A stretch of DNA of 64,000 nucleotides from Rhizophagus irregularis. Lineage: Eukaryota > Glomeromycota > Glomeromycetes > Glomerales > Glomeraceae. Both the position numbers and the translations under genes were made by a program. Under the pieces are notes generated by a model. The model was given only the letters and a program-made list of their open reading frames with translations. It was not told where the DNA came from and did not search any database. The stretch is taken from the NCBI RefSeq assembly GCF_026210795.1, contig NC_089458.1, forward strand, positions 1,488,001-1,552,000, written 5' to 3'. Position 1 is the first letter of the stretch. Each line of letters starts with the position of its first letter. Below, one piece after another: positions 1 to 64,000 of the stretch.

Positions 1-663
1 TGAGCAAATGACCTTCTCACGACATAAAACAATTGCAGGTAAAGTTGCTTGTCTAAACCTCTTCAAAATCCTACAATTAGTTTCATCAAAATTTTACTAT
101 AGATTTATTATAGTTTCGGCAGAGTTTCGGCAGTTTCGGCATTTATAATAAGTTTCGGCAGTTTCACCTTTCTCCAAAGTTTCGCCAGTTTTTTAATATA
201 ACTTTAATATAGTTTCGGCAGAATTTCGCTTTTCGGCGAAACGCCATCTTGCCTAAACTTTTAGGTTTCGATAAGCAACCTTAATTGCAGGTGTATCTGC
301 CTATCAGCATCAATCTATCAAGCGTAAATGAGATAATGCTTCTCTTCTAATTCCTACCAAAGATGTGGCATTAAAGGATTCAACTAATTATGCAAAGCAA
401 TTAAGTATATATATAAATATCTATTATTTTGTTAAACAATTCGTAAGTTTAATAGTCATAATTGTTCAGAACTAACCATAATATTTTTCTTTTTGCTAGG
501 ATTTACTAAAGCTTCTAATTTGATTGAACAATATAGCAATACTAGCTATGTTGAAAAAAATGAGTTGGATGATGATTCAAAGTGTCAAAAACCAAAAATT
601 CCAAAGATTTCTGTAGAAAATTGTAGTAATATTAACATTAATATTACTTTTAAATGCGACTAA
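1..663 (+). pseudogene. Decayed multi-exon gene fragment, unrecognised
   Basis: An interrupted open frame can be followed through possible introns. A first piece runs from the window edge to a GTAAAG donor at 39. A second begins after the TTGCAG acceptor near 291 and reads through AYQHQSIKRK, then hits TGA and continues as DNASLLIPTKDVALKD. A third follows a TTTTTGCTAG acceptor near 500 and reads KASNLIEQYSNTSYVEK to a stop near 663. The internal TGA sits where CGA (Arg) would keep the frame, so a C-to-T change would explain it. The putative first intron contains several GTTTCGGCAG-like repeats. I do not recognise the protein. The low confidence reflects the broken frame and missing 5' part. 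Confidence 0.3.
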
Positions 664-996
664 TAGTTTTTTATTAGAAATTATATTTTTTTATAAAATA
701 GAATGGAAATATTAGTCAAATATTAATCAAATAAAATTTCAAATAAAACATGTTATTTGGTATTATTAAGTTATTATAAGACGTTTTAAACAGTTCTTAA
801 AAATAGCAATTTCTCGGCTGTCTATGATATTGAAACCGGGGAATAAGTGAACGCAAAATTCCCGGTTAGCTAATCATGTATAAAAATTAGTATGATGATT
901 ATTATGTTTTAAATTTAAATCCAGTTCTTGAAAAAGTAATAAAATATTTAATTATTGAAAATATTTAATGTATAAATTAATTAAATTTTAATTTAA
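664..996. other. AT-rich non-coding stretch
   Basis: No open frame or repeat boundary is visible. It separates the decayed gene fragment from the retroposed insert, and its right end (997-1011) is the left copy of that insert's target duplication. Confidence 0.5.
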
Positions 997-1011
997 TATT
1001 ATTACACTTTT

Positions 1012-1450
1012 TTGTTTTGATGGCTATAAGTAAAATGTGAGAGACATTATAGTGACTTTGTATTTGTAGAATATTAATATTTTTTTTTTAAACCTTTTTT
1101 AATTTTTTTTTTTACTCTGACTTTTCTGTTATTACTCCTTTTTTTCTTTTTTTTTTTTGTTTGAGTTCAAGTTTCGTCTGCAATAGCAGTGAGTCTTTAG
1201 AGTATTCATGATGTAGACTAGGAGGAGGAAATCCCTTTTAAGAAAGGATGCCTTCAAGGTGTACTTACTCCTCTAGTCTAAATCCTTCACTGACAGTGCA
1301 CATATGATTACTTCATCATGAATTAGCAGGATGTTTATTAGTTCTTAGTGTTTAATTAAAATTCTTGATTTGTTCTACGTGTATTATATTAAAACTTGTT
1401 TTCTCAAAATCTTAATAAAGAATTATATGAACTGCAGCAAAAAAAAAAAA
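1012..1450 (+). mobile_element. Retroposed RNA-like insert (SINE or processed transcript) with poly(A) tail
   Basis: The insert ends in a run of about 12 A and is flanked by a perfect 15-bp direct repeat TATTATTACACTTTT (997-1011 and 1451-1465), as expected for target-primed reverse transcription. An AATAAA signal lies about 20 nt before the poly(A). No open reading frame is evident. The body (about 1190-1330) contains nested complementary arms, GACTAGGAGGAG with CTCCTCTAGTC and ATTCATGATG with CATCATGAAT, so the RNA could fold into a long hairpin. I found no convincing tRNA box A/box B pair and no match to 5S or 7SL, so the source RNA is unknown. The LINE machinery that moved it cannot be identified; the LINEs in this window have a different 3' tail. 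Confidence 0.65.
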
Positions 1451-2733
1451 TATTATTACACTTTTAAATAGCAAATAAGTATAGGAATATTTTAACTAAT
1501 AATTGTATAAAGCTAATTATTTAAGAATGCAATTTTTTTTTCAGATCCTGAAATTTTGGTCTTTGTATTAAACCCATTACAAAAGGCTATTCTTTTTTTA
1601 GAATTCAGCAGTGCAACTTTATTAGCAAACTGTTATTTAAATTTAACTCAACTTGGAGCAGTTCTTAAAAATTTGCCACAAAGTTTTTATTATAACTTTC
1701 ATAACTATTATTATGATGTAATGAATAAGCGATTTGAGGAATTTAACAATGATAAATATCTTTTTTGTTTCTATTTACATCCTTTATTTCAAGGTAATAA
1801 TAATAATTAATTTAAAGTTCAAGATTGAAATTTACTTATATTAACAAATACTTTATTAGACGTTCCTTTAAAAAGTGATATTTATGCAAGATTAACTAAA
1901 ACAACTCTATTTATTAGTCAAAATTTAGAATTTGATTTTGAATAATCACACACATTATGTTCACAATTGAACTAATATAGGAAAAAAGAACCACCATTTG
2001 ATTTAAAATTTGGTAATGGATTTCAAGAACTAATTAATCATTAGTAGAATTTAATTGAAATTAATTCTGATCTAGAATCTTTATTTATAGTTGCTTTACA
2101 TCTTTTTTTCAATCTGTCCAAATTCCACGTCCTATGAGAAAGGTTTTTCTAATTTAGGTTGGCTTACCAATAAGCATCATTTACAATTAGGTATTGAGAC
2201 TTTAGAATCTATGTGTAAAATGATTACTTATTGAAAATCTAATGCAAAAAAAAAATTTGGTATTTTAGTTAAGAAGTAAAAACAAATCAAAATTAAATGA
2301 TATTGAATTAATTTAGAAAGTTACCGAAGTTTTGACTGAAACTGATAATGCAGAGAAAGAAAAAGATGATGAATATGAAGACAATTCATTTGATAAATCT
2401 AAATTAGACTGTTGCAACTTAATTGTTTGTTTAATGTCCAGGCCTTTTGAAAAAATTAGGGAAGAGGGAGGCTTAAGTTAAACAAATTAAATAAATAAAC
2501 ATAGGAAAATTTGAAAATTTTAGAAGGGATTATTTATCATTATATGTTTATTAGCTTTTAAATTTTTTCAAAAATAGAGGGGGTATTTAATAATATGTGT
2601 TTATTAGATTTCAAATTTTTAAAAAAATTGAGGGGGGTGGTGAACGTTAAACAAATAATCAAGTTGAAATGGCCTTATGTATAGAAAAACCTATACAAGA
2701 ACAATAAATGATAAAATTATTTCAAATAATAAC

Positions 2734-3028
2734 AGGACTCCAGACATTACATATACAACTTAGAGGATAACTTTTTTGCAGATTGACCTAAATTTCACAA
2801 AAAAAAATCAGTTTTTTGCGATTATTTCAGCAATTAGTGGTTCAATTTATACAAACTTTTTTTTGTTTTGTAGCTCTTATCGAGCTCTACAAAATAAAAA
2901 AAATCTGCATAAATCAGATAACTGGATACTAAGATAATTGCAAAAAATGGAAAATAAAAAAAGAGCAAATTAGATCTTTTTTGGCAAAAAGTCAGTTATG
3001 AGTTCTATAAGAGATGTCTGGGAATTCT
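2734..3028. mobile_element. Palindromic MITE, AGGA-CC family, 8-bp target duplication
   Basis: The ends are inverted repeats (AGGACTCCAGACAT and its imperfect complement ATGTCTGGGAATTCT). The interior folds back on itself around GTAGCTCTTATCGAGCTCTAC. The flanks ATAATAAC (2726-2733) and ATAATAAT (3029-3036) match at 7 of 8 positions, the duplication size typical of hAT-superfamily transposition. It interrupts the hAT pseudogene. A second copy with a closely related interior is at 53440-53739. Confidence 0.75.
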
Positions 3029-3122
3029 ATAATAATGTAATTATTTTAATCGAAAATGTTTGAATTGAAAATAAAATTGATTTATCAAATGATTTAATTT
3101 TAAAAAATATCGGTAATATAAC

Positions 3123-3355
3123 AGGATCCCGAAAACTATATATAAAGGTTGTTTTAAAAAACCAAAAATTTTATATGAACTTTACCCAGAATCCTATTGG
3201 CTAACTGATCAAAAAAGGAAAAAATTCATAATAAAATTGGTGTGACATTCCTTTTATGTATTTAATTTAACTAAATATAGCAAGATCTTCAAAAAATTTT
3301 CCTTATAGCTTTACCTATTTTAACGGTAACCTGTCTATAGAGTTTCTGGGATCCT
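3123..3355. mobile_element. Palindromic MITE, AGGATCC family, 8-bp target duplication
   Basis: Termini AGGATCCCGAAAACT and AGTTTCTGGGATCCT are inverted. Flanks AATATAAC (3115-3122) and AATATAAT (3356-3363) match at 7 of 8. Removing the element and one flank copy leaves an uninterrupted codon series across the site in the hAT pseudogene, which supports the boundaries. The interior is not recognised. Confidence 0.75.
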
Positions 3356-3517
3356 AATATAATTAAGGATTTAGATGATAATTTTATTGATAATAAGAAA
3401 AACAATAATAAAAATATTATTTTAACAGATAATGAAACTGTTGATGATACAAATAGTAGAGATATATTGAATTATAATGTTAATAACTTATTAAATGAAT
3501 GTATAAATGAAAATTAA

Positions 3518-4289
3518 TGAAATAATTTGTAAATACTAATAAAGTTATTTTAAACTTGTGAGTTGTAAATTTAGTGAATAAAAAAAAAATATTTATACAT
3601 TTTTTTTTTTGATTAATTAAAAAAATCTAATAAAAAAAATAAAATGTGAGAAATTTTTAATTATTCTAAATTCTAACTTTTATAGAAAAAGATATACTAA
3701 TATATATAATATATATTAAATCATACTTTACTATAATAAATTAATAATTACTATATAAAAATATGTCTAAAACTTTCACAATTTTACAGTTTCAGTTTGC
3801 AATTTCATAATTTTTTAACTTTTAAAAAAATGTTTCATTTAATTTTAATTTCGACAACTGTCTAAACTTCTAAATTTCACCTAGAACCTTACTCAAAATC
3901 AGATTATTAAATTTGCTACTTGACCCAAATTTTTTGGATTAACCTGTCAGATTATCTGTTCTAACCTGATCTATTCAGAACTCTATTCTATACAAAAAAT
4001 TATAAAAAAATATTTTTTATTAAAAAACACTTTTTTTTATAAAGGTTTGAAAATTTTTTTTAAAACTTTACCTGAAATATCAGTATTTACGTTAGAATTG
4101 AATTTCTATATAAAAAATAAAAAAATGTTTTTAGTATTAAAAATGTTTTATTAAAGAAAATTTAAAAATTTTTTTTTAAAATTTTACTTGAAATATCAGT
4201 ATCCAGAAATCTACTTACTTATAATAAAAGTTATTATAGAAAATTGGCCTTTTACTAATAATTTTTACCTTATTTTTATTGGTTAATTA
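3518..4289. other. AT-rich non-coding stretch with a dispersed repeat
   Basis: No gene is visible. About 3990-4205 contains two tandem related blocks with ACTTGAAATATCAGTAT-like cores. A similar block recurs at about 27175-27290, so this is a dispersed repeat family of unknown type. Confidence 0.45.
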
Positions 4290-4510
4290 AGGATCCCAAA
4301 AAATACATAAAAAAATCACATTTGAGTTTGCTTAAAAAGAACCTAAATTTTCATAAAAATCTTGCCTTTTTTAGATAGTGCCGGCCTAAATTTTATTGTT
4401 TGTTTTGATACAGGCCAGCATTATCATAATTCTGGCTCTGAAAAGTTGCTTATTTTAGGCCAAAATCTTGCCGATCATTTATGACCTTCATATGTATTTT
4501 TCGGAGTCCT
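4290..4510. mobile_element. Palindromic MITE, AGGATCC family, perfect 8-bp target duplication
   Basis: Termini AGGATCCCAAAAAATACATA and TATGTATTTTTCGGAGTCCT form an imperfect inverted repeat. The flanking 8-mers GTTAATTA (4282-4289 and 4511-4518) are identical. The interior is non-coding. It is the third element with related ends in this 2-kb stretch. Confidence 0.8.
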
Positions 4511-4624
4511 GTTAATTAGCTAAAAAAAAAAAATTATAACAATATAACATAAAATTTCTTTTTATAGTAGGATCTGTAAAGAATTTTATATATGATTTTT
4601 ACCTTATGCCTGAAGTCACTGGTC

Positions 4625-4735
4625 GAAATAAAAACTTTTGGTCATGTGACAAATTGGCTGATTTGTCACACATTTTGGCCAAATTTCGGAAATTATTAAA
4701 AATCGGCTAAATTTCAATATATATGATTTATGGTT
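4625..4735. mobile_element. Fragment of a mariner-like MITE (ACTGGTC terminus)
   Basis: It begins ACTGGTCGAAATAAAAACTT and continues GGTCATGTGACAAAT. A diverged inverted copy lies at about 29946-30061. The ACTGGTC terminus is shared with the palindrome at 25050-25469. The right end is not defined. Confidence 0.4.
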
Positions 4736-4824
4736 GATTTATTGAATTATTTAATCAAACGTTATACATTACGCATTACGCGTATTAAAAGTTTAAAAAA
4801 GGATCATCCTTTTTTAAACTTTTT

Positions 4825-4968
4825 TTAATTTTTTTTTCCCTTTCCTTTCCTTTCCTTCGTTCCCCTTCCCTGTTTCCCCTTTCTTCCCTTTTCCCTTCCT
4901 TCATTCTCCTTTCCCTTCCTTCCTTTTTTCTTCCTTCCCCTTCCCCCTTTCACTTTTTTTACTTTTTT
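4825..4968 (+). repeat. Long polypyrimidine tract upstream of the mini-exon array
   Basis: About 145 nt of almost pure C/T (blocks of CCCTTTCCTTT and CTTCCTTCC) run into the TATAG acceptor before the first array exon. It could act as an exaggerated 3' splice-site tract. The complementary strand reads as a Lys/Gly/Arg-rich open frame, which is a composition artefact. Confidence 0.7.
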
Positions 4969-4969
4969 T

Positions 4970-6990
4970 TTATAGGTTCGGCTTTCGGGTGGGCTTCTGA
5001 AGTACAGAAACTCCAAAGATTCGTAAGTATGAATACTTTGGAGTTTATTTTATTTTTTTTAATACGAACAGTTACTAACCGTTCTTTTTTCTTTTTTTTT
5101 TTTAGGTTCGGCCGTTCAGGTGGGCTTCTGAAGTACAGAAAGTCAGAAACTCCAAAGATTCGTAAGTATGAATACTTTGGAGTTTATTTTATTTTTTTTT
5201 AATACGAACGGTTACTAACCGTTCTTTTTTCTTTCTTTTTTTTAGGTTTGGCCGTTCGGGTGACTTCTGAAATACAGAAACTCCAAAGATTCGTAAGTAC
5301 GAATACTTTGGAGTTTATTTTATTTTTTTGTAATATGAACGGTTACTTAACTGTTCTTTTTTTTTCTTTTTTTTTTAGGTTTGGCCGTTCGGGTGACTTC
5401 TGAAGAATGGAAAAAACCAAGTTTCATAAGTTCGGAACTTGGTTTATTTTTTTTTAATATTATGAACGGTTATTAACCGTTCTTTTTCTTTTATTTTTTA
5501 TAGGTTCAGCGTCTCGGGTAGGATTTCCGAGTTCTGAGAAACGAAAAAAACCAAGATTTGTAAGTAATCTTAGTTTTAATTTTTTTTGTTTTTTTTAATT
5601 TTATTAATGAACGGTTACTAATAACTGTTCCTTTCTTTATTTTTTAGGTTCAGGTGGGCTTCTGAAAAATGAAAACCCAAAGATAAAGATTTGTAAGTTA
5701 CGAATCTTTTCTTTATAATTTTTTTTTTGTTTTTTTCTTTTTTTATTACGAACGGTTACTAATAACCGTTCTTTTCTTTATTTTTTAGGTTCAGGTGGAC
5801 TTCCGAAAAATGAAAACCTAAAGGTAAAGATTAGTACGAATCTTTACTTTATAATTTTTTTTTTGTTTTTTCTTTATTACGAACGGTTACTAAAACCGTT
5901 TTTTTCTTTATTTTTAGGTTCGGGTGGGCTTCTGAAGAACAAAAACCCAAAGATAAAGATTCATAAGTACGAATCTTTTCTTTATAATTTTTTTTGTTTT
6001 TTCTTTATTACAAACGGTTACTAATAACCGTTCTTTTCTTTATTTTTTAGGTTCGGGTGGGCTTCCGAAGAATGAAAATCCAAAGGTAAAGATTCGTAAG
6101 TACAAATCTTTACTTTATAATTTTTTTTTTTAATTTTATTAATGAACAGTTACTAATAACCGTTCTTTTCTTTTTTTATAGGTTCAGGTGGACTTCCGAA
6201 GAACGGAAAAAGGAGAACTTTTAAGATTCGTAAGTAATATACTTACGAATCTTTTTTTTAATGTTATGGAACGGTTACTAACCGTTCCTTTGATTTTTTT
6301 TTTATAGGTTCAGGTGGATTTCTGTCTTTCCAAGGAATGGAAAAAACTAAAGATTCAGTATAAATCTTTATTTTTTTATTTTTGTTTATTATTACGAGCG
6401 GTTTCTAACCGTTCTTTTTCTTTTTTTTAGGTCAGTGTCTTCTGAAGAATGGAAAAAACCAAGATTCGTAAGTACGAATCTTGGTTTTATTTTTATTTTT
6501 TTTTATAATATTAACGAACGGTTACTGACAACTGTTTTTATTTTATTTTTTTAGTTCAGTGGGCTTCCGAAGAACAACGGAAAACCAAGATTCGTAAGTA
6601 AGTACGAATCTTGGTTCTTTTTTTTATTTTATTTTTATTTTTTATTACTACGAACGGTTTACTAATAACCGTTCTTTTCTTTTGTAGGTTTCGAGATCTT
6701 TAGAAAAAGTGGAACCAAGATTCGTAAATACGAGTACGAATCTTGGTTTATTTTTTATTTTTTTAATATTATTATGAACGGTTATTAATAACCGCTCTTT
6801 TTTTTTCTTTTTATAGGTTTGGTGTCTCGAGTGGATTCCGATAAACAGAAAAAACCAAAGATTCGTAAGTAGAATCTTGGGTTTTTTTGCTTTTTTTTAA
6901 TATTATGGAACAGTTACTAACCGTTCTTTTCTTTTTTTTATAGTTTTGGTAGATTTCCAAAAGATCAAGATTCATAAGTATATACGAATA
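4970..6990 (+). repeat. Tandem array of about 16 mini-exon plus intron units (period about 130 bp)
   Basis: Each unit reads T-rich tract, (T)TAG acceptor, a 45-57-nt exon beginning GTTC(A/G)G, a GTAAGT donor, then a short intron with a palindromic branch region. Intact donors are seen at 5023, 5162, 5293, 5560, 5693, 6096, 6230, 6468, 6594 and 6865; other units have lost theirs (for example CATAAG near 5962). The palindrome GAACGGTTACTAACCGTTC (5206-5224 and many variants) has the consensus branch sequence TACTAAC at its centre. Donors lie in a second hairpin; 6457-6486 is a perfect inverted repeat around GTAAGT. Exons at 5648-5692, 6051-6095 and 6182-6229 are 45, 45 and 48 nt, and share an open frame reading SGGL(L/P)KN..PK(I/V)KI, with Arg or Cys made across the junction. 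Other units fall in other phases or have stops. No start codon or signal peptide is visible upstream. This may be a decayed repeat-protein gene or a satellite; the coding potential is only partly supported. Confidence 0.75.
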
Positions 6991-7376
6991 CATGAATAAT
7001 GTGATTGTGGAATTGTAAATTAGCAATACTTATTTGTAATATGCATTTATAAATAAAGTTGTGATTTTATTGCGAATATCAAATAAAATGAGTTGTGGCT
7101 GAATATTAGTAAATAAATTTAGTACAAATTTGCAATATAAATTAACATTCAGAAAACTATTCACCAAAATTTGCTATCTGAAATTGTTCCGAATGTTAAC
7201 TGAATTTTGGCCAAAATTTCAAGCCGAACTTTAGGCAAGTGGCAGCGAATTGCGGCCAAAAAATCTGCTAAAGTTCGACCAGCATTAGACCATAAATCAG
7301 CCTAAAATCGGCTGGCTGAATTTTGGCCGATTTGGACTATTTTGACTAGTAAGTAACCTATCTTATAGTAAGTAAC
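6991..7376. other. Non-coding stretch with GGCCAAAATT-type repeats
   Basis: Repeated GGCCGA/GGCCAAAATT motifs suggest the remnant of a foldback element, but no ends could be fixed. It forms the left flank of the stacked retroelement block. Confidence 0.3.
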
Positions 7377-7391
7377 ACTAGTCAAAAACTA
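7377..7391 (-). repeat. Target copy T0 (outer left), ACTAGTCAAAAACTA
   Basis: One mismatch from the 15-bp sequence ACTGGTCAAAAACTA found at 8648, 16863 and 25050. It abuts the 3' end of the non-autonomous element on its right. Confidence 0.75.
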
Positions 7392-8647
7392 GGCAAACAT
7401 AGCTTGAGCTTGAATTTTATTAATTATTGCCGAAGTGACTTTAGAGAACACAGAGTGATCTATAAAGTACCGCAACAAGTGCAGAACTAATAAAAAACAA
7501 AGAACAAATAATCTTCCAAAATTACAAATAAAAGAAAAGCTAAGATTATAAAACCCCACCCTCTATATATAAATAACTACGGCTACTCCCCCCAAATTTA
7601 TTTCAAAATAGGTAAAGTCGACTATGCTATACGTAACTTATCCAGCGCTGTACCCATTCCTAGAATCGGTAAAGAACCTCTGAGCTACCATTAGCACCAT
7701 CAGAAACGTATAAAATTTAATTTCCCCTATTTGACTACATACTATGGATAACAAACCTATTTCACAAAGACCTCTGAGAACTTTTTAGTGTCGTGCAGTC
7801 CAGCTGATGGGGAACTTTTTAGTGTCATGCAATTCCCAAAGGGACATTCATCTCATTGCGAACGATCCCAAACAGAGGACACCCATCTCATTGCGAACAA
7901 TCCTTCGACCTATGATCTACCTAGATAAGTCAATCCAATAATAGCCCAACATGTGACCACCTTGATCGGCATACTACAAAAACTGCAGTACCCAACCTGT
8001 CACCCCTTATCACTCAAGTGATCATCGATTTTGAAATTGTAACACCAAGCCACCATGACGATCAAATTTTCCAGTATCTTCCACCCCCAAAGAAAATAAG
8101 ATTACATCAAAAAAAATGACCAAGAAAAACAAAAAGCAAAAAATAAAAACATAAACTTCAGGAAAACTCGAAGTGCAATGAGAAAAACCTGAGTAAAAAA
8201 CACCAAACATACACCTCAACTCCATCTCTTTATTTTAGAAGACTAACTCCCCATTAACAACATTAACTAGCAAGAAATACGTTGATCAGGAACTCTTTCC
8301 AAGAAATACCAGTCCGGCCTGTGAACCACTTGGCCAGTTAGACTTTAAAGGTGTAGGAACTAAGACGCACTACTTTTCAACCTTTCAGAAAGCTTAGGGG
8401 AACGTTCGTATGGAACTGCCATCTTACAGTATTATTGGTAACTCCAAGACTCATGATAACGGTCTTAACTCAATATAAGCTGTAAGGAGTTTGAGCGAAA
8501 CTAAAGACCTCGGTAATAACTTCATATAACGTCAAAAAGTCCTTTTACTATCACTCAAGGCAAAAAATCCTCATATTTTTCATCCATGTCTTCTAGGGAA
8601 AAAATGGGCAGAGCCCGACGGGAGAGAAAGTACGATGATCCTACACT
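7392..8647 (-). mobile_element. Non-autonomous retroelement copy A (shares the LINE 3' tail)
   Basis: This 1.26-kb element lacks reverse transcriptase and endonuclease. Its 3' end on the minus strand, CTATGTTTGCC followed by TAGTTTTTGAC, matches the end of the adjacent LINE (CTATGCCACGTTTGCC plus the same 15-mer), as in SINE/LINE pairs that share a tail. Target copies T0 and T1 flank it. A full-length inverted copy lies at 25470-26728. A short open frame (8022-8225, minus) with a Phe-rich hydrophobic stretch is disrupted in the other copy, so coding is doubtful. The interior has a duplicated ACGACACTAAAAAGTT motif and a duplicated TTCGCAATGAG motif, suggesting a structured RNA. It could instead be a heavily deleted LINE. 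Confidence 0.65.
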
Positions 8648-8662
8648 ACTGGTCAAAAACTA
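8648..8662 (-). repeat. Target copy T1, ACTGGTCAAAAACTA
   Basis: It separates the 5' end of non-autonomous copy A from the 3' end of LINE copy 1. Confidence 0.8.
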
Positions 8663-8918
8663 GGCAAACGTGGCATAGTAGCCTTTATCTTTATTAAAAT
8701 TATTCGAACTTTTACAATTTACAAAAATAAAAAGAAAGATATAAAAATAAAACTAACTAAAAACAAAGCTATATAGTCTCCTAAGAAAAAATAAAGTAAA
8801 AAATTAATCTAAAAAAAGAAAAATCGCATTACACTAAATTTCCCCAGATCTTCCCCCTTGATATATTCCAACCAAAGTAGAAGTAACTATGCTAACAAAA
8901 TAACAAATAGCGCGCCCA

Positions 8919-11900
8919 CTATAAAAATCGACACTCCATCCTGCAAAAGCTGTTATTAAGTAGCACCGTTAGACGACCCATAAAACCCGAAAAGTGATTA
9001 AACCAAGGCAAACCATATTTCATCGAGTTCTTCAACCAATCGGTTTCGGAGTCACGTGAAACGTGTAGGGTCAGAGGTGGTAAAGATGAGTAAGGTATGT
9101 ACATCGACAATGGCAGATTAGATGGCTTCGGAGTAGTTTTCAACTTATAGGTAATGTTCATCGCGTTTTCCCATCTACTTTTCTCATAAGAACGCGGATT
9201 CCAGATTCGTCTTCTGAATTTCTGGACAAAATTGTTATGAATAGCAGCGATAACTTTAATCGCAGAAGTTCTTGGAATGGATAGATCAACAAATAAGTCG
9301 ATGAAGAGTTTGGGTAAGCAACCCACGGATAAGGGCAAAGGAGGACCAATTTGTAGAAAAAAAGGACCAGCATGAAAGAGAAGTAAGTTTAGCTATAAAT
9401 GGAGTAGGATCAATATCAGCCAAATTGCTCGCTTCCAGAAGTTTGGAAATCAAATAATTTTGATAAGATTGGAGAATTTGTTGCATAGGTAGACGTCGCT
9501 TTTTGCACATAAAAAGGTGCATCAGGTCTTCCAAGCGGTCGATACAAGAACGGCAAGTTAATTCGTCCATGTATAAGTCTGGTCGGGTCCGTTTAAGCTT
9601 TTCCAATGTAGGCAAATCATCCAAGAAAAGTTTGAATTTAAAGGTTAGGTGTCTTGAAACGTGCTTCATAGTAAAGCGACGCGTCATGTAGGGCTTGAAA
9701 TTTAGCGAACCAAGTTAGCTTCCCAGTCAACAATATAATCTATATTAGTTGATAATAAAGAAATAAAGTGAAATCGAGTTAAGTTTAACAAATCGCGCAT
9801 TAACTGCGTTTGATAGTATTGTTTTAGAAGGTGTCACGGATTAGATTCACGGACAACATCATTGTCATATATTAAGACAAAATCATGGGCAGAGGCCAGG
9901 TCCATTCCAGAGATCAAAATACTGGATGACGCGGTATGAGCAGTATTGGCTAAGGAATCAGCAAAATCGTTTAAATAATTGCCAGAATGAGCTTTAACTT
10001 TGACGGGAAGGACAGTCAAATTTTTAGAGAAGATGGTTCGCTCGATAATAGCCCAAAGTTCAAAATTTGTAGTTTTATAGTACAAACGACTATTTGAGTA
10101 GATAGAGGAAAAACAACTTTGAAGACTATCAATGGCAGTTTGTGAGTCAGTATAAATAGTAACTTCAGAGTCGCGAGGAGAGATAGTTAAAACAGCGTAA
10201 ATAGCAGCAGCTTCAGCTCGAGAAGAAGAAGGGTTATCACGAATAAGACCGTGAGCATAAGTGGCGATGGAGTTGGGAAAGCCTGCATCAGGGACTATTT
10301 GCATCCAAGACCAGCCCATAGAAACATCAGGAGTGCCTAAATTAATAAGAGACCCATCAGTGAAAAAGATGTAACGCGAGTCTGAAGAAATGACCAACGG
10401 GGAGTTAGCAAAAACAGCAGTAGCCGATGATTCAATAGTAACAGGAGTAACAGAAGCTACAGTGGTAGTTGCTGGAGAAGAAACAATGTCAAATTCCAAT
10501 CTACTATAATAAAGACGGACACCATCTTCTATATCAGCCCAAGTAAAAGGGGAAGTCACTTCAGAAGTAGTACGTTTAATCCGCTCGTTGGTAGTGGGCA
10601 GAATAAGCGAATGTTGTAGAGAGACCGTAGGTGTACAAAGGGTTAAATCAGCATTCCGTTTTTTGGAAGGAGGCAAAGGAATGTGAGCAACGCAACCAGG
10701 ACAAGGAGAGAGTCTGATGAGATCACCAGGTGAAGATTCACAATCAGGAGAAATCCAGTGAATGATAGAACAAGTACCACGACTAGCTTGGACTAGAAGT
10801 TGTTTGCCAAAAAAGGGAGAACCATAATCGTCCAACGTGACAATCCAATTTTTTGTAGTAGGAGGAGAAGATAAACAAGGAGTCAAATCATAAAAGGAAG
10901 AGTCAATCGTAGGCGTAAAATTAAACTGATCCAGCAAACGATTATTGGAGTCAGGAATAGTGGTAGCTTGTTGAATATCTTTGTACCAATAAGGGATACG
11001 GCCAGGGCCACGTCGTCCAACCAAATTGTCATAGTAAGCCTTCCAGGAAATTAAATGAGTTCCTTGGGGAGTAACAAGCTGAGATAAATAAAACAGTTGT
11101 CATTTACGCAGGATGGGAAGATAGGCTTTAAAGGCTTTAGGCGTCATGCAATCAAATAAAGGAACACGTCCATCTAACAAGGACAAATTCGGAAGCTTCG
11201 ATAATTGAGTGTGAAGCAAACAAAAAGGAGTAGAAGACAAGAGAGCAATAGTGCATGCAATATAATCTTTCTTGAAAGAAAATAGAGAAGACCATATAGG
11301 CCAATCTTTAATTAAAAGGGGAGAAATAGGAATCAAAAAATTATATTGAATTAACTTCAATCTATAAATAAAAAGAGATTGAATAAAAACAGAAGAAGAA
11401 TTAGCCATTAAAAATAAATTAGTAATATGACATTGTCATTGATGAGCAAACAAATTAATCAAGCCCAAGGCATGAGACAAAAATAAAATGGAATTGGGTA
11501 AAGAACGAGAAAAGTTTGCTTTATGCTTTACAACAGATCGTATACTTCTCGTTATTAGGTGACAGTCAGATTCAGATAAGTGAGTAACTTGCATCCGGTA
11601 TTCAAGTTTCGGTATAAGGACGGCATTATGTAAATACACAACTTGTTTGGAAGAGAGCTTTGCGGGGTGAATAGTCACTGCGAATAAGCAGCATTCACGT
11701 TTGAGTTGCTTTTTGACAAAATCCCGGGAGCTTTTAATGTTGAACCAGACACCTAAAAAACGAAAAGAAGTTGTCATGGAAATTGGGGTAATAATAATGG
11801 AAGGAACACTATTTAAAGAGGATAAATCCAAATTAAAAGTAATAGGGGATATAACGGAATTCGAAGTCAAGGGCAACGAATTAGTAATTAACACATATTT

Positions 11901-14550
11901 GTTATGATTGGCGGAAGTGTTATTGATCTGATAAAATTCTTCAGTAATGGATAACATAAATTCCATGCCAGCTTTTGATGAGGAAATAAGAGTAGAGTCA
12001 TCCATAAATACTAAATTATTAATCTTCAAATCAAGAGAAGGACTTGAAGAATCAATTAAAGACGGTGTAGAAAGAACATAAGGGTCCATCATCTCATTCT
12101 TCAGAATAGTAAGTAAGGGATCAATATAAATGACCCATAAGAGAGGAGAAATAACTTCGCCTTGGTCAATGCCAATGCGAACCCTATAGGCAGGCGTAGA
12201 TCCATGAGCAGTGAAAACGTGATTAGTGCGTTTCATAAAAAGTGAAAGGATGAACTTAACAGCGGAGGCTGGAAGACGTATACGTTCTAAAGTGAAACGT
12301 AACATCGTTAGATCAACTGAATCAAAAGCTTTAGAAATATCTTGGGAAAGAATCCAAAGCGGGTTTTTGTTGATATCAGCATCATGGATAATAGATTCTA
12401 AAGTAATAATAGGGTCGCGGCAAGAACCTCCAGGAAGACCAGCGAAGTTACCACCTTTAAGGACATCATGTGAAGCCATAATGGTAGAAAGGCGATTATA
12501 AAAAAGTTTGACAAGAGATTTCCTAATCACTTCAAGTAGGGTAATAGGGCGAGTATTTTTTAATTGACACTTCCATTCGTGAGGTTTGGGAATGGGAAAA
12601 ACCATTGCTTGTCGCCATAAGTCAGGAATATCAGCGTTGGAAAGGCATGCTTGAATCAAAATGAGGAGTAAAGCCGAGGTACGAGATCCGAGATGTTTGA
12701 GCATTTCATAGGTAATCATGGAAGGACCAGAGGCTTTACCGTTAGGAGTAGAAGAAACGGTGGATAACCATTCATCAAGGGTAGGGGGATTCATTAAAGA
12801 ATCATAGATGGAGGAAGACACATCATCCATAGGTTGATAGGCAGAAGACCATCTATCAGGTAGTGTATCAATAGATACAGGAGGAGTGGACTTTATAGGT
12901 ACAAAGTTTTGGAAATGGTTAACAACAGCATCATCTATGTCCTTAGGAGCAGTTAACAACTGAGGTTGAGAAGGATGGTCGATGAAGACACAGTCCAAAG
13001 TGATACGGCGACGAGTACGAGAAAGCGCTGAATCAATAAAGGAGGAAAGGTCAGTTTCAAAATTATTATTCCTATCGTCCAAGTGAGCACGGATGGAGGA
13101 GTCTTGGAATTCTTTTTCTTGAAGTAAATGAAATCCCCGTAAGGATTTTGAAATATTGGATAAATCATCAAGAAGTGACTTGAAATTATCTTGTCGACAT
13201 GATGAAAGAGAAAAGGGCAGAGTAGGAATGAAAGTAAAAACTTTCTTATATAATTGTAGAATGTTGTGAAGTCGATGCAAATGTATAGACCACTTATGTT
13301 CATGAGCAGCAAAATAAGTTAAAGGATATTTGCGCAATAGACGTATCGAATGCATTAGGCGATTTAAAAACCGATAATTTTGAGTTAAAATTTCCAGATC
13401 TTTAGGAACCTTAGGAGTATAATTATTGCCAACAGTAGAAGAAGGTAAAGTAGCGTTGGCGGATTTAAGGATTCGTGATTGAAGATATTCGCACATCTGA
13501 TTGATATGCCAGGAGGAAAAGGTTGATGGTGAAACATCACATAAGGCATCAGCTTTGTCAGCAAATTCCGTCCATTGAGTATCAGTTACAGAATCAAATT
13601 TGAAAACGCGACGGGTTTGGCGCTTAAGTTGACGAGCGCGAGCCAATTTGGTAGAGGCAAAAAGTAAAGACATATCATAATATGTGATGACAGGGTTGTG
13701 ATCAGATGTGCAGATGTCTTGAGCATTAAAAATACAAGCAGTAAGAGCAAATCCTTTGAGAAGAGGGCAGGACCATACATAATCAACACGAGTAATGTGG
13801 TCATTGCGATGAAAGGTACCTAAAGAGTCGGAAAGATTAATGGGTGTAAAATCTTCATAACCGTGAGAAAGGAGATGAAAAAGTAATCGGTGTATATGTT
13901 TTGAAGCAATTTGGGGTTGATTAAAATAAATAGGATAATATTTATCTAAATGCATATTAAAATCGCCACAAACAGCATGATAAAAACCAGCTTGTTTAGT
14001 AAGGATAAGTTGTTGAATAAGCAAATCAATAGTGTCAGTGCGCAGAACACTTTCAGCAGGGGGAGGGATATAAATAACAAATATACGCAATTTAACATTG
14101 CCTTTGAAATATAAATCAACAGAAAGCAGTCGTGAAGAATGGGATTTAAAATCTTGTACATGTGATGCAAGAGAATTTTCTATAAATAAGGAAACACCAC
14201 CAGAAGAAAGAATTTGTTTAGAAGTATCCAAATTCGAAGAAAACACAGTATAATTAGAAAGTCGTTTGGATAAAAACTTCATTTGTTTAGGGTGGATATG
14301 AGTATCAACAATACCGCCAAAGGAAATATGTTTTAGAGAAAAGAAGGTAGAAATCTCTTCTAATTTAGTCTGACCATGCATTTTAAGGCCATTGACATTA
14401 AAAGAGGAAATATTAAATGAATTGGGGATAGGAGAAGTATTACTAGGAGAAGAAAATAATGATTCATGTGAAAAAAGTTCAGTAACATTATCGGGGTTGG
14501 GAGGGTTTCGTACAAAGGTGTCATAATTAAAATTATTGTCGACATTAAAA
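8919..14550 (-). pseudogene. LINE copy 1 ORF2: endonuclease, reverse transcriptase, RNase H (broken)
   Basis: Domains in order: APE-type endonuclease (SSFNVNGLK, VIYIPPP, CGDFN, SDHNPVI), reverse transcriptase (DISKAFDSV, GIDQGEVISP and VFMDD as the catalytic box), RNase HI (TDGS, AEAAAIYAV, YTDSQTAI and NDFADS give the D-E-D-D set), and a C-terminal CRSC-x8-H-x3-C zinc-knuckle-like motif. The protein would nick its target and prime cDNA synthesis there. Lesions versus copy 2: one base missing just after the ATG (near 14550), a TGA replacing CGA near 11442, a TGA replacing TGG near 11100, a TGA replacing CGA near 9834, and a one-base insertion near 9330. It is therefore non-functional as read. 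Confidence 0.9.
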
Positions 14551-14595
14551 CGCAATGATAAAAACAGTCGGGGAGATAAGATTTGAAGAAGAAAT

Positions 14596-16719
14596 TTAAA
14601 CAGAAGAAGCTGAATCAGCTTGTTCCAGGGGAGCACCACCAATGGAGCTAATGAATTGTTTGATATGACCAGTAAGTTGGTCCAATTTACTTTCAATAAC
14701 GACTCTACTATTTTTGAGATCGTTAATTTCTTCTTGCGTGGAGGAAATAGTGGTAAAAGAAGGAGCGTTGGGGGAGAGGTGAGAAGGAGGAAGCGACATG
14801 TTGGGAACAAGAATAGTAGGAGGTGGAGGTCGCGATAAAATACTTCTGGGGGGTAAGAGAGATGTAGTGGAAGGCTGAATGTTAAGTGGAACATGGAATA
14901 CAGGGGCATCCTTTTGCATGAGATCCAAGTCAGATTCATTAGGACTAGGAAGCGGGTCAAGACCAAGGTGTGATTCGATACGAGTCATCCGTTGGTCAGC
15001 AAGTTCAAGAGCGGAAATGCGTTTGTGAAAATTAGCAACTTCACATTGCAATTCGCGCAAGAGGTTTAAAATATTGTTAGCATCATCAGGAGATAATGCT
15101 GAGTTGGGGGTTTGTCGGGGCAAAGGACGTGTTGTAGAACGAGAGGAGGAAGAAAACGAGACCGATCTTTCTTTACTATTATGGCGGGCACGTTGAGAAG
15201 GATTGGGATTTGGTTTGTTATGATTTTTATTATTATTAGTGCGGTCATGGGAAATGTTTTTATCACGTCCGGAATTATGAGTAGATCGATCTTTGGATTT
15301 TGAGCGAGATCGGGAGCGAGAACGTGTGTTAGCAGCATTAGAATTGGAGCGGCGAGGTTGATTGACATTAAATCGTTCTTTGAGTTTTGCTACAGGGTCG
15401 CGAGTGCGACTTCTACCTCTGGATTGTTTTAGTGGGCAAAAATTTGGAGCACAACCTAATTTGCCACATCTGCGACAAAGCTTGTTGGTATTATCTGGGG
15501 AGGACCAGAAAAGTACCTTTCCTTGGAAGCTGACAGTTTGTTCCATAGCAGCATCCATGGTTTCTTGGGAATTGAAGGTGACATAAGCCCATCTTTTGGG
15601 CTTGTAAGAGTTTAGAGAAAGCAGTACATTGACAGCTTTAGCGCCAAGGCTACGAGTAAGGGGAGCCAAATTGATATCCTTAACATTGGGGGGAAGTTGG
15701 GTGAGGGTGGCAACGTATTGACGGCGCGCAGCCTTTTGATCCACAGTATAACAACATGGAGTAATTCTGAGGCAGGTGGAGAAACAGTACACAGCCCATT
15801 GGTCGGTAAAACGAGCAATAGAATCGGCGTGATCATAAACAATGCGGGCTTGCTGAACTTTGGCATTAGGCCTGGAGAAAAGGCGGCAAGAGGTGATATT
15901 ACCAAATTTCTTAAAATAAGCCATGAGGTTGTCTTTTTTAATGAAGAAAGGGATATCGGTAACTTGGATAGCCCAGAGATCTTCATTGGATCGGAGTTGG
16001 CGAGGGTCATGTGCATGAAAGATTAAGTCAGGGAACTCAGGATGGGTGGAACCAACGCACAAATCGCGTGCTTCAGCAGTATGGAAGTGGATAACGAGGC
16101 GTTTGGCTTCACCAGAGCCAGTCATACGTGCTTTTCCAGTAAACGACTCGTAAGTTTCTAAAAAAAGGTTATTAACAGCCTCAATAAGGGCTTTGTTGGT
16201 AGGGAATTTCTTAAGAGATTCAGGGGCAGCATTCGGCGCAGCCGCAGCCTGAAAATCTTCTCTGGTTATGGCGAGGGTCACCACTGGATCTGGAGTATGA
16301 TCGTCATCTGGAGTACCATTGGTATCCAAATTGGGCGACGCGTTAGGGGGTTGTTGCAAGTCTTTGTTTAAAGGTGCATGCATGGACGCGTCCACATTTC
16401 CAGAAGACGTGACGTGACTGGGCGCAGTTGGCGCAGCAGATTTTTTCGGGGAGGAGGTCAAAGTATTTTCGCCAGAGATATTTTGTTGAGGAGAAGAGGA
16501 AAGTCCATCTACTCCAACGTCAGCCGTCTGGTCATCGGCAACGTAGTCTTCTTCCATAGAATTTTCGGTAATTGTACGATTATGTTTCTACTGGACAGTA
16601 TTTTCAATATCGGAGCTTGAGTTATCAGAGTTATTATTATTTTTTCGTTCTTGACGGGAAGCTTTCCTACTGTTAGGGTTATGACTTCCACGGCCTCTCT
16701 TGGCATAGTTACCAGACAT
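14596..16719 (-). pseudogene. LINE copy 1 ORF1: RRM-like, zinc-knuckle nucleic-acid-binding protein (one stop)
   Basis: The ATG at 16719 (MSGNYAKRGRG) opens a Ser/Asn-rich N-terminus. A TAG at 16588-16590 replaces the CAG found in copy 2; the frame is then open for about 650 codons to 14596. It carries two RRM-like folds (IQVTDIPFF...NLMAYFKKFGNIT and a second ending KRWAYVTFNS), a CRRC-x4-C-x4-C knuckle (CRRCGKLGCAPNFCP), an RS-rich basic tract, and a predicted coiled coil (ANNILNLLRELQCEVANFHK). The ORF1 product of such LINEs coats the RNA. Translation could in principle restart at a Met just after the stop (MEEDYV). Confidence 0.85.
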
Positions 16720-16862
16720 AGTAGAGGGCTTTGAGTTGGGAATATATAAAATATAAAATTTTATTAGTAGCTTGTATTATTTTTTTAAAAATAATAAAAA
16801 AATTATTTTCGTCAGAAATTTTCGTTTTTGAAAAATTCAGGAGAGAGTTACTACTACTGGTC

Positions 16863-16877
16863 ACTGGTCAAAAACTA
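16863..16877 (-). repeat. Target copy T2, ACTGGTCAAAAACTA
   Basis: A single copy sits between the 5' end of LINE copy 1 and the 3' end of LINE copy 2, serving as flank to both. Confidence 0.8.
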
Positions 16878-17136
16878 GGCAAACGTGGCATAGTAGCCTT
16901 TATCTTTATTGAATTAATTCGAACTTTACAATTTACAAAAAAATAAAAAGAAAAATATAAAATAAAACAAACTAAAAACAAAGCTATATAGTCTCCTAAG
17001 AAAAAATAAAGTAAAAAATTAATCTAAAAAAAAGAAAAATCGCATTACACTAAATTTCCCCAGATCTTCCCCTTTGATATATTCCAACCAAAGTAGAAGC
17101 AACTATATGCTAACAAAATAACGAATAGCGCGCCCA

Positions 17137-20100
17137 CTATAAAAATCGACACTCCATCCTGCAAAAGCTGTTATTAAGTAGCACCGTTAGACGACCCATA
17201 AAACCCGAAAAGTGATTAAACCAAGGCAAACCATATTTCATCGAGTTCTTCAACCAATCGGTTCCGGAGTCACGTGAATCGTGTAGAGTCGGAGGTGGTA
17301 AGGATGAGTAAGGTATGTACGTTGACAATGGCAAATTAGATGGCTTCGGAGTAGTTTTCAACTTATAAGTAATGTTCATCGCGTTTTCCCATCTACTTTT
17401 CTCATAAGAACGCGGATTCCAAATTCGTTTTCTGAACTTTTGAACAAAATTGTTATGAATAGCAGCGATAACTTTAATCGCAGAAGATCTTGGAATGGAT
17501 AAATCAACAAATAAGTCGATGAAGAGTTTGGGTAAGCAACCACGGATAAGGGCGAAGGAGGACCAGTTTGTAGAAGAAAAGGACCAGCATGAAAGAGAAG
17601 TAAGTTTAGCTATAAATGGGGTAGGATCAATATCAGCCAAATTGCTCGCTTCCAGAATTTTGGAAATCAAATGATTTTGATAAGATTGGAGAATTTGTTG
17701 CATAGGCAGACGGCGTCTTTTGCACATAAAAAGGTGCATCAGGTCTTCCATGCGGTCGATACAAGAACGGCAAGTTAATTCGTCCATGTATAAGTCTGGT
17801 CGGGTCCGTTTAAGCTTTTCCAATGTAGGCAAATCATCCAGGAAAAGTTTGAATTTAAAGGTTAGGTGTCTTGAAGCATGCTCAGAGGTAAAAGATGCAT
17901 CATGAGAAGGCTTGAAATTCAAAGTGAACCAAGTAAGTTCCCAGTCGACAATATAATCTATATTAGATGATAATAAAAAGGTAAAATGAAAACGCGTTAA
18001 ATTTAACAAATCACGCATTAACTGCGTTTGATAATATTGTTTGAGAAGGTGTCGTGGATTAGATTCACAGACAACATCATTGTCATAAGTTAAGACAAAG
18101 TCATGAGCAGAGACCAGGTCCATTCCAGAAATCAAGATACTGGATGACGCAGTATGAAGCGATGTTAGCAATCAGCAAAATCGTTTAAATAGTTGCCAGA
18201 GTGAGCTTTGACTTTGACAGGAAAAACTGTCAAATTCTTGGAAAGGATGGTTCGTTCAATGATAGCCCAAAGTTCAAAATTTGTTGTTTTGTAGTAAAGG
18301 CGGCTATTCGAGTACACATAGGAAGAACAACTTCGAAGACCGTCAATGGCAGTTTGCGAGTCAGTATAAATAGTAACTTCTGAGTCGCGAGGAGAGATGG
18401 TTAAAACTGCGTAAATAGCGGCAGCTTCAGCTCGAGAAGAAGAGGGATTATCTCGAATAAGGCCATGAGCATAAGTGGCAATGGAGTTAGGAAAACCTGC
18501 ATCAGGAACAATTTGCATCCAGGACCAGCCCATAGAAACATCAGGAGCGCCTAAATTAATAAGAGATCCATCAGTGAAAAAGATGTAACGCGAATCCGTA
18601 GACTTGACCAACGGGGAATTTACAAAAACAGCAGCAGCTGAGGATTCAATAGTGACAGGAGTAGCAGGAGCGATGAGGGTATCTGTAGAAGGGGAATCAA
18701 AATCAAAATCCAATCTACTATAATAAAGACGGACACCATCTTCTATATCAGCCCAAGTAAAAGGGAAGTCACTTCAGAAGTAGTACGTCTAATTCGCTCA
18801 TTGGTAGTGGGCAGAATAAGCGAATGTTGGAGAGAGATCGTGGGCGTACAAATGGTTAAATCAGCATTCCGTTTTTAGAAGGAGGCAAAGGAGTATGAGC
18901 AGCGCAACCAGGGCAAGGAGAAAGTCTAATGAGATCACCAGGCGAAGATTCACATTCAGGAGAAATCCAGTGAACAATAGAACAAGTACCACGACTTGCT
19001 TGGACCAAAAGTTGTTTGCCGAACATGGGAGAACCGTAATCGTCCAATGTGACAATCCAATTTTTTGTAGTGGGAGGAGAGGATAGACAAGAGGCCAGTT
19101 CATAAAATGGAGAGTCATTCGTATGTGTAATAACAAAACGATCCAGCAGACGATTGTTGGAGTCAGGTACAGTGGTAAATTGTTGAATATCTTTGTACCA
19201 AAAAGGGATACGGCCAGGGCCACGTCGTCCAACCAAATTGTCATAATAAGCCTTCCAGGAAATTAAATGAGATCCTTGAGGAGTGACAAGCTGAGATAGA
19301 TAAAACAGTTGCCATTTTCACAAAATGGGCAAATAGGCTTTAAAGGCCTTAGGTGTCATGCATTCAAATAAAGGAACACGACCATCTAACAAGGATAAGT
19401 TCGGAAGCTTCGAAAGTTGAGTATGAAGCAAACGAAAGGGAGTAGAAGTTAAGAGAGCAATAGTGCAAGCGATATAATCTTTCTTAAAAGAAAATAAAGA
19501 AGACCATATAGACCAATCCTTAATTAAAAGGGGAGAAATAGGAATCAAAAAATTATATTGAATCAAACACAATCTATAAATAAAAAGAGATTGAATAAAA
19601 GAAGAAGAAGAATTAGCCATTAAAAATAAATTGGTAATATGACATTGTCGTTGATGAGCAAACAAATTAATCAAGCCCAAGGCTTGAGATAAAAATAAAA
19701 TAGGATTGGGTAAAGAACGAGAAAAATTTGCTTTATGCTTCACAACAGAACGTATACTTCTCGTTATTAGGTGACAGTCAGATTCAGATAAGTGAGTAAC
19801 TTGCATCCGGTATTCAAGTTTCGGTATAAGGACAGCATTATGTAAATACACAACTTGTTTGGAAGAGAGCTTTGCGGGGCGAATAGTCGCTGCGAATAAG
19901 CAGCATTCACGTTTGAGTTGCTTTTTGATAAAATCCCGGGAGCTTTTAATGTTGAACCAGACGCCTAAAAAACGAAAAGAAGTTGTCATGGAAATTGGGG
20001 TAATAGTAATAGAGGGAACACTATTTAAAGAGGATAAATCCAAATTAAAAGTGATAGGAGGTAAAGTGGAATTCGAAGTCAAAGGCAACGAATTAGTAAT

Positions 20101-22755
20101 TAATACATATTTGTTATGATTGGCAGAAGTGTTATTAATCTGGTAAAATTCTTCTGTAATGGATAACATAAATTCCATGCCAGCTTTAGACGAGGAAATA
20201 AGAGTAAAGTCATCCATAAATACTAAATTATTAATCTTCAAGTCAGGAGAATTTGAAGAATCGATCAAAGATGATGTAGAAAGAACATAGGGGTCCATCA
20301 TTTCATTTTTCAAAACAGTAAGTAAAGGATCAATATAAATAACCCATAAAAGAGGAGAGATAACTTCGCCTTGGTCAATACCAATGCGAACCCTATAAGC
20401 AGGCGTAGATCCATGAGCGGTGAAAACGCGATTAGTGCGTTTCATAAAAAGCGATAAAATAAACTTAACAGCGGAAGCTGGAAGACGTATACGCTCTAAA
20501 GCAAAACGTAACATTGTCAGATCGACCGAGTCAAAAGCTTTAGAGATATCTTGGGAAAGAATCCAAAGCGGGTTTTTGTTGACATCAGCATCATGGATAA
20601 TAGATTCTAGAGTAATGATAGGGTCGCGGCAAGAACCACCAGGAAGACCAGCGAAGTTACCACCTTTTAGAACATCATGTGAAGCCATAATAATAGACAG
20701 GCGATTATAGAAAAGTTTGACAAGAGATTTCCTAATCACTTCAAGTAAGGTAATAGGGCGAGTATTTTTTAATTGACATTTCCATTCGTGAGGTTTAGGG
20801 ATAGGAAAAACCATTGCTTGTCACCATAAATCGGGAATATCAGCTTTGGAAAGACATGCTTGAATTAAAATGAGGAGTAAAGCCGAGGTACGAGATCCGA
20901 GATGTTTAAGCATTTCATAAGTAATCATGGAAGGACCAGAGGCTTTACCGTTAGGAGTGGAAGAAACGGTGGATAACCATTCATCAAGGGTAGGGGGATT
21001 CATTAAAGAATCATAGATGGAGGAGGACACATCATCCATAGGGTGATAGGCAGAAGACCATCTATCAGGTAGTGTATCAATAGATACAGGAGGAGTGGAC
21101 TTTATAGGTACAAAGTTTTGGAAATGGTTAACAACAGCATCATCAATGTCCTTAGGAGCAGTTAACAACTGAGGTTGAGTAGGATGGTCGATGAAGACAC
21201 GGTCCAAAGTGATACGGCGACGGGTGCGAGAAAGCGCTGAATCAATAAAGGAGGAAAGGTCAGTTTCAAAATTATTATTTCTATCGTCCAAGTGAGCACG
21301 GATGGAGGAGTCTTGGAATTCTTTTTCTTGAAGTAAATGAAATCCCCGTAAGGATTTTGAAATATTGGATAAATCATCAAGAAGTGACTTGAAATTATCT
21401 TGTCGACATGATGAAAGAGAAAAGGGCAAAGTAGGAATGAAAGTAAAAACTTTCTTATACAATTGAAGAATGTTTTGAAGTCGATGCAAGTGTATAGACC
21501 ACTTATGTTCATGAGCAGCAGAATAAGTTAAAGGATATTTGCGCAATAGACGTATCGAATGCATTAGGCGATTTAAAAACCGATAATTTTGAGTTAAAAT
21601 TTCCAGATCTCTAGGAACCTTAGGAGTATAATTATTGCCAACAGTAGAAGAAGGTAAAGTAGCGTTGGCGGATTTAAGGATTCGCGATTGAAGATATTCG
21701 CACATCTGATTGATATGCCAGGAGGAAAAGGTTGAGGGTGAAACATCACATAAGGCATCAGCTTTATCAGCAAATTCCGTCCATTGAGTATCAGTTACAG
21801 AATCAAATTTGAAAACGCGACGGGTTTGGCGCTTAAGTTGACGAGCGCGAGCCAATTTGGTAGAGGCAAAAAGTAAAGACATATCATAATATGTGATGAC
21901 AGGGTTGTGGTCAGATGTGCAGATGTCTTGAGCATTAAAAATACAAGCAGTAAGAGCAAATCCTTTAAGAAGAGGGCAGGACCATACATAATCAACACGA
22001 GTAATGTGGTCATTGCGATGAAAGGTACCTAAGGAGTTGGAAAGATTAATAGGAGTATAGTCTTCATATCCATGAGAAAGGAGATGAAAAAATAATCGGT
22101 GAATATGTTTTGAAGCAATTTGAGGTTGATTAAAGTAAATAGGATAATATTTATCTAAATGCATATTAAAATCGCCACAAACAGCATGGTAAAAACCAGC
22201 TTGTTTAGTAAGGGTAAGTTGTTGAATAAGCAAATCAATAGTGTCAGTGCGCAAAACACTTTCAGCAGGGGGAGGGATATAAATAACAAATATACGCAAT
22301 TTAACATTGCCTTTAAAATATAAATCAACAGAAAGCAAACGTGAAGAATGGGATTGAAAATCTTGTACATGTGAAGCAAGGGAATTTTCTATGAAAAAAG
22401 AAACACCACCAGAGGAAAGAATTTGTTTAGAAGTATCCAAATTAGAAGAGAACACAGTATAATTAGAAATGCGCTTGGATAAAAACTTCATTTGTTTAGG
22501 GTGAAGATGAGTATCAACGATACCACCAAAAGAAATATGTTTCAAGGAAAAGAAAGTAGAAATTTCATCTAATTTAGTCTGACCATGCATTTTAAGGCCG
22601 TTAACATTAAAGGAGGAAATATTGAATGAATTGGGGATAGGAGAAGTGTTACTAGAGGAAGAAAATAACGATTCATGCGAAAAAATTTCCGTAACATTAT
22701 CGGGGTTGGGAGGGTTTCGTACAAAGGTATCATAATTAAAATTATTGTCCGACAT
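17137..22755 (-). pseudogene. LINE copy 2 ORF2: endonuclease, reverse transcriptase, RNase H (broken)
   Basis: The ATG at 22755 (MSDNNFNYDTFV) is taken as the native ORF2 start, 50 nt after the ORF1 stop. The endonuclease and first part of the RT are open to a TGA near 20821, where copy 1 has CGA (IPDLW-R-QAMVF). The RT proper (GIDQGEVISP, VFMDD) is open from 20814 to a second TGA near 19318, again in place of an Arg codon. The RNase H region (18165-18713, TDGSLINLG) and the C-terminal domain (17137-18171) are split by frameshifts near 18775, 18880 and 18170. Apart from these lesions all catalytic boxes are preserved. Confidence 0.9.
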
Positions 22756-22805
22756 TAAAGCACAATGATAAAATCAGTCGGGGAGTTTGAATTAAAAGAA
22801 GAAAA

Positions 22806-24930
22806 TTAAACAGAAGAAGCTGAATCAGCTTGTTCCAGGGAAGCACCACCAATGGAGCTAATGAATTGTTTGATATGACCAGTGAGTTGGTCCAATTTAC
22901 TTTCAATAACGACTCTACTATTTTTGAGATCGTTTATTTCTTCTTGCGTGGAGGAGATAGGTGTAAAAGGAGGAGCATTTGGGGAAAGGTGAGAAGGAGG
23001 AAGCGACATGTTAGGAACAATAGTAATTGTAGGCGAAGGTCGCGTTAAAATGCTTTTGGGAGGTGAAGAAAATTTAGCGGAAGACTGAATATTAAGCGGA
23101 ACATGAGTAACAGGGGCATCTTCTTGCATGAGATCCGGTTCAGGCTCATTGGGCATAGGAAGTGGATCGAGGCCAAGGTGTGATTCAATACGAGTCATCC
23201 GTTGGTCAGCAAGTTCAAGAGCGGAGATGCGTTTGTGAAAGTTGGCTACTTCACATTGTAATTCACGCAAAAGGTTTAGAATGTTATTAGCATCATCAGG
23301 GGATAATGCAGAGTTAGGAGTTTGTCGGGGCAAAGGACGTGCGGTAGAACGAGAAGAGGAAGAAAAAGAGACCGATCGTTCTTTACTATTATGCTGGGCA
23401 CGTTGGAAGGTATTGGGATTGTGCTTGTTATGATTATTAACATTGTTATTGCGGTCATGAGAACTGTTATTATCACGTCCGGAATTATGAGTAGATCGAT
23501 CTTTGGATTTTGAGCGAGATCGGGAGCGAGAACGTGTATTAGCAGCATTAGAATTGGAGCGGCGAGGTTGATTGACATTAAATCGTTTTTTGAGTTTTGC
23601 TACAGGGGTCGCGAGTGCGACTTCTACCTCTGGATTGTTTTAGTGGGCAAAAATTTGGAGCGCAACCTAATTTGCCACATCTGTGACAAAGCTTGTTGGT
23701 ATTATCTGGGGAGGACCAGAAAAGTACCTTTCCTTGGAAGCTGACAGTTTGTTCCATAGCAGCATCCATGGTTTCTTGGGAATTGAAGGTGACATAAGCC
23801 CATCTTTTGGGCTTATAAGAGTTTAGAGAAAGCGGTACATTGACAGCTTTAGCGCCAAGACTACGAGTAAGGGGAGCCAAATTGATATCCTTAACATTGG
23901 GGGGAAGTTGGGTGAGGGTGGCAACGTATTGATGACGCGCAGCCTTTTGGTCCACAGTATAAGAACATGGAGTAATTCTGAGGCAGGTGGAGAAACAGTA
24001 CACAGCCCATTGGTCGGTAAAACGGGCAATAGAATCGGCGTGATCATAAACAATGCGGGCTTGCTGAACTTTGGCATTAGGCCTGGAGAAAAGGCGGCAA
24101 GAGGTGATATTACCAAATTTCTTAAAATAAGCCATGAGGTTGTCTTTTTTAATGAAGAAAGGGATATCGGTAACTTGGATAGCCTGGAGATCTTCATTGG
24201 ATCGGAGTTGGCGAGGGTCATGTGCATGAAAGATTAAGTCAGAGAACTCAGGATGGGTGGAACCAACGCACAAATCGCGTGCTTCAGCGGTATGGAAGTG
24301 GATAACGAGGCGTTTGGCTTCACCAGAGCCAGTCATACGTGCTTTTCCAGTAAATGACTCGTAAGTTTCTAAAAAAAGGTTATTAACAGCCTCAATAAGG
24401 GCTTTGTTAGTAGGGAATTTCTTAAGAGATTCAGGGGCAGCATTCGGCGCAGCCGCAGCCTGAAAATCATCTCTGGTTATGGCGAGGGTCACCACTGGAT
24501 CAGGAGTTTGATCGTCATCTGGAGCACCGTTGGTATCCAAATTGGGCGACGAGTTAGGGGGTTGTTGCAAGTCTTTGTTAGAAGGTGCATGCATGGACGC
24601 GTCCACATTTCCAGAAGACGCGACGTGACTGGGCGCAGTTGGCGCAGCAGATTTTTTCGGGGAGGAGGTCAAAGTATTTTCGCCAGAGGTATTTTGTTGA
24701 GGAGAAGAGGAAGGTCCATCTACTCCAACGTCAGCCGTCTGGTCATCGGCAACGTAGTCTTCTTCCATAGAATTTTCGGTAATCGTGCGATTACGTTTCT
24801 GCTGGACAGTGTTTTCACCATCGGAGCTTGAGTTATCAGAGTTATTATTATTTTTTCGTTCTTGACGGGAAGTTTTCCTACTGTTAGGGTTATGACTTCC
24901 ACGGCCTCTCTTGGCATAGTTACCAGACAT
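22806..24930 (-). pseudogene. LINE copy 2 ORF1: RRM-like, zinc-knuckle protein (frameshifted)
   Basis: Open from the ATG at 24930 (MSGNYAKRGRGSHN) through both RRM-like domains and the CHRCGKLGCAPNFCP knuckle. A one-base G insertion near 23607 (GGGG versus GGG in copy 1) then shifts the frame. The remainder resumes in the correct frame and ends ASSV-stop at 22806. Copy 2 keeps the Gln codon that is a stop in copy 1, so together the copies show an intact ancestral frame. Confidence 0.85.
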
Positions 24931-25049
24931 AGTAGAGGGCTTTGAGTTGGGAATATATAAAATATAAAATTTTATTAGTAGTTTGTATTATTTATTAAAA
25001 ATAATAAAAAATAATTTTCGTCAGAATTTTCGTTTTTGAAAAATTCAGG

Positions 25050-25064
25050 ACTGGTCAAAAACTA
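25050..25064 (-). repeat. Target copy T3 (left terminus of the palindrome)
   Basis: The left 15 bp of the palindrome; also the 5' flank of LINE copy 2. Confidence 0.8.
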
Positions 25065-25454
25065 ATATATCGGGTAGCAGATATGTATCAGATATGTACC
25101 TGATATATGTAGTATTAATGCTAAAAATCAGGTACCCGATATGTGTAAGATATGTGTAAATATATATATCATATACATATCGGGTACCGATATGTATATG
25201 ATATGTAAATGATATATAGACGATATATATATTTACACATATGCTACGTATATCAGTGCCCCAATTTTAAACATTATCTACTGTATGCTCCGATATATCA
25301 TATACATATCGCACCGATATGTATATGATATGTAAATGATATATAGACGATATATATATTTACACATATCTTACATATATCGGGTACCCAATTTTCAACA
25401 TTAATACTACACATATCAGGTACATATCTGATACATATCTGCTACCCGATATAT

Positions 25455-25469
25455 TAGTTTTTGACCAGT
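25455..25469 (+). repeat. Target copy T4 (right terminus of the palindrome, inverted)
   Basis: TAGTTTTTGACCAGT, the inverted counterpart of T3; 5' flank of non-autonomous copy B. Confidence 0.8.
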
Positions 25470-26728
25470 AATGATGATCGTACTTTCTCCCCCGTTGGGT
25501 TCTGCCCATTTTTTCCCATGAAGTTATGGATGAAAAATATGAGGATTTTTTGCCTTGAGTGATAGTAAAAGGACTTTTCGACGTTATATGAAGTTATTAC
25601 CGAGGTCTTTAGTTTCGCCCGAACTCCTTATGGCTTATATTGAGTTAGGACCGTTATCATGAGTCTTGGAATTACCAATAATACTGTAAGATGGCAGTTC
25701 CATATGAACGTTCCCTGGGCTTTCTGAAAGGTTGAAAAGTAGTGCGTCTTGGGTTCCTACGCCTTTAAAGTCTAACTGGCCAAGTGGTTCGCAGGCCGGA
25801 CCGGTATTTCTTGGAAGGAGCTCCTGACTAACGTATTTCTTGTTAGTTGATATTGTTAACTGGGGAGTTAGTCTTCTAAAATAAGGAGACGGAGTTGAGG
25901 TGTATGTTTGGTGAATTTTACTCAGATTTTTCTCATTGCACTTCGAGTTTTCCTGAGGTTTATGTCTTTATTTTTTTGCTTTTTGTTTTTCTTGGTCGCT
26001 TTTTTCGGTGTAACCTTATTTTCTTTGGAGGGTGGGGGGGATACTGGAAAATTTGATCGTCATGGTGGCTTAGTGTTACAATTTTCAAAATCGATCATCA
26101 TTAGGGTGACAAGGGTGACAGGTTGGGTACGTTTTGTTTTTGTAGTATGCCGATCATGGCTGGTCATCATGTTGGACTATCATTGGATTGACTTATCTAG
26201 GTAGATCTTAGGTCGATGGATCGTTCGCAATGAGGTGGGTGTCCTCCGTTTGGGATCATTCGCAATGAGGCGTGCTTCTCGGAATTCGCACGACACTAAA
26301 AAGTTTCCCATCGGCTGGACTGCACGACACTAAAAAGTTCCCGGAGGTCTTTGTGAAATAGGTTTGTTATCCATAGTATGTAGTCAAATAGGGGAAATTG
26401 AATTTTATGTATTTCTGATAGTGCTAATGGTAGCTCGGAGGTTCTTTACCGATTCTAGGAGTGGGTACGGCGCTGGATGGGTTACGTATAGCATAGTCGA
26501 CTTTACCCATTTTGAAATAGATTTGGGGGGAGTAGCTGTAGTTATTTATATAGAGAGGGTGGGGTTTTATAATCTTAGCTTTTCTTTTTATTTGTAATTT
26601 CGGAAGATTATTTGTTCTTTGTTTTCTATTAGTTCTGCACTTGTTGCGGTACTTTATAGATCACTCTGTGTTCTCTAAAGTCACTTCGGCATTAATTAAT
26701 AAAATTCAAGCTCAAGCTATGTTTGCCT
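25470..26728 (+). mobile_element. Non-autonomous retroelement copy B (inverted relative to copy A)
   Basis: It starts GATGATCGTACTTTCTC just inside T4 and ends GCTATGTTTGCC, followed by TAGTTTTTTTTTTT, a degraded form of the target. The sequence matches 7392-8647 on the opposite strand along its whole length. Small indels break the short frame seen in copy A, which argues against a protein product. Its orientation is the one expected if insertion direction follows target orientation. Confidence 0.65.
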
Positions 26729-26774
26729 AGTTTTTTTTTTTGGAGTGTAAGCAGGATCCTTAATAAAGCTACGA

Positions 26775-27149
26775 ACAGTTCAGTTCAGTTCTATTTTTCA
26801 GTTTTTTTTTAATTGATTAAAATCCATTTTGCACAATAACTCGCCGTTCAGTAATCATAGAAAGCTGATCAATAGCTCATTGGAATTGTTTTATCAAGAT
26901 GGTTCAAATAGTACTAAAATCATCTTTCTAGTATCGATAGATGACAGATTATTTTTTGAAATTTGGCAAAATCAACTCACTATTTATCAATACTAGAAAG
27001 ATAATTTTAGTATTATTCAAATCATTTTGATGAGACAATTCCAACGAGCTATTGATTGGCTTTTTACGATCACTAGATAGCAAGTTATTATGCAAAACAA
27101 ATTTTAATCAATTAGAAAAAAATCAAAAAATGGAACTGAATTGAACTGT
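26775..27149. mobile_element. 375-bp foldback MITE (ACAGTTCA termini)
   Basis: Left end ACAGTTCAGTTCAGTTC and right end GAACTGAATTGAACTGT are inverted. Complementary blocks continue inward (AATTGATTAAAATCCATTTTG with CAAAACAAATTTTAATCAATT, and TACTAGAAAGAT with ATCTTTCTAGTA). No clear target duplication. Confidence 0.65.
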
Positions 27150-27733
27150 TTAAAGCTTATAATAAAAAAACATTTTTTATAACAAAATGCTTTTTTTATA
27201 AAGTTTCAAAAAAAATTTCAAAACATTACTTGAAATATTTACACTAAAATTGAATTTTTATAAAACTGAAGTATAAAAAAATATTAGAAACTATTTTTTT
27301 TAAAGTAATAGTTTCACAAAAAAAAAATTAAAAATCAGAATATTAGTTAATGTTTTAATTGAAAATGTAAAAAAAATTAAATGAAACATTAAAAAATATT
27401 AAAAATTGGAATATTAGTTAATGTTCTGATAAAAATTAAATAAAAAAAAAATTTGAAATGTTTAAAACTATTTCATTTAGAAATTAAAAATAAAAAAAAA
27501 TAAAAAAATCTATTTTTAACTAGAAAACTTTAAAGTTAGATGAACTTACTAATTTTATTTATCTTATACTTCAAAATTGGTTTGTAAGGCTGGAGTTTCT
27601 ACAAAAATTAATTTTTTTTTTAAAAAAAATTCATCTTGAAATTAACTTTAAAATTTTAATATTTTTAAAAAGAAAAAAGTTAAAATTTTGAAATTTATAG
27701 TTTATATTTTATAATAAAGTTTAAATTCAGTAA
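27150..27733. other. AT-rich non-coding stretch
   Basis: Contains a copy (about 27175-27290) of the dispersed ACTTGAAATAT repeat also seen near 4000-4200. No gene is visible. Confidence 0.45.
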
Positions 27734-28020
27734 GGGCACTGTCAGATATTATTAGGTATTATCCCCTGATCGACATCATTTACGTGGTTATGCAAGTGAT
27801 TTATGCCTACTAGACGATCAATTCATATATATTTATTTATGCATTTCCAGTACATATAATAACTATAATTTATTTTGTGATATTAATAGTAATGTTTTTA
27901 CATTTAATAAATTTAAGTTTACTATTGTTAAAAAGTAAGTCATTTTTACGTTTTGAAGGAACTGTATTTTGGATTTCAGATAGTGGTTCCCTTTCTGTTT
28001 CAGATGATATATCAATTTCC

Positions 28021-29558
28021 TCAGGCATTAGAAATTGCTGCTTCATTAAGGTTTTCTTTTGCATTGGATTTTTTCGCGTTTGAATTTTCTGTTGTATTAA
28101 AATTTTCTGGCACATCCTTGTAAATAAAATATACAAAATAATTAATAATATTTAAATAAAATTATTTCAATGGTTAATAACAATATAGTCAATATACCTT
28201 AAAGAAACACTTGGGAGGGTTAAGCTTAGCGATAGTTAGCTTTTGTTTTTCATTCTGTTTTCGATATCTAATAAGCAAGACAAATTAATAATTTGGTAGC
28301 AACATAAAATTAATAAATTAATAGTTACTTACGCATTTAATCCTGCTAAAGATCGATGTAATGTTACGTTCATTATTGCTTGTGAATCTAATCCCTCGTC
28401 ATTTAATTTCTGAGCAGTATATTTTCGTAATGAATGATTTACAATTCTTTTATTTGTACAATCAATTCCTGTAATATTGCAGATCTCTTTTAACATTTCA
28501 GATAATTTGTCTCGACCCATATGAGAAGTAGTATACCAGTTTCCATTTTCAATTTCTAAACAATAAATATAATTTTTAATCAATGATTACTAGTTTTATT
28601 AAATGTGTAATTTAGGAAATAAATTAATACCTTTAGGATCTTTATTTATGCGAAGAAAAAAATTTGCTTCAGCATTTCTTGGACGCAATTTTAAATATTT
28701 CTTGATATCACAGCATGCGCCATGTACCCCTATTTCATCTGGTGGAATAATATGTATAGGATGTTGATTAGAATTTGTTTTATGGTAATACCCGCCTTGA
28801 TGAGTTTTATCGTGAATTGTTATAACATTAAATCCACCATCATCTCGTTCTTTAAAATGTTCAGCCATAATATTATGGTAAGATCCACCTCTCCGTGCTG
28901 TACAACATCCAACCCATAAAAAGACCCTTCTTAATAGTCCATCTGGCATATTATTTGACATATCAGGATGTTCAAATATTTGGATCATTTCTTCATTAGT
29001 AAGAGGATCAGCTCCATTATAATCGCCATTATTAATTTCTTCTAATTCAATCATTCTAGCATGTAAAGTATCACGTACAGATCTAAACTCATGATCTTCA
29101 TGTATATTAAATGATTCATTAGTTTTAAATATTTCCTGATAGAACCTATTTATAGCACATATCCCATTGTATAAAGAGTTTGCTTTGTATTCTTTATTCT
29201 TCCTTGTTTTTATAACTATTATAAATTCACATAAAAGTAGTGCAATAACCTTTTTATCATAAAGAGTAAGTAAATCTATAGCAGGTTGTGTATTTTTTAC
29301 AAATTCGTCAAATCTAGAAAACCATAAACGTGTATTTTGTTGAGTATTTTTAGGTTTTGCAACTGTAGCATACTTTTGTAAAGTTTCTATACAAGGACGG
29401 TTATATGTTTCTTTAAAAGTGGATGATTTTGAAGGTTCTTTGTATATTTCAGAAAGTTGTGCATTTTCTATATGACTTAACTTTTCTTTTAGTTCGTCTA
29501 AAATAACAGTATTATTTTTTGAAATCAATAATTCGGAAGCTTTCATAAAACTAGCCAT
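28021..29558 (-). CDS. Crypton-like tyrosine recombinase, four exons, apparently intact
   Basis: Exons (minus strand): 29558-28631, 28555-28333, 28267-28198, 28116-28021, joined with GT-AG introns of 51-81 nt; 438 codons with no internal stop. The C-terminal half has the tyrosine recombinase layout: an Arg in TARRGGSYHNI (about residue 221), HSLRK (H-x-x-R, about 352), LHRS, and the nucleophile Tyr385 in LNAYRKQ. The Tyr codon is reached only after splicing exon 2 to exon 3. The N-terminal half has a helical core-binding-like region (TRLWFSRFDEFVKN). The family resembles Crypton-derived and KIAA1958/ZMYM-type recombinases and would catalyse DNA strand exchange through a 3'-phosphotyrosine. 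The Ser/Asn-rich last exon is unrecognised. The TIR context suggests a recently mobile element. Confidence 0.75.
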
Positions 29559-29684
29559 GTTAATATAGAGAAAAGGAGAAATAAGCTTTTAAAATTAAAT
29601 TTGGGGCTTTTTATACAATATTAGACTATTAGACTATTAGTAAGCTTTGATTACGTAAATGACAGGGGGGATAAATCAATTATA

Positions 29685-29797
29685 TCCTGGCTAATTGGAA
29701 TAGTAAAATTTTACTTTAGAATCGGAACATGATCGGCCTATCGGCCGATCATTTATCCGATCCTAGTAAAATTTTACTTATTCCTAATTAGCCAGGA
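29685..29797. mobile_element. 113-bp palindromic MITE with TA duplication
   Basis: Ends TCCTGGCTAATTGGAATA and TATTCCTAATTAGCCAGGA are inverted, flanked by TA on both sides (29683-29684 and 29798-29799). The centre is GATCGGCCTATCGGCCGATC. It is nested in the recombinase element. Confidence 0.75.
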
Positions 29798-29945
29798 TAT
29801 AAGTAATACATATCTGACAGCACCCTAATTAATCAACTAATTAATAAATCTGATTAAATTTACTGTAACTACGGTTTAATATATTATAAGCTGATTTTGA
29901 TCAGTAATATTTTATAAATTGACTATAAATTATATATGTTAAAAT

Positions 29946-30061
29946 TTGGATGATAATTGGCCAATTTTTAATAACTTCTAAAATTAAGCCAAAATGTATA
30001 ACAGATTTGCTGAATTTTTGCTGATTTGTTACATGACCAGAAGTTTTAATTTTGACCAGTA
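29946..30061. mobile_element. Mariner-like MITE fragment (TTTTGACCAGT terminus)
   Basis: Reverse complement of the family seen at 4625-4735: ends TTTTGACCAGT and includes ACATGACCAGAAGTT. Left end not defined. Confidence 0.4.
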
Positions 30062-30264
30062 ATCATAATTAGTCTAAGAAGATTAAACATTATAAAATTA
30101 TTGTAATGATTAGTTGGATTTGATATATATAATTATTATCTGTTCAAAAGATGGACTCTTCAAAGACAGATTGCATATTTTGAAAAAAACTTGAGATATT
30201 TAGTAATTACAATTAAAATAATACAACTGAACAAGAAATACCAGCCTTTTGCATTAAATTTAAT

Positions 30265-31142
30265 ATGCATTATCAGGAGAGGGAAGATTTTCAGATATAT
30301 GTTCAGTGCATCAGTTCGTTGCAAACTGGAATTGAAGAACAAATATGCAATCAACATGAGAATGAAAAGTATAAAGATACTGGCATCTTCTCCAAATTTT
30401 GTACTAACAGACAAAGAATTAAGGAGATGCAAGCATCCTTTGGAGAATTGCATAGAGTATGTGTCTTGAGAGATGCTAAGCAGGCAGAAGAAGAATTCAG
30501 AGCAAAAATATGTAATTATGTACTTGCAATGCATGGCAATGAAAACAATGTTTGTAAAAGATCCATATGCATATTGCCAACAGCTAGTGAACAAGTTGGA
30601 TTGGAAGGGCTGAACGGTAGTTTGTATATGGTAGTTGATACGTTTGTTGACGAATCTGTCCGTCGCAATTTAGCATCTTCTATTTTGTGTGATTTACCTA
30701 CCAATAGTGCTGATCCAGAAAAGCTTGGCTGTTACTATAAATGCATCGCAGAATTTGGATTTAACCATATTATTGTAATTGGAGAAATGTTATATGGGTT
30801 GCTCTTTATTGATTGCTACGGACGGGTTTTTCAATGGGAGGATATGGAACAGGTATTATGGCCAGTAGGGGATTCATTGGAAGATATGAAGCCATATAAA
30901 GATCTTGTCATATGGACTGTAGAAGATGGTGTTGTATATGAAGAATCTAAAGGTATATCCATAGGCATTGTTATTTTTTATTTAAAATTAATACTATTAT
31001 TTCTTGGCTGTGATTTAATAATAGGAGTAAAGATGTGGGATTTTCTTTTTAATTAACTTTCTTCTTTTTAGATTCTTTAAAACCAAGTTCAGTTAAAGGT
31101 ATAAAAAACAATCACTCAAGGAAGAAAAAGAAAAAAAAATAA
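30265..31142 (+). CDS. Unrecognised two-exon protein, 252 aa
   Basis: Exon 1 30265-30952, intron 30953-31071 (GTATAT...TTTTAG), exon 2 31072-31142; the join gives EESKDSLKPSSVKG and ends in a basic tail RKKKKKK, a plausible nuclear localisation signal. The start is taken at the first Met (MHYQEREDFQ); an upstream in-frame ATG at 30151 is followed by stops. The central part is mixed alpha/beta with alternating hydrophobic stretches (ICILPTASEQVGLEGLNG, HIIVIGEMLYGLLFIDCYG) and is less AT-rich than its surroundings, which supports real coding. No motif or family is recognised. The upstream 100 nt are AT-rich with no clear promoter element. Confidence 0.6.
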
Positions 31143-31339
31143 TGGAATTAAAGATGACTTTATAAAAAAAGATATGATCAGAAGATTAGAAACAAAAATA
31201 ATATTAAATAATATCTGCTATTTTACATTGTAATAATTCTATATCCAAAACAAAAATAATATAATATCTGCTTGTAATTGCTAAATATATAATTTAATTC
31301 CCCTATTCAAATTATCAAATAAAGCTTGATAATTGAAAT

Positions 31340-32262
31340 ATACAATTCAGAAAAGTTTATTGTGATCTACTTTTCGTACGCATTTAAACCATATAATATC
31401 CTGACATTAGCAGTGATTCCTGAACCGAGCGAACTGAAATTAATAATTATTACTTATAAGCCAGCTAAATCAGTTTTGAACACGCTATACTTTATAAACC
31501 AACAATTGTACCCAAAACCTTTTCATACCATGACACAATATTTTGATATGCCTCAAGACTTTTACCTAAGGCTTTCTTGTTGAACTGGATACCAAAAGTA
31601 TCGAATCATTTTGCATCTGCCCGTAATCATGTGAAAATTTATCTAAAATTTAAATGTGGAGTTACATATATTAATTATAGAAGATCGAAGCTTTTGGATG
31701 CTTGTATCCTTTCCGGAATAACAATTTCCAGGTTTTGATCATACCATACTTCGAAAAGAAAGATTCCACTATCCAGACAAATGCATCTTTTTTGCTGATC
31801 ATGATTAACAATGTCTTCGAGTTTTTTGACATCTTTATACCAGCTAGTGCTATGAAACCGATACTGAGCCCCTTGCACCTCCAATGCAATTCAATATTTT
31901 TGGAAAAAGGCATCAAGTTCTAATCCATTCATGAAAGGAGGGCAATATTCGATCATAGATTCCTCATTAAGAATTTCCTTAGCTATCTGGATGCATCTGG
32001 TCTGGAAATTGCGATTTTTCTTGGATTCCAGTTCTGAGCCTTGGTCTCAAGAATTAAAGCCTCAATACTCTCAAGATGGTCTGGGTATTGCGAACTAAGA
32101 TGTTTTAATTTTACTATATAACCCTCAAAATCTGTGTAATGTTTTTTGGTAGATTTTAGAAATTCGCCTTAAACTCGGCTTTCTTAGTCTTAAGCTCAGC
32201 ATTCTCAGCCTCAAGTTCAGTGATACACTGTTTCAATACTTCAAGCTCGGATAACGTGATCT
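31340..32262 (-). pseudogene. Decayed gene with coiled-coil start, unrecognised
   Basis: The minus strand holds separated open blocks in changing frames: a coiled-coil-like LEVLKQCITELEAENAELK near 32230, an open stretch at 31675-31884 (KDVKKLEDIVNHDQQKRCIC, then VIPERIQASKSFDLL), and a last block near 31340-31600 (LGSGITANVRILYGLNAYEK). Stops and frameshifts separate the blocks. The plus-strand open frames here are shadows. The function is not recognised. Confidence 0.4.
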
Positions 32263-32437
32263 ATATATAACTAACACACTGCATATAAGCATTCAAATAA
32301 AAAATTTTGCGGGACCGCGCGGTCTCGGAAAATTGCCAAGAAAAATTTCTTATTAATACATGCGAAAAATAAATACAAATGTTTTGGGACTTTGCCCGGG
32401 ATACATCATGACGTTTCTATGCTAGACTGCTAGTGTC

Positions 32438-33499
32438 CTATACAATTACTTTTTCTTTGATTATCTCTTCTACATGGCACTTCTTATTTGTGGGTTCTTC
32501 ACTAGCTGATATTCTATCTTTTAACAAACCCACTATAACTTCCAAAACCCTCTTCACATTCTTGCGTAATTCGGTTGGATTTTGATGGCGTCTGAAATTG
32601 TGAAACGAGTTAATGATGCAAAAGCGAAACAGAAACCTTCACTAGAGTCATTTTCTCACCTGTTGTGACGATACCATAGACATATTCATACTCGGAACCG
32701 AATGCCTCGTCGGACTTCCGCTTTTTCTTGAGCATGTTTAAGTTCATCTATATCGATAATATCAGTTAGCACATGTACAGAGCGAGAAATAAAAAATCTA
32801 CATTACTTACATCACATGAACTTTTACATTGCATAAAATTTTGAGCCACCGGCTGGTTTTTTGCTTCCCTTCAGTTATGCAAATTATTTCTTCGAATAGA
32901 CCGTCTATGATTTTTTGATTGCATAATCCAAGGTAAGATAAGCAAATCTTTAAGAAGACTGACAGCTGTGTGAAGGATTGTTGAAATATATTCACAGCGC
33001 ATAGCCTCGTTGCTGTCAACAACTGGACCCATATTTTTTTATTTTGCGAAGAATGTCATCAATGCAAAGCTTAAACTCCGGAGAATTTTTCTCTATAGGG
33101 TGGGGGTCTATAAATGGAATTTGTAAGTCTGAAATTTGTTAAAAAAGTTGGCATGCATATAACTTACCTAGAGCAACTGAGGTATGCTTGTTATGCTATC
33201 ACTATTAATGTCATATTTCGCCAATATCTCACTTAAACTGCGGTACGAGGAGAATGGGCGCTTCGTATTGTCTTTGAGGGTCTAGACCTCTTTTGCGAGA
33301 AGTGTTGCTGGTTCCAACACAAATCCAACACTACGAAAATTTTCTTCGTTCAGGTCAAGAAAGGAGAGGCCGGTAATTTTTTCTTTGCGAAGAATACTGA
33401 AGTCGTCATCGTCGAGCTTGAGGTTTTGTTCTTTCAAAAAATCGATAAGGGTTTCTGTATCCCAAAGTAAGAGTCGTGTTCAGCTGTTGAGGTAGACAT
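32438..33499 (-). pseudogene. Decayed SAM-domain plus Crinkler-like gene
   Basis: From an ATG at 33499 (MSTSTAE), a one-base shift leads into a SAM-like block (LLLWDTETLIDFLKEQNL, then KEKITGLSFLDLNEENF and VGFVLEPATLLAKEV), which ends at TAG where CAG would fit, then RPFSSYRSLSEILAKYD. Later exons are separated by GT-AG introns: a block with GLFEEIICITEGKQ, then one reading LNMLKKKRKSDEAFGSEYEY and VYGIVTTG, and a last exon ELRKNVKRVLEVIVGLLKDR ending at the stop at 32438. The C-terminal pattern matches the Crinkler-like families expanded in Rhizophagus, from memory of that family. Two frameshifts (near 32850 and 32920) fall in A6 runs where A7 would restore the frame. Native function is unknown. 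Confidence 0.6.
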
Positions 33500-33952
33500 A
33501 GCGCTTTTTATAAGTAGTTGGCTCGGATAAAAAAATAGTGTTACGTTCCGGAGTGAGATAAAAATTTATTTCTGTTCGGCAAGGAAAGTATTGGGCGTTA
33601 ATAAAGGTTTTTATGTCGCACTGGCATTACCTCAGGATAAATTTGATTCATAGATTTCATATTTAAAAAATGCAATTAACTTACGTAATAAGATTTACTA
33701 GGCGGACTACTTAAAAAGGAAAATTTGCACGCTACGAGCTTTTTTATTATTGAAAGTTTTTGAAAAACCAAATCTTACACGCTATACGAAATATAAATTT
33801 AGTGATAACGTTTCTTGTGTCTTTTTAAATTATAATCTAGTGTTCAACAATTGGACAATTGGTGAAGCGTTAATTACATAATATTCGATATAAAAAACTA
33901 TATTTACGCGTAAAGAACTTATATTATTATATCTGAGTGTTAACGCGTAAAC
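33500..33952. promoter_or_regulatory. Divergent intergenic region between the Crinkler-like pseudogene and the SNF2 gene
   Basis: About 450 nt without open frames, AT-rich near the SNF2 start (TTATATTATTATATCTGAG). It would hold the promoters of both divergent genes. No specific element is identified. Confidence 0.35.
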
Positions 33953-36900
33953 ATGGCTCCGAAATCGCGACCAGATCACCCATTTTGTGCATGCGGTAAT
34001 CCCGTCCGCTTATGCTATTTTGTGAAGAAGAATCACCCAAGACACAGGGATAGATACTGGGGTTGCCCGAGGAGGTCTTGCGAACATTTTGAGTGGGTGG
34101 ACCCATATCCGGGAAGATCAACGGGCTCACAGAAGACCCAGTCGAATTCGAACTCCCATGCCACGTCGGCTCGGACTGGAAGTATTGGCATCGAAGAGCT
34201 ATTTAACGCGTCACCATCGGATGCCGAGTTGGAAAAAAAATATAATTATCCCATTAAAGTGACGTTTAGTGTAGACAATGATGAACATTTTATAGTAAGA
34301 GGGTATCATCATATCCTCACAGAGTATTGGAAATCACGAAGAGGTGCCATTTATGACGCGACCAGAAAGGGATGGGTAATTCCCATGACAGAATATGAAA
34401 ATTCTTTCAGGGAATTAACAAAGTACAAAAAAATACCAATGGAAATTATAGGGGTTTCTGGGTATGTAGAAAAAGCTATCAAATTTAAGGCTGCAAAACC
34501 TCACATTGAAGAATGTCAAATTAAAGAAAAAATTGGAAGCCTCTGGGAAGCGTTACTCTCTCACCAAAAAGAAGGAGTGAAAGAAGTCATTGCTCGGAAT
34601 GGACGAGTTTTACTCGGAGACGATATGGGCCTTGGAAAAACAATCCAGGCTCTTGCTATCGCAGAATATTACAAAGACGATGGTAAGGTCCTCGTTATAT
34701 GCCCCGCCTCAGTTTCGGGGAACTGGGAGAGTGAGATCAAGAAATGGTTGGGTGCAAAAGATGAAGAAATTTGGATCGTAAAAACCGGAAAGGAGGCGAA
34801 TCAAGATCAAGCGCAATATACAATCGCCTCCTATGAAATAGCGAAAAAACGCGAAGGTTGGACAGGGCGATTTCAAATCATTATTGCCGATGAGTCGCAC
34901 TTCCTTAAAGATCGCCAATCAGATCGAACGAAGAAGCTTGCTCCTCTCATGAAAAAAACAAAGAGAGTAGTCCTTCTTTCAGGTACACCGGCAGAATCAA
35001 GACCAGCCGAACTTTTTGCTCAGATCAATATTGTTGCTCCGGTGCTATTTTCGAATTATGACGAATATATAAAGCGATTCTGCGGTGGCGAAAGGAGGAT
35101 GAATAAAGATGGAAAGAGATATATTGATACAAAAGGGGCGACAAATACAGAAGAGCTCCACTGGCTTCTAAATTCGACCATTTTGATCCGAAGGAAGAAG
35201 GAGGACGTAAACTTAGGTTTACCTTCAAAGACTCGACAGATAATTCATATTGAGATTCCCGCAACTTCCAAAAGAGAGTTGCAAGAAATGAAAAAAAAAA
35301 AGGGGGTAGATAAACCTAATTTCTTGAAGTTGTACGAGGAATCAGGTAGAGCGAAGGTTCCTGCCATTCAAGATTATCTCCTTAGTCTTAAAGATGACAA
35401 CAAGAAATACATCGTATTTGCTCACCATAAAGACGTAATGGATCAGATTTGCTATGTCTTGCGTAGGGAACAAATCAGATTTATAAGGATTGACGGTCAA
35501 ACCGATGTTAAAATAAGACAAGACTTTGTTGACAAGTTTCAAGATGAAAGAGAAGTCAAGTTCGCGATTTTGTCCCTTACCGCGGCGAGTACTGGTCTGA
35601 ATTTTCAAGCTGCTGATGGAGTTATATTTGCGGAATTAAGCTGGAATCCGTCAACAATTGCACAAGGAGAAAATCGCGCACACCGTATCGGTAGAGTCGG
35701 CGACGTAGAAATAAAGTATATACTCTCTAAAGACACCTTGGATATGGTTCAATGGCATATGTTAAAGAAGAAATCAAAGGTACTTGGTATAATCTTTGAT
35801 AACGAAGATAATGTCTCCTTGGACGAAATTAGCGAGGAAGACCATTGGATGATTGAAGCGCTCGGCAAAGAAATGTCAAGTCGGTGCGGTAATGAACTTA
35901 ATACTCAAGATATCAGAAATTTTTTTACGAATCCCAATGAAGAAATAATCGACGACAATCCCACGAAAGATCAGGAAATTACCGCTGAGAAAGCTGATAA
36001 TAATCGAGATAAAGGTTGCTTAAAGGCTTGCACCATTTTCGATGAGATGGCTGATAATCTCAACTGGGATTTCGATATTGGTTCTTCTAAAAAGCCTGTA
36101 TTAGGTGATAAAGTAGAAATTATGGCAACAAATTCAGTAGAATTTCCAACTATTTTCGATATTATGGCTGATAATCTCGATTGGGATTTTGATAAGGATT
36201 TAGATCTAAATTTTGACCATGGTGATGCGAAAACTAAAAATTTATCGTTTGCTTTAGAGGACGATGGTAAAGCTATAATAGATAATAATGATTATAGTAA
36301 TTCAATTAAAGTTGATACCACTACAGATCCCACATTTTTTGAATTAAATGACAACAAGGCTTTAGTTTCGCTAGAACCTTTCAAGAATTGTATTGAAAAC
36401 AGAGATTCTCAAAAAGAACCAATAACTATATTGGATGATGAATATACTCAGAATATTATAAACATTCATTTTGATTCAACTGTCATTGAAGCGGAGAATA
36501 ACGATAATAGTGACAAATCCGATAAATACTCGGCAGCTGAATTAGCCAGTTTTTTCAATCAAAGATATAGTGCTGATCCTAGCTCAAAGGAAACTTCATC
36601 TCATAATGTTTCAAACGTTTTATTTTTCACAAACGAACTTACAAATGAAGATTATGATCCACGAAATTTATCAGGCTCACAAAATAAACGCTATACTGAC
36701 GAAAAAGATCAGCGATATGAACTTTATAGCTTATTAGGCTCGAAAAATAAACGCAAAGCGGACGTTTATACAAATGAACCTGATAAAGGTTCAAAAAAAA
36801 TTCGGCTTGAAACAAATAAAGAGATTAAAATATCACAAATGGCGACAAATATGACAAATACTTATGTTTGTTCGATAGGACGAAAATCTGCATTAGCAAC

Positions 36901-37189
36901 TCAAGTCGTTCAGGAAAGCAAAAGACCTATTTCGGAAGTTCAACCGTTGTCACTAATTAACCAAGTTGCCTATCCAGCAAACCGAGAATCTTTGTTGCCC
37001 AGAACTGCAGATCAAGAAGATAATGAACAACAAACCCAAGAAAGACATACAAAGAAATGTTATCGTGATAGAGGCGAAAAATCAAAATGCCATGGAAATC
37101 TAGACTTGGTTGATATTAATCGTTCTTCCACATTTTTGTGTTCTCCGCAAAATTATGACTATATTTTAAATTCAAAGTTGATTAATTAA
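33953..37189 (+). CDS. SNF2-family helicase, SMARCAL1/ZRANB3-like, with N-terminal GRF zinc finger
   Basis: Single open frame, 1078 aa. Residues 11-48 form a GRF-type zinc finger (C12, C14, C38, C43; ending FEW). About 100-170 is a HARP-like segment (KVTFSVDNDEHFIVRGYHH, GWVIPMTEYE). The SNF2 ATPase follows: Walker A DDMGLGKTIQ (about 222-233), DESH (about 313), LLSGTPAE (about 342). The C-terminal helicase lobe (about 483-605) has FAHHKDV, STGLNF and QGENRAHRIGR. Family members are ATP-dependent DNA translocases that anneal RPA-coated single strands and remodel stalled forks; this role is inferred. The last 400 residues are acidic and Asn/Asp-rich, with a duplicated motif TIFDxMADNLxWDFD (about 694 and 733). 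It is intronless, unlike its neighbours, and ends at 37189. GRF plus SMARCAL1-like core is an uncommon pairing. Confidence 0.85.
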   Translation: MAPKSRPDHPFCACGNPVRLCYFVKKNHPRHRDRYWGCPRRSCEHFEWVDPYPGRSTGSQKTQSNSNSHATSARTGSIGIEELFNASPSDAELEKKYNYPIKVTFSVDNDEHFIVRGYHHILTEYWKSRRGAIYDATRKGWVIPMTEYENSFRELTKYKKIPMEIIGVSGYVEKAIKFKAAKPHIEECQIKEKIGSLWEALLSHQKEGVKEVIARNGRVLLGDDMGLGKTIQALAIAEYYKDDGKVLVICPASVSGNWESEIKKWLGAKDEEIWIVKTGKEANQDQAQYTIASYEIAKKREGWTGRFQIIIADESHFLKDRQSDRTKKLAPLMKKTKRVVLLSGTPAESRPAELFAQINIVAPVLFSNYDEYIKRFCGGERRMNKDGKRYIDTKGATNTEELHWLLNSTILIRRKKEDVNLGLPSKTRQIIHIEIPATSKRELQEMKKKKGVDKPNFLKLYEESGRAKVPAIQDYLLSLKDDNKKYIVFAHHKDVMDQICYVLRREQIRFIRIDGQTDVKIRQDFVDKFQDEREVKFAILSLTAASTGLNFQAADGVIFAELSWNPSTIAQGENRAHRIGRVGDVEIKYILSKDTLDMVQWHMLKKKSKVLGIIFDNEDNVSLDEISEEDHWMIEALGKEMSSRCGNELNTQDIRNFFTNPNEEIIDDNPTKDQEITAEKADNNRDKGCLKACTIFDEMADNLNWDFDIGSSKKPVLGDKVEIMATNSVEFPTIFDIMADNLDWDFDKDLDLNFDHGDAKTKNLSFALEDDGKAIIDNNDYSNSIKVDTTTDPTFFELNDNKALVSLEPFKNCIENRDSQKEPITILDDEYTQNIINIHFDSTVIEAENNDNSDKSDKYSAAELASFFNQRYSADPSSKETSSHNVSNVLFFTNELTNEDYDPRNLSGSQNKRYTDEKDQRYELYSLLGSKNKRKADVYTNEPDKGSKKIRLETNKEIKISQMATNMTNTYVCSIGRKSALATQVVQESKRPISEVQPLSLINQVAYPANRESLLPRTADQEDNEQQTQERHTKKCYRDRGEKSKCHGNLDLVDINRSSTFLCSPQNYDYILNSKLIN

Positions 37190-37793
37190 CTTTATTTTCT
37201 TAATTTAGTAATCTTTAGGGTTTAAGTGCTGTTGGAGTATCTTAATTTTATAAATAATGTAATACGTGATCATTATGTTTTACAATGCAGGTAGATCGAT
37301 ATAAATTTCGCGTCTTAAATTTACAGTAATTATATTTATCCATTTAATAAATAATACTCGTAATGTAAATTGCTGTCGTTTCAAAATCGTAATTTACTAA
37401 TGCAGGCCGAGCACTTTATAATGCCGGTCAAGATCACGCAGGTGAAAAAGTGACGGTGTTTTTCACAATTCGTGTAACGCTTAAGCAATTTAGGAATGAG
37501 ATTAGTAAGAACCGTCAAACCATTTTTTCATTGATATGGTAATTTAATTAACATTATTAACACATATTTTATCCCATTTTAGGTAAATCGACCTTTTGCT
37601 GATCTACATTACAAATCAAAGAGATGTCGATCGCTTAATTTTCTATGGATATTACAAGAGAAAATTAGCAAACGCATGTCATATTAATAATCAAAGAAAT
37701 TGTATTTGTAATAATAAAATTAAATAGATTCGAAATCTATAAAACGGGCATTGATTTTCTTTCTTTAAATTTGAAGCGCTAACGAAAAAAAAA
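37190..37793 (+). other. Intergenic region with one short open stretch
   Basis: About 600 nt between the SNF2 stop and the dioxygenase start. A 46-codon open stretch (37402-37542, RALYNAGQDHAGEKVTVFFT) follows a plausible TTACTAATGCAG acceptor and has protein-like composition, but no start and no supported join, so I do not call a gene. Confidence 0.35.
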
Positions 37794-38899
37794 ATGTCTA
37801 CTGCTAGGTTGCCTTGTTATTATATTTCTCATGGAGGTAAGTACTTTATATCGCGGGCTAGAGTATCCCGAGGGTTGACTTGCATTACCATATTTAGCAG
37901 CCAGAATTGTTAGTAAACTTATATCACATCAATTCATATCATTACTTTAAGGTCCATCAATATTGATTGAGGAAGAGGATATAACCCATCAATGGCTTAA
38001 ACGATGGGGAAAATTAATTATCGAAGAAATTAGGCCAAAAGCTATAGCCGTCATTTCCGCTCACTGGGAAACAACCAACATCAAAGTAACGAATTTTTCA
38101 AACAAAACACCAATTATATATGATTTCTACGGATTCCCACAAATACTCTATCAACAAACATATGATTGCAAAGGTTCTCCAGAAGTAGCAAAGAAAGCTG
38201 TTGAGTTATTAACTCAGGTAAAGTTTATTCAGGCAATAAAATTATTTATCAACATTGTCATCACATAGCTTTTGTTTAATTCATTAGGCTGGATTCGAAG
38301 TGGAATTGAATGATAAGAGAGGATTCGACCATGGTTGTTGGATACCAATGAAAATAGCAATCCCTGAACCTGGTGATTTGCCTATTATACAAATATCTCT
38401 TACTCGTAAAGCATCCTATGAATATAATATTAAAGTTGGTCACGTATTGGCTTCTCTTAGGTAAGTAAAATTTGAAAAAAGATTAATTATTATTTAAAAC
38501 ATTAATTTTGTTTTTCATTTTTTAAGAGATGAAGGAGTTCTTATTGTCGGTTCAGGAAGCTTGGTTCATAACTTAAAAGAAACATTCTCTGCATATAACA
38601 AAGAAACGAATACATTTGAAGATTATGTGGCTTCGTACGTTGAACCATTTGACAAGGATATCGAAGAATTTTGTACAAAATCCACTGGAAAAGAACGTGA
38701 TCAAAAATTGATTGATCTAATTAATCATCCTTTATTAAGACAAGCTCATCCAACAGACGACCATTTAGTCCCTTTACATATTGCAGTAGGTGCTGCTGGG
38801 GATGAACAAGGAACAAAATTGCACACACAATATGTAGCTGGTTTAAGTATGAGTGCTTTTGGTTTTGGTTCTGGTGCTAGCGTAAACCCAAACTTATAG
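37794..38899 (+). CDS. LigB-type extradiol dioxygenase (DOPA 4,5-dioxygenase family)
   Basis: Four exons: 37794-37836, 37952-38217, 38288-38460, 38527-38899; consensus GT-AG introns; 284 aa. The family is class III ring-opening non-haem Fe(II) dioxygenases. Conserved features: YYISHGGP (His13), SAHW (His52), GFDHGCWIPM (His118), GSGSLVHNL (His175), and the C-terminal HPTDDHLVPLHIAVGAAGDE. Length fits the usual 260-290 aa. Likely cytosolic, opening a catecholic ring; the substrate cannot be assigned from sequence. The first exon is only 43 nt, and its join rebuilds the Gly of HGGP, which supports the start. All expected metal ligands are present. Confidence 0.9.
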
Positions 38900-38911
38900 T
38901 TATCTTATTAC

Positions 38912-38917
38912 AATAAA
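38912..38917 (+). terminator. Polyadenylation signal of the dioxygenase gene
   Basis: AATAAA 13 nt after the stop codon, in a T/A-rich 3' flank. Confidence 0.5.
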
Positions 38918-39298
38918 CGTGTTAAAATGTATGCCTCTCTGAAATAAGATTCATTCGAAACTTTTTACACAATATTGCACGATATTAAATTTTAAATATT
39001 TTAAATATAAACAAAATGTATTTTTAATATTAGGAAATGATATTAGATGACAATAAAGAAATGATAATTAAGTGAAATAATGTTGGCTATAAGAACATTA
39101 AAAATGATATTAGCGATGTGAAATTTGCAGAAATAAGTGCAAAAATGAAAAATGAAAATATTTTTTGTTCAAGTAATATGAGATTAATGATTGTGAGAAA
39201 TTCTACATAAAATTAATAATACAATAAAAATTATAATATAAAAAAAAATTAAATATTAATGGGAAATGAGTCAAAACATAATACTAAATAGTTAAATT
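38918..39298. other. Convergent 3' intergenic region
   Basis: AT-rich, no open frame; lies between the 3' ends of the dioxygenase (+) and RasGAP (-) genes. Confidence 0.5.
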
Positions 39299-42200
39299 TT
39301 ATGCCTTTCTTTTAGAGAATGTTTTGTTCAACAATTGTAATAGCTTGGAAACATTAAGTTGAACATATTCAAGATCAAGAGATAGTATGTTATCTTGTTG
39401 CTAAAAATAAGCACAATAATAAAAGGGTTAATGCTTTATCATGTATTTTTATTTAAAGTAATTCTTAATAAAAAAATCTATGTACCTTTTCTAGGAGATC
39501 GTCTAATTTAAGGTCCATCTCTAAAATTGGAGCATCACGTCCCTTATAATGCAATGCAATAATAAATGTTCCAGGAACAGGTGATGTGATATTGAAAAAA
39601 ATATTTTGTCGCCTAATTTTTTAAAAATGAAGTTAAGGATATATGAAACATGAAATTAAAAAGTTTTATCTTTATAAAAATTGAGTAACCCACCTATTCT
39701 CAGGTACACTCGTTTCAACTATAATTCCATCTTTTTCTAAATTGGTGTGTGTAAATTTGTACGGACCCAAAACCTTTATCTTTTGACTTTTTTCTTTACC
39801 GCCCAATTTTACCACACTTGCACCAGGTCCTCCTTTGGCATCTTGTTGTCTAACATTCAGTAAATATGCTTTATAACTATCCAATTGACTTCTTAGATAA
39901 TTATTATGATCACAGATTGTTTTATAAACAGTCTCAAGAGATTTTATTTCTTCGTTGACCTTTTCTCGAAGATTGCCAAGATGAACTAATTCTTGTGCAA
40001 CTTCTTCGGTCATAAGTTTATATCCGTCTCTTCGGTTAATCACATGAGCTTCTTCAAGTTCTCGAAGCATTTCTTTAACTTTAATTCCTTTGCGAACAAG
40101 AGTGGCATCTTTTGCAGTTGCTGCCATTTCAGCTACCGCAGCCAAATCAATATTTTGTTTATTAGCGACTCGCGGTATAGATCGAATAATTTGCACAAAA
40201 ATTGATTTCGTTTCCATATATAAAATATCATTTTGTGTCACGTTATTGTCGGACATAAGTGCTGTGGCGATATCTATAAGGTTGAGTGTTGTGTAAATAA
40301 TATTGTCAAAACATCACAAATAATCACAAATTATCGCAAACCTTGTATAGGTGTCTCCCAACGACTAAATAATGGCAGCTCAACAATTTTATTTTCTTTT
40401 CTAGGAACCTGAGCTGGGGCTGTACCAATTTCTTCCAAAATTATGCGTAAATGATTCTTGTCTGATGGTGCCTACATAAAGAAGTTCAAATAAATATTCC
40501 CCTAAAAGAATAAATATCAAATTTAAAGAGATTATATATACCAAAACTTCCAAATGTTGTAACAATAATGCATGTGTGTTGTATATCTCATTCAACGTTA
40601 TTTGTAACATTAAGTCCTTTTTTGAAAGAGCCACATATTGATCCATCTAAAGAATATACATAACATAATTAATAAATAAATCAATATTATTTATAACTCT
40701 AAAAATTATGATTTTCAATAGAACGTACTTCTAAACTCTCATAAAAATCGCCCACTTCGCACAATTCCAATAAAAATTTATTTATTCTCTGTTTATTACT
40801 CTCAATAAAAGGATTCAACAACATCATAAATTCTTCCTTTGAATAAGAAGGCTTATTTGCCAAATTTTGTATCATCTTGGCAATCTATCAATAAAGAGAA
40901 AGAAATAATCATAAATAAAATGCGCTTAAATATATATTATTAAATAAAAATCCATAAAATACCAGAGTCAATGTTCGTATTGGATGTTTGCCTGGATTTC
41001 CATCAACTAACATATATGTTTGTGGTGTGACAATGGCTGGATTGACAAATCTCAAGAAGAAAAATCCACCGATTAATGTACATATCATAAATTCTGTTGC
41101 ATCAGGATATTTTCGCTACAATGTGTTAAAAATAATTAGTGTATAAGATATTCGTAAAATAGGTTAAGTTGAAATGTAAAACTTACCTTCGTTAACGATT
41201 TAATTTGTTTACAAATCCATCGAATACCATACGGCACTTGTTCGATAGACTGTATTATAGTTGTGATGAAAGAGTTCGCAATGTCTATTAACATTTTTAT
41301 GCGAGGTGCTATAATAGCTTGAACATCGGCATTGGCCGCGGCAACATCAGGTGTAACAGCGCGTGGAAGTTCGGGCGGTAATGAACCATTATCTTCCTCG
41401 ATTTTTTTTACCATCTGTTCATATACTTTTAGTGGATTAATTTCTAAATTTAAGTCCTTACATTCTATCAGACTATTTATTCGTTCCGAAAGCACAGCTT
41501 TCAGATAACCCTGCCCAGGGCCTCTACGAGTATATGTTGTCATCATACGTGATACAGGCGTATTTGCTCGAAGGAGAGAATTGAAATCATTTGTGGTTTC
41601 AAATTGTGCTGATAGAACAGACTACATGAAAAGAAAAATTCAATATAAAATTTCGTATCTTTTTCACTGTAGACATAAAAACTCACCTGAAACATTGTTA
41701 ATAATAAATGTTCTTCTCTGCTTTCATATTGATTCCCATACAGTGTAAACATTACAGTTTGAAGCAAAGTATCAATCTCTGTTAAACTTACTAGACGACA
41801 TAAATTTGCAATATGTCGCGGTTCGGTTTGAAGGAGGAAAAAAAGATTTCCATATTGATTCATTTTACGATGATCTGGGAAAGCAAAAACTTGTTGATCT
41901 GATTCTTCAAAATGACTTTCTACTTCTTGTTTCTATATTGTAGATAAATACAAATTTAATTTTTTTTAAAAAATTTTAAAAATCAATTAAATTAAACAAC
42001 CTCATCTAATGCCATTCTGTTTGCGATTAATAAGGCAATTCGTGAATCCAAATAGCGAACATCTCGTTCCAGAACGAAATTTTTTTTGGATTGTGCTGAA
42101 ATTCGGCCTTTTAAATCTCGTAATCGTTTTTGTGCTAAAATAAGAAAAAATTTTTGCATAAGAATTGCAATTTGTACTGTATTTTTTCGCGTAATTAAAT

Positions 42201-42543
42201 ATATTTCCATTCACAATTCCTATATAAAACACGTAATAATTTTCTAAATAAATGATTATAATTTCATGATAAATTGACGAATATTCAATTCTCCACTAAG
42301 GTAATCGTATCACGCGTAGAAATACACATAATTTGAAGTCAATATTCTACCTTTCGCTAAATCATCTTCAACCTCTATGTCCTGTTCTGCAGCCATAGAG
42401 TATAGTGCTGTTACAGAATATCTCGTGCTGGAACGGCCAGCAAGAGATCCTGTTGTGTCTCTTCGTTGAGCATTTCTATTTAGGGGACGTGAACCTGGTG
42501 AGATGGGAATTCCAAAACTTGCTAAAATGCTTTGACGTTCCAT
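39299..42543 (-). CDS. Ras GTPase-activating protein with IQGAP-type RasGAP C-terminus (Gap1-like)
   Basis: Eleven exons (minus): 42543-42351, 42134-42001, 41932-41687, 41621-41187, 41115-40963, 40884-40729, 40646-40542, 40471-40342, 40273-39694, 39612-39486, 39400-39299. The frame is open over all joins, 786 aa, close to yeast Gap1/Sar1-type proteins. A helical N-terminus ([20 protein letters not shown]) precedes the RasGAP domain (about 125-450), with [10 protein letters not shown] holding the likely arginine finger (Arg209) and the FLR signature in [14 protein letters not shown] (356-358). The C-terminal RasGAP_C/IQGAP domain (about 540-786) has [20 protein letters not shown], a coiled coil, and [19 protein letters not shown]. 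It should stimulate GTP hydrolysis by Ras at the membrane and turn off Ras signalling. Every donor and acceptor is GT-AG. High confidence in family; partners unknown. Confidence 0.92.
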
Positions 42544-43454
42544 TTGTCGGCCTTTAGTATTTATTGTTTGCTATCCTCTTATATTCCTATGAGTTCTTTA
42601 AATAGCTCTTTTGAAGTGCACTACAATGCTCGTATAATTTTTAGTGCAAGTTATTTTCGCTGATGAAAGGTTGGGAAAAGGAATCGTATCTGAAATTTTT
42701 TGAAAGTAACTTCTATAATATTCAACATTCTAATAATACGAATTTCGCGGCATCCCCTTTTATAGAAATAACGTCTTATTACTTTCAGAGTTTCAAAAAA
42801 AAAGAACAGTCGTACAGTTTTAACTAATTGTTGGACATATACAGATTATTCATTTTTTGACTAGCCGATTTGACGCATCTCATTTGACTATATGAAATAC
42901 TTATAAAATTACCTGGGAAGTTGGGTTAGACTTAATATATCTCCAAAATCCGCGCATAGTATATTAGTATCCGCAACTTTTCACTTCACGTGATTTATAA
43001 TTTTGGCCCGAATTATAACCCTAGACGTTAAGTGATGCTAGTAATACTACTCCAAGGGCCTATACTTTAAATACTTTAAAAAAAAGTCAACCCAATAATT
43101 TAATTACATTAGTAAGATTTAATCTAAATCTATAAAATCCAATATATATTATTGTTATCTGCAGCACATTCATTAGTTTATTAGAATTTATAATTATGAT
43201 AAATTACAAATAATATATTTAAAAATAATATTTATATAATAAAAATATCATTTATTTAAAGCAAAGCAGGAATTATATTTCTAAAGATAAATTTTGTTTA
43301 TTCTTAGCAAAATATTTTTTTACAAAAATCACCTTTATTTTCTTTTTTAAAAATTATTTTTTATATTATATTATTTCTATTTTTGATTTCTTAAAATATA
43401 TTTATTTTATTAATTAAATGTAATTACTAATTATATATACATTATAACTTTTTA
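42544..43454. other. Upstream region of the RasGAP gene and AT-rich spacer
   Basis: Contains the presumed RasGAP promoter (42544-42800) and then AT-rich DNA without open frames. Confidence 0.4.
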
Positions 43455-43620
43455 CCATATTTTATTGAAATTAAGTACCCTCAAAAATTAAACTTTTCAA
43501 AATTTTTTATGCAAAAGTTATATATATTTCTGATAAAAATAATATCAAAAATAAGCACTACCCCAAATTTTCATCCAAAACTCTTGCAAAATGGGGGTGC
43601 TTAATTTTGATAAAATACAG
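43455..43620. mobile_element. 166-bp MITE with TA duplication
   Basis: Left end CCATATTTTATTGAAATTAAG and right end CTTAATTTTGATAAAATACAG are an imperfect inverted pair, flanked by TA (43453-43454 and 43621-43622). Mariner/pogo-type by its duplication. Confidence 0.6.
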
Positions 43621-43928
43621 TAATTAAAATAAACTTCAAAATTTTTGTTTTTTAAATATTATAAATTAATTTATATAAAACACTAATTATAAAATTTTTT
43701 TTTTTTTTTTAATACTTTATTATAGATGCGATCATATCCTATTATAATCACGCTTACTTACATATATAAACTTACAAAATATAAGATAAACAAATACATA
43801 TAAGAATTAAGCATTATGAAACAAGACTACTTTTCATAAAGAACAAGTCGACCTGTCACCTAAACGATCACATCATTGTTAAAAACCATGATGCGACCTC
43901 AAATTCAAAGGTGACTGTCATGATCTAC

Positions 43929-44385
43929 CTAAAAATTTGCCCAATGACCGCCTCGATGGAATGCCAAATCATTCCATTTATTCCAATTACTTTCTAACAT
44001 CTTACAGCCAACATCTTTAACACCCACTTCAGTGCGTTTACTATGTGACTTAGCTTTTTTATCTTTACTGCTAATACCACCCCACTTTTCTTTCTTTATT
44101 TGTAACTCGTTCCTTGGTTCCCAAATAAACACTTTGAATTCTAATAAAACTCTCCCAGTTATTTGTTTCAGTACCTTATACAACAATTTTTCTTCAGTTA
44201 TTTTATAGCACCTTAATAATTCTATTAACTGACAACTGACTTGATTCTTCATTAAAAATGTAAAATTATATAAACATCCAATATCCCACATACCAAGCTC
44301 ATTAATTTTACCTTTTAATTCTTGTGTATCTATATCATCTCTTGAATACTCCTGTATAATTTTAGCTAAAAAAATTTTTAATCAC
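43929..44385 (-). pseudogene. C-terminal fragment of an unrecognised, probably transposon-associated protein
   Basis: An open frame on the minus strand runs from about 44370 (LAKIIQEYSRDDIDTQEL) to a stop at 43929, ending NKWNDLAFHRGGHWANF. Internal blocks include RVLLEFKVFIWEPRNELQIK and a Lys-rich linker. The pattern recalls C-terminal tails common in glomeromycotan repeat-associated proteins, which is memory-based and unverified. A TGA lies just upstream and no promoter or start is evident, so it is treated as a remnant. Confidence 0.4.
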
Positions 44386-44399
44386 TACACGTCATAAAT

Positions 44400-44665
44400 A
44401 ACGTGCATGTATGATTCTTTCTTTATTAAAAAAGCTGTATGTACATACTATCGAATACAGAATGATGAAACGATTTTTATAATTAATTCTTTAAAACTAC
44501 TAAAAGAAGTCTATATATTTTTCTTTCAAATAAAATTTGCCATATGTAAATATAATCAAATATGGAATGGTGTGAAACTACTAAATAAATTCAATAGACA
44601 ATCTGTCTATATATTTTTCTTTCTAACTTAATAGCCTTATGTAAATATTATCAGATAAGGAATTA
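44400..44665 (+). repeat. Short tandem repeat, about 2.5 units of roughly 115 bp
   Basis: Diverged units share TCTATATATTTTTCTTTC and ATGTAAATAT(A/T)ATCA-like segments. The 74-codon open frame across it is probably fortuitous. Confidence 0.35.
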
Positions 44666-44859
44666 AAACACTAATTATAATAAAAATATAATTACATATA
44701 TTAAACTAAAAGAAAAATTAACTAAGTAGAATTACATAATTTTAAGTCAATTCATTATTAGCATTAATATTAATTCCTTACTGATTAATTTTTCTTCTTA
44801 TTTTTATAATAATATTTTATTATTATTATTATTATTATTTTTTATACTTTTTAGAAGTG

Positions 44860-45870
44860 CTTTCTAAATACACAAAGTGTACTAAGTAGCAAATTTTCAA
44901 CTACCTTATGGCAGTTTACTAAAGGACCCACTAAGGCACAGTTTATAGCATTTAACCCACTCTAAGAGTCTAAATGAAATGACCATCTCCCATACTCCCA
45001 TAATACCATACTAGATTAGATGCATCTTAGTCATTTTAATTAAACATTTCAGTACAATACATCAAGTACAGTAAGGGTCTAAACTATTTTTAGTTCAAGG
45101 ACAATCAGTCTATACAGGCAAATATAATGGTACAAACATCTAAAAGACCTTTTATAGTAGTTTTAACTGGTATAATCTCATTTAAAGCTTACTACAGACC
45201 ACGATTATCATTTCAGCCTATTATAATTGTCAACTCCCTACTAATAATATAGTAGTGACTATTGGAACAGTAAGCTCTAAGGGTATAGAATCTCCCTTTA
45301 TTATAAGTGACTTACCTTAGTCACACAAGATTTATCAGCCAATATACCAAATATGTTAAGGAATCGAACCTCACTTCAGAACCTTATATATCTGTAAGCC
45401 AATAAACATCATAGTCAGCCTAAATCTATTAGAAGATAAATTACTGTAAAGACATTGCACCTAAGACTTTACTATTTATGAACTCCATCTAGTATGCGAA
45501 TCTCACAGTAAAGTTCAATACACCTTTAGTGGTATCGTAGAGTGATCACTAAGACAAAAATCCACTCAAGTAATATACAAGCAATGACTACCTAGATAGA
45601 ACAATTGGCTTACCATTACTTCAATCTCAGAACAGAGAACACTGTGATTCTCTATTAAAATGTATAGCTTAACTGTACATACTAATATACCATGATACAA
45701 TTCATATTAATCCTATGACTCCATTTCAATGATATGGTATGTTCATATGCAATAAAATTCAGTGCAGATTCTGTGATCAACCAGAATTGAACTTGTATCC
45801 TTATCATAATTAGACTTTACGAGAGGATTCATAAACTAAATAATAAACCAAGGGTGATCAACCTTTAATA
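44860..45870 (-). other. About 1 kb of less AT-rich, non-coding DNA of unknown nature
   Basis: This block is clearly richer in G/C than both flanks and has sharp edges, yet every frame is closed by frequent stops. The minus strand contains GGTTCGATTCC (45360-45370), identical to a tRNA B box, with a weak A-box-like TGGCTTACAG about 31 nt upstream. That spacing is too short for a normal tRNA and no cloverleaf was found. It could be an old LTR or other element, or a non-coding RNA gene. Confidence 0.4.
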
Positions 45871-46526
45871 ATATTTTACTATTTTATTAATTTAATAAAA
45901 ATTACATTAAATTTCATTAAATAAATAAATTTTTTAATATATACTATATATTTACTAGTTAAATAAATAAATAATTAATATAAATTAATATATTAATAAT
46001 AGTTTGTTTGTATGGTATATAAACTTAATATCAATAAAACATATATAAAGTTTGAACAAATTATAGCATTTAGAATATTTTTGGCATATAAAAGAAAATT
46101 TAAATTTTTTCAGCAGTTTTATCCTTTTTTACTGCAAAACGCATAAAGTTATAAAATAGGTAAAAATATATATAATAAATAATTTTAAGACTCTATAATA
46201 TATAAGAATTGTGATATAAATATTTAAAAAAAACAGAATTTTAATAAAATTATATAATAATTAATAATCAATAAATTTACTATATAAAAATTACTAAAAA
46301 TGAAAAAGTATGCATATATATAATTACACATAAATTTTATTTTTAATTTAATTAATAAAACTAATAATATAAAAAATATATTTAGTATTATTAAATACAA
46401 GTCAAACCAAATTGAACTGATAAGATCAATTTGATTTGACTAAAAGATTTTTAAATCATGATCTGATTCAATTCAACTTAACTATTAAATTGATGGAATC
46501 AAACTGATAGGATTGATTATACATAT
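45871..46526. other. Very AT-rich non-coding stretch with AACTGAT-type short repeats
   Basis: No gene. Around 46395-46520 short AATTGAACTGAT/ATCAATTTGATTTG motifs alternate on both strands, suggesting a decayed foldback. Confidence 0.4.
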
Positions 46527-46697
46527 TGCTCAAATTATTTTAGGCTGCTATAATTATAAGTAAAATTCCAAATTTAATTATAGCACTCCAAATTATTTTG
46601 GCACTTTACATAGTAAATTACATATAAACTGAATGAATTATAGCATTTATAACATTTCAAATTATAATTATAACATTTCAAAATAATTTGGACAGCA
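46527..46697 (+). mobile_element. 170-bp MITE, copy 1 of the CCAAATTATT family
   Basis: Ends TTGCTCAAATTATTTT and AAAATAATTTGGACAGCA are inverted. A clearly homologous copy lies inverted at 54213-54378, sharing the interior TATAATTATAAGTAAAAT and TACATATAAACTGAATGAAT. No coding capacity. Confidence 0.65.
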
Positions 46698-48077
46698 TAT
46701 ATAAAGTTGATAGAATTAATAAGCAAGTTAATAGAACTGATAAAAAGTTGATGAGACCAATATTAATGATTCCATCAGTTTGACTTGAAGGTTTAAATCA
46801 ATTAGTTTAGTTTGACTTTAACTTTAAATCAGACTAAATTAAATCATTAACAACACTAAATATATTTTTTTTTACATCTGCAATGTATTATATTTTTCTT
46901 TTTTGGTAATTTTTATATATTAATTATATCAATTATTTTTGATTATATACTTCTGCACAATAAGTTTAGGACTACCTTATTCTTATTTATATTAATAAAG
47001 TTTTATTTCTATTTATATAAGTTTTTTTATATATAAGATCTAGCATAAATAATAATTTTCATATATATAAATTGTTGATCTTTAATTATTAAATTTCTTG
47101 ATAACTACTAACTCAATTTTCATGAAATTTGAAATATAATTTTATTGTTAGCTAAACTATTAGAATTTTGTATTTATTTTACTGTAATTGGTTTAGTTAA
47201 AGAGTTGAACTTTATTTTGTATGATTTATAAATGCAAATATAGTAAGTTTTTATGTTTATTTAAAAAATTATAATACAAATTTTTTTTTAAAAAAAATAA
47301 ATTATATAAATAAGAATAAAACTTTATTAATATAAACAAAAATAATGCTTGCCTTAAACTTATTGATAGATGATGCATTTATTTCATTAAAATTTTTCAT
47401 TTTTTAAAAAATCCTGGTATGAGACTTTATGTATTTATTATATATTATAAGAAACTTTTATACTATACATATTTTTAACTGCTTTACAAATTTTCTTAAT
47501 ATATCAAAAAAGATTTAGAATATCATTTTTGATTTTATATATAATATATTATAAGGATGTGATATAATGTAAATACAATAAAAAATAAACTTTTAAATTA
47601 AATTATAATTTAATATTTTAATTATTTTAATTAAATTTTTAAAAATAGTTTTAATATAATATAATAAAAAAAATAACAATATTTGTTATTATTAAACTAA
47701 TGAAATGTATATAAAAATATTTATAAATTAAAGTTAAATATTTTTTTATTAGTTTAATAATATTATATAAATTTAATAATTAATAGTATTTGATTTAAAG
47801 TTACTTATCTAAATTTCTTCAGAATTCTATATTTAATTTTATTAAAATTTTATTATGGTTTTATTATAGTTTCAGTAAAATTTTAGTAATTTTAGCAATT
47901 ATAATAGATTTTATTAAATTTTACTTTCTTAAAGTTTTTATCAACTTTCCAATAAAACTTTAACTATTTTAGCATCTCACCAATGCAATTTGCCAAAATC
48001 TTTAATATTTTTAATAATTTTAATTTGATTTATTAAAAATTTTGAAAATATATATTATATTAAGAATTTTTCTAACC
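46698..48077. other. AT-rich non-coding stretch
   Basis: Nothing gene-like is visible; homopolymer and TA-rich throughout. Confidence 0.5.
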
Positions 48078-48195
48078 ATCACCAGGGGTGATGATTACCA
48101 GTAACTGAAATTATTACAATCGGCCAGTATTAAAAAAATATAGTGCTGATAAAATTTGATAATTCTGGCCAACAGTGATGATCACCTCTGGTGAT
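48078..48195. mobile_element. 118-bp foldback element (ATCACCAG family)
   Basis: Begins ATCACCAGGGGTGATGAT and ends ATGATCACCTCTGGTGAT. Related termini occur at 63603-64000. Each end is itself a small palindrome. Confidence 0.6.
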
Positions 48196-48442
48196 TTGAA
48201 GTAAAAACCTTATATTAAATATATTATATTTTATTATTTCAGTTATTAATAACTTTTGAATTTATATACATATCTGCCGATTTGTGGAATTTGCCAATCA
48301 TCAGTTATGTGGCGCAGTACTGATTAAAATCAATCAAAACCTGTTCCTACATAAGAAAAAATGTCAAAAAATATATAAAAAAACTTTTAAGACACTCCCC
48401 AAAATATTCTTCTCAATGCTAGAAACAGTACACCCCTCTCTA

Positions 48443-49896
48443 CAGCGAACCTCGATATAGCGAATAACATGATATAACGGATCATACAGTGTGGTACCGA
48501 TTTTAAATATGAAAAAAACCTTGATATAACGAAGTTTACTATTTATTTACCGTATAACGTAGTATGAAGTAAAGTGTGTGAATTTCTTATATAAAAATGC
48601 CTCTCAATATAACGGATTTTTTTTATAACGAATTTTTTTCAGTTATAACGAAGAATTTCTTTATAATTAAATGTAATTATTAATAAATATTGATGCATTA
48701 TGACATTAAATATCACCCCTGTGTTTTATATTTAAATTATGGATCAGGGATTGTATCGGGATCGTATCGGGATTAATAATTCTGGCTATTTTATTTAATA
48801 TTTAGGCAGAATTACATTAATTTACATTAATTCGGTTGTATTAGGATTCGATGTGAATTGTTATTAATTTATATTTATCGCAGGGGGTAAGGACACTTTC
48901 TAGTTAAATTAATATATCATTAATAATTTATTTATTATATAGTCAGTTATTGTTAAACGCGAGCTATAAGGAATTATAATAAACATTTTTATATAGAACA
49001 ACCGGGAAGACGTTACTATAATAAAAAAATAAAAAAAGAACATTAGTAAATGTTCTTAAACGAAATTAAAAGAAAAAATTGAGTTGTCCCACTTACTTCG
49101 ACGTTCGTTCATTTCAAGTCCCTACAATAAAAAAAAATAAAAAAGAATATTAGTAAATGTTCTTAAACGAAATTAAAAGAAAAAAATTGAGTTGTCCCAC
49201 TTACTTCCATTATCAAGCATCCATTTCGAATACAATAAAAAAATAAAAAAGAACATTAGTAAATGTTTTTAAACGAAATTAAAAGAAAAAAATTGAGTTG
49301 TCCCACTTACTTCATTCCCAAGCGTCATTTCGAAGTCCCTACAATAAAAAAAATAAAAAAGAACATTAGTAAATGTTCTTAAACGAAATTAATAAAAAAA
49401 ATCGAGTTCCCCACTTACTTCATCTCGAGCCGTCCATTTCGAAGTCCAGGAAGTTTCCTACAATAAAAAAAATAAAAAAGAACATTAGTAAATGTTCTTA
49501 AACGAAATTAATAAAAAAAATCGAGTTCCCCACTTACTTCTTGTCTCAAGCGTCCATTTCGAAGTCCAGGAAGTTTTCTACAATAAAAAAATAAAAAAAG
49601 AACGTTAGTAAATGTTTTTAAACGAAATTAATATAAAAAACCCCCAGTTCCCACTTACTTCTCATTCTAGGCATCTATTTTGAAGTTTAGAAAGCACCCC
49701 TATAAAAAAAAGATTAAAAAAAATGTTAAATTATCGGTAATCAGATCAACAAGTCACATGATCTGTATAACCGATATTCCTATACCGAAGAATTCATTAT
49801 ACAATACCGAATAATTCGTTATAGTGTTAACAAAGTTGCTTATAACGAAGTACTGATCAGCTGGAACCTAGGGTTCATTATATCGAGAGGGGACTG
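48443..49896. mobile_element. 1.45-kb pogo-like non-autonomous element containing a mini-exon array
   Basis: Ends CAGCGAACCTCGATATAGCG and TATATCGAGAGGGGACTG, flanked by TA (48441-48442 and 49897-49898). Subterminal ATATAACGAA motifs repeat on both sides, typical of pogo/Tigger-type termini. The right end CTGGAACCTAGGGTTCATTA closely matches the right end of the small element at 62435-62606, so both belong to one family. No transposase is visible; the interior holds the tandem mini-exon array. Confidence 0.6.
49017..49710 (-). repeat. Tandem array of six mini-exon plus intron units (minus strand, period 106-121 bp)
   Basis: On the minus strand six GTAAGTGG donors lie at 49658, 49537, 49418, 49310, 49204 and 49096. 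Each is followed by a near-identical intron of about 80 nt with palindrome arms AAGAACATT/AATGTTCTT around TACT (branch-like TACTAAT), a T-rich tract and a TTGTAG acceptor; one acceptor (near 49231) is mutated. Exons between them are about 25-40 nt, with the core GGACTTCGAAATGGACG. The exons at 49419-49457 and 49538-49577 can read KLPGLRNGRL in one frame, but not all units stay open. The array lies inside the pogo-like element. Confidence 0.7.
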
Positions 49897-49898
49897 TA

Positions 49899-50689
49899 GA
49901 AGGAGTTTCTAGAAAAAAAAGGAAAAAAATATTATAAAAGTTAGTTTATTAAAAAAACAAAAGAAAAACTTTACAAAATTCAGAATATTTAATGATTTAA
50001 TGAAAAAAAAATAACTGAAAAATAATTAATAATAAATATCAAATAGATTTTAATTAAACAACTAATCAATATATAATCTAAATTCGCTAAAACATTATCA
50101 TTATTAATATTTAGAGTTATTTATTTATTGAAAGATTTTTTTGAATAATTTTGCTTTCTAAATAAATTTTTTCTATAAACTATAAAAAAAAAAACAGCTC
50201 CAAGTTGTATCTAATATAAAATAATTACAAATATACTCGCAAAAATTCTCAATTTACTTGATGTAAAAACTGTTTGAAAAGTTGATGGGGGAGTTGATGA
50301 AAAGTTTAATAGGAAGTTTACGAAAGAAAAAAAAATTTTTAATGCTACTTTTTGTTGAAATAATTTTTTAATATCTGTCATATGATCATGTAGTACAAGT
50401 GTAATTACTTTTGCAAAACTTAATTTACCTAATTTTTATTAAATTATTATCAATTTTGTTAATTCTGCAGATTGGCAAATATGATATAAATTATATAATA
50501 AAAAAGTACTACTAATATTTTTTTTAATTAATTAATTTATAACTTTAACTTTTTATATATTTTAAATATCTATTATAAAGATTTAATTTGATACTAATAT
50601 TATCTATATTTAATAACTATTATTTAAGATTCTATTAATATTCTTAAGTTTATAAATATTTTTAAATAATTGTATTTAGACTATTTGTA
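49899..50689. other. AT-rich non-coding stretch
   Basis: No open frames or element ends recognised. Confidence 0.5.
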
Positions 50690-51043
50690 CACTAGTGTGC
50701 GAAACACGGATCACGTGTTTATCATACTTTTCCGGTGATCTACATAAAATTTCCTTTTTTGGAATTTTGTGTAACGAATTTTCATTTTTACTGAGAATCA
50801 AAATTGCCTTTTTTGGGTTGTGTAACGTTACTCCAGTATCCAAAAATGGAAATTCGGGTAAATTTTGGCTGGAATTATAAATTTGGCCGAAATTATAGGG
50901 CGCGACATATAATATGTGACAAATAAGGTTTTTCTTACTGAAAAAATTCAAGTCCCTAAAATAAATAGTAAAAATGGAAAACTAGAAGGGTGTGACATGG
51001 GTGACAGATTAAAGTCACGTGACCCGTGTTTCGCACACTAGTG
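50690..51043. mobile_element. 354-bp mariner-like MITE with TA duplication
   Basis: Near-perfect termini CACTAGTGTGCGAAACACGG and CCGTGTTTCGCACACTAGTG, flanked by TA (50688-50689 and 51044-51045). The interior is more G/C-rich than its surroundings; open frames inside are on both strands and fortuitous. Confidence 0.85.
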
Positions 51044-51045
51044 TA

Positions 51046-51772
51046 TTTTAAGAAATTTTCTTGTATTTAATAGTAATAAAAATTATTTACAAATAAACTA
51101 TTTTAAATATATAAAAATTTCTTATAAAATAATTAGTATTTTTTACTTAATTTTAATACCTATTAAATTTTTATAGATTTTTTTAAATATAAATATAAAA
51201 ATAGTGATATATTTTCAATAATATTGCATTTATTATTATTAGAAAATAAATAAACAAATAGATTATTTTGCAATTAGTTTAATATATATTATAGGTAATA
51301 ATATATATTATATTATATTTAATATAAGCTATTTTTTTTCTATTAGATTTAACCACCAATTAAATTATTATATTTATAAATTACATAATTTTATTAAGTG
51401 TAATATAAATTTTAACTATTACTTTTTTATTGCTTTTTTTATTTATTTATATAATATTATTATATTATAAAAGGTATTTAATTGGTATTAATTAAATAAC
51501 ATTCAAAATAAATTTATATAAGATGATTATCAAAAGGATTATATAAATTATTCATTTAGATTTTTAATTTTTTAATTTAAATAAAGGCTGTAATATTTAT
51601 TATATAATATCTATTTATTATAAGTTTATAATTTTTACTTTAAATAGTTCTGAAGCTTTTAAAATTTAATTATTTTTTTAAAAGTTAAGAAATTTTAAGT
51701 ATTATAACACAAAAAATAAGTAAATTTTTTTTTTTGGATCAATCAAAAAAAAATGAGTTATACAAATGTTTA
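51046..51772. other. Very AT-rich non-coding stretch
   Basis: No gene or repeat boundary seen. Confidence 0.5.
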
Positions 51773-52541
51773 TCCCTTAAATAGTTTTGCCAGCAAATTT
51801 GCCTGCAATTTTTTAAAATAAATTTATATCCAAATATAAAGTTTGTCAATATGATTTGGATTATCCTATAATTTTGCAGCTATATTGATCTACATTTTTA
51901 GTATCAATTGTATAGTTTTGATAGGTGGTTAATGACCGCTAATCACCAAAATTAGTTACAAATTAATCTCAAAAAAATAATATCAGAATTTTTATATAAT
52001 AAATTGATTTTCTTTAACATAATATTCTGCTTCATTACAAAGCATTTTAATATATTTTTTTATTTTTATTATGAAACTTCATACTTTAATGAACAAAATA
52101 GTGATGATAAAATTTAATTTTATGTATTTTTTACAAGTTCACAAAAATAATTCTATTTTTAGAGTTCTATGTAAAGTCAAAATGCCACTTCTAAACATTA
52201 AAAATCATCATAACAAAAGTTGTTCTTCATAGAAAATTTTACATATTCTATTAAACTTTAATATAGCTGCAATCAAATTCCAATAAGATTGTCAAAGTTA
52301 AATGCAAAATTTTTCAAAATTTTTTGTCATTTAAAAAATACAACTTTTGACCAATGGTCAATCTTCAATCTTATAATATGTAATTAATAAATAATGATTA
52401 TTGTCACATAAATTATAATTTAAGCTCTTTGCGAAAAAAAATTTTATTAAAATAGCTTTATTTTTCATAAAATTAGATGAGAACTGAATTTTCAGTAAAA
52501 TTGCAGATAAATTTGCTTGCAATATTTTACCGTTTAAGGGA
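51773..52541. mobile_element. 769-bp MITE with TA duplication (TCCCTTAAA termini)
   Basis: Ends TCCCTTAAATAGTTTTGCCA and CCGTTTAAGGGA. Complementarity extends about 45 bp inward (AGCAAATTTGCCTGCAAT with TTGCAGATAAATTTGCTTGC). Flanked by TA on both sides. No coding capacity. Confidence 0.65.
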
Positions 52542-52555
52542 TAATATATTTATTT

Positions 52556-52582
52556 TATATTATATATATATATATATATATA
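52556..52582. repeat. (TA)n microsatellite
   Basis: About 13 TA repeats directly beside the preceding MITE. Confidence 0.8.
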
Positions 52583-52663
52583 ACCTTTCAAATTGGAAAC
52601 TCTGATTACTGATTATATAAAACATTTTTTTATAAAAGAAAAAATTTTATTTTTTTTAAAAAA

Positions 52664-53395
52664 TATGGCTTATAATGATAATAACAACACTCAAATAAAT
52701 TTGAAAAAAATACAAGAAATTATTACCAGAAAAAAAGTTTTTTAGTTTAATAGAAATTGGTTCTAAAATTTTAAAAAGTCAATTATAATAAATATATATC
52801 AGACTTTAGCAGAACGTTTTGAAATTAGAGATACTAAAACACTTTAATATAAGTCTTTATAGTAAATTTGAAAATAGACATGTAAAATTGAGACTTACCA
52901 ATGGTGACAAATATATAAACTTTATATTTATTTTGCTAGAATTCTTAGACTTTTTTTAAGTAAGAAATTTATAACTTTAAAAAAAAAGTCACCTAACTCC
53001 AATATGTCAATAAATTTAGCTAATTAGAAATTAGTTTCTTCATATTCATTTCCAATCAATATGGAAATTTTTGAAAATAACACGCATTAATTACAGAATA
53101 AGTTTGTTAAAATACAAACAAAATAAGGCTATACTATTTATTTCAAAAGAAAAGAACTACATGATAACTTTTGCTATGAATACCTGAAGATAGCCAGCTT
53201 AATTTGCCTATTCCTATTAGACATAAATGATTACAAAATAACATCACTTCAAAGAATCCAAATAGTGGTAGTAATAAGTTTAGCAAGTCTATTAATAAAC
53301 TTAAATTTCAGCAATATGTATTAGAAAAGATGATTTTAACAATTATTACTGAATATAAGCTTATGTTCAAGAAATAATATCTGCAAAATTGTTAT
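52664..53395 (+). pseudogene. Possible decayed coding region, unrecognised
   Basis: Begins ATGGCTTATAATGATAATAA (MAYNDNNNTQINLKKIQEII), then stops. Later blocks read TLAERFEIRDTKTL and KLKFQQYVLEKMILTIITEY. Many stops and frame changes separate them. Protein-like composition is the only support. Confidence 0.25.
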
Positions 53396-53439
53396 CTATA
53401 ATATCCCTTTCAAATAGATCCAAATTTAAATATTTAATT

Positions 53440-53739
53440 AGGACCCCGGATATCTAATATAAAGGTCATAATGGACTTTTGGCCAAAAACACCCCTTTTT
53501 GCTGAAACTCAAAAAATCGTTTTTTGTAAATATCTCAGCATCCAGTAATTCAATTTTAATGAACTTTTTTTTATTATTTTGTAGCCCTCATTTAGCTCTA
53601 CAATTTAAAAAAAAGTTCATCAAAATTGGACCACTGGATGCCGAGATATTTACAAAAAACGATTTTTTGAGCCCCTGAAAAATGGGCCAATCTGCCGAAA
53701 GTGTGACTTATGACTTGTTTTGGAGATATCCGGGGTCCT
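53440..53739. mobile_element. 300-bp palindromic MITE, AGGACCCC family, perfect 8-bp target duplication
   Basis: Inverted ends AGGACCCCGGATATCT and AGATATCCGGGGTCCT. The interior is a near-complete palindrome (AAAAAATCGTTTTTTGTAAA with TTTACAAAAAACGATTTTTT). Flanks ATTTAATT (53432-53439 and 53740-53747) are identical. It is the best-preserved relative of 2734-3028. Confidence 0.9.
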
Positions 53740-53747
53740 ATTTAATT

Positions 53748-54212
53748 ATCTTAAGATTTAGGTAATATTTTGGCTATAAAGAATTTTTAGCAACAAAAAA
53801 CTCTGTAAAAAAAAACTAATTAATAAGTAAAGAAAAATTCTAAAAACTAAATTTCTATCTACTATTATAAATAAAAATAAAATAAAATAAAAGAAATTAA
53901 ACTTTTAATTTAATCAAACTAACAGTTTTCTGATTGTTTATAATCTGTCCATTAATTTTGGTACAATTTTCACTAAAAGTTCTTCTTTTTATTTATTTAA
54001 CTTTCTGATTGAAAGGTCTTCTTGTACTATTATTTTTTTTATTTTACATTTTATATCTTATTTGCATATATTTAAAGAAATTTAATTAACATCTGTAATA
54101 CTAAGATTCTTCTTGGAGAATTTCACAAAACTTTTGAAAGTGTTATTATTCTTGCTTTATTCTTAGATCTTTTGTTGAATTTTAAGGAAATGTAATAATA
54201 TCAATTTATACA
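53748..54212. other. AT-rich non-coding stretch
   Basis: No gene visible. Confidence 0.5.
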
Positions 54213-54378
54213 TACTGCCCAAATTATTTTGAAATGCCATAATTATAATTTGAGATGCCATAATTCATTCAGTTTATATGTAATTTACTATATAAAGTGC
54301 CAAAATAATTTGGAATGCCATAATTAAATTTGGGATTTTACTTATAATTATAGCAGTCTAGAATAATTTGGACAATAT
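54213..54378 (-). mobile_element. MITE, copy 2 of the CCAAATTATT family
   Basis: Inverted relative of 46527-46697; ends ACTGCCCAAATTATTTTG and GAATAATTTGGACAAT. Confidence 0.65.
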
Positions 54379-54612
54379 ATATATCAATTATATAACTTAT
54401 TTTTAATATTAAACTTTCTATTCATTAGATTATTTAAATTCTTCTATTTTTTTAGATAGAATATGATTTTATAGAATTCTGAAGAATATATATAATACTG
54501 GAATCCAATTTTATATAAATTTATTATATAATTTCTTAATATATTATATAATTAAAATTGTATAATTAAATAGCAGTTATGTAAAAAGTCAGATTTTTAT
54601 TTGTATAATAAT

Positions 54613-55147
54613 TAGGGATGCCAACGGTCAGTTTGGTTCGGTTTCGGTTTTAAAACTGCAGTTTTCAGCTGAAACCGAACTGACTGCAAAACCGACCGAT
54701 AAAACCGAATTGCAAAACCGATTGCAAAATTACTGCAAAATTGAATGAACTAATGTTAGAAAGTGTTAATTATAATTTTATTTGATAATATTCCTTAAAA
54801 TTATAATTTTTTTTTTACGATAATAATGTCAATTTTGCGATTTTTTTCAGCAGAACAAAAAATCACGTGATCGACGCATAAAAAATTTTCTTATTATTTC
54901 AAAAATAAGAATACTATATATATAAATAAACACCAAAATCATAATTTTTAATAGTATTCTCAATATAATTAACGAAAGAAACATTTTTTTCTTTTAGAAT
55001 ATATGATCAACTGATCAGTTTTTTTGTCGGGTTTTTTTATATATAAAACCGACGGTTAACCGGTCGGTCTGTGGACTGAAACTGAACCGTAACCGAACCA
55101 ATAAAAACTGGTTATAATCGGTTATAACCGAACTTTTGACATCCCTA
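54613..55147. mobile_element. 535-bp hAT-like MITE with 8-bp target duplication
   Basis: Ends TAGGGATGCCAACGGTCAGT and ACTTTTGACATCCCTA are inverted over TAGGGATG. Flanks ATAATAAT (54605-54612 and 55148-55155) are identical, though in simple AT sequence. Subterminal regions are dense in AACCGAA/TTCGGTT repeats, with AACCGGTCGG near the right end. TAGGGATG-type ends and 8-bp duplications are typical of hAT elements. Confidence 0.8.
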
Positions 55148-55155
55148 ATAATAAT

Positions 55156-57000
55156 AATAATTTTTACTATAAGATTTTCATTTTATATTAGATTTTTTTT
55201 TTATATATATTTAAAATATTTGAAATTTTTAAAGTTTTTTATTTTATTTAAAAAATTTTTAAGATACTTTTAATAAAGAGTTTTTTTATTTGTTTTAAAT
55301 AACATTTGAAATATTTTTTAATAAAAATTTTTTTGTTTGTGAAGTTTTTAAGAGTTCATTTGAAAACATTTTTTTAAAATTAAAAAAAATACATTTTATT
55401 ACATATCTTAGTATTACCTCTTTTTATTAAAACTTAAAAAATTGTTTTTTGCAATTTTTCAGCATTTAGTAGTCCAATTTTTCCTTTAAATTGTAGAGCC
55501 TAATGAGTGCCAATTAACAGTAATATTTTTAAATTTTTAAAAATTTGTTTTTTAATTGATTTAAAATAAAAGGATTAAATTGTATTTTTACTTAAAGATT
55601 TTAAAAAATATTAATGTAGTAAAGTTTAGTAATATTTAAAATATAATTAAAAAGTCAGATTATCAATTAGAAATAAAAGATTGATTAAAACTAAAAATCC
55701 TGTCTGAAAATCGTTGTTTAATAAGATTGTATATTTTAATTTTATATTCTAATTCCATATACTACAATACAAGCCTAAATAAGGATGTATAATTAAACCC
55801 TCCCCCCGTAATTTTTTTTCGCGTGATCAAATAAAATAAAGATCGACATACCTAATACATACTGCTAAATGCTAATCTGCCAATCCGTACAATATAATTG
55901 GATAAATAGCCAAGCCTTTTGTAATAAATATATTCTTTGTTTGCTATAACTGATAAAGAAAAAATAAATTAAAACCCCTTTATTTACTTTCATTCTGTAA
56001 CGATTTTAAATGGGTAAATGATAATTTTGGTATTAAGGTTTCCGCGTTACAAGTTTGTTTTAATTTAGATAATTTCAGTTCACAACGAAAAAAATAAAGA
56101 TTCATAGATGAAACATGAAACAGGGTTCAAAATGAGGATCAATGAAGTGATTTTCAACGAAATCATAGAAGAGGTTTTTTGCCCATTTTTTATTTAAAGT
56201 TGATTCTTTGTGTTTTGTGTTTTAAAAAGTTGATGTTATGACTTATGATTCATACTTCATATGACAGTCATATTTGAACAATGAAATGCATATACACCAA
56301 TCAAAAACTGCAAAATTACATAATACGTAAATTAAACATCTTTTTAAGGATATTTTTTAAAAAAAATCTTTTAAAAAGAGGTTGCTTTAAAAAAAACAAA
56401 CACGATACGAAATGATGCTATACGAAAACATGAATAGCCGAATTTCGGTAATACATCGGTAGTACAAAACCGACGACCGAACAGGAGGCATCTGTGCGAA
56501 CACACATATTTTTGTGTCAAGTATTAATTTTCTATATTTGATTTAATTAAACTTTCTTCAGTTTAGGATTATGATCTCACCTTAATGCTTGCGTAATGAT
56601 AAGGATTAACAATTATCGTTAATCCAGGTGTGATTTGTTTTTTCCTAGTGAGAAAATCATCATTTCCTTGTAGAGAAAACAATAAAAAAATTAAAAAAAT
56701 TTCAAGTTTCAGAAATCCGAGACGTTGGAGTATTTTATTTATAGTTCATAATGTGAATAAGTATATATGTAATGAAATACAGGTTTTAAAATATAATAAT
56801 TATTGATAAAAAAGGTATGATGGCGGGGGAGTAAAAAAAAAATATAAATAATAAATACATTAGTTAATATTTTGATAAAAAAAAACAAAAAAAAACTGAG
56901 ACTTCTTTTTTCAAAAAAAAAAAAAAAAATTATCTTCCTTTTTTTTTAAAAAAAATATTTCGTTAAAACAAAATTTTCGTTTTTTTTTTGAGAAAAAAAA
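55156..57000. other. AT-rich non-coding stretch
   Basis: Contains a fragment (about 55427-55520) of the AGGACC-family MITE interior (TTGTTTTTTGCAATTTTTCA, then TTGTAGAGCC). The rest shows no gene; the short inverted segment GGATTAACAATTATCGTTAATCC lies near 56600, here described as a 10-bp-arm hairpin. Confidence 0.45.
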
Positions 57001-57190
57001 ACGTTTTTTTACAAAAATTCAAACAAAAAAATACATCATCGTCTTTTTTTTTACAAAAAATTCATCGTCTTTTTTTTTACATCGTTTTTACAAAAATTTT
57101 CTTATAAAAAATTCATCGTTTTTTCTTACAAAAATTCATCTTTTTTACAAAAATTCATCGTTTTTTTGTTATAAAAAAAATTGGAATAAT
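57001..57190 (+). repeat. Tandem TTTTTTACAAAAATTCATCG-like repeat before the SMR gene
   Basis: About nine imperfect units of T-run, ACAAAAATTCATCG. It ends about 10 nt before the start codon and so probably lies in the 5' UTR or promoter of the SMR gene. Confidence 0.65.
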
Positions 57191-57201
57191 ATTTTTTAAT
57201 A

Positions 57202-57830
57202 ATGGGACAGCAAGTATCTTATTTACCTACTGAAGATGCAGAAACAACTTATCAAAAATATCGAAAACTTGCTAGTGAAGAAGCACAACTTCGTAATGAT
57301 TGTTTTGCTCAATCACAAATTGCATATAAATCTCGTCGAGGTAAAGAAGCCAAGGAATTATCACAGAAAGGTAAAGAACATACAAAGAAGATGGAACAAT
57401 ATAATATGAAAGCTGTCGAAGTAATCTTTAAAGGTATTTATTATATCTTAAAAAATTATTTTTTTTTTTAATAATAAAAATAATTTCTTATGCATTTCCA
57501 TTTTTCTTAGAAAATAATAAAAACAGACCACTTAATGAACTTGATCTTCATGGATTATATGTTAAAGAAGCTTTATTAAAAACTGAATCAAGAATACAAT
57601 ATTGTAAAGAAAATAAAATTGATCATTTAGTAATTATTGTAGGTCGCGGTAAACATTCTTTAAATGGTATCGCAAAATTAAAACCTGCAATTGAGCATCT
57701 TATGGAAAAATATCAGTTTCGATGTATTCCAAATAAGCCAACTGTTGGTTGTCTATACGTGGAATTTGGTCATAAACCTAATTTATCTTGGTTGGAATCT
57801 TTATTTGAATCCAGATGTGTCATTTGTTAA
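57202..57830 (+). CDS. DUF1771-SMR domain protein
   Basis: Two exons, 57202-57433 and 57511-57830, intron GTATTT...TTCTTAG; 183 aa. Residues about 14-78 form a DUF1771 helical segment (YQKYRKLASEEAQLRNDC, AYKSRRGKEAKELSQKGKEH). Residues about 88-165 form the SMR domain with LDLHGLYVKEA and VGRGKHS, the two signature motifs. SMR domains bind or cleave nucleic acid, and eukaryotic members act in RNA surveillance; the specific role here is unknown. The N-terminus MGQQVS fits an N-myristoylation site (Gly2, Ser6), and the C-terminus CVIC fits a CaaX prenylation box, so membrane attachment is plausible. Kozak context AATAATGGG. Confidence 0.88.
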
Positions 57831-59759
57831 CCCCCTTGGAATATTTTTTTTCACGAAATTATAATATATTGTACATATAGATTATTTCAATACATACATT
57901 TTTTATTTCCTTTTTTTCATTGTCAAATTTTTTATTTATTTTTCATATGTTACATTATTAATAAATAAATTAAATTCATTCATATTAATAACTTCAGGGG
58001 TATCACAATGAATCGTCAAAGAATATTTCTATACCCAGGTATATGTAAAAGAGTATTGTTTATTTTACATATCCCTGTAACAAATATGATTTCATAAGAG
58101 AATCAAATGATTGTATCGATTGTTTGTACTTTGGTATTATCTCTTTAAAAAGATATACTTTAATGATAAAGTCTTTCTGAGGAGATCTTACTAACGGAAT
58201 AAATCTATTAATAATATTCGGATATCCTATTAACGGAATAACGGGTAATCCGGATCTCTGGGATAATATGCTTAAAACCTTTTTCTTGTAAAATTAGTTT
58301 TTAAAGTAATATTTATTGTTTCCCATTTCTCACACTTCCAGTTTCAAGTAATTTTATAATCTTGTGTGATTATTATTTAAAAGATGGTGCCAATAAATAT
58401 AAATAGAATAGACAGATAAAATCTACATTAAAATTATCAGTAGAATTGTTTTTTCTCTGGAATAATTGAACATACCGATTTAATATGCTTTTGACTCAAT
58501 CAATGATTACGCGATTTTAGTTAGTTTTGATTGGCTATTTCCCTTGATTACTGTATTGCTTTAAAGACATCTTATTATATTTTAATTATTTTAATGTTAA
58601 TTTTTTTACTTTACATGAGTTTAAAATTTTATTAACACTATAATTAATATCAATAAAATGAAACAAAAAATATCACTGTGAAAATAAATCACCAAGAATT
58701 AAAAGATTAAAAGGTATAATAAAATATAAGAAAAACAATATATTTAGTATAGTTTTAGCAATTTCAGTATATTATAAATTATATCTATATTTAAATAAGC
58801 CAGTATGTTTATAAAAAGAAGAAAAAATGGTTTATTAAAAATATTTTTTCTTTTCCATTTATCTTGTATTTATATTAATTGTATTTTTATAAAGGAAAAA
58901 GAAAGATATGTTTCATTAAAAACATTTTTCTAATAAAAAAAACTCTTTTTTCCTTTATTTACCTTGTATTAGCATCTAATAAAAAAAATAAAAAAAAAAT
59001 CTTAATCAATTAATTGATTGGTTTTAATAATCTATAATTAATTAAAATTATAATATAAATTTTAAGGTCATCTGTTATATTAAATAATTTGCAAAAATAA
59101 AAAAAAAACCATAAAATTTAAGCATAAAATTAAAATTTTTAAAATTGTATTAAATTAAATTTTTAATTAAATATATTAATAAAATATTAAAGTACTGTAT
59201 ATATTTAAAATTAATGTATTAATTATTTATATAAAAGTTATTAATAATTTTTTCTTTTATAATTATTAATATTATATTTAGCTGGCTGGATAGATAAATA
59301 GTATTTTCTTATAATTAAGATCTTTAAAAAAAATATTTTTATTTGTTATAATATCTGAATAATTATTTATTTCTATTTCTGTTAACTTTTCAAATAATTA
59401 TATATTAAAAAAACAATAGAATTAATATTTTAATTAAAGACTCTACATTTTTTATTTAATATTGCATGCACTTTTTTAGTAATCTTATTTTAGAAAGTAT
59501 GATATTTGGAAAAAAAAAAGTCAGTAAATAGTAAATCCAAATTATCCAAATTGTAGAGAATTAACTTGGCAATGCATTATATTGGTTAATGGTTTAAATT
59601 ACTAAATTATTGAAATCTGCAAAATATTATATAATATTTCTTAATGTTCTTGTTATGACTCATGAATCATTGTTTAAATAAGACAATTGATGAAAAATTA
59701 CAAATTGAGTGGAACGAAATTGTAAGTGGTAATAATATAATAATATATAATTTCCTTTC
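57831..59759. other. Intergenic AT-rich region
   Basis: No gene. About 58805-58985 holds two diverged tandem copies of a TTATTAAAAA(C/T)ATTTTTCT segment. Confidence 0.45.
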
Positions 59760-60308
59760 TTATGATTTGATTTTAGGTTCGCCCAACCTGAAAACCATTA
59801 TCAATAAAGCCAAATATGTAATCAAAGCTATAACACTGGTTAATACAACATAACCTCCGCTTGTAACAAATGGCTTATTTTTATCAAAAATGTCTAGATT
59901 ATTTCGTCTTCTCAAAGCTGAAATGGTTAACATTGCTCCTCCAAATGCCACAAAAACAAGTCCAATACCATAAAAATCTTTCTCAAATATCCGTAAAATA
60001 ATTAGGGCGAACCCGAAAGATGATAGACATGTTCTCCAATATGCCCCTTCGAATGTTCTTTGTCGTGCTTTTTATAACAGAGAGATTATTATTAAAAATG
60101 TAATAATAATTATTTAGTAACTTTTGATTCTTACCTCTATTAAAATCGGATTATAAATGTTATGAGTGAAAAGTGATTATAACATTAATTTTCTGTTTCG
60201 TTTATTCAAAAATTAATATTTAATAGCATACCTAATTTCAACAAGTTCAGCGTCACTCAAAGACAAAGATTGAAGTCGACGGCTACGAGTTAAGTCTGGT
60301 AAAGCCAT
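59760..60308 (-). CDS. DUF202-family small membrane protein, with a 2-nt microexon
   Basis: Exon 1 60308-60232 (MALPDLTRSRRLQSLSLSDA), exon 3 60067-59760; 128 aa. Joining exon 1 directly to exon 3 is out of frame. A strong donor GTAAGA at 60134 preceded by TTTTAATAG leaves a 2-nt exon (AG, 60136-60135) that gives EIRARQRTFEGAYWRT, the motif expected for fungal DUF202 proteins. Three membrane segments are visible: LSSFGFALIILRIF, IGLVFVAFGGAML and VVLTSVIALITYLALLIMV. DUF202 proteins are membrane components of endolysosomal or vacuolar type in fungi; exact function unknown. The family is clear; the microexon is inferred from frame and splice signals only. Confidence 0.8.
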
Positions 60309-62434
60309 TTTTGATAATTTTATATATTGACTTTTTATTCTTATTATCGAAAAGAATAATTCTAAAGAGTGAAACTTTGCTTCATTTAAAATGCATTAAA
60401 TGTAACGCCATCAAAGATAATCTCGAGTAAATTATGCAGATTGATATTGCACCACTTTTGTGGAGTTCAAAAATGGCTATTTTAGGTTAACTAATTCCCT
60501 GTGGAGTAGAATTATGATAGATGGATCGTTAAAAAAATTGCTGACATCAAACTATGGAAATAAACGTGGATTAAAAGAAAGAAATTAATGATGATAAATG
60601 ATCTTGTTCCATTCCTTTTCTAATAAACCTACCTCCGATAGGATCAAGTTATAAAGTGCGGTTTAAAAAAATTGTTATCATTGCTTCCTTCAAATCTTTA
60701 ATTTTGTTTTTTTTTCAAAATAACAAATATTTATTCTAATAATTTAAATTTCTGTATGGCGTAATTATGGTAAAATTGTAATAGTTAGGGATTTGGGAGA
60801 TTTTTACTTTCTATAACACAAATGTAACGAAAAAAAAGGATCTTTAATTACATTATTCATTGCATTCGTTATTATGTAGTATTAAAGCTATCTTTTCTTG
60901 CAAATAAATAAAGATAAATTATTCTACACTTTTCAGTTTATATAATTTACGAAAATAGTATATTTCAAAATCTATAATGGGGAAAATCTCCGTCATGCAT
61001 TGCCAATTGATTAATTAGTAGCGTGATATCGTGATATTGTAGATTTAAAAAGTAATGTTGATTTGTTATTATCACTTTCTTTAGATTTGACAGTTGATAA
61101 TTCTTTTTCAAACTAAAAATTAATATTTGTACAAGCTTGGTAAAATTTCAAAGGCAAAAACTTCTTGATTTGCATAATTTCTAATTATTCTTTTATTGTA
61201 AATGAATTTCTTATACATAGCAATTTTATTTTAAAAGTATTAAATATATTACAAAGTTTTTTATAAACAATAATAATAATAATAATAAATTTAAAATTTA
61301 TTATTTTTAAAGAACTACTATTACAAATTAAAATGGTCTATTAAATCATTATTTTATATGTTTTAGTTTATTCTGGTAAAAAAAATGGAATCTTTTCTTT
61401 AATATATAAATTATAGGTTATAAGTAAAGTTGCCTGCTAAAATTAATTTTTACATTTCAATAACTATAAAAATGCTAGTTTCATATATACAGTGAAATTT
61501 TATTTAATAAACTGAACCTGTTTTTATATCATTTATATCAGAACTTTTAGAATTTATTAGTAAAATCTTAATAATAGTTATAATAAAATAAATAACAAAT
61601 CAGTTATAAAAAAAATGATTCAATTTACTGAAATACATGATAATCTATAATTTTAAACCAATAAAATTAGCAATAAATGTGATGACCTTTTAGAAAAATT
61701 TCATTACTTTATAGGGATATAATATAAATAGAATGTTTTAAATAAAATTTGTCAGAAAAAATCAAATTTATATTTATATGTCAATTATAATTTTTAAACT
61801 CAAATAAATCCAAATTTGGTATTAATTCATTTTTATTTTTTTTAGTAATTTTATCCTTTTCTACTGCAAAGATTCCATATAATTCAATATGTAGTTAATA
61901 TTCATAAATATATATAGTTTTTTGCTTTGCATTAGACAATAATTAATTATATATATTAAATAATTATTTTATATGTAAATTTATAAAAAGAAGAGATTTA
62001 TTTAAGATTAAAAGGTTTTTAAATAATTTTTAAGAAAATTACAAAATTTTAATTTTTTAATTTTTTTACTTTAATAAAATTTTTATTGACAAAATTTTAA
62101 AATTTTGTTATAGTTAATATCAAATTAATATTTATTAAAATATTTATTATTTAAGTTAAAACTTTTGTGATTAATATTTTTAACTTTGATTAAATTATAA
62201 ATTAGTATTTTAAATTTTAGTTAAACTATAATTTTGGCTAAATTAAATAATAATAATCACAGATAGTGATAATTACTACTGATAAAAATTAGTAATATTT
62301 TATTTTATATAATAATATAAAATTATATTGTTTTTTTTATAAATATTTAATAGTTAAATTTTGATAAAATATATATTATTATGTATAGTATATTAAAAAA
62401 AAATCTTTTTATATAATAATTATTTTTGTATATA
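60309..62434. other. AT-rich non-coding region
   Basis: The first 200 nt would hold the DUF202 promoter. No other gene, RNA gene or element boundary is recognised. Confidence 0.45.
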
Positions 62435-62606
62435 CAGTCAAACCTTAATATAGCGAACTCTTGATATAGTGAATTTTTCAGACAACTATAATAAATTTCC
62501 CCTTGCTATAATGAATTAACCAATCAAATCTCTTAAAATCTTCACTATAGCCCTATAGCGAAGTTGAGGTCTGGAACCTAGGGATCGTTATAACAAGAGT
62601 TGACAG
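62435..62606. mobile_element. 172-bp pogo-like MITE with TA duplication
   Basis: Ends CAGTCAAACCTTAATATAGC and GTTATAACAAGAGTTGACAG, flanked by TA (62433-62434 and 62607-62608). It shares CTGGAACCTAGGG with the right end of the 1.45-kb element at 48443-49896. Confidence 0.75.
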
Positions 62607-62666
62607 TAATTATAACATTTAGACTAATTTGTATAAATATTTTTGTATTGTATTACTTGTATTACC

Positions 62667-63152
62667 TAGAGTTATGATCTATCATCCGTCATCTGTTAGA
62701 TGAGTCAGATATCTGTCATATCTGTCATCTGTTAGATGGATCAGATATCTGTCATCTGTCGGATGAATCAGATGGATCTGATTTGACAGATCAGATAACA
62801 GATTTATCTGCAAATGAAACAGATAATCTGAATCATCTGAACTTGGGTTAAGTGTAGAAATTTCATGGAATTTAGTTAGATTTAAATAAGTTAATTCTGG
62901 TCAAATTTTAATGCCAGCCGGAATTATGTTTCGCAAATGTTAATTCTGGACAAGTTTTAATGGTGGCCAGAGTTATATTATACTGACCAGAATTAATAAA
63001 CTAGTTCCAAACTAAAAATTCAAAAAAGTTAATCTGTCAGATGAACAGATCATCTGGTTAGATAATCTATCATCCATCATCTGACAAGATCAGATGGCAA
63101 ATAAAATCTGGTCAGATGACAGATGACAGATGATCTTCAGATCGTAACTCTA
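62667..63152. mobile_element. 486-bp hAT-like MITE rich in TCATCTG repeats, 8-bp duplication
   Basis: Ends TAGAGTTATGATCTATC and GATCGTAACTCTA are inverted. Flanks GTATTACC (62659-62666 and 63153-63160) are identical. Both arms are built of short ATCTGTCATCTG repeats. Confidence 0.85.
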
Positions 63153-63160
63153 GTATTACC

Positions 63161-63602
63161 TATTATATATAGCTTAATTACATTATGCTTTTTTATAATG
63201 AAATAATGAATTATATATGCAAAATAATAGGTTAATGGTTAGTTTAATAATAATAAATTACATTTTTAATAATATTTTTTTTTATTTTGCAGTGCATTTG
63301 CAATTTTATTAAATGTAAAAGAAATATATATCAAATAAAATAATTATTTATAAAGATTATCTAATATTATTAAATTACAAACTATTTATTATATATAATT
63401 GTACTTTACATATGTATTGTTAAAAATTTGACTTAATAAGTAGATATTATATATATCATTTAGAATGAATTATTTTTAACCTAAAAGTCTATTTTTTATA
63501 TTAGGATTCACATATTTTTAATATTAATAATTAAATATAAATAGTTATAGTCAAATAAATTATTATAAATTATTTATATTACTTAAATGGATATTGTTAA
63601 AT
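63161..63602. other. AT-rich non-coding stretch
   Basis: Nothing gene-like. Confidence 0.5.
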
Positions 63603-64000
63603 ATCACCAGTGGTGATCGTCATCATATGTAAAATATTTTTTAAATTTTCAAAAATTTTTAACTGTGATATTATTCTAATTATAATATAAATATCATTAT
63701 TATATGTAAATTTATAGGTAGAACAAGTTTACCTTAGATTATTGTTATTTAGATAGTTTTTGAGAAAAATAGGAAAGTTTGATTTTATAAGCAAAATATA
63801 ATTTTTTGTTTTAAAAAAGATTTTTTTTAGTCAAAATTTCAAAATTTTAGTATGATTAGTATCTACTCAGGTTTATTTTACACATTTATTATTTAAATTG
63901 AAATTTTTGAAAAAAAATTTATGATGTGTTTTTTAACTCTGACCAAAATTATAATTTTCGGCTAGAATTAAGTGGTATGGTGATGATCACCACTGGTGAT
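63603..64000. mobile_element. 398-bp foldback element (ATCACCAG family) ending at the window edge
   Basis: Begins ATCACCAGTGGTGATCGTCA and ends TGATGATCACCACTGGTGAT at the last base of the window. Related to 48078-48195. The target duplication on the right is outside the window. Confidence 0.65.

Follow-up and report, generated by a model that had tools for sequence, protein, structure and literature searches.

The locus described here raises the question of what a tandem array might be in which each repeat unit resembles a complete intron joined to a very short exon. The array lies in a window of 64,000 nucleotides (contig C30:1488001-1552000) of the genome of Rhizophagus irregularis, which comprises 146.7 Mb in 32 contigs. 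An earlier note on this DNA had offered two readings, a repeat-protein gene growing in steps of one exon plus one intron and a splice-competent satellite, and had overlooked the DNA transposon whose body the array forms. From the sequence of the array and of its copies we consider it likely that the array is carried as cargo by non-autonomous CACTA-like DNA transposons, here termed family F1, and that this cargo consists of spliceosomal introns.

Overlapping rows were reported by TRF at 4953-6259, with periods of 131, 133, 140 and 262, and dissection by hand extended the array beyond these rows up to 6973, resolving 4976-6973 (plus strand) into 16 units with 16 mini-exons (30-56 nt) and 15 introns (73-96 nt). 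Because the units were defined by their pyrimidine-rich TAG acceptors, the acceptor is present in 16/16 by construction. The mini-exons measure 47, 56, 47, 47, 56, 45, 45, 45, 45, 48, 50, 37, 39, 36, 48 and 30 nt. The tandem units of the earlier note, each combining a T-rich TAG acceptor with a mini-exon, were recovered, and its exon range of 45-57 nt holds for part of the array and is too narrow for the whole. The GTAAGT donor and the branch sequence that it had assigned to the units are likewise present in most of them: GTAAGT was found in 10/16 units, another donor beginning with GT in three (GTAAAT, GTACGA and GTATAA; 13/16 with GT in total) and ATAAGT in three (units 4, 8 and 16), while the motif TA[CT]T[AG]A[CT] was matched in 12/15 introns and near variants, added by eye, in the other three (TTACTTAAC, TACTAAA and TTTCTAAC). 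The signals of a U2 spliceosomal intron (donor, branch, pyrimidine tract and AG) are thus ordered at workable spacing, as in the intron at 5162-5245 (plus strand), in which a GTAAGT donor is followed by a branch motif in the hairpin GAACGGTTACTAACCGTTC, a T-tract and TAG. These signals are largely kept across homologous arrays rather than randomly substituted, and the splice-competent satellite of the earlier note fits the sequence.

The ATAAGT donors were compared with the best-matching units of other copies. The counterpart of unit 4 has GTAAGT in 4/4 close sisters (L014, L024, L026 and L029) and that of unit 16 in 6/7 copies. The best match of unit 8 also has GTAAGT in 4/4 sisters; this match is doubtful because the same sister unit is the best match of unit 9 as well, and it may not be the true counterpart. 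The simplest reading of the ATAAGT donors is that C|GTAAGT would have undergone CpG decay after insertion. Recognised units number 9-18 per F1 copy (nine copies), and because unit number differs between copies the array appears to grow and shrink by whole units. Ahead of the first unit, a pyrimidine-rich tract (4831-4975, plus strand, 94% C/T) ends in the first acceptor and might serve as a promoter or as a strong 3' splice site, and past the last unit an A/T-rich region (7052-7117, plus strand) contains three AATAAA hexamers (at 7052, 7082 and 7112), which are possible 3' end signals. An Rfam scan of 4600-7400 gave no family at the gathering score and six sub-threshold matches.

When 20 further array-bearing stretches (L009-L028, of which L017 adjoins L018) were fetched and compared, the array proved to be the interior of a DNA transposon of 2,735 bp at 4617-7351 (plus strand), as delimited by the limits of homology between copies and by inverted ends. 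Among the loci sharing the flanks of the window subfamily, homology extends beyond the array, its left limit corresponding to window positions 4614-4617 in 10 loci and its right limit to 7350-7354 in nine loci and to 7342 in L018. These limits coincide with the inverted repeats CACTGGTCGAAAT and ATTTTGACCAGTG, the latter reading GACTAGTA in the window. In the window, the left end at 4617-4640 (plus strand) begins with CACTGGTCGAAAT and the right end at 7328-7351 (minus strand) terminates in GACTATTTTGACTAGTA (GACCAGTG in other copies), and the element is flanked by the 3-bp target-site duplication AGT at 4614-4616 and 7352-7354. The terminal inverted repeats of F1 are of the CACTA type (CACTGGTC/GACCAGTG, and CACTAGTC in L015, L016 and L023), the fifth base being G in most copies shown (CACTG, not CACTA). 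Matching 3-bp duplications were seen by eye in 10 of the 11 F1 copies inspected at both ends (AGT in the window, ATA in L009, TGG in L010, CCC in L011, AGA in L012, ATA in L013, AAT in L014, AGT in L024, TTA in L025 and GAA in L026), L029 having no match. Target duplications of 3 bp are a property of CACTA elements (PMC4158355).

Paired inverted ends and 3-bp duplications are accordingly observed around tandem units with U2-type signals, and the copies are dispersed. Since the best 40 of 156 left-end candidates and the best 40 of 79 right-end candidates were scored, copy counts are lower bounds; pairing by eye gave at least 31 F1 elements, with 9/40 left ends lacking a partner. Of these 31 paired elements, 25 are 2.1-4.0 kb long and the other six are shorter or longer (0.6-17.9 kb), the long copies including one of 17.9 kb on C4 and one of 11 kb on C14 (L017 and L018). 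Matches to the F1 palindrome GAACGGTTACTAACCGTTC with at most two mismatches numbered 424 on the forward and 422 on the reverse strand, which are nearly the same places, GAACGGTTACTAACCGTTC being palindromic, and the reversed control gave 0; the repeat signal is beyond chance. A transposase was sought in three longer F1 copies (L029-L031), and no autonomous copy was found among them. The insert in L029 (L029:1489-5952) is itself a transposon, bounded by the inverted ends TTAAGGGACAG (TTAA-type) and nested within the F1 array; four of its frames gave no Pfam match above the cut-off, and the inserts in L030 and L031 resemble this stretch of L029 only in array-like sequence. Plavaka domains gave 123 matches genome-wide. 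The LINE-type frames at 9.8-24.9 kb of the window are located outside the F1 element; at 9834-24930 (minus strand) the frames form two LINE-like sets, which contain RNA-recognition and reverse transcriptase domains, an endonuclease-like domain below the cut-off and, in one set, RNase H. Around these frames, ACTRGTCAAAAACTA motifs resembling F1 ends were seen at 7376, 8647, 16862, 25049 and 25470, and the stretch 25049-25470 resembles a small inverted-repeat element.

The branch motif of F1 is located at the tip of the palindrome GAACGGTTACTAACCGTTC, of which pairing-preserving variants such as GAACGGTTACTAATAACCGTTC occur. Perfect branch stems of 7-9 bp were found in 7/15 window introns and stems of 5-6 bp in two more, the stems of the remaining six being shorter or interrupted; 8/15 introns are thus without a perfect stem of at least 7 bp. 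As a host control, seven introns of two mitochondrial-carrier genes (L034 and L035; two more genes, L036 and L037, were left out), with boundaries set by eye, had best stems of 3-6 bp, a range that touches that of the window introns. In a second hairpin of F1, the donor lies within a stem formed by the end of the exon and the start of the intron, the arms of which vary between units (for instance CCAAGATTC, CCAAGTTTC and AAAGATTC) while the partner arm varies along with them. For 222 units from 24 sequences, picked by a GTAAG or GTAAAT donor, the stems averaged 8.8 bp with their own arms versus 6.5 bp with arms swapped between units differing in their exon ends, a difference to which kinship between units may contribute. 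When 182 units were picked by acceptor and branch-region hairpin, with the donor not used, a downstream stem of at least 7 bp was present in 160 and missing in 22, and the core of the stem contained the donor or a one-step variant in 140 of the 160 (GTAAG 110, ATAAG 12, GTAA 7, GTAC 6, GTATG 5) and something else in 20. Control windows, drawn from the first 2.5 kb of the 24 sequences, reached this stem length in 529/2000 cases, with GTAA in the core in 79; this control is conservative because some of its windows, namely the window slice and part of a few loci, are array themselves. An early scan for branch hairpins at all candidate sites (stems of at least 6 at 199/424 array, 9/40 isolated and 2/23 shuffled sites) was judged too loose and was superseded by these stricter tests. 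RNA folding gave z values from -5.3 to +0.5 in nine folds (one F2 sequence being folded twice), and whole-intron folding was not unusual for the F2 intron and for one of two F3 introns, from the families described below. The branch hairpin and, in F1, the donor hairpin appear to be kept as structures.

F1 is not the only intron array of this kind. A second putative intron-array transposon, F2, of 1,471 bp, is located at 48426-49896 of the same window (minus strand), with pogo/Tc1-like ends CAGTCCCCTCTCGATATAA, which we take to be of the pogo/Tc1 type (CAGT...CTCGATATAAC-type ends with a TA target duplication). The copy in L013 has TA on both sides and the window copy has TA on the left and TT on the right. 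The F2 array was placed by TRF at 49016-49711 on the minus strand; its exons differ from those of F1 (recognised lengths 25, 28, 39, 40 and 41 nt), its donor is GTAAGTG, its introns are 80-83 nt long, and one unit has lost its acceptor. The 9-bp F2 branch hairpin, AAGAACATTTACTAATGTTCTT, is perfect in 2/5 recognised introns. Searches with the two F2 ends yielded 40 and 41 matches, the window included, of which 28 and 36, respectively, were at 92% or higher. Genome-wide, the branch palindromes of F2 and F3 were counted 126/109 and 97/115 times by strand, respectively, with 0 in the reversed controls. The F3 array at L026:7440-8930 has mostly 31-nt exons, GTGAGT donors and branch hairpins, and terminates near an ACCAGTG; within it, at L026:8343-8621, we observed a short inserted element that is bounded by CACTGGTAAAAAAATG inverted ends and has GGA to its left and right. 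A further array, F4, was noticed on the minus strand of L015 at about 9200-7870, with AAAGAAACGTTTTTAACGTTTCTTT and branch hairpins. Perfect branch stems of at least 6 bp occur in 2/5 recognised introns of F2, 1/5 of F3 and 1/4 of F4. The array of F2 can be aligned with that of F3 at 67% over 439 bp (E 1e-18, with the low-complexity filter off), and the families are therefore possibly related: they may share an old ancestral intron, in which case their recurrence would perhaps not be fully independent. Mobile DNA in this genome seems to carry ready-made intron arrays.

Three other explanations have to be weighed against a transposon cargo of introns. One is that the array is a repeat-protein gene, possibly for an effector, which lengthens stepwise by an exon together with an intron, and we regard this as very improbable in spite of several features in its favour. 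Window exons 6-10 (45, 45, 45, 45 and 48 nt) share one open phase, and the lengths and phase that the earlier note gave for the exons at 5648-5692 (mini-exon 6, 45 nt, frame SGGLLKNENPKIKI), 6051-6095 (mini-exon 9, 45 nt, SGGLPKNENPKVKI) and 6182-6229 (mini-exon 10, 48 nt, SGGLPKNGKRRTFKI), all on the plus strand, were reproduced, but the shared phase did not extend to the rest of the array. The peptide joined from exons 6-10 matches 19 annotated R. irregularis proteins (P0001-P0019), all hypothetical or unnamed, which look like gene models derived from F1 mini-exons; in P0001, 100/119 residues correspond to consecutively ordered L023 units with an identity of at least 90%, one segment reading past a GTAAAT donor. 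Judging from these published models, in which the mini-exons are joined, gene finders chose similar splice sites, and this speaks for an intron cargo. Furthermore, 116 exons of nine copies contain 103 stop triplets, whereas dinucleotide shuffles gave 146 and mononucleotide shuffles 300; 49 of the exons, versus 25 expected, are free of stops in any sense frame. This depletion was given little weight as evidence of coding, since antisense stops are rarer still in the same exons (60) and since the counts are not independent, the units being near-copies. Exon lengths modulo 3 (0/1/2) were 104/55/63 in the 222 units of 24 sequences, so that multiples of three (104/222) do not predominate as they do in micro-exon genes. 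When the exons of nine copies were joined, their real order was not significantly more open than permuted orders: in the best case 320/1000 permutations were at least as open, and in 4/9 copies this was true of over 90% of them. Reading frames are mixed in 11/19 models by a simple motif count, none of six models searched reached the Pfam cut-off, and none of the 19 has a signal-peptide-like start by hydropathy only (highest 12-aa mean 1.30). In addition, the array sits within a transposon. The mini-exons thus do not appear to encode a phase-conserved protein, as one of the two original readings would have it. The resemblance to SP7-type effectors tentatively suggested in the earlier note is disfavoured on the same grounds of mixed phase and lacking signal-peptide-like starts in the 19 models, and also on gene structure: SP7 genes are described as encoding a signal peptide and as having a conserved intron that precedes the first repeat (PMC11333574), whereas F1 would have an intron between every two units.

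A more serious competitor, which we nevertheless consider unlikely, is that of a passive minisatellite, in which a transposon captured a single exon-intron fragment that slippage amplified with the help of its palindromes, so that the splice signals would persist by descent and splicing would have no role. The varying unit number (9-18 recognised in nine copies), the CpG-type decay at donors and the possible common ancestry of F2 and F3 are in line with it, as is the result for spliced retrocopies, none of which was recognised with the one exon-exon junction pattern used (two stray hits with two mismatches). The same donor decay, retrocopy result and possible kinship of F2 and F3, together with the restriction of perfect branch stems to part of the introns and the mixed folding results, count against the transposon-cargo reading. 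However, a passive origin does not readily account for the recurrence of a similar geometry and branch hairpin between the ends of another superfamily and around different exons, as in F2, nor for donor-hairpin arms that co-vary or for donors that are the kept core of otherwise variable stems. It could also be proposed that the palindromes are bound by an accessory protein of the transposase and that their likeness to splice sites is incidental. In plant CACTA elements, repeated subterminal regions bind a transposase accessory protein, and regularly spaced palindromic motifs in a CACTA-like element would agree with such a function, but the F1 array is internal, every unit contains a T-tract and TAG that are not palindromic, the stems vary yet stay complementary, unlike a fixed binding site, and all splice signals are ordered at intron-like spacing. 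This last explanation seems to us the least probable of all.

If the array is the intron cargo of a transposon, as we favour, a transposase made elsewhere would mobilise the element in trans, and a transcript would arise either from the element itself or from a host gene hit by the insertion. The spliceosome would then remove the units one by one and leave short mini-exons, the removed introns of about 85 nt amounting to about two thirds of the array (1,277/1,998 nt). The hairpins might present or pace the splice sites and help units to gain or lose copies, and the benefit to the transposon could be that a largely removable insert, or an RNA that is cut up, is less harmful to the host. More tentatively, and with less confidence than we place in the intron cargo itself, we suggest that intron arrays may be a distinct transposon cargo in this fungus, carried by at least two superfamilies, that the host spliceosome may dissolve the RNA of these elements, and that the arrays could be reservoirs seeding new introns and mini-exons in genes. 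F1 would then be a transposon built of introns, presumably spliced ones, and F2 a second example with different ends within the window; this joins two open questions, the origin of introns and the coexistence of transposons with splicing. If the units are spliced, they would provide hundreds of similar natural introns with the branch motif at a hairpin tip, in which the control of branch-site choice by RNA structure could be tested. It also follows that, among the hypothetical proteins in the annotation of this symbiont, some are probably pieces of transposons, and caution is advisable where they enter lists of effectors.

Maize Ds and dSpm insertions are DNA transposons that are spliced out as introns, at a single or a few sites, whereas F1 carries an array of complete introns. 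A literature search of titles and abstract openings, with bioRxiv and most subscription work outside its range, found no description of intron-array transposons or of these repeats. A curated study of R. irregularis transposable elements names CACTA/Plavaka, and a term search of its main text returned neither "intron" nor "splic" (PMC11075540). With the non-autonomous elements of the CACTA group (En/Spm, CMC), including Plavaka, F1 shares CACTR-type ends and a 3-bp target-site duplication (PMC4158355 for the duplication), but its interior is an intron array, most copies shown begin with CACTG, and the copies read contain no transposase. Schistosome micro-exon genes resemble F1 in their many very short consecutive exons, but these exons are mostly multiples of three and belong to genes for secreted proteins with long introns (PMC10526429), whereas those of F1 have mixed lengths modulo 3, short introns and a transposon as carrier. 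Polyubiquitin (UBC) and other tandem-repeat genes with dual-specific splice sites also have these sites at unit boundaries and a variable unit number (PMC10809524); there, one AGGT serves as both sites and the units are coding, in contrast to the separate donor, branch and acceptor of F1. There is also a likeness to introners, fungal introner-like elements and symmetrical stwintrons, which are also mobile or proliferating sequences with spliceosomal introns. In fungal introner-like introns and stwintrons, an inverted-repeat symmetry whose role is open has been described (PMC8469720), whereas the inverted repeats of F1 are local, at the branch motif and the donor. Introners are transposons acting as single introns, many families of which have terminal inverted repeats and/or target-site duplications (PMC9860276; a term search of its main text returned neither "Rhizophagus" nor "Glomero-"). 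F1 has its own splice sites together with such ends and duplications, as introners do, but many introns per element: an introner places one intron per copy in a gene, whereas F1 consists of about 16 units with mini-exons between the introns.
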